NCBI RefSeq assembly: GCF_047495875.1 | Contig: NC_092460.1 | Span: 12,452,520 to 12,516,519, forward strand | Source of the DNA: Pithys albifrons albifrons | Lineage: Eukaryota > Chordata > Aves > Passeriformes > Thamnophilidae | Reading direction: 5' to 3' | DNA: 64,000 nt | In this document: piece after piece, positions 1 through 64,000 of the stretch | Numbering within the stretch: position 1 is the first letter of the stretch | Layout of the letters: each line of letters opens with the position of its first letter | Made by a program: the position numbers and the translations under genes | The notes under the pieces: generated by a model | Told to the model about the DNA's origin: nothing | Databases searched by the model: none | What the model saw: only the letters and a program-made list of their open reading frames with translations

Positions 1-195
1 TCTTTAGTACACAGGGCAGTAGTTCAGAGCATTTCTGTTGGAGCCAATCATGTTGTGGGGGATAAGAGATTATGAATGATAGGAAGAATATGAAGGATAG
101 ACCTTCTGACTTGATTGCTGTCTTGCTCATGAGTTTTACAAACAGCAGCATTTTCAGAAGTGTTTAAGGAAATCAATTTGTTCTTTTTTGGGCAG

Positions 196-644
196 AGGGC
201 CCAAAGTTATTTTGTAGATCAGTTGATCTCAGTGAAGAACAAGATGGTTGGGAAGATAGACGAAGATTATTGATTGAGGTGAGTATTTAACATCTCTTCC
301 TTGGTAACTGTGGGCATGAGGAGGGAACACGGCTGCTTATTTGCATGAAGAATTAAGTTCAGGACCTCTAGAAAGGCTGGCAATTTTGTAATTGCCGAGG
401 AACTAAACTTCTGTAGTATACAAGTGTGCATAACATCATGTTATGATGTCCCGTCAGGTAAATTAGTGAATCTCTGTAATGTACAGGACCAGTTACTTAA
501 GTGTATGTAAAAATACAGGTGAATCTAGAAACTTGTATTAATCATTATTATTTTTTTCATAATTTTATGTTGTATTTTAAATATTTCCAGGAATGCAGGA
601 AGAAGCATAAGGATGCAAAAAGGAAAGTGAAAGCAAAACAATAA
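196..644 (+). CDS. NOL8: NOL8 C-terminal end (last two exons of an upstream copy)
   Basis: These are the last two coding exons of a NOL8 gene that begins left of the window. The exons are 196-278 (83 nt, donor GTGAG) and 591-644, ending with the basic C terminus [17 protein letters not shown] and TAA. The basic ending matches the conserved vertebrate NOL8 C terminus. They are identical in layout to the last exons of the complete gene at 40880-40962 and 41275-41328. This shows that a full-length NOL8 copy also precedes PHF7L-A here, so the array has at least two full-length NOL8 copies. Nothing in this piece is broken. Confidence 0.9.
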
Positions 645-1359
645 ATATTTCTTATTTTACTGATCAGAAATGTTTCATATTTCTTCTTTGAAGAAGCTGC
701 CAAACAATGTTACTTTCAAAACCCTTTCAAAAATCTAACAGGAAAGAATATTGGCAAAAACTGCTAAGACTTTGTTTCTAAATAGGGACATGTTTATTTT
801 CAGTTTGATGTTTGTTCCATGTTTTGGGGTTTTGTATGTATGTATATACATATAGAAATACATATATACATATGGTTTAAATGTGACGTGCTGCTTTGTT
901 CGATTTCTGGTAATTATATCATATAATGAAGATCTTCTGCTGTGTCCTCTGGCTCCACTGCTGAAGGCTGAGAAAGAACAGATACCTCTTTCTCTGTAAG
1001 ATTATATAACTTGTATTCTGCCTAACATAATAGAGAGCATATTTTAGATTGATTTACAAATATTTGGACTGTGTTATTTCTAGGGTGAAAGTTTCCCAGA
1101 AGTTAATGAAAATACATACATAATAGACATATATATATACCCATCTATATATGCGTATGTGCATAAATATGTATGTATATTTACATGCATATATAACAGG
1201 TTTATGAAATGAATAATTTGTATTTGTTCACAGAGCTGAATTTTTACTTTTTTACTGAGTTTTTATATTTATAAATACAGGGGACAGATGTTGCTGGTGT
1301 TGTATGCTTGGTATGAAATGAATATCTATTCCTGTATGTTATGTCCACTTAGACCTGTG
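645..1359. other. NOL8 3' flank, AT-rich
   Basis: 3' UTR and flank of NOL8. An AATAAA overlaps the stop region near 640. Two short TA/CA-rich runs lie at about 836-872 and 1115-1200. A sequence starting near 1084 is the point to which the broken psi-NOL8 last exon has been joined. No gene is seen. Confidence 0.6.
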
Positions 1360-1512
1360 CTGCAGAGGCTCTGCCAAGGCCATCCTGGGCACCTGCTGCC
1401 AGGCCCTGCCTGGCCCCAGCCCAGGGACACCCGAGTGCTTTGCCTTTTGCCTGTGTCCAGAGCAGTAGAACTGTCACATTCCCAGCTGTCTCTCAGGCTG
1501 GACCAAGCACTG
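1360..1512 (-). pseudogene. Inverted PHF7-like exon 8/intron 8 relic
   Basis: Read on the minus strand this matches exon 8 and the start of intron 8 of the PHF7-like gene: the region around 4395-4550, with the WECGSCA-type exon, its donor and the following CAGG-rich intron. It is a short, diverged fragment with no flanking exons and is not coding. A longer inverted relic of the same piece lies at 16202-16530. Confidence 0.7.
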
Positions 1513-1880
1513 GACTAAGGTAGTGCAAGTAAGATTCAGCCTCTATTGCAAATAAATCAAGGTAAAGTGACTCATTTGAAACAGCAGGAAAGTAACTGTT
1601 GATACATCTGTCAAATCAGTAACTTCTATATCAAATTTTCACCTCAAACAAGTAATTTTAAGAGATTATAATGTGTTTAAATTTGTACGTGTGGCTGGGC
1701 TTCACCAATGAAGATTTGGGAAGGGCTCTCCTCATGTGGGTGTGCCCTTCCAGCCTGCACAGTGGATTTTTTTGGGGAGGCACAGGGTGCGCAGAACTGG
1801 CCCCACCGTTTAAGTCCTAAGGATCATCTGCCATGGCCGAGCAAGCTTGGACTGTGACAGTGAAGTCCTCAGGACTACAA

Positions 1881-1986
1881 CCTACAGCCCCTGATGTTCC
1901 CAGGAGGTCTCCCATCCAAGTACTAACCAGGACTGACCCTGCTAAGCTTCCGAGATCTGATGGGATTGGATGTTAGGGTGGAATTT
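1881..1986 (-). pseudogene. 5S rRNA-like pseudogene
   Basis: On the minus strand about 106 bases follow the vertebrate 5S rRNA: GATCTCGGAAGCT is nearly intact, followed by the AGCAGGGTC and GGTTAGTACTTGGATGGGAG blocks (the internal promoter region), then a decayed CCTGGGAA and the GCTGTAGG end. The 5' third is diverged, and no T-run terminator follows directly. It is more likely a dead copy, or the head of a 5S-derived SINE, than an active gene. The same element is at 42565-42670. Confidence 0.82.
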
Positions 1987-2099
1987 AACTGCCCTCCTGT
2001 TTAAACATAGTATTAATAACTGTCCTCACAGCTTTGAATTTAAGGTGGGGGCAAATTATGCTTTCTATTATTGTTGACATAAGACCTGCCTCGGAACCT

Positions 2100-2523
2100 C
2101 GGCTGCCGAGGGGAGGTGTCACAGTGGGTGGTGGGGGCTGAGGCCAATCCCGCCCATATTCCAGGTGCACGCTGCTGATGTCACAGTGGCCACTGTGACC
2201 TATGGGGCCAAGGGTACAAAAGGGAACTCTGGGCTCAGGCCCTGTGTCAGTGTTACCTGACAACGCGAGGAGAAGGAAGAGGAGGATAGAGCTGCCCAGG
2301 GAGAGCCTCACAGTTTCAGGCTCTCAGCCTGTGCTGCAACGTCGTCCACCTCGCACTTCTCAGAATCAGCAAAGGAGCATCTCAAGGTGACTGTGGTGTT
2401 CCTTGACTGGACAAGAGAAGGGGGAGAGGGGCAGAAGCCTCTCTCGTATTTCAGAGCCAGCGGAGAAGAGTCTGGAGCAGACCTCAGTGTTCCAGTGTCA
2501 GGGTCTGACCGCTGAGACGCACC
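2100..2523 (+). promoter_or_regulatory. Putative PHF7L-A promoter and 5' UTR
   Basis: A GC-richer block just upstream of the start codon. It contains a perfect 20-bp palindrome at 2180-2199 (GTCACAGTGGCCACTGTGAC) and a weak TATA-like TACAAAAG at about 2215. A likely non-coding exon ends at 2386 (CTCAAG then GTGACT). The same layout precedes the B copies, where the palindrome is damaged. The transcription start is not determinable from sequence. Confidence 0.45.
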
Positions 2524-5500
2524 ATGTCAGACAGGACAGAGGAAGCCCCCGGAGTGAGTGACCCAGGTGAGACCAAAGTGCCCCTCCCACAGCCGGGCAG
2601 AGGGGCTGTCAAGGATGGCCAGTGCAGGGCTGGAAGTGGTGGCAGGGGAGGCAGGAGCCATCCAGCCATCTCGGGGCTGGGGCCCTCCTTTGCTCAGCAA
2701 GCCGGGCCCAGCTGGGGCAGGAGGCACCTGCTGGGACACCTGTGCCCACAATGGCCCATCCTCTCCAAGGCCTCCAGCCCTGTCCTTCATCCAGGCAGTC
2801 ACAGAGCAGTCACAGAGCAGCCCTTGGGGTCAATCCCACAGGGATGCTGTCCCCAGCCCCGCAGAGGTGCCATTCCTGGTGCCATTGACTCTCTCCCTTT
2901 CAGCATGCCTGCTGTGTAAACGATCAGAGGCTGACCCGGACATCTGTGGGAAAAAACTTGAGAGATGTGGGCTCTGTGCCCACATGTTCTGCCTGGTGAG
3001 TTGCTCTCTGGGTTCCCTCCAGCTTTCCAACACGCAGTCCCTGCCACTCTGTCCTTACGAGCGCATCGTCTTTCCTGCAGTTTTTTGCCACTCTCCTTCA
3101 TCAGCAAGGGAATGAGCGGGTAGGATTCCTGGGCTTTCTCCCAAAGGATATCCTACTGGCTGTCCACCGGCTGGCACAGAAGGTGAGAGCCTGACATGAG
3201 CGGGGAGATTTGTACCAGGCGAGGTTTGCTGGAGCTTAGCCCAGACCCCAAGAAAGGAAGACCTGCCCTTGCCAACAGCTCTGGGACCAGGAGGAGACCC
3301 CAGGGCTGCTGCTGATGGGGCTGTTGTGCTCTTTCCAGCGCTGCTTCATCTGTGGCCAGAGCGGGGCCACCATCACCTGCTGTGAAATGGAGTGTGACCT
3401 GAGCTTCCACCTGCCCTGTGCCAAGGAGGCTGGCTGTGTCACCCAGTACATTACACCGTACAGGTACCTCCTTCCCCCTCCTCTCCACCACCAGGGAGGA
3501 GCCCAGCACTTCTCACCCCACCCATCTCTTGTGTCCCCAGCTCCTACTGCCCTGCACACAGACCACAGCAGGCAGTGGAGGCGACTCTCGAGCCAGGCAC
3601 CCAATGCCTCATCTGCATGGAGCCTGTGGAGGACAGAAAGACTTTCAAGACCATGGTGTGCCCAGAGTGCAAAAGCACCTGGTTCCACAGGGACTGCATC
3701 CAAGTAGGAGTAGTTTCCTCACACCCAGGGGAACAGCAGGGGCTCAGCAGCACCAGGGCCTCACTCAGCGCTGCTTGTTTCTCCTGCAGGGACAGGCTCT
3801 GTCTGCAGGTATTTTAGCCTTCCAGTGCCCCCTCTGCAGAGGCCATCGGGAATTTCTCATGGATATGTTCAATGTGGGGATCCGAATCCCCTTCAGGTTG
3901 GTGTCCTTCTGCCTGGCTCACAACACAGGAGGCTGCAAGTCTTGGCCCTGCACTGCTTTGGGAGGGCCACGTTCAGCTTCTCACAGGAGTTGGAAATGGC
4001 ACAGTGGAAAGGGCAGGGACTCACCTGCCAGATGCCAGGGCAGGCGGAGCTCATCAGTTTTCCTTTTCCCTGTCAGAAAGCCATTATGGGAGGAAGGCAA
4101 TGCATTCAGGGACCTGGGAGTGAGGCACCACCAGTGCAATGCCAGAGAGTGTCTTTATCCAGGAGGCAGAGAGGAGGCAGAGGAAGAGGGGTAAGTTGCC
4201 AGAGGGGGGCCGTGGGGGGCTCTGCAGAGGATCTGTGCCTTGGCAAGGGCTGAAAGCAGAAGGAGCCTGAAGGAGAGCTTGGCCAGATATCCCATGCTTT
4301 TGACACTTTGTCCTCACGGCCATCAATCTTTTTGCTTCCCCAGGCCCTGGGAAATGCTCCTGTGCAGCTCCTGTGCTGCCGAGGGTACCCACAAACGCTG
4401 CTCCAGCCTGACAGACAGCGCAACCAGCTGGGAATGTGGCAGTTGTGCTCCTCTGGACACAGGTAAGAGACAAAGCACACAGGTGCCCCTGGGCTGGGGC
4501 CATGCAGGGCCTGGCATCAGGTGGCCAGGATGGCTTGGCAGAGCCTGTCTGCTCCAGGAGGGCTGGGGGCACTGCTCTGGCCCAGCCTGCCTTGGGCCTG
4601 GGGAGCCCTTGACCTTCCCACTTCCCCTTACAGCCCCCGGGAATGAGTCAGAGCTGGACATCCCTGACCTGGGCACACAGGACAGCAGCTCCTCCACCAG
4701 TCCTGGGCCTGACCTCACACAAAATGGCTCCTGCCAGCAAGGTCAGGCCCCAGATCCACAGGGCCAGCGCAGAACTCTGCGTGACAGAACCCATGTGCCA
4801 ACACCAAGTGCTGGGCAGCGCCAGCCCAGGCAGAGACAATCGGGGACATCCTGCAGGCAAAACTGCTCCCGCCTGCAACATCGGACCCCAGATCCACCTA
4901 TCGGGTCCACAAGTCCCCATGACAGGAGCCGCGTGAGACCATCAGGTATTGCGAGTCGCACACGTAGCCAGGAGGAAACAGGGACATCGCGCAGGCAAAA
5001 CTGCTCCCGCCTGCAACGGCAGACGCCAGATCGACCTGGTGGGTCCAGAGGTCGTTGTGACAGAAGATGTGTGAGACCACTAAGTTCTGGGAGTAGCAGC
5101 TCCAGTCAGGAAGAAACAGAGGCATCCCACAGGGGAAAACGTCCCCACCTGCAATGGCAGACCCCAGATCGATCTCGCAGGTCCAGAAGTCGACGTGACA
5201 GAAGGCGTGCGAGATCACCAAGTGCTGGGAGTCGCGGCTCCAGTGAGGAAGTGACAGAGACATCCCGCAGGGGAAAACGTCCCGGCCAGCAACGGCAGAC
5301 CCCAGATCGATCTCGCAGGTCCAGAAGTCGACGTGACAGAAGGCGTGCGAGATCACCAAGTGCTGGGAGTCGCGGCTCCAGTGAGGAAGTGACAGAGACA
5401 TCCCGCAGGGGAAAACGTCCCGGCCAGCAACGGCAGACCCCAGATCGATCTCGCAGGTCCAGAAGTCGACGTGACAGAAGGCGTGCGAGATCACCAAGTG

Positions 5501-7509
5501 CTGGGAGTCGCGGCTCCAGTGAGGAAGTGACAGAGACATCCCGCAGGGGAAAACGTCCCGGCCAGCAACGGCAGACCCCAGATCGATCTCGCAGGTCCAG
5601 AAGTCGACGTGAAAGAAGGCGTGCGAGATCACCAAGTGCTGGGAGTCGCGGCTCCAGTGAGGAAGTGACAGAGACATCCCGCAGGGGAAAACGTCCCGGC
5701 CAGCAACGGCAGACCCCAGATCGATCTCGCAGGTCCAGAAGTCGACGTGAAAGAAGGCGTGCGAGATCACCAAGTGCTGGGAGTCGCGGCTCCAGTGAGG
5801 AAGTGACAGAGACATCCCGCAGGGGAAAACGTCCCGGCCAGCAACGGCAGACCCCAGATCGATCTCGCAGGTCCAGAAGTCGACGTGACAGAAGGCGTGC
5901 GAGATCACCAAGTGCTGGGAGTCGCGGCTCCAGTGAGGAAGTGACAGAGACATCCCGCAGGGGAAAACGTCCCCGCCAGCAACGGCAGACCCCAGATCGA
6001 TCTCGCAGGTCCAGAAGTCGACGTGACAGAAGGCGTGCGAGATCACCAAGTGCTGGGAGTCGCGGCTCCAGTGAGGAAGTGACAGAGACATCCCGCAGGG
6101 GAAAACGTCCCCGCCAGCAACGGCAGACCCCAGATCGATCTCGCAGGTCCAGAAGTCGACGTGACAGAAGGCGTGCGAGATCACCTAGTGCTGGGAGTCG
6201 CGGCTCCAGTGAGGAAGTGACAGAGACATCCCGCAGGGGAAAACGTCCCGGCCAGCAACGGCAGACCCCAGATCGATCTCGCAGGTCCAGAAGTCGACGT
6301 GACAGAAAGCGTGCGAGATCACCTAGTGCTGGGAGTCGCGGCTCCAGTGAGGAAGTGACAGAGACATCCCGCAGGGGAAAACGTCCCGGCCAGCAACGGC
6401 AGACCCCAGATCGATCTCGCAGGTCCAGAAGTCGACGTGACAGAAGGCGTGCGAGATCACCAAGTGCTGGGAGTCGCGGCTCCAGTGAGGAAGTGACAGA
6501 GACATCCCGCAGGGGAAAACGTCCCGGCCAGCAACGGCAGACCCCAGATCGATCTCGCAGGTCCAGAAGTCGACGTGACAGAAGGCGTGCGAGATCACCA
6601 AGTGCTGGGAGTCGCGGCTCCAGTGAGGAAGTGACAGAGACATCCCGCAGGGGAAAACGTCCCGGCCAGCAACGGCAGACCCCAGATCGATCTCGCAGGT
6701 CCAGAAGTCGACGTGACAGAAGGCGTGCGAGATCACCAAGTGCTGGGAGTCGCGGCTCCAGTGAGGAAGTGACAGAGACATCCCGCAGGGGAAAACGTCC
6801 CGGCCAGCAACGGCAGACCCCAGATCGATCTCGCAGGTCCAGAAGTCGACGTGACAGAAAGCGTGCGAGATCACCAAGTGCTGGGAGTCGCGGCTCCAGT
6901 GAGGAAGTGACAGAGACATCCCGCAGGGGAAAACGTCCCCGCCTGCAACGGCAGACCCCAGATCGATCTCGCAGGTCCAGAAGTCGACGTGAAAGAAGGC
7001 GTGCGAGATCACCAAGTGCTGGGAGTCGCGGCTCCAGTGAGGAAGTGACAGAGACATCCCGCAGGGGAAAACGTCCCCGCCAGCAACGGCAGACCCCAGA
7101 TCGATCTCGCAGGTCCAGAAGTCGACGTGACAGAAAGCGTGCGAGATCACCAAGTGCTGGGAGTCGCGGCTCCAGTGAGGAAGTGACAGAGACATCCCGC
7201 AGGGGAAAACGTCCCCGCCTGCGACATCAGACCGCGGATCCATCCAGCCGGTCAAGAAGTCGTCATGACAGAAGCTTTGTAAGACGACCAAGTACTGGGA
7301 GCTGCAGGTCCCGCCAGGAATCGTCAGGGGGATCCCGCAGGCAAAACCGCTCCCTCCAACGTCAAAACTCAGATTCATCCAGCCTATCCAGAAGGCCCCA
7401 CCCCAGAAGCTGCCCGCCTGCACCGAGTGCTGGGAGGCGAAACCGAAGGGAGAACACGTTGGGAACATCCCGCAGGCGAAACCACTCCCGCCAGCAGGGT
7501 CGTTCCTGA
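2524..7509 (+). CDS. PHF7: PHF7-like PHD/RING protein with RS-repeat tail (PHF7L-A1)
   Basis: Nine exons join in phase to 1246 codons: 2524-2566, 2904-2995, 3081-3182, 3339-3463, 3541-3703, 3790-3896, 4077-4190, 4344-4462 and 4634-7509. All introns are GT-AG. Residues 15-288 follow PHF7/G2E3 exon by exon: an extended PHD finger (CLLC, C-x2-C-x-H, then RCFICGQSGA and FHLPC), a RING/PHD-like centre (CLICMEP, FHRDCIQ, CPLC), and a third Cys-rich module (CNARECLYPGG, CSSCAAEGTHKRCSSL, WECGSC). PHF7 family members read H3K4 methylation and ubiquitinate histones in male germ cells; that role here is inferred. Exon 9 adds a tail of about 960 residues, rich in Arg and Ser, most of it 46-residue repeats. 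Ordinary PHF7 is only about 380 residues. The start is the first ATG of exon 1, as in all copies. Confidence 0.85.
5163..7232 (+). repeat. 138-bp coding minisatellite (15 units, RS repeats)
   Basis: Fifteen units of exactly 138 bp, counted from the CCCAGATCGATCTC block (5163, 5301, up to 7095). Each encodes 46 residues with DRSRRSRSRR, RARSPSAGSRGSSEE and TSRRGKRP segments. Units differ at a few codons: D/E after SRR, R/K in DRRR or DRKR, and G/R before QQ. Degenerate older units flank the array on both sides (4800-5162 and 7233-7500). The unit length is a multiple of three, so copy-number change keeps the frame open. Confidence 0.97.
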
Positions 7510-7662
7510 AATCCATGCAGCCAGTCAAGACGTTGCCCTGGTTCCCGAAATCCACGCAGCCAGTCAAGACCTTGCCCTGACAGAAGACGTGAGAACACAA
7601 AGTGACAGGAGTTGTGCTCACCAGTGGGACGGTGAGACAGGGACTCACCACTGGCAGGCACC

Positions 7663-8284
7663 ATGTTAGAGGGCAAGGAGGAAGCCCCCGGAGTGAGTGA
7701 CCCAGATGAGACCAAAGTTCCCCTCCCACAGCCGGGCAGAGGGGCTGTCAGGATGGCCAGTGCAGGGCTGGAAGTGGTGGCAGCGGAGGCAGGAGCCATC
7801 CAGCCATCCCGGGGCTGGGGCCCTCCTTTGCTCAGCAAGCCGGGCCCAGCTGGGGCAGGAGGCACCTGCTGGGACACCTGTGCCCACAATGGCCCATCCT
7901 CTCCAAGGCCTCCAGCCCTGTCCTTCATCCAGGCAGTCACAGAGCAGCCCTTGGAGTCAATCCCACAGCCCCGCAGAGGTGCCATTCCTGGTGCCATTGA
8001 CTCTCGCCCTTCCAGCATGCCTGCTGTGTAAACGATCAGATGCTTACCCAGATATCTGCAGGAAAAAACTTGAGATGGGCACTGTGGCCACATGTTCTTC
8101 ATGCTGAATTGCTCCGTGGGCTCCCTCCAGCTTTCCAAGACACAGTCCCTGCCTCACTGTCTTTACGAGCACATTGTCTTTGGCCAATCTCCTTTATCAG
8201 CAAGAGAACGATTGGACAGGACTCCTGGCCTTTCTCCCCCCAAGCAATACCCTACTTGTTCTCAACTGGGTGGCCCAAAACTGA
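7663..8284 (+). pseudogene. Broken PHF7-like 5' fragment
   Basis: The start codon region (MLEGKEEAPGVSDP) and exon 1 resemble PHF7L-A, but the donor GT is now AT (CCAG then ATGAG at 7706). An exon-2-like stretch (CLLCKRSDAYPDIC) at about 8016-8106 has indels and runs into a stop. Exon-3-like DNA follows and is cut at about 8285, where NOL8 sequence begins. No functional product is expected. Confidence 0.8.
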
Positions 8285-11200
8285 AGACCCCAAAACTGCT
8301 TTCCTAAAAGATGACGATGAATGTAAGCAATAAAGGCAGAATGTGAAGCTAATACATGTGAGAACAGGAAGACAGGCCTTCTGGAAGATAAGGAGCTTTG
8401 TCTTCATGCTGCTGCTTCAAAGGAACCTACAAGAGACAAACAGGAACAGGACAACCAGAGGAGGCTGGCGGCTCTGGAGGAGAGACACAGGGAGAGAGAA
8501 CTCCAGAAGAAACTCATTCAAGGAGCACTTTCGAATCTGGTAATTACACTCACAACTTTTATCTGAATAGTCCAGAGTACAAGGAAAAGGGTAATTAATG
8601 TATGTGAATTAAGATTCCTAAAAATCATAGTCTGGATTTTCTGATACATTGCCAGTTTTGAGTATATATAAAATCCTGCATACCTCGTCCCTGGAATGCC
8701 TCTGGAGTTGCAGGAGGAATAGCAGAGGTCATGGAAACACCTTTTAGATACTTCTGTATGACTGCAGCAAGTACTTGCTGTGTTTGACCTGACATTTCCC
8801 CCTTTTCTAGGACGGCCAGCCAGCAGGGAAGCACAAACACATCCTATTCGATTCAGACACGGAAAATGAGACGTTGAAAAAAGACGCAAGTTTGGGAAAT
8901 ATGCCTGGAGAAGTAAGTGTTATTAGGCAAAAGCCCTGTGTGACCATGCCTTTTGTTCTGAAGATTAGATTTCCTAGTGAAGTGCCAGAGAAATGTAGGT
9001 AAGTTTTGAATTAACATCAGACAGGTTTGAAAGAACTTAACCATTCATCTGAGAAAGCTTGAGAGCTTGGAGAATTTGGAAGGAGTTTGAGATTGGTATA
9101 GAAGGTATTCTAACTTAGAAGAGAAAGAACTTCTGTATAATTAGTGTTGAAATTCCTCTGCTTTTAGGCAAAGGCTGGGGAGGAGATTGGGCTTGAGCAG
9201 TACAGAAGTATTCTGCTCTTTCTGAGACTGGATGAACTGCTAAGGCAGTATCTTGTTTTTGTTGAGCTCCAAAGAACTGTGTAAGGCTTCGTCTTTACTA
9301 TCATTAGCAGACTCCTCATGATTTTACTGCCATGGTTTAGTACAATTTAATACTTTTTTTTTCTCAAATAGAACTTCTTACCTATGACATTTTTTAATCG
9401 CATCTCTGCTAAAACTTTAAAGCATTGGGTTTGCTTTTGTTGGGATTTTTCCTTGTAATTGTAGTGAGATTAGGACCATTATCGTTATTTAGCCATTGAT
9501 ATTTTTAAGACGATCTTCCTACCTTTTATGTGGATATTTTTCCTGTGGTCAAATTGAACAATCATAATTTTAATTTTATAATTATAAACCAGAATTGCAC
9601 AAGGTGTGTATACAAGGTAAGATTGGCAGTAGATTGATCAGTGCTGGAAATGCACAGGGTTGTGCAGGAAATCCACTTTTTAAGGTAAACTGGAAAGTAC
9701 ACGCACAAAATTGGTACTGATTTATATTGTCAGATGTAAATAACCTCCTCCTTGTGTTTTTCCTTTTTGTTTAACAAAGGATAAATCTGCTCCCAAGCCT
9801 TCAGGCAAACTGTTTGAGAGCAACGAGAACGAGCAAGACAACACGGACGATGAACGATTCATAATTTAACCACAGTTTGAAGGCTAAGCTGGGGAAGAAG
9901 TGAGTGAACCCATCACTGGAATTTAGTTTTCCTCTGAGAGTCTATAGGGCCACTTCAGAGGAACAGAACTGGTAGGCTTGTATTATTGCTGAGTATGGTT
10001 TTTATCAATTTACAATAGAATTCCCTTCAACAGAGGAAAGAGTGGCCATGGAGGAAATAATGTGTGGTGTTATCTTTGTATCCAAAGAAATTCCTGGAGA
10101 AGGCCCCAGGAGCTAAAAATTGTTGGTATGTTCTAATTAAGTCTGAAAAAAAGGGGATTGAACGTTGCTGATTTCCTCCTCCAGTGCTTAAGAGCACTTG
10201 TTTCATTTGTTTAGCTCCTGAGGCTGCAGTCCCGATTTGGCACCGATGAAAGATTCCGCATGGAAGCCCGATTCCTGGAGAGTGACAGTGAGGAGGAAGG
10301 TAAAGCTGCCCATACTTCCTGGTTACTGGTAGTAATGGAGCCATATCATGGAGCTTCAGCTTTTGAAGCACCTTATGGCCTCCTTTGGCTTCTTTGGTGA
10401 TCCCTTAAAAGAAAACCACCCACCTCTGCTGTGGCTCTGCATGGGAAACACCAGGGGTGGCTGTGCTTTCTTAAAGGTGTATGCTGCAAAAGTATTTGGA
10501 ACAGCTGAGTGAGGCACATGTGCCTAATAAAACAACATTTGAGACTATTTTTAATACAGCATGATATCAGAATGTGTTTATCCACATTGAAAAACTGGGT
10601 AAGCGGTGACTTAGAAAAACCCCCTTTTGGATCATTATATTCATTTAAACTGTTTGTTTTGTAGCCATCCTGCAGCCTGTGGCTGATTTGGCAGTCTTAA
10701 GTAGGGTCATTTTTTTTCTTTAGCAGCAGAAGGCAGAAAAGCTGAAAATAGAAAAAGTTTGAATATCCACCCCCAAGAAAAAGAAATTAACCCAGTTTTC
10801 AGGATTCAATTTCTTTCTGAAACTTAAATTTAGCCTCACTCTGCTATTCCCTTCATTGCTTTCATGTGATCTTCTGTAGAGTATCAGCAGTGGCAGAGGG
10901 GTTGCAGTTACATGACAGCAGCAGGAAACATGTTAAATACCTGATCTGGCCTTCACATGAAATAGATGCCCAGAACTGTTCTAACCCAAGATTTTCTACA
11001 GTGCAAGGGACAAAGTCTCTGAGTAGCTTTTAGATAAAGGAAGTGATGTGTTGATAGACGTGAGCTCTGCTAGTACTGTAGTGATACTATGCATCAAATA
11101 TCACAGGCTTAGCAGGGAAAATATAATGTATTTCTTGTTATCTTAGCAGAGACAAAGAGCTTGAAGGCAGATGAGGAAGACGAACTTGCTGCAGAGAAAA

Positions 11201-14200
11201 AGAAAACTCTGCAGATACTGGGAAGCCTCTTGAAAATCAACCTGGAACAGCCTAAGCCAAGTAAAACAGCAACAAGTGCCAAGAAATTCAAGTATGAATC
11301 ATCTGCCATCAGTGAAGGAGTTTTAGGGAGGCTTAAGTTTTGCCGGTGTTTTCTAACCAAAATTTCTGCCTAGATGGCTGAGGAAAGTACTTCCTTTCTT
11401 GTGTGTATTTGAAGTCAGTATTTAATGGAATTCCCAGGCACTGACTAGCAGGGACTTTCTAAATGTCAATTACATTTTGGAGAGTTTTTGGTGAAGAAGC
11501 CAATTTGAATTTGTATCCTACTGTAAAGGTTTGGGGTAGCTTTCATTTGAGCCTTTAGAGTGTCTCATGGTTTCTCTTTGCCTTTCTATTTTCTTAGAGA
11601 CATTAATGCCCTCCGTTACGATCCCACCAGACAGGACCACACAGTTTTTGAAAGGAAACCAAGTACTACAGAAAAGGAGAGGTAATATTACAGCTTGGTA
11701 ACTATAGTTGTGATGTTTCTCCCCTTAGAGAGAAGCCTATGGCAGCAGACTGAGTTTGAAACTACGCAGACTGCTATTTTCTCTTTAGTCCTCCCTGTGA
11801 TTGCAGAAATCAATATACAATAGGAATTGTGAGCACTAAAACCGGCATGCAGTGTCATCTTTTCTTTGTAGTCCATCTACTCTCTGCATGCCATTTTCTG
11901 TCCTCACTGAAGGTGAGAAAGGTCAAGTCATGGACTTGAAGATTTGAGAAGTTTTCAAGAGACAAGTTTATTAGCTCTTATCCTGTGAAAAGGCATATTA
12001 GCTCTTAACATTTCTTTTGCCAGAAGAGAAATCTGTCCTAAGTATCTTCATTTATGAACTACCACATGTTAAGTGAAAAGTCCCTTAATGATGTGGGTAA
12101 TAAAAAGGAGGCTTGTTCCTGCCTTTAGAATCAAAGCTCAGATGTTTCCCCTGCACTGCTCTCTCCCTTAAAAGTGAACTCCTCATCAATGTGCATGGCT
12201 GAGTTTAGGAAAACATCAAGAGCCAGGTGGCTCTTTCTTTTAAAAACAGCTGTGTTGTGTTACTGTCCTCCAACTATCCCATTTCAGTAAAGCTAAAAGG
12301 AAGAAGAAGAAGAAAGAAGAGAGTGAGAAACTGCCTCAAGTGTCTGAAGAAATCTATTATGATATTGCTGCTGATTTAAAAGACTTATTTGGATCTTCAA
12401 AGAGCCAATCAGAGAAACGTGAGGGAATACCCTGGGACAAAGATGATGCAGAGGACTCTGCCCCACCTGACCATTTGGAACCTGTCTCTGGGAATAACAC
12501 AGCTCAGGAGCCGAGTGGTTTCAAGTTTTCCTTCTTTGGAGACACAGAGAAGTCAGGTGTAAAAGAAGGTAAGAGCAGGACAGTGCAATTTCTAGTGAAT
12601 GGCTCATGTCAGGCACTGTGCAGGACTACGGTGCCTAGGAATTCAGAATCCAGGGCATTTTCAGAGGCAAAAGTGAGTAATGAGGCAGAATCATTATGAT
12701 CTTCAGTTACACTTGCCAGGATTGTGGTAGCTCAGCTTGCGCCCCAGGAATCTTGAAAGGGATGTTTTGAGAAAGAACGATTATTTATTTGTTTTTTTTA
12801 AACAGTGATGGACGTTGTTGTCATCCCCTACATTTCTCAGACAGGGAAAAAGGTGATATGCCAAGTCAAAGTTTCATACAACCCAATAAGATTTGAAATC
12901 AAAGGAGTGATAATGGGAGTATTATGAGCAAAAGCAAATCCGGAGTTGACACCAAGAACATTCAAGATTGCTTTATTATTTACTTAATTTTCTTATTGTA
13001 CCTTTAGAAAATTGAAACTGCACGACCCATGACTATAGGGGATATAAGTGTTACACACTCAAGATTAAAACATACTGAATTAAGTCAGTCAGTAAGGTAG
13101 GAGACAAAACAAACCATGTGAAGTTAAATGAAAGATTTAAAACAAAAGAAACCAGAAAAAACCAAGCCCCCCACATTTTTACTGACTTTCAGAAAGGATT
13201 CAGTGTTCTGAATGCACTAATGAAGGTTTCAGGATATGAAAGAGACCCCCAGAACAAAGTGAAAAATACCTGAGCCGAGACGTAGTTCAGAAAGCCCAAG
13301 AGGGGAGGTTTCCATCCTTCTTAAATCTGCTTTTCCAATGTAAGTTCTTCACTGGGAAGTAGGGTTTTTTGCTGGCAAGTAGAGGAATAATCTGATTTTT
13401 TATTTCAATTGTGATAATCTTGCAGAGCCCTACATCCTTGAAACAATAAAACCTGCAAAAGTCACATGGCAAGAAGATCCACGTTTCCAGGACAGCAGTT
13501 CTGAGGATGATGATGAGCCAGAGGCATCAGAAATTGAAAAGGATCAAGAAATGCAAGTTGTATTTGTTTTCTATTTGGTTGTAGTAATTTGCTGCTGTGA
13601 GAATATTAATAGCAGCACTCAGGTCCTGGGAAACTGCTGTCTTCATTCCACATCTCTGAGCAACAGAAGTTATCCTGGAAAACCATTCCTTGCTGCACAG
13701 AGTGTAACAGTGAAACATCCCAACAGCCCATTTGCTTTGACCTTGAGTATAAAAATATGAAAGCTGAGTTTGTGGTTGAACACTGGAGAAATTAAGTGGG
13801 TAATTTTGGTTCAACCCAAACCAGTTTTGGTTTGGCCAAAAGTCAGAGACGTAGTAAATTTTCTTTTATAAAAGGGTCTTTTTTATAGGAGACCGTATTT
13901 GGTTACTGTGGAGGAATGTTCTTCCATGCATTCTGTTTCTCTGAAGCACTACAGCTTTAACTTGCATTAATGGAATTTGACAGTAACTTTCTTGATGTTA
14001 AAGTTTCCTTGTGTTTGTCCAGGTTTCTTTGCTTGCCACAAAGAGAAAGTACAAGATTTTTCTTCTTCTCCAAAGACGATGAACGACTGAGAGGTACAAC
14101 AGAACTTACTCACTGTCACTCCTTTTTTGGTTTCTTTCAAAAGTCTTACTGAAAGTCAGGGAAGAAGTCCTGTCTAGTTATTTGTTCTGTAACACAGGTG

Positions 14201-15555
14201 AGAGGTTTAAGGAAAAAAATAAATTGCAAGTTTTCATTCGTATTTGTGGTCTAAATTGAGGTAGAATCCCATGACAAACTGCTGGTAACAAATACGCTGA
14301 ACATCTGTCTTGCTTCCATTTTTTTCAGAGAATTGCCTAATATGTACCTGGCCTTTTAGGGCTTACCAAAAAAAAATCACAAATGCCTTTCAGGCATATA
14401 TATCATCATTAATTTTTTCCTCTCCTTCTGGTGTTACTATTCATAGTGTCGAATACTCTTATTAGCCACTTATGTCCACATCGTTCTTGATTCTAATTAA
14501 TGTGGATTTTTTTTTCTTCTGAATATAGTGAATTTTGTATTTAAAAACAAACAAAACAGCAGCAAACATTCACAGCCTCGAATGGTTCCACAGACCACAA
14601 CAAGAATTGCTTGTGGTATCTTATGCAGTAACTTATCAAGACAGTCTTAAATAATGTTTTTTTCTTGAGACATATGAGGTAACGGTCATGAACTGTCTTG
14701 CTGTGTTCATACAATTAGTGCACTGAAATCTTCCAGCCTGTCTGATTTACAGGCCCTGTTGAAAGTGAGACCTCAGTCCTCAGCAGGCATGAATTTTCTT
14801 GGGAGATGTGGGGTAATGGTGCTGAGCTCTTAATGAAACAGGTGCAATTTCACTGCAGTTCCTATCTTGGCATATTAACTGCTGCTGCCTTTTGTTTTTC
14901 TTAGTACACAGGGCAGTAGTTCAGAGCATTTCTGTTGGAGCCAATCATGTTGTGGGGGATAAGAGATTATGAATGATAGGAAGAATATGAAGAATAGACC
15001 TTCTGACTTGATTGCTGTCTTGCTCATGAGTTTTACAAACAGCAGCATTTTCAGAAGTGTTTAAGGAAATCAATTTGTTCTTTTTTGGGCAGAGGGCCCA
15101 AAGTTATTTTGTAGATCAGTGGATCTCAGTGAAGAACAAGATGGTTGGGAAGATAGACGAAGATTATTGATTGAGGTGAGTATTTAACATCTCTTCTTTG
15201 GTAACTGTGGGCATGAGGAGGGAACACGGCTGCTTATTTGCATGAAGAATTAGTTCAGGACCTCTAGAAAGGCTGGCAATTTTGTAATTGCCGAGGAACT
15301 AAACTTCTGTAGTATAAAAGTGTGCATAACACCATGTTATGATGTCCCGTCAGGTAAATTAGTGAATCTCTGTAATGTACAGGACCAGTTACTTAAGTGT
15401 ATGTAAAGATACAGGTGAATTTAGAAACTTGTATTAATCATTATTATTTTATTCATAATTTTATGTTATATTTTATATATTTTCAGGAATGCCAGAAGAA
15501 GCTTGAAAGTTTCCCAGAAGTTAATGAAAAGTTTCCCAGAAGTATATGTATATAA
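8285..15555 (+). pseudogene. NOL8: psi-NOL8, truncated 3' half of NOL8
   Basis: It starts inside the large NOL8 exon (homologous to about 33513) and keeps all later introns. Exon-like blocks are 8285-8539, 8811-8912, 9780-9899, 10215-10299, 11150-11291, 11598-11681, 12288-12568, 13426-13552, 14023-14093, 15093-15175 and 15487-15555. Lesions: a 2-base loss near 8330 shifts frame to a stop, and the 9780 exon has an in-frame TAA at 9867-9869 where the complete gene has AAG. The last exon has lost the basic C terminus and is fused to sequence normally 3' of the gene. Exons from 10215 onward remain open, so a short transcript is possible. Introns are nearly identical to the complete gene, so the copy is recent and DNA-mediated. 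Confidence 0.88.
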
Positions 15556-16195
15556 TGTACATATACATATATACATACATCTCTATACACAGACATATAC
15601 ACATACACCTATATACATGTATACAGATGTATACAAATACATGTAGATATACATAGACATATAGACACAGACATATATATGTATAAACATAAATACATAT
15701 GTAAACATATTATACATATATACACATACTTAGGCATAAATAGACATACATATATACTTATATATGCATGTCTGTATACATAAATCTAAACATATAGAAA
15801 TAGACACATGTGCATTCTCCTATATATGTATCTATACATATACACATATACACACACATATATACATATCATACATATATACACACATATATATACATGT
15901 ACATACATATATACACACATAAACACACACATATATATACATAGACCTATATACCTATATACATACTATACATATACACACACACATACATGCATGTACA
16001 ATTTTGCACACATACATATATACACACACATACATATAGTCATATACACATATATACTCATTCACATACATATATACACATGTAGACATAAATACACATA
16101 TGTACACATATACATACATACATATACATATATACATATATATGCATGGTATTCAATAAAGGGTTTTATATATATACATATATATATATGTATTA
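15530..16195. repeat. TA/CA-rich microsatellite (ACATAT-like)
   Basis: About 660 bp of irregular ACATAT, ATACAC and TATATACA runs without a fixed unit. It directly follows the broken last exon of psi-NOL8. Open frames of Ile, Tyr, Thr and His on both strands are by-products of the repeat. Confidence 0.92.
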
Positions 16196-16201
16196 TGTCT
16201 A

Positions 16202-16530
16202 CCTAGGCCTCTGCTGCCAAGTGTCTCCAAGCCCTCCTGGGCACCTGCTGCCAGGCCCAGCCTGGCCCTAGCCCAGGGGTACCCGAGTGTTTTGACTCTT
16301 ACCTATGTCCAGAGCAGCACAGCTGCCACATTCCCAGCTGGTTGTGCTGTCCCTTAGGCCGAAGCAGCGTCTGTGAGTGCCCTTGGCAGCACAGGAGCAT
16401 TTCCCAGGGCCTGGGGAAGCATGGCTCTCTGACAGGGAAAAGGAAAACTGATGAGCTCCGTCTGCCCTGGCATCAGGAAGGTACAGGGTGTCCCTGCCCT
16501 TTCCCCTGTGCCGTTTCCATCCTGTTCTGC
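16202..16530 (-). pseudogene. Inverted PHF7-like relic (exon 8 with flanking intron)
   Basis: On the minus strand, intron 6 DNA (CAGATGCCAGGGCAG-like, then TTTTCCTTTTCCCTGTCAG) runs directly into exon 8 (CPGP/CSCAAKGTHRRC-like, SWECGSCA), with exon 7 and intron 7 missing. The exon 8 donor is still visible at about 16305. It is a partial, inverted copy, not a gene. Confidence 0.75.
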
Positions 16531-17578
16531 TGTTGATACGTTCTCTGACTGACTTACTGTTATTTTGCCTGCATGCTTTTCTCTGTTCCAAGGGTACACT
16601 TTAAAATGCTCAAGATTGATTACCATAGGAGTGAGGGGTTCATCAGACCCGCTGTTAACCCCATCAATCCCAACAAAAGCCACTGCTGTCCCCTCACCTA
16701 CCCATCCATTCACTCCAGCATAGAAGGCTATGAGACTGTCAAGCATGATTTTTCCTTTTATTCCACCAGCTTAGAGATGACATTCAGGATGATGTCATCT
16801 TCCTAGGGAAGGAGGTGACACCGATGGGCCTGGCATTTCCTAGCTCCTTCTTGCTGCCCTGTTCAGAGACTGGAGTGATGTTGGCTTTTCCCAGTCTCGG
16901 GCACCTCTGCTGGGGAATCACCTTCCCTGGCCTGCTGGCAGTGTTCCCCATGCCAGGGGCAGGAGCAGAGATTCCCCTTGGCCAGGGCTGGAGCCCTGGA
17001 GTGGCACTGCTTGAACGGCATTTTCGTCCAACAGTGCCAACCTCGCTGGCCGCCCCAGGGCCTGGCATTTGCCCCTGCGCTTGCTGCAGCAGCAGCCGCC
17101 CTGACTCTGTGGCAACGGAGGGCTCGGGACCTGCCTTGGACCCTCGGCTGCTGAGGGGCTGCCTCACAGTGGGTGGTGGGGGGCTGAGGCCAACCCCGCC
17201 CATATTCCAGGTGCACGTGGCTTATGTCTCAGTGGCCAATGTGACCTGTGGGGCCAAGGGTACAAAGGCAACTCTGGGTTCAGGGTACAAAGGCAACTCT
17301 GGGTTCAGGCCACCTGACAACGGGAGGAGAAGGAAGAGGAGGATAGAGCTGCCCAGGGAGAGCCTCACAGTTTCAGGCTCTCAGCCTGTGCTGCAACCTC
17401 ACCCACGTCACACCTCTCAGAATCAGCAAAGGAGCATCTCAAGGTGACTGTGGTGTTCCTTGACTGGACAAGAGAAGGGGGAGAGGGGCAGAAGCCTCTC
17501 TCCTAATTCAGAGCCAGCGGAGAAGAGTGGAGCAGACCTCAGTGTTCCAGTGTCAGGGTCTGACTGCTGAGACGCACC
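16531..17578 (+). promoter_or_regulatory. Upstream region of PHF7L-B1
   Basis: No gene is recognised. The last 400 bp are homologous to the PHF7L-A promoter and 5' UTR, but the palindrome is broken here (GTCTCAGTGGCCAATGTGAC). A 25-bp tandem duplication (GGGTACAAAGGCAACTCTG unit) at about 17259-17308 is absent from the second period. The part from 16590 to 17100 is unidentified. Confidence 0.45.
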
Positions 17579-18637
17579 ATGTCAGACAGGACAAAGGAAG
17601 CCCCCGGAGTGAGTGACCCAGGTGAGACCAAAGTGCCCTTCCCACAGCCGGGCAGAGGGGCTGTCAAGGATGGCCAGTGCAGGGCTGGAAGTGGTGGCAG
17701 GGGAGGCAGGAGCCATCCAGCCATCCGGGGGCTGGGGCCCTCCTTTCCTCAGCAAGCCGGGCCCAGCTGGGACAGGAGGCACCTGCTGGGACACCTGTGC
17801 CCACAATGGCCCATCCTCTCCAAGGCCTCCAGCCCTGTCCTTCATCCAGGCAGGCACAGAGCAGCCCTTGGGGTCAGTCCCACAGGGATGCTGTCCCCAG
17901 CCCTGCAGAGGTGCCATTCCTGGTGCCATTGACTCTCTCCCTTCCAGCATGCCTGCTGTGTAAACGATCAGAGGCTGACCCGGACATCTGTGGGGAAAAA
18001 CTTGAGAGATGTGGGCTCTGTGCCCAGATGTTCTGCCTGGTGAGTTGCTCTCTGGGTTCCCTCCAGCTTTCCAACACGCAGTCCCTGCCACTCTGTCCTT
18101 ACGAGCGCATCGTCTTTCCTGCAGTTTTTTGCCACTCTCCTTCATCAGCAAGGGAATGAGCGGGTAGGATTCCTGGGCTTTCTCCCAAAGGATATCCTAC
18201 TGGCTGTCCACCGGCTGGCACAGAAGGTGAGAGCCTGACATGAGCGGGGAGATTTGTACCAGGCGAGGTTTGCTGGAGCTTAGCCCAGACCCCAAGAAAG
18301 GAAGACCTGCCCTTGCCAACAGCTCTGGGACCAGGAGGAGACCCCAGGGCTGCTGCTGATGGGGCTGCTGTGCTCTTTCCAGTGCTGCTTCATCTGTGGC
18401 CAGAGCGGGGCCTGTGTGAAATGGAGTGTGACCTGAGCTTCCACCTGCCCTGTGCCAAGGAGGCTGGCTGTGTCACCCAGTACATTGCACCGTACAGGTA
18501 CCTCCTTTCCCCTCCTCTCCACCACCAGGGAGGAGCCCAGCACTTCTCACCCCACCCATCTCTTGTGTCCCCAGCTCCTAACTGCCCTGCACACAGACCA
18601 CAGCAGGCAGTGGAGGCGACTCCTGAGCCAGGCACCC

Positions 18638-19186
18638 TGATAAGTGAAAATGCTGGAAAAAGTGACTGCTAAGAGAAAGTTTTGTATTCTAATAGCAGCA
18701 AAGTATTTATTGACAATGTTGGAGGCAAAGCCAGTTCGTACTGGGCAAAAACTTGTTCAAGTAAAATAAGCCTAAGTTCATGGTTAACACCTTGTAATTT
18801 CCATATTAATGACTGGGCAAAAACGTGGGCAGAGCTTTCCTTTTGGCTTGGAATTTGGGTAGTGGTCTCCTGACTTCATCCCTCGGGTGGTCTCAAAGCG
18901 TCTTCTTCACCGTTGGATTTCTGCCTTTTCTTTGTTCAGTGACATGACCTGTCAACCTTGTAAAGCCTTGGCTTCAACTCTCCAAAATCTTGATTTTTAC
19001 CATTTCATCCTATTGAAGTGTCTAGCTTAGTTTAATTTATGACTTCTAACCCATAGTACACTAGTTCCTATAACTACTGGACAATTTGTACCAGAACAAA
19101 GTGACTCTAGCACTTTATGCTGTTCAGAGACTTTGCTGTGCAAACAACATTTTGAAAAGCAGAATTAGAAATTTCACAAAACTAGG
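18638..19186 (-). repeat. 3' LTR of the retrovirus (left end)
   Basis: About 549 bp, closely matching 24105-24673. On the minus strand an AATAAA polyadenylation signal (18706-18711) lies near the end of the repeat, which supports the antisense orientation. The inner boundary is truncated relative to the other LTR. Confidence 0.85.
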
Positions 19187-20949
19187 GATTTTCAGTCCCA
19201 GCTGTGTTTCAAAGTATATGAAGTCTTTCATTCAGTTTTAATCCTATTGGGGTTTGATACACATGTACCATTGCTAATATCACTGCTGTTGTTCTGGCTT
19301 CAGTGCTTAATTTGTATTATAGCTACACATTGTGCAGTGCCAGAAAGATTATTGCTGCCGCTATGATTGAGTGTACCAGGGAGTTTAAAGACTTGTGAGA
19401 CGGTGGGCAAATAACTTATAAAAATGTCTCACCAGTGGTAGGTCTTTACTTGTTTAACTTTGGTTAAGACAGTTTTAATACTTTTAATATCATGTTTAAT
19501 TTGCCATAGCATGTGCTGAGTCATTTTGTTTAGGTGTCTTAGCATTTCTTTAAACAGGTTAAAATTTATGCTAGTTTTGCAATTCAGGTACATTGTAATA
19601 TGTTGGAAGAAATTTGAACTTGGAAGTTTTTGTGCACAGCCCAGGCCATGGAGAGGGAAACGGGGCCTCTGTATCCTTGAGCCTGCTTCAAGAAGAGCAG
19701 TAAACAATAGAAAGAATGCGGCAGCTGCCAGGAGAAGCAGGTAAACACATTGATACAGAAAGGCATAGTTTTGAGAAAAGCACCAATCCAGCTGGTAGCA
19801 CGCCCTAGCCATAGGCCAATGATACTCCTGTACTATTCGTAGACTGAGAGAATATGCGATATGTGTGTGTGTAATGTAAAGAATAAATCAGAACACTGAT
19901 CATACTCCCGTGGAGGTTACATCGTGATTCTCACGCCGGAACCCGGGGAGCTCGAAACCGACATTTCTTACTTTAGTAATACAACATATAATTAAACCAA
20001 ATTCTAACATGTACACAGCTACTGCTTACATAAAATATTTACACTGCTATTTCACACTACTAAAATACTTAATAAAGGTTTAAGACTGCGGCTATTTTAA
20101 AATAAAAGCTTGTGTTAATGTCATTATACTTATGAAAAGTTCAACAACTTGTGTCAAGTGAATTTGAGGATAGTGGGTTTCACAGGTTCTGAAGTCTATT
20201 TTTTTCTCTCAGGAGCTTTCTAGGTAGGCTTTTCTTTTACCCAGACTGCTGGGAGGGGGGTTAGCAACACTTTAAACAGTCCATTTCATATTTCTTGAAG
20301 AGGGTCTCCTGAGAAATTCTTAACATACACAATCACTAAAGGTACATAAATATAGTTTGCAATCAGGTAATATTTTATTTAACAGAATTTTAATAATTTC
20401 TCTTGATTTGTTAGTTTTGCACAGGAATGTTTCTGGTCACTCAGGAAAGGTATCTGTGAAAACTGAAAGATAACAGAAACTGCCCCCCCTCCTCCCCCCT
20501 TTCTTAAGAGCTTAAAAGTCAATTTGCTAAATTTCACTTAAAAGGTGTTTTTTGTTTATTGCTCTTTGTTGTATTTCGGTTCTAGTATTTGGGTTTCTCA
20601 GACATGTTTTACATTGAAATGTAACTTGTTTTATTATTGTGAAGAGATTTGGCTTTGCTACTCAGGTTTTTAAATATTGGCATGATAAATCTAATTTTTA
20701 GTGTGTTATGCTCAGCTTTCACAAAATGCTAAACTAATTTTTTTAGGTAGCACTGACTTATTCATTATTATTATTATTATTTCATATATTTTTTGTAATC
20801 TGATTTTGATGCACTATTTGACTGTTAGATTTTATTTCTTCTGGTACTAGGGCTGCTATTTGTTCTTGACAGTTTCAGCACCTTGTTTTGCCTTAGCATC
20901 AGTTTTTATGTTACTTACTTTTTGAACACTGTTACCTCTTTGGTGTTTT

Positions 20950-21950
20950 TTTACAGTACATAATGGCCACTTCTGATGGGAGTTGTAGTGCTTCTAGCAA
21001 TTGCAGAATTTTTTCAACATATTTCCTTTGTGCAGTTAAAAGTCCTCTTTCTAAAATGCTCTATGAGCATGGACGATGCCAAAGACAGATTTAAAGTCAG
21101 TCCAGATGTTGATTTTGCCAGTTCTAGAGCTCAGGTGAGTGCTATCAGTCTTTCTGGGCTGAAGTTCCTGTAGGCAGAGGATTTCATTTGCTTACCTTTT
21201 TTCACAAAGCTGCTACTGGCAGAAACCAATTTTCTGCTTCCAGGAGTGGTTCTTCTTTAAGGTCTGGATGGCTGGAATAAACTGCTTTAGTGGTCTCCAG
21301 GCAGTCAGGTACAACAGGTTCAGCTGTGCATGCACTTTCTAGGAACGCAGCTGGTTGACAATGTTAGTCATTTGAATATTTATGAAATTTCCTGGCTTCT
21401 TCTATGTTTATGATCACTGCTGCTCTTTGCTTTCAGGCAGCTGGGCCAGCTTTTGCTCACTTCATCTAATTGCTTAGAGAAGTGGCTGCTGGCTTTTTGT
21501 CTGGCCCCAGCTGCTCTGTCAGGACCCCCAGGACTTTCTTTGCTGCTCGTGCAAAAACAGCCAGAAGGGCTTCCTCACATCAGGTAATCCCAACGCCGGA
21601 ACCCTCAGGAGTTCCTGCTTTAGCTGCTCAAAGGCCTTATTTGCTGCAGGGGTCCAGGCTATGTTGTCTTTAGCAGCTTTTAACAGGTTATAGAATAGTT
21701 TTGCAGTTAGTCTATCAGCCAGGATAGCTTGGCATTTCAGGAACTGAGAGAGTGGCAGTCAATGGTTACCTTTCTGCTCCAGCACTGCTGACACACCAAC
21801 CTGTCATGTCCAGAAACGCTCAAAGATCTCTCACTGTCTGTGCTTCAGGTGTTTGGCAGTTGCTTCTTTTCTTGCTGTTCTTGGGGAGCATTATCTTCTA
21901 GAAACTGCTTATCTCAGGGGTAACTATTGCTTCTGTATCAGTTGCTTTTT
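20950..21950 (-). pseudogene. Retroviral pol remnant (RT thumb/connection to RNase H)
   Basis: On the minus strand a stop-interrupted reading resembles retroviral Pol: a connection-domain stretch around 21470-21700 with PALGLPD and KPFWLF, then an RNase H-like stretch around 20960-21130 with KERGLLTAQ. The order is correct for a minus-strand element. There are many stops and shifts, so no enzyme is encoded. The flavour is gammaretrovirus-like, but the class is uncertain, because a 5-bp target duplication is not typical of that class. Confidence 0.7.
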
Positions 21951-24082
21951 CCTGTTGAGAGACTCAGTACTCATTTAGCAAATTTGGAGTCTACAGAAGA
22001 AAATCTTGTTTTTCAGTGGTTATTAATAAGTTACTTATAAATTGCAGAAACATACTTTCTCCCAGTGGCAACTGCTATTGTTTCAGATGTTAAAATCTTT
22101 GAGGTAACATTGTCCAAGGTAGCTGTTGTGAGTGGTGTGGGTTTTGGTTGTTTTTTTTTTTTCTTTTTAGCAAATATATTAAAGCTTTCTTACTTAAATG
22201 CAAATATTTTCGGACTTTTTGCTAAGGAAAGACAGAAAAGAACATTTTTAAAATCTAATACTTGCTTTTTGTTCTCAGTTATTGGTTTTGCTTCTGGTTG
22301 TACTTCTATTTAGATGGGGCTTGCCCATTTTGACTTACTTGGTGTGTTAGTAGCTCAGACTCAGGATACACTTAATCCAAATTTGATTAATATTTTGATT
22401 ATTCTGTTTTGGTTTCACACAGTTCATAGCTAAACTCAAAGCTGTTATCAATTGTTTTTCTTTTTTCTTGAATTCAATTTTGCAGCTTCCAGATTTTCTA
22501 ACAAATTTTTGCCCATAAGGGTTTGTACAAATTTGGTAAACATAAAAACTGATGTACTTCATTTGTTTTCTCATTTTAAACTTAAGGGGTTTCAAAAGAA
22601 AGCTTTCTCTGTTTGACCAGTTGCACACCTGTGACTTGAACAAATTTATGACTTTTAAGTATCAATTTTTGATTTAAAACAAAAGCTGTAGTTCCAGTGT
22701 CAAGCAGCAACAGTTTTTTTCTAATGTTTATATTTTTATATTGGAGCTGCTACTACAATTTTAAGTACCACCACATCTATTGTATAAAATACTTACATGT
22801 AATAAACAATTGCAAAACAAACAAATCCTAATTTTAGGTCTTGTCCAGTGTGGCATGCTTACAGTTAATTTTTCAACACTGCCACATTTTGGCAGGGTAA
22901 TACTTTCAACAATATGATCTTAGATGTTTTAGGTATTGAGTAACTTTTCTGAAAACAAATAAAACAACTCAGAAAACAGTAACTTCACACAAAACTCTTA
23001 ACTCTTTTTTTTTTACAATAAGGCATACACACAAAACTCTCAACTTGTCTAAAAACAAGACAACCACACAGAAGACAGTAACCACACACACAAATCTTAA
23101 TTTTAGGCTTTATCCAGTGGGCTATTTTTATAGGCAATCTATCAGAGGTACCACTCATTTACAACACAATAGCCCACATTGTCAGTGGGATTATAAACAA
23201 AAACTTATTTCAAACATATAGTAATTTCTCTAAATCCAAAATCACACACACAACTCTTAAAATGCACAACACTGCTTAATTCTAAAACAAACATAAAGTA
23301 CATACACAGACTTCACACTCAGCTCGTGGCTGATCATATCTTATTCATTCACTAATCACATGTATACTACAAATTAACACCTCAACTTACTTTTTCACAG
23401 TATACAAGACAGCTCAGACACCCAATAACTTTTACCTGTGTCTCATTTACTAATCACACATAAATTATTCAAAACTAAAATGCACACGAGAACTGGTACA
23501 CACAAAGGCTTGGCTCAGACACACTTAAAACCTGGGCAAACAGCTCAGACACAGACAAAAACTTAGATAATAGCAAACAATTTGCACAGAGAAAAGCAAT
23601 GCTGTAAGAGCCCACAGAAAAAAAACAAACACTGCGAGCTGCGTCTGTAGGATTTTAACACTTAAAGCACAGAGTAGTTTCTCTAATACAGAAAACACAG
23701 AGAAACACAGGATTCTGGAATTACAGGTACAGATAGAGGTACAGAGAGTTAGCTCCGTGCAGGGAAGAATTCCCTTTTTAAAGGGGACATTGCCTACTGC
23801 TTCTGGAGGAATTTAATACCAGGACACAGATACAGGTACAAGCAGGAAGATGAACTCTGGGGAGGATATCTTACAACCCCTGTTCACTTCTGCAACAAGA
23901 TGTCTCTTGTTATCCTTTAGGTTACAGGACAGGAAAACAGAAATACCTTTTGGCAAAATGCAGCGAGTTCTTTTCCACCCCTGTAAAAGGCACTGAAGAA
24001 GGGGGAGCCCCTCTAGGTAAAACTCACCTAGGGGTGCCCAGGGGGTCCCCAATCACCTACGGATTATGCAGCCAGATGGAAA

Positions 24083-24100
24083 TGTCCCGCTGGGGTGCCA
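24083..24100 (-). other. Retroviral primer-binding site
   Basis: Minus-strand TGGCACCCCAGCGGGAC lies four bases from the inner end of the right LTR. It starts with TGG, as tRNA-complementary sites do. The tRNA was not identified. Confidence 0.6.
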
Positions 24101-24104
24101 AATC

Positions 24105-24697
24105 TGATAAGCGAAAACGCTGCAAAAAGTGACTGCTAAGAGAAAGTTTTGTATTCTAATAGCAGCAAGGTACTTATTGATAATGTTGGAGGCAAAGCCA
24201 GTTCGTGCTGGGCAAAAACTTGCCTAACTTGTTCAAGTAAAATAAGCCATTTATAGTCTTAAGTTCATGGTTAACACCTTGTAATTTCCATATTAATGAC
24301 TAGGCAAAACCGTGGGCAGAGGTTTCCTTTTGGCTTGGAATTTGGGTAGTGGTCTCCTGACTTCATCCCTCGGGTGGTCTCAAAGCGTCTTCTTCACCGT
24401 TGGATTTCTGCCTTTTCTTTGTTCAGTGACATGACCTGTCAACCTTGTAAAACCTTGGCTTCAACTCTCCAAAATCTTGATTTTTACCATTTCATCCTAT
24501 TGAAGTGTCTAGCTTAGTTTAATTTATGACTTCTAACCCATAGTACACTAGTTCCTATAACTACTGGACAATTTGTACCAGAACAAAGTGACTCTAGCAC
24601 TTTATGCTGTTCAGAGACTTTGCTATGCAAACAACATTTTGAAAAGCAGAATTAGAAATTTCACAAAATTAGGTTTTTTTGGTCTCTTTTTCCTCCA
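24105..24697 (-). repeat. 5' LTR of the retrovirus (right end)
   Basis: About 593 bp, homologous to the left LTR from 24105 to 24673, plus about 24 bp present only here that ends CCTCCA next to CACCC. The AATAAA seen in the left LTR is AATAAG here. On the plus strand the outer end forms a pyrimidine tract ending CACCCAG immediately before the resumed PHF7-like exon. Confidence 0.85.
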
Positions 24698-26412
24698 CAC
24701 CCAGTGCCTCATCTGCATGGAGCCTGTGGAGGACAGAAAGACTTTCAAGACCATGGTGTGCCCAGAGTGCAAAAGCATCTGGTTCCACAGGGACTGCATC
24801 CAAGTAGGAGCAGTTTCCTCACCCCCAGGGGCACAGCAGGGGCTCAGCAGCACCAGGGCCTCACTCAGTGCTGCTTGTTTCTCCTGCAGGGACAGGCTCT
24901 GTCTGCAGGTATTTTAGCCTTCCAGTGCCCCCTCTGCAGAGGCCATCGGGAATTTCTCGTGGATATGTTCTGTGGGGATCTGAATCCCCTTGAGGTTGGT
25001 GTCCTTCTGCTGGGCTCACAACACAGGAGGGTGCAAGTGCTGTGCCTTGCCAGGGCATGCCCCAGCACTCTTGGCCCTACACTGCTTTGGGAGGGCCACG
25101 TTCAGCTTCTCACAGGAGTTGGAAATGGCACAGGGGAAAGGGCAGGGACTCACCTGCCAGATGCCAGGGCAGGCAGAGCTCATCAGTTTTCCTTTTCCCT
25201 GTCAGACAGCCATTATGGGAGGAAGGCGATGCATTCAGGGACCTGGGAGTGAGTCACCACCAGTGCAATGCCAGAGAGTGCCTTTATCCAGGAGGCAGAG
25301 AGGAGGCAGAGGAAGAGGGGTAAGTTGCCAGAGGGGGGCCGTGGGGGGCTCTGCAGAGGATCTGTGCCTTGGCAAGGGCTGAAAGCAGAAGGAGCCTGAA
25401 GGAGAGCTTGGCCAGATATCCCATGCTTTTGACACTTTGTCCTCACGGCCATCAATCTTTTTGCTTCCCCAGGCCCTGGGAAATGCTCCTGTGCAGCTCC
25501 TGTGCTGCCGAGGGTACCCACAAACGCTGCTCCAGCCTGACAGACAGCGCAACCAGCTGGGAATGTGGCAGTTGTGCTCCTCTGGACACAGGTAAGAGAC
25601 AAAGCACACAGGTGCCCCTGGGCTGGGGCCATGCAGGGCCTGGCATCAGGTGGCCAGGATGGCTTGGCAGAGCCTGTCTGCTCCAGGAGGGCTGGGGGCA
25701 CTGCTCTGGCCCAGCCTGCCTTGGACCTGGGGAGCCCTTGACCTTCCCACTTCCCCTTACAGCCCCCGGGAATGAGTCAGAGCTGGACATCCCTGACCTG
25801 GGCACACAGGACAGCAGCTCCTCCACCAGTCCTGGGCCTGACCTCACACAAAATGGCTCCTGCCAGCAAGGTCAGGCCCCAGATCCACAGGGCCAGCGCA
25901 GAACTCTGCGTGACAGAACCCATGTGCCAACACCAAGTGCTGGGCAGCGCCAGCCCAGGCAGAGACAATCGGGGACATCCTGCAGGCAAAACTGCTCCCG
26001 CCTGCAACGTCAGACCCCAGATCCACCTATCGGGTCCACAAGTCCCCATGACAGGAGCCGCGTGAGACCATCAGGTATTGCGAGTCGCACATCAGGGACG
26101 TCCTGCAGGCAAAACTGCTGTCGCCAACGTCAAAACTCAAATTCATCCAGCCTGTCCAGAAGGCCCCACGACAGGAGCTGCCCGCCTGCACCGAGTGCTG
26201 GGAGGCGAAACCGAAGGGAGAACGCATCGGGAACATCCCGCAAGGGAAACCACTCCTGCCTGCAATGGCACAACCCAGATCCACCTGGCAGGTCCACAAG
26301 TCCCCATGACAGGAGCCATGTGAGACCATCAAAAAAATTGTTTACTCCGAAACAGGTAACAATCTCAGGGGAAAAAAGATTTGTTTTCTTGCACTGGTTC
26401 CTTAAGAGTTAA

Positions 26413-27549
26413 TTAAATTAAATCCAATTAAAGTAAAAATAATTTTAAGACACAGATCACTGCACAGCCTCCAAAGACAGAAGTTAAATCAGGAATCTAA
26501 TGAGGGCAAAGGCTTTAAAGACCTTCTAAGGATCCTGATTGCATTAGAAGCAGATCCAGCTGTTTTAAATTTGCTGTAATAGAACAACAAACTGCTCTAC
26601 AGGTGAAAACCATTCCTAATCAGATATAAAAATGGAATCCAGCTCTGACCAATTAACCTAACGACTCCCCTGGTTAATGAGGCACAGCTGTCCCAACACA
26701 GCAGCAAAATCTGCCTTCTGGTTAAACACCAGGAGAGAGGCACAAACTGCAACCGTGTTTCACAAACAGTTCAAAACACCTCAAATTCCAGGGAAAACGG
26801 TAATCTGACATTCAGCCTAGGCCTGACACATTCAAGGGACTGTGCAGGATATGATGCAGCTCAACACTGATGTATTAATATTTTCAACCAGGAAAAAACA
26901 TAAGTTGATTTTATGTGTTTTAAACCATCCCTACTCTACCTGCAAGATCCACACTAACATTGTTCAATAGAAAGGGATGAGGAGGGAATAGGATTTTGTT
27001 GGTTTATTTCATAGGAAACGGCATCGGAATAAGAGGCACAAGAAAGCAACATTTGAAAATATGGTTTGCATTAAAGACTTATTTAGTGAATAAAGTACAT
27101 GGAATTAAAGAATCCCCATGGCTGTGCAATTCATGAAGTGAATGACAACAAGCAACAACTAGAAGTTCTCCAACTTTTAAAGCATCCTATTAGTTTGGAG
27201 GTGGGAATTTAACTGGATACAGGGGAGAAAGTTATGGTCATTACAAAGAGTATGGTGGGAAAAAGAAAAACACTACAGCAGCAGAACTTCATCCCACCTT
27301 AGCCAATCCCTCTTTTAAACAACAATAACAGGACACACAAACTGCTTACAGCTACTTGAACCCAAGGCTTTCACTAGACTGCAGAAGACTCAAAGACTAG
27401 TTGTGACTTCAGAGAGCTTTAACTCCAGAAAAAAAACCCCACCTCGTACATATTTTTAATTATAAAGCAACAAGTAAACTCTTCTCACTCTAAACATACA
27501 TACCTAAGCACATCACACACGTGTATTTATGCGTGTATTTATATACTTT
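26413..27549. other. AT-rich spacer between PHF7L-B1 and NOL8
   Basis: No coding potential, RNA gene or known repeat was recognised. A short adenine-rich stretch occurs at 27425-27440. Confidence 0.55.
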
Positions 27550-29096
27550 TGTGCATCAACAGCGCTCATTCCACACTTCTACGCACCTGCCCGTCCACAC
27601 CCCCGAGCCGCGGATTTTACGCCGCCACAAGCGGAGCCGGGAAGCGCCTCGGAGGGTCTGGGAGCAACGAGCGGGGGTTCGGCCCCGCAGGGACCGCGCC
27701 CGCCGGAGCCGGTGCCGCCCGCCGAGACTCAGGCTGGGAGCACAGACGTGCCCCGGGGGCGCGGCCGGGAACGGGGAGCCGCGGGCAGCGGGACCGGGGG
27801 ACGGCACCGGGGAGCCGCGAGCGGCGGCACCGGGGGTTGGAGCGGAGCTGCCGGGAACGGGGAGCCGCGGGCGGCGGGACCGGGGGACGAGATGAGCGGC
27901 CGGAAACGGGGAGCTGCGGGCAGTGGAACCGAGCGGATCGGCCGGGAACGGGGAGCCGCGGGCGGCGGGACCGAGGGACGGAAGGGATGAGCGGCCGGGA
28001 ACGGGGAGCCGCGGGCGGCGGGACCGAGGGACGGAAGGGATGAGCGGCCGGGAACGGGGAGCCGCGGGCGGCGGGACCGGGGGACGAGATGAGCGGCCGG
28101 AAACGGGGAGCTGCGGGCAGTGGAACCGAGCGGATCGGCCGGGAACGGGGAGCCGCGGGCGGCGGGACCGAGGGACGGAAGGGATGAGCGGCCGGGAACG
28201 GGGAGCCGCGGGCGGCGGGACCCAGGGGCGGGTCAGCTGTTCCCGCGCCCGGCGCGCGCCCCCCGCGCCTTTCGAAACGCGCGCCAAGCCCGCGCGCTGC
28301 GCGCGTCTGGACGCTACCACTGCTGCTTCCCGAGCGGGGGGCGGCCGGTCGCGCCTTCTTTCCCCTCCTTCTGAAAGAACGGCGCCGCTGAAGGGACAGT
28401 AGCAAAGCTCCTCGTTAGACACGAATGGGAAAAGCGTTGCTTTGGCGGTTGCTCCTGTGTTTTTGTTAATTTCTGCTCATGTATTGCAGAAAACGCCCCT
28501 GCTTTTCTTCGTGATTGGTTACGCCCAAGGCGCCCTTCGTCACAAGACCCAGCCCATGTGTTCCCACCACACTTGACCGGCGGGAAACATGAAGCCTGCA
28601 GAGAACCCGGCTGCCTAACGAGGCGGAACCCTTTCCGCGTGAGAGCTGGGAAGAGGTGCTGGGGGGAAGGTAAATCGAGTGTCGCCGCGGGGAGGGCACA
28701 TGGGGGCGGTGATGGAGGGGGGCGGCGGGGCCGGCGGCGAGGGGCTGTTCCTCGGGCCCCCTTTGCCGGGTGGGGGTCTCTCGGGCCGGGCCCGGGCCCC
28801 TCTGCCGGGCGTCCCTCGGCAGCTCCTGACGCGGTCGGGTCTGTGCGGGTCTCCCATGCTTCCGATAGAGCACCCCGGGTTATGCGGTAACGAGCCGCTG
28901 CCATTCACGATCGCGCAGCCGGTGATGCGATTCGAGGTTTAAGGCAGCCCCCGGTGCGGAGCAGCAGCGCGGGGTTTGCGGGCGCTGGACAGAGCAGGGA
29001 GCGCTGTTGGGGGAGCGATTTGCCCGTAATTTGACATTCCAGGCGCACTGGCCCCTGCGGCGCCAGTGTCGGTGAGCTGTTGTTGTCTCCCCGCAG
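27550..29096 (+). promoter_or_regulatory. NOL8: CpG island, NOL8 promoter and first exon(s)
   Basis: Strongly GC- and CpG-rich, with no TATA box. Several candidate first exons in phase with the RRM exon can be drawn: an ATG at 28856 with donor GTAACG at 28887, and an ATG at 28700 with donor GTGGGG at 28770. A non-coding exon ending near 28669 (GAAG then GTAAAT) is also plausible. The true start cannot be chosen from sequence. Confidence 0.65.
27750..28225. repeat. GC-rich minisatellite in the NOL8 promoter
   Basis: Tandem units of roughly 45-55 bp built on GGGAACGGGGAGCCGCGGGC. A larger duplication of about 200 bp (starting near 27888 and 28086) covers several units. G-runs on one strand make G-quadruplex formation plausible. 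Open frames here are compositional. Confidence 0.88.
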
Positions 29097-32000
29097 GAAA
29101 GCGGAGCGTGTGTTCCTGGTGTGATGCTTTGACTTCAGGCATAGAGAAGGAACAGGTTTCCAAGCGTTTGTATGTTGGAGGGCTTGGCCATACGGTGTCT
29201 AAGGCCGAACTGGAGGAAAGATTTGAGAAGTTTGGGCATGTTTTGGATGCAGAAATTATTACCAGAAAAGATGATCAGGGTATGTTTTGTTTTATCTTTT
29301 CAAGGTTCATTGCTTTTCAGTTTGAAGCGTGAAATGGAATTTTTGCTTCAGAGTCACTTTATTTTCACAAAATAGCTTAATTTTCAGTTTTAAAGGAAAC
29401 ACTGATATTACACAGAAGTTAACTGGATGTTTGTCATTGATCAGGGAACCCTGTGAAAACTTTTGCCTACGTCAGTGTCAGCATTTCTGATGCCGAGCTT
29501 AGAAAGTGTAAGTACATCTTTCTGGTTTTTACTTGTTGATGTTTTTGAGCCAGGTTGTTTTACTGATAACACATCTGATGTCACAACAGGATGTGGTCAA
29601 GGTAGAGCTTGTTTTATTCTGTTGCCTTCTTTAAGCTTCAATTTTATGGGTACCTTTCAGGTACAAACTTAAACCAAGTGAGCAGTGAGGTGTAATATCA
29701 CGCTAAAGAAACGTCAGCCTGTCATAGAAGGAGGTGTAGTGAAGTCTGGGCTGTGCTTCTTTAACGTAAAAAATACTTATTTTCCCATCTCGTTGTTTTG
29801 CAGGCATGTCAATTTTAAATAAAACAAAATGGAAAGGAGGGACACTGCAAATTGAGTTGGCCAAAGAAAGCTTTTTGCACAGGTAAAAATCAGTTTTTAA
29901 AAATGCGTGTTGCTGCTCAAGTTACCCCTCTTCTGTTTATCTGATAATATTATGGCTGTGCTTTCATCTTCTACACTCTTTCAGTTTTCATAGAGAGTGG
30001 TGGAGTGTTGATGCATGTGTGATACTGCAACGTGATTTATGTTGTTATTCCCTTAAAGGGAACGTCAAGGTGTTGATTCCTTGAGCAGTGGGTGGTTGCT
30101 GTTCTGTGGGAGGGGGTCCCTGCCAGCTCGAATCCAGCACATGGGCTTTATTTAGTAGAGTACTTTTCCCATGTCTGATGTACTTCTTGGTACAGGCTTG
30201 CCACAGAGAGGGAGGAAGCAAAGCTGCAGAAAGAAAAGCCACAGAGAAATAACCAAGCATGTCTGTTGGAATCACTGAAAAAGGCTGGAGTTGTGGACTT
30301 CCACATGAAAGCAGTCCCGGGTACAGAGGTGCCAGAACACAAGGTATGCTGGGGGAGATGTGTAAGAGAAGTAAACCAAGAAAAAGCAAGCTCATTATAT
30401 CTAAATTTATGCTAAATCTCTGTGCCTTATGTAAAGACATGTAATTATTGGGGGTGACAGTCCAAGTTGTGAAAAGTGGGCTGAAGAAATACCTCCTGTA
30501 GAGACAAGGAGAAGGCTCCTGTTATTCAGAGAGAGTGCTCAGGCATTGGAATGGGCTGCCCAGAGAGGGGGTGGATTCCCCATCCCTGGAGGTTTTTCAA
30601 CTGAGCTTGGCCGTGGCACTGAGTGCCATGATCTGGTAAAGGGACTGGTGTTGGACCAAGGGTTGGACTTGATGATCTCAGAGGTCTTTTCCAACCCAAT
30701 CCATTCTATGATTCTGTGATTCTTTGCAGTGACTGGAAATAATTGTGATCTGCTTGTCCCCTCTCGTGGTGTTAAATCAGGAAATGCTTTATTCCTTGTG
30801 TATGTTGGGAATTTGCATAAGCCTGTAGCATAATGTACATTCATGTCACCCTTAAAAGCTTGTAAAGAGACTGTGTGACTTACTTTTATACAGCACATAA
30901 TTTTTGGTGGCTGGGCTGTCAGGAACTGCTCTCTGTGCTTCACATTCAGGATTAGGGTCTGCACGTGCTTACAAGAGGAAGATTAAAATCACTGAACATG
31001 CAAATTAAGACAGGAAAAATAATATTAATTGGAAAGTTTTGAAAATTATTTGCAAAGCACAGAATGGTGTTAGAGGGATTTTTGTGTGTGTGTGGCAAAG
31101 GGGAAGAGAGCAAAATAATAGTGATTCTGTCTGTGCAGTGGCTGCTGTTAACTCATAAACCAGAAGCCATATATTAGACATAGTACTTGCAAAGTAAAGA
31201 AATTTACTACTTTGTTATCATTCTTTATTTGCAGGTCGTAGAAGTTTGGGGTTTTGGTTGGCTTTGGGTTTTGTTGTTTTTGAGAAGGAAGCTGGCTAAG
31301 TTGCACAGTACGATTATATCTCACTAAAGAGCATAAACAAAAATGAATTAGTCACAGATGGTTCTTTTATTAGTAGTTCTGTTATCCAAGAACAAACATC
31401 TTTCTCTGTTCCAGGGTTACTTCCACTCTCTTTTTGTTTAACACCGTTTACTTTTCTTTTCCTATAGAAGTGGGTTGTTGGTAAATTTGGCAGAGTCTTG
31501 CCTGTCCTCCACCTCAGGAATCCGCAAAAGAATAAAATATCCTTTTCCTACTTTCTGGGCATAGGCACAGTTCCCTTCCTTCTTCTGTCATATGGAGAAA
31601 CAGTTGCTGAACAGTCTTAATTTTGATTGCTATGTCAGACTCAATTTACTGAATCCCTCAAGTGTGTCTTGCAGTAAATTTGTGTGATTTGGAGCAGTTT
31701 CTTAGACTGCACAAGTCAGTTGCTTAAAGACATGAGATGAAAAAGGGCTCCTTGTTGTCCTTTCGTGTAGAATTCAGCCTGTTCAGAAAGACTCGAGTCT
31801 GTTTGCTGGAGGAATCTTGTTTTAATTCCTTAACTCAGACCAACGTTGTGAAATATGACCCCTCAAAGTACTGCCATAACCTGAGGAAGCTGGAGCCAGA
31901 CCGGGCACAAGCAGCTCCTGTGCCTGAGCTCACCCAGCACTTGGAAGGGAGAGATGTCAGTGCAAACAGGAAACGACAAGGAGAGTTCTCTGGGATGAAG

Positions 32001-35000
32001 AAACCACCTAAAAAACCGAGGCCACTGTGCAGTGAGGCCCTGAATGGAGCAGCAGCTCTGTCCTCTGGGTGCCAGCCCCGTCCAAAACACACCAGCTCAC
32101 CACAACTCAGCCAGAGATCAAACCCCAAACCCAATGACGAGTTGAAATTGCCTCCATCGAGGAGTCTGGATAGTAAAACGCCAGGCAAAGGTTTATCATC
32201 AGATCAGAGGAATGTTAGTGGAGTTACAGCTCGAAATAACACGAGTGTTTCTGACAGTGATGTTGATTCTGAAGAGGAGATCAGAGCCATGGTAAAGAAA
32301 GAGACAGAAAAATGGAAAGCTGGAAATGCTGAGACTGAAAGTGACCCCTTGGAAATCGCTGGGGATGATTTTGGATTAAAATACAGTAGTCACTGGTCCT
32401 TAAGCAAGCCAGATGCCATGAAGAAAACCACTAAAGGAAGTTACAAAGAGACTGTGGAATATGGTAATGGTTATGATTCAGCAGGTACAGATGAAATTAT
32501 TGCTGAAGGTAAAACTCCAGATCCAAATAGCAGCAAAACTGCAATTTTAGAAGATTCTGAACAGATGAAGGTGGAAAGTAAAAAAATCCTAGCTAACAAA
32601 AAAAGTGCTTTGTTAAATGACTCATCACTGAAAACTCAAAATGTAGAAGGAGAACACATTGAAAAAAAGTGGAAAATTAAAAAATCCAAAATTGGTGCAT
32701 TGCAAACTTCAGCAGTTACCAGTACAGCAGAGACAAGTGATAGTGAGAGCTCTCACTCGGAGTCTGAGCAAGGGGAGTCTGAAATCAGTTCTGACTATGA
32801 GTCCATGATGCAAAACTGTTACCGCTTAGACCTTTCCTTACATGACTTAAAAGCATTGGCTGCCAAAAACACTGGGACACCTGCAGAGGAATCTGATGGT
32901 GCACAGAGTTCTGCTCAGTCCCCTGCTGAAGAAAATCCTAAGGGTAATGCAAATAAACCAAAACTTCCTAAATGTCACCCTGCAGATAAAAAAAAAAAGC
33001 ATCTCTCCTGACGATGTGCTGGCTGATATTTTAGCAGGGGAGAATAAGGAAAGCTCCAAGGGACAAAATAATTCACGTTTGAAATATCAGCCCTTCAGGG
33101 GAATGGGGTCCCTTTGTGTGAAAGAGTCAACTAAGGACAGTACTGGGTTAAAAAAGGGGTCTGTAGGTTTAGGACTTGGAGCTTGTGTATTTTCTTCTGG
33201 GCAGGAGTCATCTAAAAGACAGCCCAAGAACCATCCATTGTGTGCACTTCAAGTCAGCAGTAAAAAGAGACAAAATGTGCCCAGTGAGCAGCATGAGGCA
33301 CCGTCACCTGGTGCCTCCTCAGCAGATGAGAGACATCAGCCTGTTTCCAGGCCATGTTTACAGGGGAAGAAAAAAGACAGGAGTTCTCCACAAGACCACA
33401 GTTCAGAGCATGGAGCTGCCTCTCCCAGCCTTGATCAGAGTGACAGTGAGAGCAGTGACAGGGACAGCAACGCTGCAGGGGCTCTGAAACACGTTAAACG
33501 GCAACGAGAGAGCCCAAAACTGCTTTCCAAAAAAATGAAGATGAATGTAAGCAATAAAAAGCCAGAACGCGAAGCTAATACATGTGAGAACAGGAAGACA
33601 AGCCTTCCAGAAGATAAGGAGCTTTGTCTTCATGCTACTGCTTCAAAGGAATCTGCAAGAGACAAACAGGAGCAGGACAACCAGAGGAGGCTGGCGGCTC
33701 TGGAGGAGAGACACAGGGAGAGAGAACTCCAGAAGAAACTCATTCAAGGAGCACTTTCGAATCTGGTAATTACACTCACAACTTTTATCTGAATAGTCCA
33801 GAGTACAAGGAAAAGGGTAATTAATGTATGTGAATTAAGATTCCTAAAAATCATAGTCTGGATCTTCTGATACATTGCCAGTTTTGAGTATATACAAAAT
33901 CCTGCATACCTCGTCCCTGGAATGCCTCTGGAGTTGCAGGAGGAATAGCAGAGGTCATGGAAATGCCTTTTAGATACTTCTGTATGACTGCAGCAAGTAC
34001 TTGCTGTGTTTGACCTGACATTTCCCCCTTTCCTAGGACGGCCAGCCAGCAGGGAAGCACAAACACATCCTATTCGATTCAGACACGGAAAATGAGACGT
34101 TGAAAAAAGACGCAAGTTTGGGAAATATGCCTGGAGAAGTAAGTGTTATTAGGCAAAAGCCCTGTGTGACCATGCCTTTTGTTCTGAAGATTAGATTTCC
34201 TAGTGAAGTGCCAGAGAAATGTAGGTAAGTTTTGAATTAACATCAGACAGGTTTGACAGTACTTAACCATTCATCTAAGAAAGCTTGAGAGCTTGGAGAA
34301 TTTGGAAGGAGTTTGAGATTGGTACAGAAGGTATTCTAACTTAGAAGAGAAAGAACTTCTGTATAATTAGTGTTGAAATTCCTCTGCTTTTAGGCAAAGG
34401 CAGGGGAGGAGATTGGGCTTGAGCAGTACAGAAGTACTCTGCTCTTTCTGAGACTGGATGAACTGCTAAGGCAGTATCTTGTTTTTGTTGAGCTCCAAAG
34501 AACTGTGTAAGGTTTCGTCTTTACTATCATTAGCAGACTCCTCATGATTTTACTGCCATGGTTTAGTACAATTAAATACTTATTTTTTTCTCAAATAGAA
34601 CTTCTTATCTATGACATTTTTTAATCGCATCTCTGCTAAAACTTTAAAGCATTGGGTTTGCTTTTGTTGGGATTTTGCCTTATAAATGTATTGAGATTAG
34701 GACCATTATCGTTATTTAGCCATTGACATTTTTACCTTCCTTGATGTAATCAGAAATTTGCAATTTTTTAACTGTTGTAAAATCTGAGTTGCCCATTTGT
34801 AATGGTTCTACCCATGGCTTCCTCAGTAACCACTGTATCTAAGGAAGTTACAAGTATTCCACATGTGTCTTCCACATAGTAGGGGAGGAGGGGTTTTTGG
34901 TTTTGGTTGTCCCTTTTTCCTTGGCCGGGGTTGCTGGTGGGAGAGGCTGGAGTCTGATCCCTTCGGTTGCTGGTGGTTCTCCTGTCCTGGGTGAGATTGT

Positions 35001-38000
35001 TTCATGCTTGTTCCCCTTCCTTGAAGTTTTTAATTGTGTTTGTCTGTTTCATTTGGGTTTTTTTTGGTTTGGTTTTGTTTCTTCCCAATTTTCTTGTTGA
35101 TCAGTCCCCTTTTCCCTTTCCCCTGGGGGTGGGATCCTACGTACTGTGTACACAGTGTGATTGTGAATGTTAGAAAATATAATTTCTTCTTTTTATTCAT
35201 TTCAGTTTCTTTTGAGTTAATTTCTTTTCAGTGTTTCTTCCGTTTGCTGGGGAGGCTTTTGAGAGGGGGGAAGGGGGGCCAGTCGAGAGTTGGTAAAAAG
35301 CTAGGCTAAACCTGGACACCATTACGTGGATATTTTGCCCATGATGAAATGGAATAATCATAATTTTAATTTTATAATTATAAACCAGAGTTGCACGAGG
35401 TGTGTATACAAGATAAGATTGGCAGCATGTTGATCAGTGCTGGAAATGCACAGGGTTGTGCAGGAAATCCACTTTTTCAGGAAAACTGGAAAGCACATGA
35501 ACAAAGTTGGTACTGATTTATATTCTCAGATGTAAATAACCTCCTTCTTTTGTTTTTCCTTTTTGTTTAACAAAGGATACATCTGCTCCCAAGCCTTCAG
35601 GCAAACTGTTTGACAGCAGTGAGGACGAGGAAGACAACACGGACGATGAACGATTCATAATTAAGCCACAGTTTGAAGGCAAAGCTGGGGAAAAAGTGAG
35701 TGAACCCATCACTGGAATTTAATTTTCCTCTGAGAGTCTATAGGGCCACTTCAGAGGAACAGAACTGGTAGGCTTGTATTATTACTGAGTATGATTTATA
35801 TCAATTTACAATAGAATTCCCTTCAACAGAGGAAAGAGTGGCCATGGAGGAAATAATGTGTGGTGTTATCTTTGTATCCAAAGAAATTCCTGGAAAAGGC
35901 CTCAAGAGCTAAAGATTATTAGTATGTTGCCATGAAGTATGAAAAGAAAGGGATTGAACGTTGCTGATTTCCTCCTCCAGTGCTTAAGAGCACTTGTTTC
36001 ATTTGTTTAGCTCCTGAGGCTGCAGTCCCGATTTGGCACCGATGAAAGATTCCGCATGGACGCCCGATTCCTGGAGAGTGACAGTGAGGAGGAAGGTAAA
36101 GCTGCCCATACTTCCTGGTTACTGGTAGTAATGGAGCCATATCATGGAGCTTCAGCTTTTGAAGCACCTTATGGCCTCCTTTGGCTTCTTTGGTGATCCC
36201 TTAAAAGAAAACCACCCACCTCTGCTGTGGCTCTGCATGGGAAACACCAGGGGTGGCTGTGCTTTCTTAAAGGTGTATGCTGCAAAAGTATTTGGAACAG
36301 CTGAGTGAGGCACATGTGCCTAATAAAACAACATTTGAGACTATTTTTAATACAGCATGATATCAGAATGTGTTTATCCACATTGAAAAACTGGGTAAGC
36401 GGTGACTTAGAAAAACCCCCTTTTGGATCATTATATTCATTTAAACTGTTTGTTTTGTAGCCATCCTGCAGCCTGTGGCTGATTTGGCAGTCTTAAGTAG
36501 GGTCATTTTTTTTCTTTAGCAGCAGAAGGCAGAAAAGCTGAAAATAGAAAAAGTTTGAATATCCACCCCCAAGAAAAAGAAATTAACCCAGTTTTCAGGA
36601 TTCAATTTCTTTCTGAAACTTAAATTTTTGCCTCACTCTGCTATTCCCTTCATTGCTTTCATGTGATCTTCTGTAGAGCATCAGCAGTGGCAGAGGGGTT
36701 GCAGTTACATGACAGCAGCAGGAAACATGTTAAATACCTGATCTGGCCTTCACATGAAATAGATGCCCAGAACTGTTCTAACCCAAGATTTTCTACAGTG
36801 CAAGGCACAAAGTCTCTGAGTAGCTTTTAGATAAAGGAAGCGATGTGTTGATAGACGTGAGCTCTGCTAGTACTGTAGTGATACTATGCATCAAATATCA
36901 CAGGCTCAGCAGGGAAAATATAATGTATTTCTTGTTATCTTAGCAGAGACAAAGAGCTTGAAGGCAGATGAGGAAGACGAACTTGCTGCAGAGAAAAAGA
37001 AAACTCTGCAGATACTGGGAAGCCTCTTGAACATCAACCTGGAACAGCCTAAGCCAAGTAAAACAGCAACAAGTGCCAAGAAATTCAAGTATGAATCATC
37101 TGCCATCAGTGAAGGAGTTTTAGGGTGGCTTCAGTTTTGCCGGTGTTTCCTAACCAAAATTTCTGCCTAGATGGCTGAGGAAAGTACTTCCTTTCTTGTG
37201 TGTATTTGAAGTCAGTATTTAATGGAATTCCCAGGCACTGACTAGCAGGGACTTTCTAAATGTCAATTACATTTTGGAGAGATTTTGGTGAAGAAGCCAA
37301 TTTGAATTTGTATCCTACTGTAAAGGTTTGGGGTAGCTTTCATTTGAGCCTTTAGAGTGTCTCATGGTTTCTCTTTGCCTTTCTATTTTCTTAGAGACAT
37401 TAATGCCCTCCGTTACGATCCCACCAGACAGGACCACGCAGTTTTTGAAAGGAAACCAAGTACTACAGAAAAGGAGAGGTAATATTACAGCTTGGTAACT
37501 ATAGTTGTGATGTTTCTCCCCTTAGAGAGAAGCCTATGGCAGCAGACTGAGTTTGAAACTACGCAGACTGCTATTTTCTCTTTAGTCCTCCCTGTGATTG
37601 CGGAAATCAATATACAATAGGAATTGTGAGCACTAAAACCGGCATGCAGTGTCATATTTTCTTTGTAGTCCATCTACTCTCTGCATGCCATTTTCTGTCC
37701 TCACTGAAGGTGAGAAAGGTCAAGTCATGGACTTGAAGATTTGAGAAGTTTTCAAGAGACATGTGTATTAGCTCTTATCCTGTGAAAAAGCATATTAGCT
37801 CTTAACATTTCTTTTGCCAGAAGAGAAATCTGTCCTAAGTATCTTCATTTATGAACTACCACATGTTAAGTGAAAAGTCCCATAATGATGTGGGTAATAA
37901 AAAGGAGGCTTGTTCCTGCCTTTAGAATCAAAGCTCAGATGTTTCCCCTGCACTGCTCTCTCCCTTAAAAGTGAACTCCTCATCAATGTGCATGGCTGAG

Positions 38001-41000
38001 TTTAGGAAAACATCAAGAGCCAGGTGGCTCTTTCTTTTAAAAACAGCTGTGTTGTGTTACTGTCCTCCAACAATCCCATTTCAGTAAAGCTAAAAGGAAG
38101 AAGAAGAAGAAAGAAGAGAGTGAGAAACTGCCTCAAGTGTCTGAAGAAGTCTATTATGATATTGCTGCTGATTTAAAAGACTTATTTGGATCTTCAAAGA
38201 GCCAATCAGAGAAACGTGAGGGAATACCCTGGGACAAAGATGATGCAGAAGACTCTGCCCCACCTGACCATTTGGAACCTGTCTCTGGGAATAACACAGC
38301 TCAGGAGCCGAGTGGTTTCAAGTTTTCCTTCTTTGGAGACACAGTGAAGTCAGGTGTAAAAGAAGGTAAGAGCAGGACAGTGCAATTTCTAGTGAATGGC
38401 TCACGTCGGGCACTGTGCAGGACTACGGTGCCTAGGAATTCAGAATCCAGGGCATTTTCAGAGGCAAAAGTGAGTAATGAGGCAGAATCATTATGATCTT
38501 CAGTTACACTTGCCAGGATTGTGGTAGCTCAGCTTGCGCCCCAGGAATCTTGAAAGGGATGTTTTGAGAAAGAACGATTATTTATTTGTTTTTTTTAAAC
38601 AGTGATGGACGTTGTTGTCATCCCCTACATTTCTCAGACAGGGAAAAAGGTGATATGCCAAGTCAAAGTTTCACACAACCCAACAAGATTTGAAATCAAA
38701 GGTGTGTTAATGGAGTAATGTGAGCAAAAGCAAATCCGGAGTTGACACCAAGAACATTCAAGATTGCTTTATTATTTACTTAATTTTCTTATTGTACCTT
38801 TAGAAAATTGAAACTGAATGACCCATGACTATAGGGGATATAAGTGTTACACACTCAAGATTAAAACATACTGAATTAAGTCAGTCAGTAGGGTAGGAAA
38901 CAAAACAAACCATGTGAAGTTAAATGAAAGATTTAAAACAAACAAAGCCCCCCACATTTTTGTTGACTTCAGAAAGGATTCACTGTTCTGAATGCACTAA
39001 TAAAGGTTTCAGGATATGAAAGAGACCCCCAGAACAAAGTGAAAAATACCTGAGCAGAGATGTAGTTCAGAAAGCCCGAGAGGGGGAGGTTTCCATCCTT
39101 CTTAAATCTGCTTTTCCAATGTAAGTTCTTCACTGGGAAGTAGGGTTTTTTGCTGGCAAGTAGAGGAATAATCTGATTTTTTATTTCAATTGTGATAATC
39201 TTGCAGAGCCCTACATCCTTGAAACAATAAAACCTGCAAAAGTCACATGGCAAGAAGATCCACGTTTCCAGGACAGCAGTTCTGAGGATGGTGATGAGCC
39301 AGAGGCATCAGAAATTGAAAAGGATCAAGAAATGCAAGTTGTATTTGTTTTCTATTTGGTTGTAGTAATTTGCTGCTGTGAGAATATTAATAGCAGCACT
39401 CAGGTCCTGGGAAACTGCTGTCTTCATTCCACATCTCTGAGCAACAGAAGTTATCCTGGAAAACCATTCCTTGCTGCACAGAGTGTAACAGTGAAACATC
39501 CCAACAGCCCATTTGCTTTGACCTTGAGTATAAAAATACAAAAGCTGAGTTTGTGGTTGAACACTGGAGAAATTAAGTGGGTAATTTTGGTTCAACCCAA
39601 ACCAGGTTTGGTTTGGCCAAAAGTCAGAGACGTAGTAAATTTTCTTTTATAAAAGGGTCTTTTTTATAGGAGACCATATTTGGTTACTGTGGAGGAATGT
39701 TCTTCCATGCATTCTGTTTCTCTGAAGCACTACAGCTTTAACTTGCATTAATGGAATTTGACAGTAACTTTCTTGATGTTAAAGTTTCCTTGTGTTTGTC
39801 CAGGTTTCTTTGCTTGCCACAAAGAGAAAGTACAAGATTTTTCTTCTTCTCCAAAGACGATGAACGACTGAGAGGTACAACAGAACTTACTCACTGTCAC
39901 TCCTTTTTTGGTTTCTTTCAAAAGTCTTACTGAAAGTCAGGGAAGAAGTCCTGTCTAGTTATTTGTTCTGTAACACAGGTGAGAGGTTTAAGGAAAAAAA
40001 TAAATTGCAAGTTTTCATTCGTATTTGTGGTCTAAATTGAGGTAGAATCCCATGACAAACTGCTGGTAACAAAAACGCTGACCATCTGTCTTGCTTCCAT
40101 TTTTTTTCAGAGAATTGCCTAATATGTACCTGGCCTTTTAGGGCTTACCAAAAAAAAATCACAAATGCCTTTCAGGCATATATATCATCATTAATTTTTT
40201 CCTGTCCTTCTGGTGTTACTATTCATAGTGTCGAATACTCTTATTAGCCACATATGTCCACATCGTTCTTGATTCTAATTAATGTGGATTTTTTTTCTTC
40301 TGAATATAGTGAATTTTGTATTTAAAAACAAACAAAACAGCAGCAAAAGGAAACATTCACAGCCTCGAACAATTCCACAGACCACAACAAGAATTGCTTC
40401 TGATATTTTATGCAGTAACTTATCAGGACAGTCTCAAATAATGTTTTTTTCTTGAGACATATGAGGTAACAGTCATGAACTGTCTTGCTGTGTTCATACA
40501 ATTAGTGCACTGAAATCTTCCAGCCTGTCTGATTTACAGGCCCTGTTGAAAGTGAGACCTCAGTCCTCAGCAGGCATGAATTTTCTTGGGAGATGTGGGG
40601 TAATGGTGCTGAGCTCTTAATGAAACAGGTGCAATTTCACTGCAGTTCCTATCTTGGCATATTAACTGCTGCTGCCTTTTGTTTTCTTTAGTACACAGGG
40701 CAGTAGTTCAGAGCATTTCTGTTGGAGCCAATCATGTTGTGGGGGATAAGAGATTATGAATGATAGGAAGAATATGAAGGATAGACCTTCTGACTTGATT
40801 GCTGTCTTGCTCATGAGTTTTACAAACAGCAGCATTTTCAGAAGTGTTTAAGGAAATCAATTTGTTCTTTTTTGGGCAGAGGGCCCAAAGTTATTTTGTA
40901 GATCAGTTGATCTCAGTGAAGAACAAGATGGTTGGGAAGATAGACGAAGATTATTGATTGAGGTGAGTATTTAACATCTCTTCCTTGGTAACTGTGGGCA

Positions 41001-41328
41001 TGAGGAGGGAACACGGCTGCTTATTTGCATGAAGAATTAAGTTCAGGACCTCTAGAAAGGCTGGCAATTTTGTAATTGCCGAGGAACTAAACTTCTGTAG
41101 TATACAAGTGTGCATAACATCATGTTATGATGTCCCGTCAGGTAAATTAGTGAATCTCTGTAATGTACAGGACCAGTTACTTAAGTGTATGTAAAGATAC
41201 AGGTGAATCTAGAAACTTGTATTAATCATTATTATTTTTTTCATAATTTTATGTTGTATTTTAAATATTTCCAGGAATGCAGGAAGAAGCATAAGGATGC
41301 AAAAAGGAAAGTGAAAGCAAAACAATAA
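29097..41328 (+). CDS. NOL8: NOL8, nucleolar protein 8 (complete copy)
   Basis: Coding exons: 29097-29279, 29445-29507, 29804-29882, 30196-30343, 31468-31536, 31845-33765, 34037-34138, 35576-35695, 36011-36095, 36947-37088, 37395-37478, 38085-38365, 39207-39333, 39804-39874, 40880-40962 and 41275-41328. Phases agree throughout except for one extra base in the large exon, giving about 1203 residues plus an unresolved N terminus (human NOL8 is 1167). Features: an N-terminal RRM ([20 protein letters not shown]), [20 protein letters not shown]-like acidic Ser motifs, [39 protein letters not shown] and a basic C terminus. NOL8 binds RNA in the nucleolus and is linked to ribosome biogenesis and Rag GTPase signalling. 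The start ATG lies upstream and is ambiguous. Confidence 0.93.
30500..30723 (+). mobile_element. CR1 LINE 3' fragment
   Basis: Carries the typical CR1 3' end: GGCTGCCCAGAGAGG, CCATCCCTGGAGG, TTGGACTTGATGATC, GGTCTTTTCCAACCCAA, and the ATTCTATGATTCTGTGATTC tail at about 30702-30721. It lies in a NOL8 intron and is truncated at its 5' end. This is the strongest single sign that the host is a bird (or other sauropsid). Confidence 0.93.
31537..31844 (+). other. NOL8: U12-type AT-AC intron in NOL8
   Basis: The donor is ATATCCTTTT directly after codon AAA. The branch site is a perfect TTCCTTAAC at 31826-31834, and the acceptor AC (31843-31844) lies 11 bases beyond the branch adenosine. Joining there gives [14 protein letters not shown], which aligns residue for residue with the human protein. 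No GT donor near the exon end would work. The 308-bp intron should need the minor spliceosome. Confidence 0.88.
32988..32998 (+). other. NOL8: A11 run with one-base frameshift in NOL8
   Basis: With 11 A the frame stops at 33009-33011 shortly after CHPAD. With 10 A it continues into [15 protein letters not shown] and on to 33765. Exon length 1921 is one more than the phase requires. The rest of the gene shows no decay, so an assembly or sequencing error in the homopolymer is as likely as a real lesion. Confidence 0.85.
34798..35318. mobile_element. Solo LTR with 5-bp target duplication
   Basis: 521 bp starting TGTAATGG and ending CTGGACA, flanked by CCATT at 34793-34797 and 35319-35323. It sits in a NOL8 intron and is absent from the matching intron of both psi-NOL8 copies. 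There is no internal viral sequence. Confidence 0.82.
39334..39803 (+). other. NOL8: GC-AG intron in NOL8
   Basis: The phase into [14 protein letters not shown] works only if the preceding exon ends CAAGAAAT and the intron begins GCAAGT, ending TTTGTCCAG. Every nearby GT donor leaves the wrong phase. GCAAGT is the usual GC-donor consensus. The same sequence is kept in the psi-NOL8 copies. Confidence 0.72.
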
Positions 41329-42043
41329 ATATTTCTTATTTTACTGATCAGAAATGTTTCATATTTCTTCTTTGAAGAAGCTGCCAAACAATGTTACTTT
41401 CAAAACCCTTTCAAAAATCTAACAGGAAAGAATATTGGCAAAAACTGCTAAGACTTTGTTTCTAAATAGGGACATGTTTATTTTCAGTTTGATGTTTGTT
41501 CCATGTTTTGGGGTTTTGTATGTATGTATATACATATAGAAATACATATATACATATGGTTTAAATGTGACGTGCTGCTTTGTTCGATTTCTGGTAATTA
41601 TATCATATAATGAAGATCTTCTGCTGTGTCCTCTGGCTCCACTGCTGAAGGCTGAGAAAGAACAGATACCTCTTTCTCTGTAAGATTATATAACTTGTAT
41701 TCTGCCTAACATAATAGAGAGCATATTTTAGATTGATTTACAAATATTTGGACTGTGTTATTTCTAGGGTGAAAGTTTCCCAGAAGTTAATGAAAATACA
41801 TACATAATAGACATATATATATACCCATCTATATATGCGTATGTGCATAAATATGTATGTATATTTACATGCATATATAACAGGTTTATGAAATGAATAA
41901 TTTGTATTTGTTCACAGAGCTGAATTTTTACTTTTTTACTGAGTTTTTATATTTATAAATACAGGGGACAGATGTTGCTGGTGTTGTATGCTTGGTATGA
42001 AATGAATATCTATTCCTGTATGTTATGTCCACTTAGACCTGTG
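41329..42043. other. NOL8 3' flank, second period
   Basis: Same as 645-1359: 3' flank with two short TA/CA-rich runs and no gene. Confidence 0.6.
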
Positions 42044-42196
42044 CTGCAGAGGCTCTGCCAAGGCCATCCTGGGCACCTGCTGCCAGGCCCTGCCTGGCCC
42101 CAGCCCAGGGACACCCGAGTGCTTTGCCTTTTGCCTGTGTCCAGAGCAGTAGAACTGTCACATTCCCAGCTGTCTCTCAGGCTGGACCAAGCACTG
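42044..42196 (-). pseudogene. Inverted PHF7-like relic, second period
   Basis: Copy of 1360-1512: exon 8 and intron 8 sequence of the PHF7-like gene on the minus strand. Confidence 0.7.
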
Positions 42197-42564
42197 GACT
42201 AAGGTAGTGCAAGTAAGATTCAGCCTCTATTGCAAATAAATCAAGGTAAAGTGACTCATTTGAAACAGCAGGAAAGTAACTGTTGATACATCTGTCAAAT
42301 CAGTAACTTCTATATCAAATTTTCACCTCAAACAAGTAATTTTAAGAGATTATAATGTGTTTAAATTTGTACGTGTGGCTGGGCTTCACCAATGAAGATT
42401 TGGGAAGGGCTCTCCTCATGTGGGTGTGCCCTTCCAGCCTGCACAGTGGATTTTTTTGGGGAGGCACAGGGTGCGCAGAACTGGCCCCACCGTTTAAGTC
42501 CTAAGGATCATCTGCCATGGCCGAGCAAGCTTGGACTGTGACAGTGAAGTCCTCAGGACTACAA

Positions 42565-42670
42565 CCTACAGCCCCTGATGTTCCCAGGAGGTCTCCCATC
42601 CAAGTACTAACCAGGACTGACCCTGCTGAGCTTCCGAGATCTGATGGGATTGGATGTTAGGGTGGAATTT
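42565..42670 (-). pseudogene. 5S rRNA-like pseudogene, second period
   Basis: Copy of 1881-1986. On the plus strand it reads CTGCTGAGCTTCCGAG where the first copy has CTGCTAAGC, the first copy being closer to functional 5S at that base. Confidence 0.82.
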
Positions 42671-42783
42671 AACTGCCCTCCTGTTTAAACATAGTATTAA
42701 TAACTGTCCTCACAGCTTTGAATTTAAGGTGGGGGCAAATTATGCTTTCTATTATTGTTGACATAAGACCTGCCTCGGAACCT

Positions 42784-43207
42784 CGGCTGCCGAGGGGAGG
42801 TGTCACAGTGGGTGGTGGGGGCTGAGGCCAATCCCGCCCATATTCCAGGTGCACGCTGCTGATGTCACAGTGGCCACTGTGACCTATGGGGCCAAGGGTA
42901 CAAAAGGGAACTCTGGGCTCAGGCCCTGTGTCAGTGTTACCTGACAACGCGAGGAGAAGGAAGAGGAGGATAGAGCTGCCCAGGGAGAGCCTCACAGTTT
43001 CAGGCTCTCAGCCTGTGCTGCAACGTCGTCCACCTCGCACTTCTCAGAATCAGCAAAGGAGCATCTCAAGGTGACTGTGGTGTTCCTTGACTGGACAAGA
43101 GAAGGGGGAGAGGGGCAGAAGCCTCTCTCATATTTCAGAGCCAGCGGAGAAGAGTCTGGAGCAGACCTCAGTGTTCCAGTGTCAGGGTCTGACCGCTGAG
43201 ACGCACC
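42784..43207 (+). promoter_or_regulatory. Putative PHF7L-A2 promoter and 5' UTR
   Basis: Same arrangement as 2100-2523. The 20-bp perfect palindrome is conserved at 42864-42883, and the candidate untranslated exon ends at 43070. Confidence 0.45.
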
Positions 43208-46200
43208 ATGTCAGACAGGACAGAGGAAGCCCCCGGAGTGAGTGACCCAGGTGAGACCAAAGTGCCCCTCCCACAGCCGGGCAGAGGGGCTGTCAAGGAT
43301 GGCCAGTGCAGGGCTGGAAGTGGTGGCAGGGGAGGCAGGAGCCATCCAGCCATCTCGGGGCTGGGGCCCTCCTTTGCTCAGCAAGCCGGGCCCAGCTGGG
43401 GCAGGAGGCACCTGCTGGGACACCTGTGCCCACAATGGCCCATCCTCTCCAAGGCCTCCAGCCCTGTCCTTCATCCAGGCAGTCACAGAGCAGTCACAGA
43501 GCAGCCCTTGGGGTCAATCCCACAGGGATGCTGTCCCCAGCCCCGCAGAGGTGCCATTCCTGGTGCCATTGACTCTCTCCCTTTCAGCATGCCTGCTGTG
43601 TAAACGATCAGAGGCTGACCCGGACATCTGTGGGAAAAAACTTGAGAGATGTGGGCTCTGTGCCCACATGTTCTGCCTGGTGAGTTGCTCTCTGGGTTCC
43701 CTCCAGCTTTCCAACACGCAGTCCCTGCCACTCTGTCCTTACGAGCGCATCGTCTTTCCTGCAGTTTTTTGCCACTCTCCTTCATCAGCAAGGGAATGAG
43801 CGGGTAGGATTCCTGGGCTTTCTCCCAAAGGATATCCTACTGGCTGTCCACCGGCTGGCACAGAAGGTGAGAGCCTGACATGAGCGGGGAGATTTGTACC
43901 AGGCGAGGTTTGCTGGAGCTTAGCCCAGACTCCAAGAAAGGAAGACCAGCCCTTGCCAACAGCTCTGGGACAAGGAGGAGACCCCAGGGCTGCTGCTGAT
44001 GGGGCTGTTGTGCTCTTTCCAGCGCTGCTTCATCTGTGGCCAGAGCGGGGCCACCATCACCTGCTGTGAAATGGAGTGTGACCTGAGCTTCCACCTGCCC
44101 TGTGCCAAGGAGGCTGGCTGTGTCACCCAGTACATTACACCGTACAGGTACCTCCTTCCCCCTCCTCTCCACCACCAGGGAGGAGCCCAGCACTTCTCAC
44201 CCCACCCATCTCTTGTGTCCCCAGCTCCTACTGCCCTGCACACAGACCACAGCAGGCAGTGGAGGCGACTCCTGAGCCAGGCACCCAATGCCTCATCTGC
44301 ATGGAGCCTGTGGAGGACAGAAAGACTTTCAAGACCATGGTGTGCCCAGAGTGCAAAAGCACCTGGTTCCACAGGGACTGCATCCAAGTAGGAGTAGTTT
44401 CCTCACACCCAGGGGAACAGCAGGGGCTCAGCAGCACCAGGGCCTCACTCAGCGCTGCTTGTTTCTCCTGCAGGGACAGGCTCTGTCTGCAGGTATTTTA
44501 GCCTTCCAGTGCCCCCTCTGCAGAGGCCATCGGGAATTTCTCATGGATATGTTCAATGTGGGGATCCGAATCCCCTTCAGGTTGGTGTCCTTCTGCCTGG
44601 CTCACAACACAGGAGGCTGCAAGTCTTGGCCCTGCACTGCTTTGGGAGGGCCACGTTCAGCTTCTCACAGGAGTTGGAAATGGCACAGTGGAAAGGGCAG
44701 GGACTCACCTGCCAGATGCCAGGGCAGGCGGAGCTCATCAGTTTTCCTTTTCCCTGTCAGAAAGCCATTATGGGAGGAAGGCAATGCATTCAGGGACCTG
44801 GGAGTGAGGCACCACCAGTGCAATGCCAGAGAGTGTCTTTATCCAGGAGGCAGAGAGGAGGCAGAGGAAGAGGGGTAAGTTGCCAGAGGGGGGCCGTGGG
44901 GGGCTCTGCAGAGGATCTGTGCCTTGGCAAGGGCTGAAAGCAGAAGGAGCCTGAAGGAGAGCTTGGCCAGATATCCCATGCTTTTGACACTTTGTCCTCA
45001 CGGCCATCAATCTTTTTGCTTCCCCAGGCCCTGGGAAATGCTCCTGTGCAGCTCCTGTGCTGCCGAGGGTACCCACAAACGCTGCTCCAGCCTGACAGAC
45101 AGCGCAACCAGCTGGGAATGTGGCAGTTGTGCTCCTCTGGACACAGGTAAGAGACAAAGCACACAGGTGCCCCTGGGCTGGGGCCATGCAGGGCCTGGCA
45201 TCAGGTGGCCAGGATGGCTTGGCAGAGCCTGTCTGCTCCAGGAGGGCTGGGGGCACTGCTCTGGCCCAGCCTGCCTTGGGCCTGGGGAGCCCTTGACCTT
45301 CCCACTTCCCCTTACAGCCCCCGGGAATGAGTCAGAGCTGGACATCCCTGACCTGGGCACACAGGACAGCAGCTCCTCCACCAGTCCTGGGCCTGACCTC
45401 ACACAAAATGGCTCCTGCCAGCAAGGTCAGGCCCCAGATCCACAGGGCCAGCGCAGAACTCTGCGTGACAGAACCCATGTGCCAACACCAAGTGCTGGGC
45501 AGCGCCAGCCCAGTCAGAGACAATCGGGGACATCCTGCAGGCAAAACTGCTCCCGCCTGCAACATCGGACCCCAGATCCACCTATCGGGTCCACAAGTCC
45601 CCATGACAGGAGCCGCGTGAGACCATCAGGTATTGCGAGTCGCACACGTAGCCAGGAAGAAACAGGGACATCGCGCAGGCAAAACTGCTCCCGCCTGCAA
45701 CGGCAGACGCCAGATCGACCTGGTGGGTCCAGAGGTCGTTGTGACAGAAGATGTGTGAGACCACTAAGTTCTGGGAGTAGCAGCTCCAGTCAGGAAGAAA
45801 CAGAGGCATCCCACAGGGGAAAACGTGCCCACCTGCAATGGCAGACCCCAGATCGATCTCGCAGGTCCAGAAGTCGACGTGACAGAAGGCGTGCGAGATC
45901 ACCAAGTGCTGGGAGTCGCGGCTCCAGTGAGGAAGTGACAGAGACATCCCGCAGGGGAAAACGTCCCGGCCAGCAACGGCAGACCCCAGATCGATCTCGC
46001 AGGTCCAGAAGTCGACGTGAAAGAAGGCGTGCGAGATCACCAAGTGCTGGGAGTCGCGGCTCCAGTGAGGAAGTGACAGAGACATCCCGCAGGGGAAAAC
46101 GTCCCGGCCAGCAACGGCAGACCCCAGATCGATCTCGCAGGTCCAGAAGTCGACGTGAAAGAAGGCGTGCGAGATCACCAAGTGCTGGGAGTCGCGGCTC

Positions 46201-49200
46201 CAGTGAGGAAGTGACAGAGACATCCCGCAGGGGAAAACGTCCCGGCCAGCAACGGCAGACCCCAGATCGATCTCGCAGGTCCAGAAGTCGACGTGACAGA
46301 AGGCGTGCGAGATCACCAAGTGCTGGGAGTCGCGGCTCCAGTGAGGAAGTGACAGAGACATCCCGCAGGGGAAAACGTCCCCGCCAGCAACGGCAGACCC
46401 CAGATCGATCTCGCAGGTCCAGAAGTCGACGTGACAGAAGGCGTGCGAGATCACCAAGTGCTGGGAGTCGCGGCTCCAGTGAGGAAGTGACAGAGACATC
46501 CCGCAGGGGAAAACGTCCCGGCCAGCAACGGCAGACCCCAGATCGATCTCGCAGGTCCAGAAGTCGACGTGACAGAAGGCGTGCGAGATCACCAAGTGCT
46601 GGGAGTCGCGGCTCCAGTGAGGAAGTGACAGAGACATCCCGCAGGGGAAAACGTCCCGGCCAGCAACGGCAGACCCCAGATCGATCTCGCAGGTCCAGAA
46701 GTCGACGTGACAGAAGGCGTGCGAGATCACCAAGTGCTGGGAGTCGCGGCTCCAGTGAGGAAGTGACAGAGACATCCCGCAGGGGAAAACGTCCCGGCCA
46801 GCAACGGCAGACCCCAGATCGATCTCGCAGGTCCAGAAGTCGACGTGAAAGAAGGCGTGCGAGATCACCAAGTGCTGGGAGTCGCGGCTCCAGTGAGGAA
46901 GTGACAGAGACATCCCGCAGGGGAAAACGTCCCCGCCAGCAACGGCAGACCCCAGATCGATCTCGCAGGTCCAGAAGTCGACGTGACAGAAGGCGTGCGA
47001 GATCACCAAGTGCTGGGAGTCGCGGCTCCAGTGAGGAAGTGACAGAGACATCCCGCAGGGGAAAACGTCCCCGCCAGCAACGGCAGACCCCAGATCGATC
47101 TCGCAGGTCCAGAAGTCGACGTGACAGAAGGCGTGCGAGATCACCTAGTGCTGGGAGTCGCGGCTCCAGTGAGGAAGTGACAGAGACATCCCGCAGGGGA
47201 AAACGTCCCCGCCAGCAACGGCAGACCCCAGATCGATCTCGCAGGTCCAGAAGTCGACGTGAAAGAAGGCGTGCGAGATCACCAAGTGCTGGGAGTCGCG
47301 GCTCCAGTGAGGAAGTGACAGAGACATCCCGCAGGGGAAAACGTCCCCGCCAGCAACGGCAGACCCCAGATCGATCTCGCAGGTCCAGAAGTCGACGTGA
47401 CAGAAAGCGTGCGAGATCACCAAGTGCTGGGAGTCGCGACTCCAGTGAGGAAGTGACAGAGACATCCCGCAGGGGAAAACGTCCCGGCCAGCAACGGCAG
47501 ACCCCAGATCGATCTCGCAGGTCCAGAAGTCGACGTGAAAGAAGGCGTGCGAGATCACCAAGTGCTGGGAGTCGCGGCTCCAGTGAGGAAGTGACAGAGA
47601 CATCCCGCAGGGGAAAACGTCCCGGCCAGCAACGGCAGACCCCAGATCGATCTCGCAGGTCCAGAAGTCGACGTGACAGAAGGCGTGCGAGATCACCAAG
47701 TGCTGGGAGTCGCGGCTCCAGTGAGGAAGTGACAGAGACATCCCGCAGGGGAAAACGTCCCCGCCAGCAACGGCAGACCCCAGATCGATCTCGCAGGTCC
47801 AGAAGTCGACGTGACAGAAGGCGTGCGAGATCACCAAGTGCTGGGAGTCGCGGCTCCAGTGAGGAAGTGACAGAGACATCCCGCAGGGGAAAACGTCCCG
47901 GCCAGCAACGGCAGACCCCAGATCGATCTCGCAGGTCCAGAAGTCGACGTGACAGAAGGCGTGCGAGATCACCAAGTGCTGGGAGTCGCGGCTCCAGTGA
48001 GGAAGTGACAGAGACATCCCGCAGGGGAAAACGTCCCGGCCAGCAACGGCAGACCCCAGATCGATCTCGCAGGTCCAGAAGTCGACGTGACAGAAGGCGT
48101 GCGAGATCACCAAGTGCTGGGAGTCGCGGCTCCAGTGAGGAAGTGACAGAGACATCCCGCAGGGGAAAACGTCCCGGCCAGCAACGGCAGACCCCAGATC
48201 GATCTCGCAGGTCCAGAAGTCGACGTGAAAGAAGGCGTGCGAGATCACCAAGTGCTGGGAGTCGCGGCTCCAGTGAGGAAGTGACAGAGACATCCCGCAG
48301 GGGAAAACGTCCCCGCCAGCAACGGCAGACCCCAGATCGATCTCGCAGGTCCAGAAGTCGACGTGACAGAAGGCGTGCGAGATCACCAAGTGCTGGGAGT
48401 CGCGGCTCCAGTGAGGAAGTGACAGAGACATCCCGCAGGGGAAAACGTCCCCGCCAGCAACGGCAGACCCCAGATCGATCTCGCAGGTCCAGAAGTCGAC
48501 GTGACAGAAGGCGTGCGAGATCACCTAGTGCTGGGAGTCGCGGCTCCAGTGAGGAAGTGACAGAGACATCCCGCAGGGGAAAACGTCCCCGCCAGCAACG
48601 GCAGACCCCAGATCGATCTCGCAGGTCCAGAAGTCGACGTGAAAGAAGGCGTGCGAGATCACCAAGTGCTGGGAGTCGCGGCTCCAGTGAGGAAGTGACA
48701 GAGACATCCCGCAGGGGAAAACGTCCCCGCCAGCAACGGCAGACCCCAGATCGATCTCGCAGGTCCAGAAGTCGACGTGACAGAAAGCGTGCGAGATCAC
48801 CAAGTGCTGGGAGTCGCGACTCCAGTGATGAAGTGACAGAGACATCCCGCAGGGGAAAACGTCCCCGCCAGCAACGGCAGACCCCAGATCGATCTCGCAG
48901 GTCCAGAAGTCGACGTGACAGAAAGCGTGCGAGATCACCAAGTGCTGGGAGTCGCGGCTCCAGTGAGGAAGTGACAGAGACATCCCGCAGGGGAAAACGT
49001 CCCCGCCTGCGACATCAGACCGCGGATCCATCCAGCCGGTCAAGAAGTCGTCATGACAGAAGCTTTGTAAGACGACCAAGTACTGGGAGCTGCAGGTCCC
49101 GCCAGGAATCGTCAGGGGGATCCCGCAGGCAAAACCGCTCCCTCCAACGTCAAAACTCAGATTCATCCAGCCTATCCAGAAGGCCCCACCCCAGAAGCTG

Positions 49201-49297
49201 CCCGCCTGCACCGAGTGCTGGGAGGCGAAACCGAAGGGAGAACACGTTGGGAACATCCCGCAGGCGACACCACTCCCGCCAGCAGGGTCGTTCCTGA
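43208..49297 (+). CDS. PHF7: PHF7-like PHD/RING protein with longer RS-repeat tail (PHF7L-A2)
   Basis: Same nine exons as the first copy: 43208-43250, 43588-43679, 43765-43866, 44023-44147, 44225-44387, 44474-44580, 44761-44874, 45028-45146 and 45318-49297. Together they encode 1614 residues. The PHD and RING-like modules are unchanged in their Cys/His ligands. Differences from the first copy are few in the folded part (for example Leu to Pro after VEAT in exon 5). The tail has eight more 46-residue units. Intact splice sites and frames in both A copies, next to wrecked B copies, suggest that the A form is kept by selection; this is inference. The tail resembles SR-protein RS domains and, loosely, protamines in composition, so nucleic-acid binding is plausible but unproven. 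Confidence 0.85.
45847..49020 (+). repeat. 138-bp coding minisatellite (23 units) in PHF7L-A2
   Basis: Twenty-three units of 138 bp from CCCAGATCG at 45847. Units 3-12 and 13-22 show the same order of variants (G/R before QQ, D/E after SRR, DRKR, and the rare GSRDSS at the end), so a ten-unit block is duplicated. Older degenerate units flank the array. Confidence 0.97.
46123..48882 (+). repeat. Higher-order repeat, two copies of 1380 bp
   Basis: 46123-47502 and 47503-48882 carry identical ten-unit variant strings. A rare CACCTAGTG variant (CACCAAGTG in most units) occurs at 47142 and again exactly 1380 bp later. Confidence 0.9.
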
Positions 49298-49450
49298 AAT
49301 CCATGCAGCCAGTCAAGACGTTGCCCTGGTTCCCGAAATCCACGCAGCCAGTCAAGACCTTGCCCTGACAGAAGACGTGAGAACACAAAGTGACAGGAGT
49401 TGTGCTCACCAGTGGGACGGTGAGACAGGGACTCACCACTGGCAGGCACC

Positions 49451-50072
49451 ATGTTAGAGGGCAAGGAGGAAGCCCCCGGAGTGAGTGACCCAGATGAGAC
49501 CAAAGTTCCCCTCCCACAGCCGGGCAGAGGGGCTGTCAGGATGGCCAGTGCAGGGCTGGAAGTGGTGGCAGGGGAGGCAGGAGCCATCCAGCCATCCCGG
49601 GGCTGGGGCCCTCCTTTCCTCAGCAAGCCAGGCCCAGCTGGGGCAGGAGGCACCTGCTGGGACACCTGTGCCCACAATGGCCCATCCTCTCCAAGGCCTC
49701 CAGCCCTGTCCTTCATCCAGGCAGTCACAGAGCAGCCCTTGGAGTCAATCCCACAGCCCCGCAGAGGTGCCATTCCTGGTTCCATTGACTCTCGCCCTTC
49801 CAGCATGCCTGCTGTGTAAACGATCAGATGCTTACCCAGATATCTGCAGGAAAAAACTTGAGATGGGCACTGTGGCCACATGTTCTTCATGCTGAATTGC
49901 TCCATGGGCTCCCTCCAGCTTTCCAACACACAGTCCCTGCCTCACTGTCTTTACGAGCACATTGTCTTTGGCCAATCGCCTTTATCAGCAAGAGAACGAT
50001 TGGACAGGACTCCTGGCCTTTCTCCCCCCAAGCAATACCCTACTTGTTCTCAACTGGGTGGCCCAAAACTGA
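49451..50072 (+). pseudogene. Broken PHF7-like 5' fragment, second period
   Basis: Copy of 7663-8284 with the same lost splice donor (GT to AT at about 49494) and the same indels in the exon-2-like stretch. It runs into NOL8 sequence at about 50073. Confidence 0.8.
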
Positions 50073-53000
50073 AGACCCCAAAACTGCTTTCCTAAAAGAT
50101 GACGATGAATGTAAGCAATAAAGGCAGAATGTGAAGCTAATACATGTGAGAACAGGAAGACAGGCCTTCTGGAAGATAAGGAGCTTTGTCTTCATGCTGC
50201 TGCTTCAAAGGAACCTACAAGAGACAAACAGGAACAGGACAACCAGAGGAGGCTGGCGGCTCTGGAGGAGAGACACAGGGAGAGAGAACTCCGGAAGAAA
50301 CTCATTCAAGGAGCACTTTCGAATCTGGTAATTACACTCACAACTTTTATCTGAATAGTCCAGAGTACAAGGAAAAGGGTAATTAATGTATGTGAATTAA
50401 GATTCCTAAAAATCATAGTCTGGATTTTCTGATACATTGCCAGTTTTGAGTATATATAAAATCCTGCATACCTCGTCCCTGGAATGCCTCTGGAGTTGCA
50501 GGAGGAATAGCAGAGGTCATGGAAACACCTTTTAGATACTTCTGTATGACTGCAGCAAGTACTTGCTGTGTTTGACCTGACATTTCCCCCTTTTCTAGGA
50601 CGGCCAGCCAGCAGGGAAGCACAAACACATCCTATTCGATTCAGACACGGAAAATGAGACGTTGAAAAAAGACGCAAGTTTGGGAAATATGCCTGGAGAA
50701 GTAAGTGTGATTAGGCAAAAGCCCTGTGTGACCATGCCTTTTGTTCTGAAGATTAGATTTCCTAGTGAAGTGCCAGAGAAATGTAGGTAAGTTTTGAATT
50801 AACATCAGACAGGTTTGAAAGAACTTAACCATTCATCTGAGAAAGCTTGAGAGCTTGGAGAATTTGGAAGGAGTTTGAGATTGGTATAGAAGGTATTCTA
50901 ACTTAGAAGAGAAAGAACTTCTGTATAATTAGTGTTGAAATTCCTCTGCTTTTAGGCAAAGGCTGGGGAGGAGATTGGGCTTGAGCAGTACAGAAGTATT
51001 CTGCTCTTTCTGAGACTGGATGAACTGCTAAGGCAGTATCTTGTTTTTGTTGAGCTCCAAAGAACTGTGTAAGGCTTCGTCTTTACTATCATTAGCAGAC
51101 TCCTCATGATTTTACTGCCATGGTTTAGTACAATTTAATACTTTTTTTTTCTCAAATAGAACTTCTTACCTATGACATTTTTTAATCGCATCTCTGCTAA
51201 AACTTTAAAGCATTGGGTTTGCTTTTGTTGGGATTTTTCCTTGTAATTGTAGTGAGATTAGGACCATTATCGTTATTTAGCCATTGATATTTTTAAGACG
51301 ATCTTCCTACCTTTTATGTGGATATTTTTCCTGTGGTCAAATTGAACAATCATAATTTTAATTTTATAATTATAAACCAGAATTGCACAAGGTGTGTATA
51401 CAAGGTAAGATTGGCAGTAGATTGATCAGTGCTGGAAATGCACAGGGTTGTGCAGGAAATCCACTTTTTAAGGTAAACTGGAAAGTACACGCACAAAATT
51501 GGTACTGATTTATATTGTCAGATGTTAATAACCTCCTCCTTTTGTTTTTCCTTTTTGTTTAACAAAGGATAAATCTGCTCCCAAGCCTTCAGGCAAACTG
51601 TTTGAGAGCAACGAGAACGAGCAAGACAACACGGACGATGAACGATTCATAATTTAACCACAGTTTGAAGGCTAAGCTGGGGAAGAAGTGAGTGAACCCA
51701 TCACTGGAATTTAGTTTTCCTCTGAGAGTCTATAGGGCCACTTCAGAGGAACAGAACTGGTAGGCTTGTATTATTGCTGAGTATGGTTTTTATCAATTTA
51801 CAATAGAATTCCCTTCAACAGAGGAAAGAGTGGCCATGGAGGAAATAATGTGTGGTGTTATCTTTGTATCCAAAGAAATTCCTGGAGAAGGCCCCAGGAG
51901 CTAAAAATTGTTGGTATGTTCTCATTAAGTCTGAAAAAAAGGGGATTGAACGTTGCTGATTTCCTCCTCCAGTGCTTAAGAGCACTTGTTTCATTTGTTT
52001 AGCTCCTGAGGCTGCAGTCCCGATTTGGCACCGATGAAAGATTCCGCATGGACGCCCGATTCCTGGAGAGTGACAGTGAGGAGGAAGGTAAAGCTGCCCA
52101 TACTTCCTGGTTACTGGTAGTAATGGAGCCATATCATGGAGCTTCAGCTTTTGAAGCACCTTATGGCCTCCTTTGGCTTCTTTGGTGATCCCTTAAAAGA
52201 AAACCACCCACCTCTGCTGTGGCTCTGCATGGGAAACACCAGGGGTGGCTGTGCTTTCTTAAAGGTGTATGCTGCAAAAGTATTTGGAACAGCTGAGTGA
52301 GGCACATGTGCCTAATAAAACAACATTTGAGACTATTTTTAATACAGCATGATATCAGAATGTGTTTATCCACATTGAAAAACTGGGTAAGCGGTGACTT
52401 AGAAAAACCCCCTTTTGGATCATTATATTCATTTAAACTGTTTGTTTTGTAGCCATCCTGCAGCCTGTGGCTGATTTGGCAGTCTTAAGTAGGGTCATTT
52501 TTTTTCTTTAGCAGCAGAAGGCAGAAAAGCTGAAAATAGAAAAAGTTTGAATATCCACCCCCAAGAAAAAGAAATTAACCCAGTTTTCAGGATTCAATTT
52601 CTTTCTGAAACTTAAATTTAGCCTCACTCTGCTATTCCCTTCATTGCTTTCATGTGATCTTCTGTAGAGTATCAGCAGTGGCAGAGGGGTTGCAGTTACA
52701 TGACAGCTGCAGGAAACATGTTAAATACCTGATCTGGCCTTCACATGAAATAGATGCCCAGAACTGTTCTAACCCAAGATTTTCTACAGTGCAAGGCACA
52801 AAGTCTCTGAGTAGCTTTTAGATAAAGGAAGTGATGTGTTGATAGACGTGAGCTCAGCTAGTACTGTAGTGATACTATGCATCAAATATCACAGGCTTAG
52901 CAGGGAAAATATAATGTATTTCTTGTTATCTTAGCAGAGACAAAGAGCTTGAAGGCAGATGAGGAAGACGAACTTGCTGCAGAGAAAAAGAAAACTCTGC

Positions 53001-56000
53001 AGATACTGGGAAGCCTCTTGAACATCAACCTGGAACAGCCTAAGCCAAGTAAAACAGCAACAAGTGCCAAGAAATTCAAGTATGAATCATCTGCCATCAG
53101 TGAAGGAGTTTTAGGGAGGCTTAAGTTTTGCCGGTGTTTTCTAACCAAAATTTCTGCCTAGATGGCTGAGGAAAGTACTTCCTTTCTTGTGTGTATTTGA
53201 AGTCAGTATTTAATGGAATTCCCAGGCACTGACTAGCAGGGACTTTCTAAATGTCAATTACATTTTGGAGAGTTTTTGGTGAAGAAGCCAATTTGAATTT
53301 GTATCCTACTGTAAAGGTTTGGGGTAGCTTTCATTTGAGCCTTTAGAGTGTCTCATGGTTTCTCTTTGCCTTTCTATTTTCTTAGAGACATTAATGCCCT
53401 CCGTTACGATCCCACCAGACAGGACCACGCAGTTTTTGAAAGGAAACCAAGTACTACAGAAAAGGAGAGGTAATATTACAGCTTGGTAACTATAGTTGTG
53501 ATGTTTCTCCCCTTAGAGAGAAGCCTATGGCAGCAGACTGAGTTTGAAACTACGCAGACTGCTATTTTCTCTTTAGTCCTCCCTGTGATTGCGGAAATCA
53601 ATATACAATAGGAATTGTGAGCACTAAAACCGGCATGCAGTGTCATCTTTTCTTTGTAGTCCATCTACTCTCTGCATGCCATTTTCTGTCCTCACTGAAG
53701 GTGAGAAAGGTCAAGTCATGGACTTGAAGATTTGAGAAGTTTTCAAGAGACAAGTTTATTAGCTCTTATCCTGTGAAAAGGCATATTAGCTCTTAACATT
53801 TCTTTTGCCAGAAGAGAAATCTGTCCTAAGTATCTTCATTTATGAACTACCACATGTTAAGTGAAAAGTCCCTTAATGATGTGGGTAATAAAAAGGAGGC
53901 TTGTTCCTGCCTTTAGAATCAAAGCTCGATGTTTCCCCTGCACTGCTCTCTCCCTTAAAAGTGAACTCCTCATCAATGTGCATGGCTGAGTTTAGGAAAA
54001 CATCAAGAGCCAGGTGGCTCTTTCTTTTAAAAACAGCTGTGTTGTGTTACTGTCCTCCAACTATCCCATTTCAGTAAAGCTAAAAGGAAGAAGAAGAAGA
54101 AAGAAGAGAGTGAGAAACTGCCTCAAGTGTCTGAAGAAGTCTATTATGATATTGCTGCTGATTTAAAAGACTTATTTGGATCTTCAAAGAGCCAATCAGA
54201 GAAACGTGAGGAAATACCCTGGGACAAAGATGATGCAGAGGTCTCTGCCCCACCTGACCATTTGGAACCTGTCTCTGGGAATAACACAGCTCAGGAGCCG
54301 AGTGGTTTCAAGTTTTCCTTCTTTGGAGACACAGAGAAGTCAGGTGTAAAAGAAGGTAAGAGCAGGACAGTGCAATTTCTAGTGAATGGCTCATGTCAGG
54401 CACTGTGCAGGACTACGGTGCCTAGGAATTCAGAATCCAGGGCATTTTCAGAGGCAAAAGTGAGTAATGAGGCAGAATCATTATGATCTTCAGTTACACT
54501 TGCCAGGATTGTGGTAGCTCAGCTTGCGCCCCAGGAATCTTGAAAGGGATGTTTTGAGAAAGAACGATTATTTATTTGTTTTTTTTAAACAGTGATGGAC
54601 GTTGTTGTCATCCCCTACATTTCTCAGACAGGGAAAAAGGTGATATGCCAAGTCAAAGTTTCATACAACCCAACAAGATTTGAAATCAAAGGTGTGTTAA
54701 TGGAGTAATGTGAGCAAAAGCAAATCCGGAGTTGACACCAAGAACATTCAAGATTGCTTTATTATTTACTTAATTTTCTTATTGTACCTTTAGAAAATTG
54801 AAACTGCACGACCCATGACTATAGGGGATATAAGTGTTACACACTCAAGATTAAAACATACTGAATTAAGTCAGTCAGTAAGGTAGGAGACAAAACAAAC
54901 CATGTGAAGTTAAATGAAAGATTTAAAACAAAAGAAACCAGAAAAAACCAAGCCCCCCACATTTTTACTGACTTTCAGAAAGGATTCAGTGTTCTGAATG
55001 CACTAATGAAGGTTTCAGGATATGAAAGAGACCCCCAGAACAAAGTGAAAAATACCTGAGCCGAGACGTAGTTCAGAAAGCCCAAGAGGGGAGGTTTCCA
55101 TCCTTCTTAAATCTGCTTTTCCAATGTAAGTTCTTCACTGGGAAGTAGGGTTTTTTGCTGGCAAGTAGAGGAATAATCTGATTTTTTATTTCAATTGTGA
55201 TAATCTTGCAGAGCCCTACATCCTTGAAACAATAAAACCTGCAAAAGTCACATGGCAAGAAGATCCACGTTTCCAGGACAGCAGTTCTGAGGATGATGAT
55301 GAGCCAGAGGCATCAGAAATTGAAAAGGATCAAGAAATGCAAGTTGTATTTGTTTTCTATTTGGTTGTAGTAATTTGCTGCTGTGAGAATATTAATAGCA
55401 GCACTCAGGTCCTGGGAAACTGCTGTCTTCATTCCACATCTCTGAGCAACAGAAGTTATCCTGGAAAACCATTCCTTGCTGCACAGAGTGTAACAGTGAA
55501 ACATCCCAACAGCCCATTTGCTTTGACCTTGAGTATAAAAATATGAAAGCTGAGTTTGTGGTTGAACACTGGAGAAATTAAGTGGGTAATTTTGGTTCAA
55601 CCCAAACCAGTTTTGGTTTGGCCAAAAGTCAGAGACGTAGTAAATTTTCTTTTATAAAAGGGTCTTTTTTATAGGAGACCGTATTTGGTTACTGTGGAGG
55701 AATGTTCTTCCATGCATTCTGTTTCTCTGAAGCACTACAGCTTTAACTTGCATTAATGGAATTTGACAGTAACTTTCTTGATGTTAAAGTTTCCTTGTGT
55801 TTGTCCAGGTTTCTTTGCTTGCCACAAAGAGAAAGTACAAGATTTTTCTTCTTCTCCAAAGATGATGAACGACTGAGAGGTACAACAGAACTTACTCACT
55901 GTCACTCCTTTTTTGGTTTCTTTCAAAAGTCTTACTGAAAGTCAGGGAAGAAGTCCTGTCTAGTTATTTGTTCTGTAACACAGGTGAGAGGTTTAAGGAA

Positions 56001-57429
56001 AAAAATAAATTGCAAGTTTTCATTCGTATTTGTGGTCTAAATTGAGGTAGAATCCCATGACAAACTGCTGGTAACAAAAACGCTGACCATCTGTCTTGCT
56101 TCCATTTTTTTCAGAGAATTGCCTAATATGTACCTGGCCTTTTAGGGCTTACCAAAAAAAAATCACAAATGCCTTTCAGGCATATATATCATCATTAATT
56201 TTTTCCTCTCCTTCTGGTGTTACTATTCATAGTGTTGAATATTCTTATTAGCCACTTATGTCCACATCGTTCTTGATTCTAATTAATGTGGATTTTTTTT
56301 TCTTCTGAATATAGTGAATTTTGTATTTAAAACCAAACAAAACAGCAGCAAACATTCACAGCCTCGAATGGTTCCACAGACCACAACAAGAATTGCTTGT
56401 GGTATCTTATGCAGTAACTTATCAAGACAGTCTTAAATAATGTTTTTTTCTTGAGACATATGAGGTAACGGTCATGAACTGTCTTGCTGTGTTCATACAA
56501 TTAGTGCACTGAAATCTTCCAGCCTGTCTGATTTACAGGCCCTGTTGAAAGTGAGACCTCAGTCCTCAGCAGGCATGAATTTTCTTGGGAGATGTGGGGT
56601 AATGGTGCTGAGCTCTTAATGAAACAGGTGCAATTTCACTGCAGTTCCTATCTTGGCATATTAACTGCTGCTGCCTTTTGTTTTTTTTAGTACACAGGGC
56701 AGTAGTTCAGAGCATTTCTGTTGGAGCCAATCATGTTGTGGGGGATAAGAGATTATGAATGATAGGAAGAATATGAAGAATAGACCTTCTGACTTGATTG
56801 CTGTCTTGCTCATGAGTTTTACAAACAGCAGCATTTTCAGAAGTGTTTAAGGAAATCAATTTGTTCTTTTTTGGGCAGAGGGCCCAAAGTTATTTTGTAG
56901 ATCAGTGGATCTCAGTGAAGAACAAGATGGTTGGGAAGATAGACGAAGATTATTGATTGAGGTGAGTATTTAACATCTCTTCCTTGGTAACTGTGGGCAT
57001 GAGGAGGGAACACGGCTGCTTATTTGCATGAAGAATTAAGTTCAGGACCTCTAGAAAGGCTGGCAATTTTGTAATTGCCGAGGAACTAAACTTCTGTAGT
57101 ATAAAAGTGTGCATAACACCATGTTATGATGTCCCGTCAGGTAAATTAGTGAATCTCTGTAATGTACAGGACCAGTTACTTAAGTGTATGTAAAGATACA
57201 GGTGAATTTAGAAACTTGTATTAATCATTATTATTTTATTCATAATTTTATGTTATATTTTATATATTTTCAGGAATGCCAGAAGAAGCTTGAAAGTTTC
57301 CCAGAAGTTAATGAAAAGGCATATATCATGTACATATACATATATACATACATCTCTATACACAGACATATACACATACACCTATATACATGTATACAGA
57401 TGTATACAAATACATGTAGATATACATAG
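50073..57429 (+). pseudogene. NOL8: psi-NOL8, second period
   Basis: Same structure and lesions as 8285-15555, including the in-frame TAA (51655-51657) and the deletion in the last exon. It starts at the same internal point of the large exon. The last exon (from 57274) differs: it lacks the short repeated stretch of the first copy and stays open through the microsatellite to 57429, giving a Tyr/Ile/Thr/His-rich end. A few substitutions are private to this copy (for example an Arg for Gln near 50293). Confidence 0.88.
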
Positions 57430-57968
57430 ACATATAGACACAGACATATATATGTATAAACATAAATACATATGTAAACATATTATACATATATACACAT
57501 ACTTAGGCATAAATAGACATACATATATACTTATATATGCATGTCTGTATACATAAATCTAAACATATAGAAATAGACACATGTGCATTCTCCTATATAT
57601 GTATCTATACATATACACATATACACACACATATATACATATCATACATATATACACACATATATATACATGTACATACATATATACACACATAAACACA
57701 CACATATATATACATAGACCTATATACCTATATACATACTATACATATACACACACACATACATGCATGTACAATTTTGCACACATACATATATACACAC
57801 ACATACATATAGTCATATACACATATATACTCATTCACATACATATATACACATGTAGACATAAATACACATATGTACACATATACATACATACATATAC
57901 ATATATACATATATATGCATGGTATTCAATAAAGGGTTTTATATATATACATATATATATATGTATTA
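57318..57968. repeat. TA/CA-rich microsatellite, second period
   Basis: Copy of 15530-16195, about 650 bp of ACATAT-like runs, nearly identical to the first. Confidence 0.92.
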
Positions 57969-57974
57969 TGTCTA

Positions 57975-58303
57975 CCTAGGCCTCTGCTGCCAAGTGTCTC
58001 CAAGCCCTCCTGGGCACCTGCTGCCAGGCCCAGCCTGGCCCTAGCCCAGGGGTACCCGAGTGTTTTGACTCTTACCTATGTCCAGAGCAGCACAGCTGCC
58101 ACATTCCCAGCTGGTTGTGCTGTCCCTTAGGCCGAAGCAGCGTCTGTGAGTGCCCTTGGCAGCACAGGAGCATTTCCCAGGGCCTGGGGAAGCATGGCTC
58201 TCTGACAGGGAAAAGGAAAACTGATGAGCTCCGTCTGCCCTGGCATCAGGAAGGTACAGGGTGTCCCTGCCCTTTCCCCTGTGCCGTTTCCATCCTGTTC
58301 TGC
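57975..58303 (-). pseudogene. Inverted PHF7-like relic, second period
   Basis: Copy of 16202-16530, with intron 6 joined directly to exon 8 on the minus strand. Confidence 0.75.
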
Positions 58304-59326
58304 TGTTGATACGTTCTCTGACTGACTTACTGTTATTTTGCCTGCATGCTTTTCTCTGTTCCAAGGGTACACTTTAAAATGCTCAAGATTGATTACCATA
58401 GGAGTGAGGGGTTCATCAGACCCGCTGTTAACCCCATCAATCCCAACAAAAGCCACTGCTGTCCCCTCACCTACCCATCCATTCACTCCAGCATAGAAGG
58501 CTATGAGACTGTCAAGCATGATTTTTCCTTTTATTCCACCAGCTTAGAGATGACATTCAGGATGATGTCATCTTCCTAGGGAAGGAGGTGACACCGATGG
58601 GCCTGGCATTTCCTAGCTCCTTCTTGCTGCCCTGTTCAGAGACTGGAGTGATGTTGGCTTTTCCCAGTCTCGGGCACCTCTGCTGGGGAATCACCTTCCC
58701 TGGCCTGCTGGCAGTGTTCCCCATGCCAGGGGCAGGAGCAGAGATTCCCCTTGGCCAGGGCTGGAGCCCTGGAGTGGCACTGCTTGAACGGCATTTTCGT
58801 CCAACAGTGCCAACCTCGCTGGCCGCCCCAGGGCCTGGCATTTGCCCCTGCGCTTGCTGCAGCAGCAGCCGCCCTGACTCTGTGGCAACGGAGGGCTCGG
58901 GACCTGCCTTGGACCCTCGGCTGCTGAGGGGCTGCCTCACAGTGGGTGGTGGGGGGCTGAGGCCAACCCCGCCCATATTCCAGGTGCACGTGGCTTATGT
59001 CTCAGTGGCCAATGTGACCTGTGGGGCCAAGGGTACAAAGGCAACTCTGGGTTCAGGCCACCTGACAACGGGAGGAGAAGGAAGAGGAGGATAGAGCTGC
59101 CCAGGGAGAGCCTCACAGTTTCAGGCTCTCAGCCTGTGCTGCAACCTCACCCACGTCACACCTCTCAGAATCAGCAAAGGAGCATCTCAAGGTGACTGTG
59201 GTGTTCCTTGACTGGACAAGAGAAGGGGGAGAGGGGCAGAAGCCTCTCTCCTAATTCAGAGCCAGCGGAGAAGAGTGGAGCAGACCTCAGTGTTCCAGTG
59301 TCAGGGTCTGACCGCTGAGACGCACC
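58304..59326 (+). promoter_or_regulatory. Upstream region of PHF7L-B2
   Basis: Copy of 16531-17578 without the 25-bp tandem duplication. No gene is recognised; the last 400 bp are related to the PHF7L-A promoter. Confidence 0.45.
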
Positions 59327-60394
59327 ATGTCAGACAGGACAAAGGAAGCCCCCGGAGTGAGTGACCCAGGTGAGACCAAAGTGCCCCTCCCACAGCCGGG
59401 CAGAGGGGCTGTCAAGGATGGCCAGTGCAGGGCTGGAAGTGGTGGCAGGGGAGGCAGGAGCCATCCAGCCATCCGGGGGCTGGGGCCCTCCTTTCCTCAG
59501 CAAGCCGGACCCAGCTGGGACAGGAGGCACCTGCTGGGACACCTGTGCCCACAATGGCCCATCCTCTCCAAGGCCTCCAGCCCTGTCCTTCATCCAGGCA
59601 GGCACAGAGCAGCCCCTGAGGTCAGTCCCACAGGGATGCTGTCCCCAGCCCTGCAGAGGTGCCATTCCTGGTGCCATTGACTCTCTCCCTTCCAGCATGC
59701 CTGCTGTGTAAACGATCAGAGGCTGACCCGGACATCTGTGGGGAAAAACTTGAGAGATGTGGGCTCTGTGCCCAGATGTTCTGCCTGGTGAGTTGCTCTC
59801 TGGGTTCCCTCCAGCTTTCCAACACGCAGTCCCTGCCACTCTGTCCTTACGAGCGCATCGTCTTTCCTGCAGTTTTTTGCCACTCTCCTTCATCAGCAAG
59901 GGAATGAGCGGGTAGGATTCCTGGGCTTTCTCCCAAAGGATATCCTACTGGCTGTCCACTGGCTGGCACAGAAGGTGAGAGCCTGACATGAGCGGGGAGA
60001 TTTGTACCAGGCGAGGTTTGCTGGAGCTTAGCCCAGACCCCAAGAAAGGAAGACCTGCCCTTGCCAACAGCTCTGGGACCAGGAGGAGACCCCAGGGCTG
60101 CTGCTGATGGGGCTGCTGTGCTCTTTCCAGTGCTGCTTCATCTGTGGCCAGAGCGGGGCCACCATCACCTGCTGTGAAATGGAGTGTGACCTGAGCTTCC
60201 ACCTGCCCTGTGCCAAGGAGGCTGGCTGTGTCACCCAGTACATTGCACCGTACAGGTACCTCCTTTCCCCTCCTCTCCACCACCAGGGAGGAGCCCAGCA
60301 CTTCTCACCCCACCCATCTCTTGTGTCCCCAGCTCCTACTGCCCTGCACACAGACCACAGCAGGCAGTGGAGGCGACTCCTGAGCCAGGCACCC
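59327..60394 (+). pseudogene. PHF7: PHF7L-B2, 5' part up to the retrovirus
   Basis: Exons 59327-59369, 59696-59787, 59873-59974, 60131-60255 and a cut exon 5 (60333-60394). Unlike B1, exon 4 is full length (125 nt, GATITCCEMEC present) and exon 5 has no extra base, so the frame is open until the retroviral LTR. There it would end shortly after EPGTL at a TAA in the LTR, losing the RING-like and third modules. The 3' part is beyond the window. Confidence 0.85.
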
Positions 60395-63300
60395 TGATAA
60401 GTGAAAATGCTGGAAAAAGTGACTGCTAAGAGAAAGTTTTGTATTCTAATAGCAGCAAAGTATTTATTGACAATGTTGGAGGCAAAGCCAGTTCGTACTG
60501 GGCAAAAACTTGTTCAAGTAAAATAAGCCTAAGTTCATGGTTAACACCTTGTAATTTCCATATTAATGACTGGGCAAAAACGTGGGCAGAGCTTTCCTTT
60601 TGGCTTGGAATTTGGGTAGTGGTCTCCTGACTTCATCCCTCGGGTGGTCTCAAAGCGTCTTCTTCACCGTTGGATTTCTGCCTTTTCTTTGTTCAGTGAC
60701 ATGACCTGTCAACCTTGTAAAGCCTTGGCTTCAACTCTCCAAAATCTTGATTTTTACCATTTCATCCTATTGAAGTGTCTAGCTTAGTTTAATTTATGAC
60801 TTCTAACCCATAGTACACTAGTTCCTATAACTACTGGACAATTTGTACCAGAACAAAGTGACTCTAGCACTTTATGCTGTTCAGAGACTTTGCTGTGCAA
60901 ACAACATTTTGAAAAGCAGAATTAGAAATTTCACAAAACTAGGGATTTTCAGTCCCAGCTGTGTTTCAAAGTATATGAAGTCTTTCATTCAGTTTTAATC
61001 CTATTGGGGTTTGATACACATGTACCATTGCTAATATCACTGCTGTTGTTCTGGCTTCAGTGCTTAATTTGTATTATAGCTACACATTGTGCAGTGCCAG
61101 AAAGATTATTGCTGCCGCTATGATTGAGTGTACCAGGGAGTTTAGAGACTTGTGAGACGGTGGGCAAATAACTTATAAAAATGTCTCACCAGTGGTAGGT
61201 CTTTACTTGTTTAACTTTGGTTAAGACAGTTTTAATACTTTTAATATCATGTTTAATTTGCCATAGCATGTGCTGAGTCATTTTGTTTAGGTGTCTTAGC
61301 ATTTCTTTAAACAGGTTAAAATTTATGCTAGTTTTGCAATTCAGGTACATTGTAATATGTTGGAAGAAATTTGAACTTGGAAGTTTTTGTGCACAGCCCA
61401 GGCCATGGAGAGGGAAACGGGGCCTCTGTATCCTTGAGCCTGCTTCAAGAAGAGCAGTAAACAATAGAAAGAATGCGGCAGCTGCCAGGAGAAGCAGGTA
61501 AACACATTGATACAGAAAGGCATAGTTTTGAGAAAAGCACCAATCCAGCTGGTAGCACGCCCTAGCCATAGGCCAATGATACTCCTGTACTATTCATAGA
61601 CTGAGAGAATATGCGATATGTGTGTGTGTAATGTAAAGAATAAATCAGAACACTGATCATACTCCCGTGGAGGTTACATCGTGATTCTCACGCCGGAACC
61701 CGGGGAGCTCGAAACCGACATTTCTTACTTTAGTAATACAACATATAATTAAACCAAATTCTAACATGTACACAGCTACTGCTTACATAAAATATTTACA
61801 CTGCTATTTCACACTACTAAAATACTTAATAAAGGTTTAAGACTGCGGCTATTTTAAAATAAAAGCTTGTGTTAATGTCATTATACTTATGAAAAGTTCA
61901 ACAACTTGTGTCAAGTGAATTTGAGGATAGTGGGTTTCACAGGTTCTGAAGTCTATTTTTTTCTCTCAGGAGCTTTCTAGGTAGGCTTTTCTTTTACCCA
62001 GACTGCTGGGAGGGGGGTTAGCAACACTTTAAACAGTCCATTTCATATTTCTTGAAGAGGGTCTCCTGAGAAATTCTTAACATACACAATCACTAAAGGT
62101 ACATAAATATAGTTTGCAATCAGGTAATATTTTATTTAACAGAATTTTAATAATTTCTCTTGATTTGTTAGTTTTGCACAGGAATGTTTCTGGTCACTCA
62201 GGAAAGGTATCTGTGAAAACTGAAAGATAACAGAAACTGCCCCCCCTCCTCCCCCCTTTCTTAAGAGCTTAAAAGTCAATTTGCTAAATTTCACTTAAAA
62301 GGTGTTTTTTGTTTATTGCTCTTTGTTGTATTTCGGTTCTAGTATTTGGGTTTCTCAGACATGTTTTACATTGAAATGTAACTTGTTTTATTGTTGTGAA
62401 GAGATTTGGCTTTGCTACTCAGGTTTTTAAATATTGGCATGATAAATCTAATTTTTAGTGTGTTATGCTCAGCTTTCACAAAATGCTAAACTAATTTTTT
62501 TAGGTAGCACTGACTTATTCATTATTATTATTATTATTTCATATATTTTTTGTAATCTGATTTTGATGCACTATTTGACTGTTAGATTTTATTTCTTCTG
62601 GTACTAGGTACTAGGGCTGCTATTTGTTCTTGACAGTTTCAGCACCTTGTTTTGCCTTAGCATCAGTTTTTATGTTACTTACTTTTTGAACACTGTTACC
62701 TCTTTGGTGTTTTTTTACAGTACATAATGGCCACTTCTGATGGGAGTTGTAGTGCTTCTAGCAATTGCAGAATTTTTTCAACATATTTCCTTTGTGCAGT
62801 TAAAAGTCCTCTTTCTAAAATGCTCTATGAGCATGGACGATGCCAAAGACAGATTTAAAGTCAGTCCAGATGTTGATTTTGCCAGTTCTAGAGCTCAGGT
62901 GAGTGCTATCAGTCTTTCTGGGCTGAAGTTCCTGTAGGCAGAGGATTTCATTTGCTTACCTTTTTTCACAAAGCTGCTACTGGCAGAAACCAATTTTCTG
63001 CTTCCAGGAGTGGTTCTTCTTTAAGGTCTGGATGGCTGGAATAAACTGCTTTAGTGGTCTCCAGGCAGTCAGGTACAACAGGTTCAGCTGTGCATGCACT
63101 TTCTAGGAACGCAGCTGGTTGACAATGTTAGTCATTTGAATATTTATGAAATTTCCTGGCTTCTTCTATGTTTATGATCACTGCTGCTCTTTGCTTTCAG
63201 GCAGCTGGGCCAGCTTTTGCTCACTTCATCTAATTGCTTAGAGAAGTGGCTGCTGGCTTTTTGTCTGGCCCCAGCTGCTCTGTCAGGACCCCCAGGACTT

Positions 63301-64000
63301 TCTTTGCTGCTCGTGCAAAAACAGCCAGAAGGGCTTCCTCACATCAGGTAATCCCAACGCCGGAACCCTCAGGAGTTCCTGCTTTAGCTGCTCAAAGGCC
63401 TTATTTGCTGCAGGGGTCCAGGCTATGTTGTCTTTAGCAGCTTTTAACAGGTTATAGAATAGTTTTGCAGTTAGTCTATCAGCCAGGATAGCTTGGCATT
63501 TCAGGAACTGAGAGAGTGGCAGTCAATGGTTACCTTTCTGCTCCAGCACTGCTGACACACCAACCTGTCATGTCCAGAAACGCTCAAAGATCTCTCACTG
63601 TCTGTGCTTCAGGTGTTTGGCAGTTGCTTCTTTTCTTGCTGTTCTTGGGGAGCATTATCTTCTAGAAACTGCTTATCTCAGGGGTAACTATTGCTTCTGT
63701 ATCAGTTGCTTTTTCCTGTTGAGAGACTCAGTACTCATTTAGCAAATTTGGAGTCTACAGAAGAAAATCTTGTTTTTCAGTGGTTATTAATAAGTTACTT
63801 ATAAATTGCAGAAACATACTTTCTCCCAGTGGCAACTGCTATTGTTTCAGATGTTAAAATCTTTGAGGTAACATTGTCCAAGGTAGCTGTTGTGAGTGGT
63901 GTGGTTTTTGGTTGTTTTTTTTTTTTCTTTTTAGCAAATATATTAAAGCTTTCTTACTTAAATGCAAATATTTTCGGACTTTTTGCTAAGGAAAGACAGA
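60395..64000 (-). mobile_element. Endogenous retrovirus, second period (cut by window end)
   Basis: Same insertion at the same base as 18638 (CACCC at 60390-60394), so it was inserted once and then duplicated. The LTR is about 60395-60943; the right part lies beyond the window. A small GGTACTA duplication near 62604 distinguishes the copies. Confidence 0.9.
62715..63715 (-). pseudogene. Retroviral pol remnant, second period
   Basis: Copy of 20950-21950, with the same stop-interrupted RT-connection and RNase H-like stretches on the minus strand. Not functional. Confidence 0.7.

What the first reader, a model, noticed from the sequence alone, without database searches (positions are those of the whole stretch)
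4634..7509. PHF7-type reader/ligase fused to a giant Arg/Ser repeat tail
PHF7 is about 380 residues in mammals. Here the PHD and RING-like part continues in one exon into a tail of about 960 residues dominated by RS/RR dipeptides with SPSAGSRGSSEE spacers. The composition recalls SR-protein RS domains and protamines. Since PHF7 acts on histones during the histone-to-protamine switch, a tail able to bind nucleic acid or condense could be a new form of this factor. This is the best candidate for an undescribed system in the window.
Basis: partly seen in the sequence, partly recalled or inferred. Interest (0 to 1): 0.85.

Follow-up and report, generated by a model that had tools for sequence, protein, structure and literature searches.

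The report
Bird PHF7 gene with repeat-grown tail
In what is very likely an antbird genome, a gene of the PHF7 kind (known in mammals from sperm chromatin) stands in a row of near-identical copies whose strongly positively charged repeat tails have several lengths; the tail itself is an old bird feature, and its extreme growth is the new part.

Summary
Exon 9 (4634-7509) joins in frame, by canonical splice sites, to eight exons encoding a complete PHF7 module (residues 12-292 against PHF7 8jwj, E 2e-68): 1,246 aa with a 958-aa Arg/Ser tail. The tail is a 138-bp (46-aa) tandem array: 14 nearly identical units between diverged ones. Eight of eight copies examined are intact (970-1,614 aa, 8-22 units); 29 forward and 71 reverse genome hits of a unit word remain unplaced.

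The pairing is not new: Arg/Ser tails occur on PHF7-like proteins across birds, with a 46-aa register in passerines and often 86 aa elsewhere. Public gene models that skip the array, dN/dS around 1 and missing RNA data leave translation of the array unproven. Verdict: a real hyper-expansion of a known bird tail, made by unequal exchange or slippage; a new variant of a known kind, most likely a testis chromatin ubiquitin ligase held by a basic disordered tail.

The parts
2524..4462 (+). copy A, coding exons 1-8 (2524-2566, 2904-2995, 3081-3182, 3339-3463, 3541-3703, 3790-3896, 4077-4190, 4344-4462): PHF7 module, residues 1-288
   Evidence: GT-AG borders and one frame; PDB 8jwj match 12-292, E 2.1e-68; Pfam PF13771 E 2.9e-15
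4634..7509 (+). copy A exon 9: complete Arg/Ser tail, 958 aa, with stop codon
5260..7191 (+). copy A array of 14 near-identical 138-bp (46-aa) units inside exon 9
   Evidence: 15 unit starts from 5260 to 7192, all 14 spacings 138
4708..5259 (+). four diverged 46-aa units before the array (the last one differs little)
7192..7506 (+). diverged units after the array, RS frame, to the last sense codon
43208..45146 (+). copy B, coding exons 1-8
   Evidence: 2 differences in 865 coding bases from copy A
45318..49297 (+). copy B exon 9: 1,326-aa tail with 22 near-identical units; total 1,614 aa
17935..26412 (+). copy C/D: PHF7-like copy split in exon 5 by a ~6-kb LTR element; exon 9 remnant 25762-26412 without the array
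59683..60393 (+). copy E: counterpart of C/D in the next amplicon, exons 2-5
8012..8281 (+). degenerate PHF7 exon 2-3 fragment behind copy A (counterpart 49800-50069 behind copy B)

Best explanation
This is an ampliconic member of the bird PHF7-like family. Its N-terminal part is a PHF7 histone-reading ubiquitin-ligase module (shown by sequence, and by a model of a paralogue; activity inferred). Its last exon carries the old bird tail of 46-aa Arg/Ser units. In this lineage one unit was multiplied by unequal exchange or slippage, in steps of 138 bp, to 8-22 near-identical copies per gene, while the whole gene was multiplied in ~40-kb tandem steps (shown for eight copies). Most likely the protein is made in male germ cells (inferred from chicken), and the disordered tail, net charge +131 to +292, holds the ligase on DNA, RNA or chromatin, perhaps tuned by phosphorylation of its RS serines, during histone removal (inferred). 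Tail length would then set dosage and avidity rather than add a new enzyme activity.
For: PHF7 match over the whole module; 111 of 280 aligned positions identical, 24 of 26 Cys of 8jwj kept. In a model of the paralogue P0016 (35-sequence alignment, mean pLDDT 53) Foldseek finds PHF7 8jwj first, E 3.4e-20, and its ePHD part 8jws at rmsd 2.3; tail blocks have pLDDT about 31-45. Eight of eight examined copies (A, B, L009-L014) have intact splice sites and frames, 970-1,614 aa, 39.8-40.7 kb apart. Copy B repeats a series of ten units, differing in one listed residue, as unequal exchange would leave. Best lag 46 in 22 of 23 strongly periodic passerine tails (A and B included; the other 92) and 46 or 92 in 0 of 22 such non-passerine tails. 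A unit profile scores 14.9 bits or more on 38 of 75 tails (35 of 72 without the three Pithys ones) against at most 2.0 in 375 shuffled tails. RS frame alone open in diverged parts. Mammalian PHF7 reads H3K4me, ubiquitylates H2A and H3K14 and serves histone removal (passages of PMC10109108, PMC7141194). The 63 chicken co-orthologues are reported among genes with at least half of their relative expression in testis (passages of PMC6609395).
Against: No transcript or peptide seen. The two public Pithys models of this gene type (P0017, P0018) skip the array and end in another frame; that alternative-frame end also matches models of Chiroxiphia (P0114), Molothrus (P0050) and Manacus (P0023). Tail units compared pairwise give dN/dS 0.61-1.95 (20 of 21 pairs computable) and no third-position excess (84/68/64 at codon positions 1/2/3, p 0.21). 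Among the eight copies, outside the array 9 changed codons are nonsynonymous and 1 synonymous, three of the 9 in the PHF7 module; inside the array 7 change types to 2 (102 units). So no purifying selection is visible at residue level. Foldseek's superposition of the whole module is loose (rmsd 16.5).
Confidence: 0.55

Rival explanations
1. The array is a non-coding minisatellite that the cell splices out: an intron inside exon 9 (5039-7317 in copy A) removes it and the protein, about 510-540 aa, ends in another frame.
For: Public models P0017 (maps exactly onto copy B) and P0018 (carries N270, seen only in L009 among the eight copies) use this GT-AG intron. The same alternative-frame end matches P0114, P0050 and P0023.
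Against: Weak acceptor: 6 of the 10 bases before its AG are pyrimidines, against 8-10 in the eight acceptors of copy A (my count). P0018 also retains intron 6 and starts exon 3 late, and P0017 starts inside intron 1, which suggests models made without transcripts. The paralogue P0016 and many passerine proteins read the RS frame to the end.
Confidence: 0.25
2. The copies are young and decaying: open only because they are recent, with little or no protein function.
For: Copies differ at 11 of 1,703 sites outside the array, so intact frames are expected without selection; changes are mostly nonsynonymous; sister copies C/D and E in the same amplicons are broken or partial.
Against: 8 of 8 keep all splice sites and frames; cysteines of the module kept; RS composition far above the composition-matched expectation.
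Confidence: 0.15
3. Assembly artefact: haplotypes or repeats duplicated by the assembler.
For: High identity of copies and variable array length are classic sources of error (general knowledge; no call).
Against: Eight copies in a row with private substitutions and several unit numbers; amplicons in the window 97.5-99% identical, not identical; one contig of 101,864,781 bases.
Confidence: 0.05

Closest known systems
Bird PHF7-like multigene family (63 co-orthologues in chicken, 38 in zebra finch, 17 in turkey, 6 in duck; passages of PMC6609395)
   Same: Same zinc-finger module, same kind of basic Arg/Ser tail, many gene copies
   Different: Here the tail is 682-1,326 aa with one unit repeated 8-22 times; the profile finds 1-6 units in the database tails it hits at 14.9 bits or more. 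Vidua P0034 (653 aa, lag-46 identity 0.66) looks like a smaller parallel case
PHF7 of mammals (8jwj, 8jwu, 8jws, 1weq)
   Same: Whole module aligns, 111 of 280 positions identical
SR proteins / SRRM2
   Same: Arg/Ser dipeptides; some bird PHF7-like proteins are named SRRM2-like
   Different: No RRM found; joined to a PHF7 module
Protamines
   Same: Arg-rich, Ser-containing, link to the male germ line
   Different: 29% Arg, acidic residues in every unit, over 600 aa, joined to a folded module
G2E3
   Same: Related zinc-finger module (recalled); some bird hits carry this name
   Different: No HECT domain found in residues 1-505 or in the tails

Membership tests
PHF7 | ePHD-RING-PHD module over its whole length | tested here: met
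   (residues 12-292 against 7-287 of 8jwj); on the paralogue P0016
PHF7 | zinc ligands kept | tested here: met
   24 of 26 Cys and 5 of 12 His of the 8jwj chain kept; a complete RING set C143 C146 C161 C164 H170 C173 C188 C191 can be read, ligand roles recalled. PF13639 scored 25.1 bits, under its 27.3 cut-off
PHF7 | H3K4me reading and H2A/H3 ubiquitylation | not testable with these tools
   needs an assay
PHF7 | testis expression | not tested
   no RNA data for this gene; chicken relatives only (passages)
SR protein | RRM plus RS domain | tested here: not met
   Pfam finds no RRM in residues 1-505 and no family in the tails of A and B
Protamine | short protein, mostly Arg (recalled) | tested here: not met
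   29% Arg, 958-aa tail on a folded module
G2E3 | C-terminal HECT domain (recalled) | tested here: not met
   none in residues 1-505 or in the tails
Bird PHF7-like tail repeat | 46-aa register and unit profile | tested here: met
   the profile was built from units of copy A and P0016

The most novel reading that the evidence does not exclude
A fast-growing, length-variable basic tail on a tandemly amplified sperm-chromatin ligase: gene copies and tail units are both multiplied because they give a transmission or sperm-competition advantage, making this a tunable, perhaps driving, system for histone removal in birds.
Probability: 0.12. Interest if true: 0.8.

Novelty: new variant of a known kind. 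Interest (0 to 1): 0.5.

Why it matters
If translated, it shows that a fast-changing tandem repeat of constant register can be built into a chromatin ligase, and that bird PHF7-like genes vary in tail length as well as in number. It offers a natural length series (8 to 22 units, net charge +131 to +292) to test what basic tails do in sperm chromatin remodelling, and it warns that automatic gene models of such genes may be wrong.

Tried and rejected
Literature searches that gave nothing on the tail: PHF7 + arginine-rich + birds (0 papers), PHF7 + tandem repeat + avian (only the turkey paper), PHF7-like or songbird (15 listed of 11,013, none of the 15 with 'PHF7-like'). Others: PHF7 + passerine (2 papers), PHF7 + germline-restricted chromosome, Pithys albifrons + genome assembly. 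The chicken duplication paper (Fouchecourt 2022) is not held; I know it from a citation in PMC10360393. Selection tests gave no support for constraint. A profile run without the composition correction was set aside, since shuffled tails scored up to 88 bits. My first exon borders were partly wrong and were corrected. Scripts 71 and 73 failed (incompatible HMMER option) and the analysis was done. only waited; searches also waited at their end.

Full report
What is there. The window lies at 12,452,520-12,516,519 of contig C3, 101,864,781 bases, in a 1.14-Gb genome of 53 contigs. Copy A has nine coding exons from 2524 to 7509 with canonical borders and one frame of 1,246 codons. Residues 12-292 align with PHF7 8jwj at E 2.1e-68; 111 of 280 aligned positions are identical, and 24 of 26 cysteines are kept.

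The tail. The tail has 958 residues, 29% Arg and 19% Ser, net charge +200. TRF gives a 138-bp period, 16.6 copies, 96% matches. Fourteen units are nearly identical; diverged units lie before and after. Outside the array 313 codons are open in the RS frame alone. Pfam finds no family in the tails of A and B. An AlphaFold model of the paralogue P0016 with a 35-sequence alignment has a mean pLDDT of 53: the module is partly well modelled and the tail stays at about 31-45, as for a disordered chain. Foldseek finds PHF7 first, with a loose superposition of the whole module (rmsd 16.5) and a good one of the ePHD part (rmsd 2.3).

The amplicon. Copy B (43208-49297) has 22 units and 1,614 aa. One 36-base word of the unit occurs 141 times forward and 71 times in reverse in the genome. 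The 100 listed places, all forward, form eight clusters 39.8-40.7 kb apart. I fetched the six upstream ones; with A and B all eight copies are intact. In order along the contig they have 1108, 1154, 1246, 1154, 1154, 970, 1246 and 1614 aa, and 11, 12, 13, 12, 11, 8, 14 and 22 units by a strict pattern. They hold 112 of the 141 forward words; 29 forward and 71 reverse are not located. Six further 10-kb stretches near the array (L015-L020) hold none. The amplicon also carries long frames that I take for NOL8 (recalled; Pfam found nothing in the two frames tested).

How it grew. Units vary at few sites, and all spacings in A and B are 138 bp. Copy B contains the same series of ten units twice, with one listed residue changed. 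That fits unequal exchange or slippage in register. The eight copies differ at 11 of 1,703 coding sites outside the array, so the amplification is recent or the copies are kept alike by conversion (inference).

Relatives. Two protein searches gave 15 and 408 hits, of which 15 and 120 were listed; a third, with the tail, gave one. Of the 135 listed proteins plus A and B, 7 had no module-end motif, 18 had tails under 40 aa and 112 longer ones; 51 of 137 passed an RS-rich threshold chosen afterwards, A and B among them. Of 23 strongly periodic passerine tails 22 have a best lag of 46 and one of 92; of 22 such non-passerine tails 14 have 86, two (both Gallus) 67, six other values, none 46 or 92. 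A unit profile built from Pithys units reaches 14.9 bits or more in 38 of 75 tails, 3 of them Pithys, against at most 2.0 in 375 shuffles. Tails that miss this level under the composition correction include zebra finch P0027 and P0030, Coccothraustes P0036 (0.1 bits) and the chicken ones. Vidua P0034 shows a smaller run of similar 46-aa units (lag-46 identity 0.66). So the tail is old in birds, and its hyper-expansion is what is special here. The search with the tail found no other expanded protein, within the length and candidate limits of that tool.

Results against. The public models P0017 and P0018 skip the array by a GT-AG intron and end in another frame, an end that also matches three other passerine models. 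The acceptor looks weak and the models have other odd exons, so I favour an annotation artefact, but without RNA this is open. Tail units show pairwise dN/dS of 0.61-1.95. The eight copies show 9 nonsynonymous to 1 synonymous changed codons outside the array, and 7 to 2 change types inside. Selection on composition rather than on sites would look like this; so would no selection.

Function. Reviews say that PHF7 reads H3K4me and ubiquitylates H2A and H3K14 in histone removal (passages). The chicken PHF7 co-orthologues are reported among genes with at least half of their relative expression in testis (passage). The most economical model is a testis ligase whose basic, flexible tail raises its hold on nucleic acid or chromatin with unit number. 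Shown: module, tail, amplification, intact frames. Inferred: expression, ligase activity, tail binding.

Known or new. Bird PHF7 multiplication is in print for chicken, turkey, zebra finch and duck (passages); the canary genome paper failed to find the zebra finch expansion in canary. The library lacks most subscription journals, so this is weak evidence of absence.

Noticed in passing
18637-24693 (inside copy C/D); same left junction at about 60395: A ~6-kb element with two LTR-like ends (93.9% identical over 576 columns) and a CACCC target duplication splits exon 5 of a PHF7-like copy; only observed.
   Followed up: partly
1-7354 vs 40685-48037; 4730-22236 vs 46518-64000; 9526-15502, 35322-41290, 51314-57289: Segmental duplication with a 40,684-base offset, plus a ~6-kb block present three times; 97.5-99% identical.
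   Followed up: partly
1-650, 8400-9880, 31728-33792: Frames that look like NOL8 (recalled name), partly duplicated, between the PHF7-like copies.
   Followed up: no
27761-28231: GC-rich tandem repeats (periods 17-197 bp), perhaps at a promoter CpG island (guess).
   Followed up: no
16307-16522 and 58080-58295, minus strand: PHF7 exon fragments in reverse orientation.
   Followed up: no
P0069, P0050: Some passerine gene models read the tail repeats in another frame, keeping the 46-residue period.
   Followed up: partly
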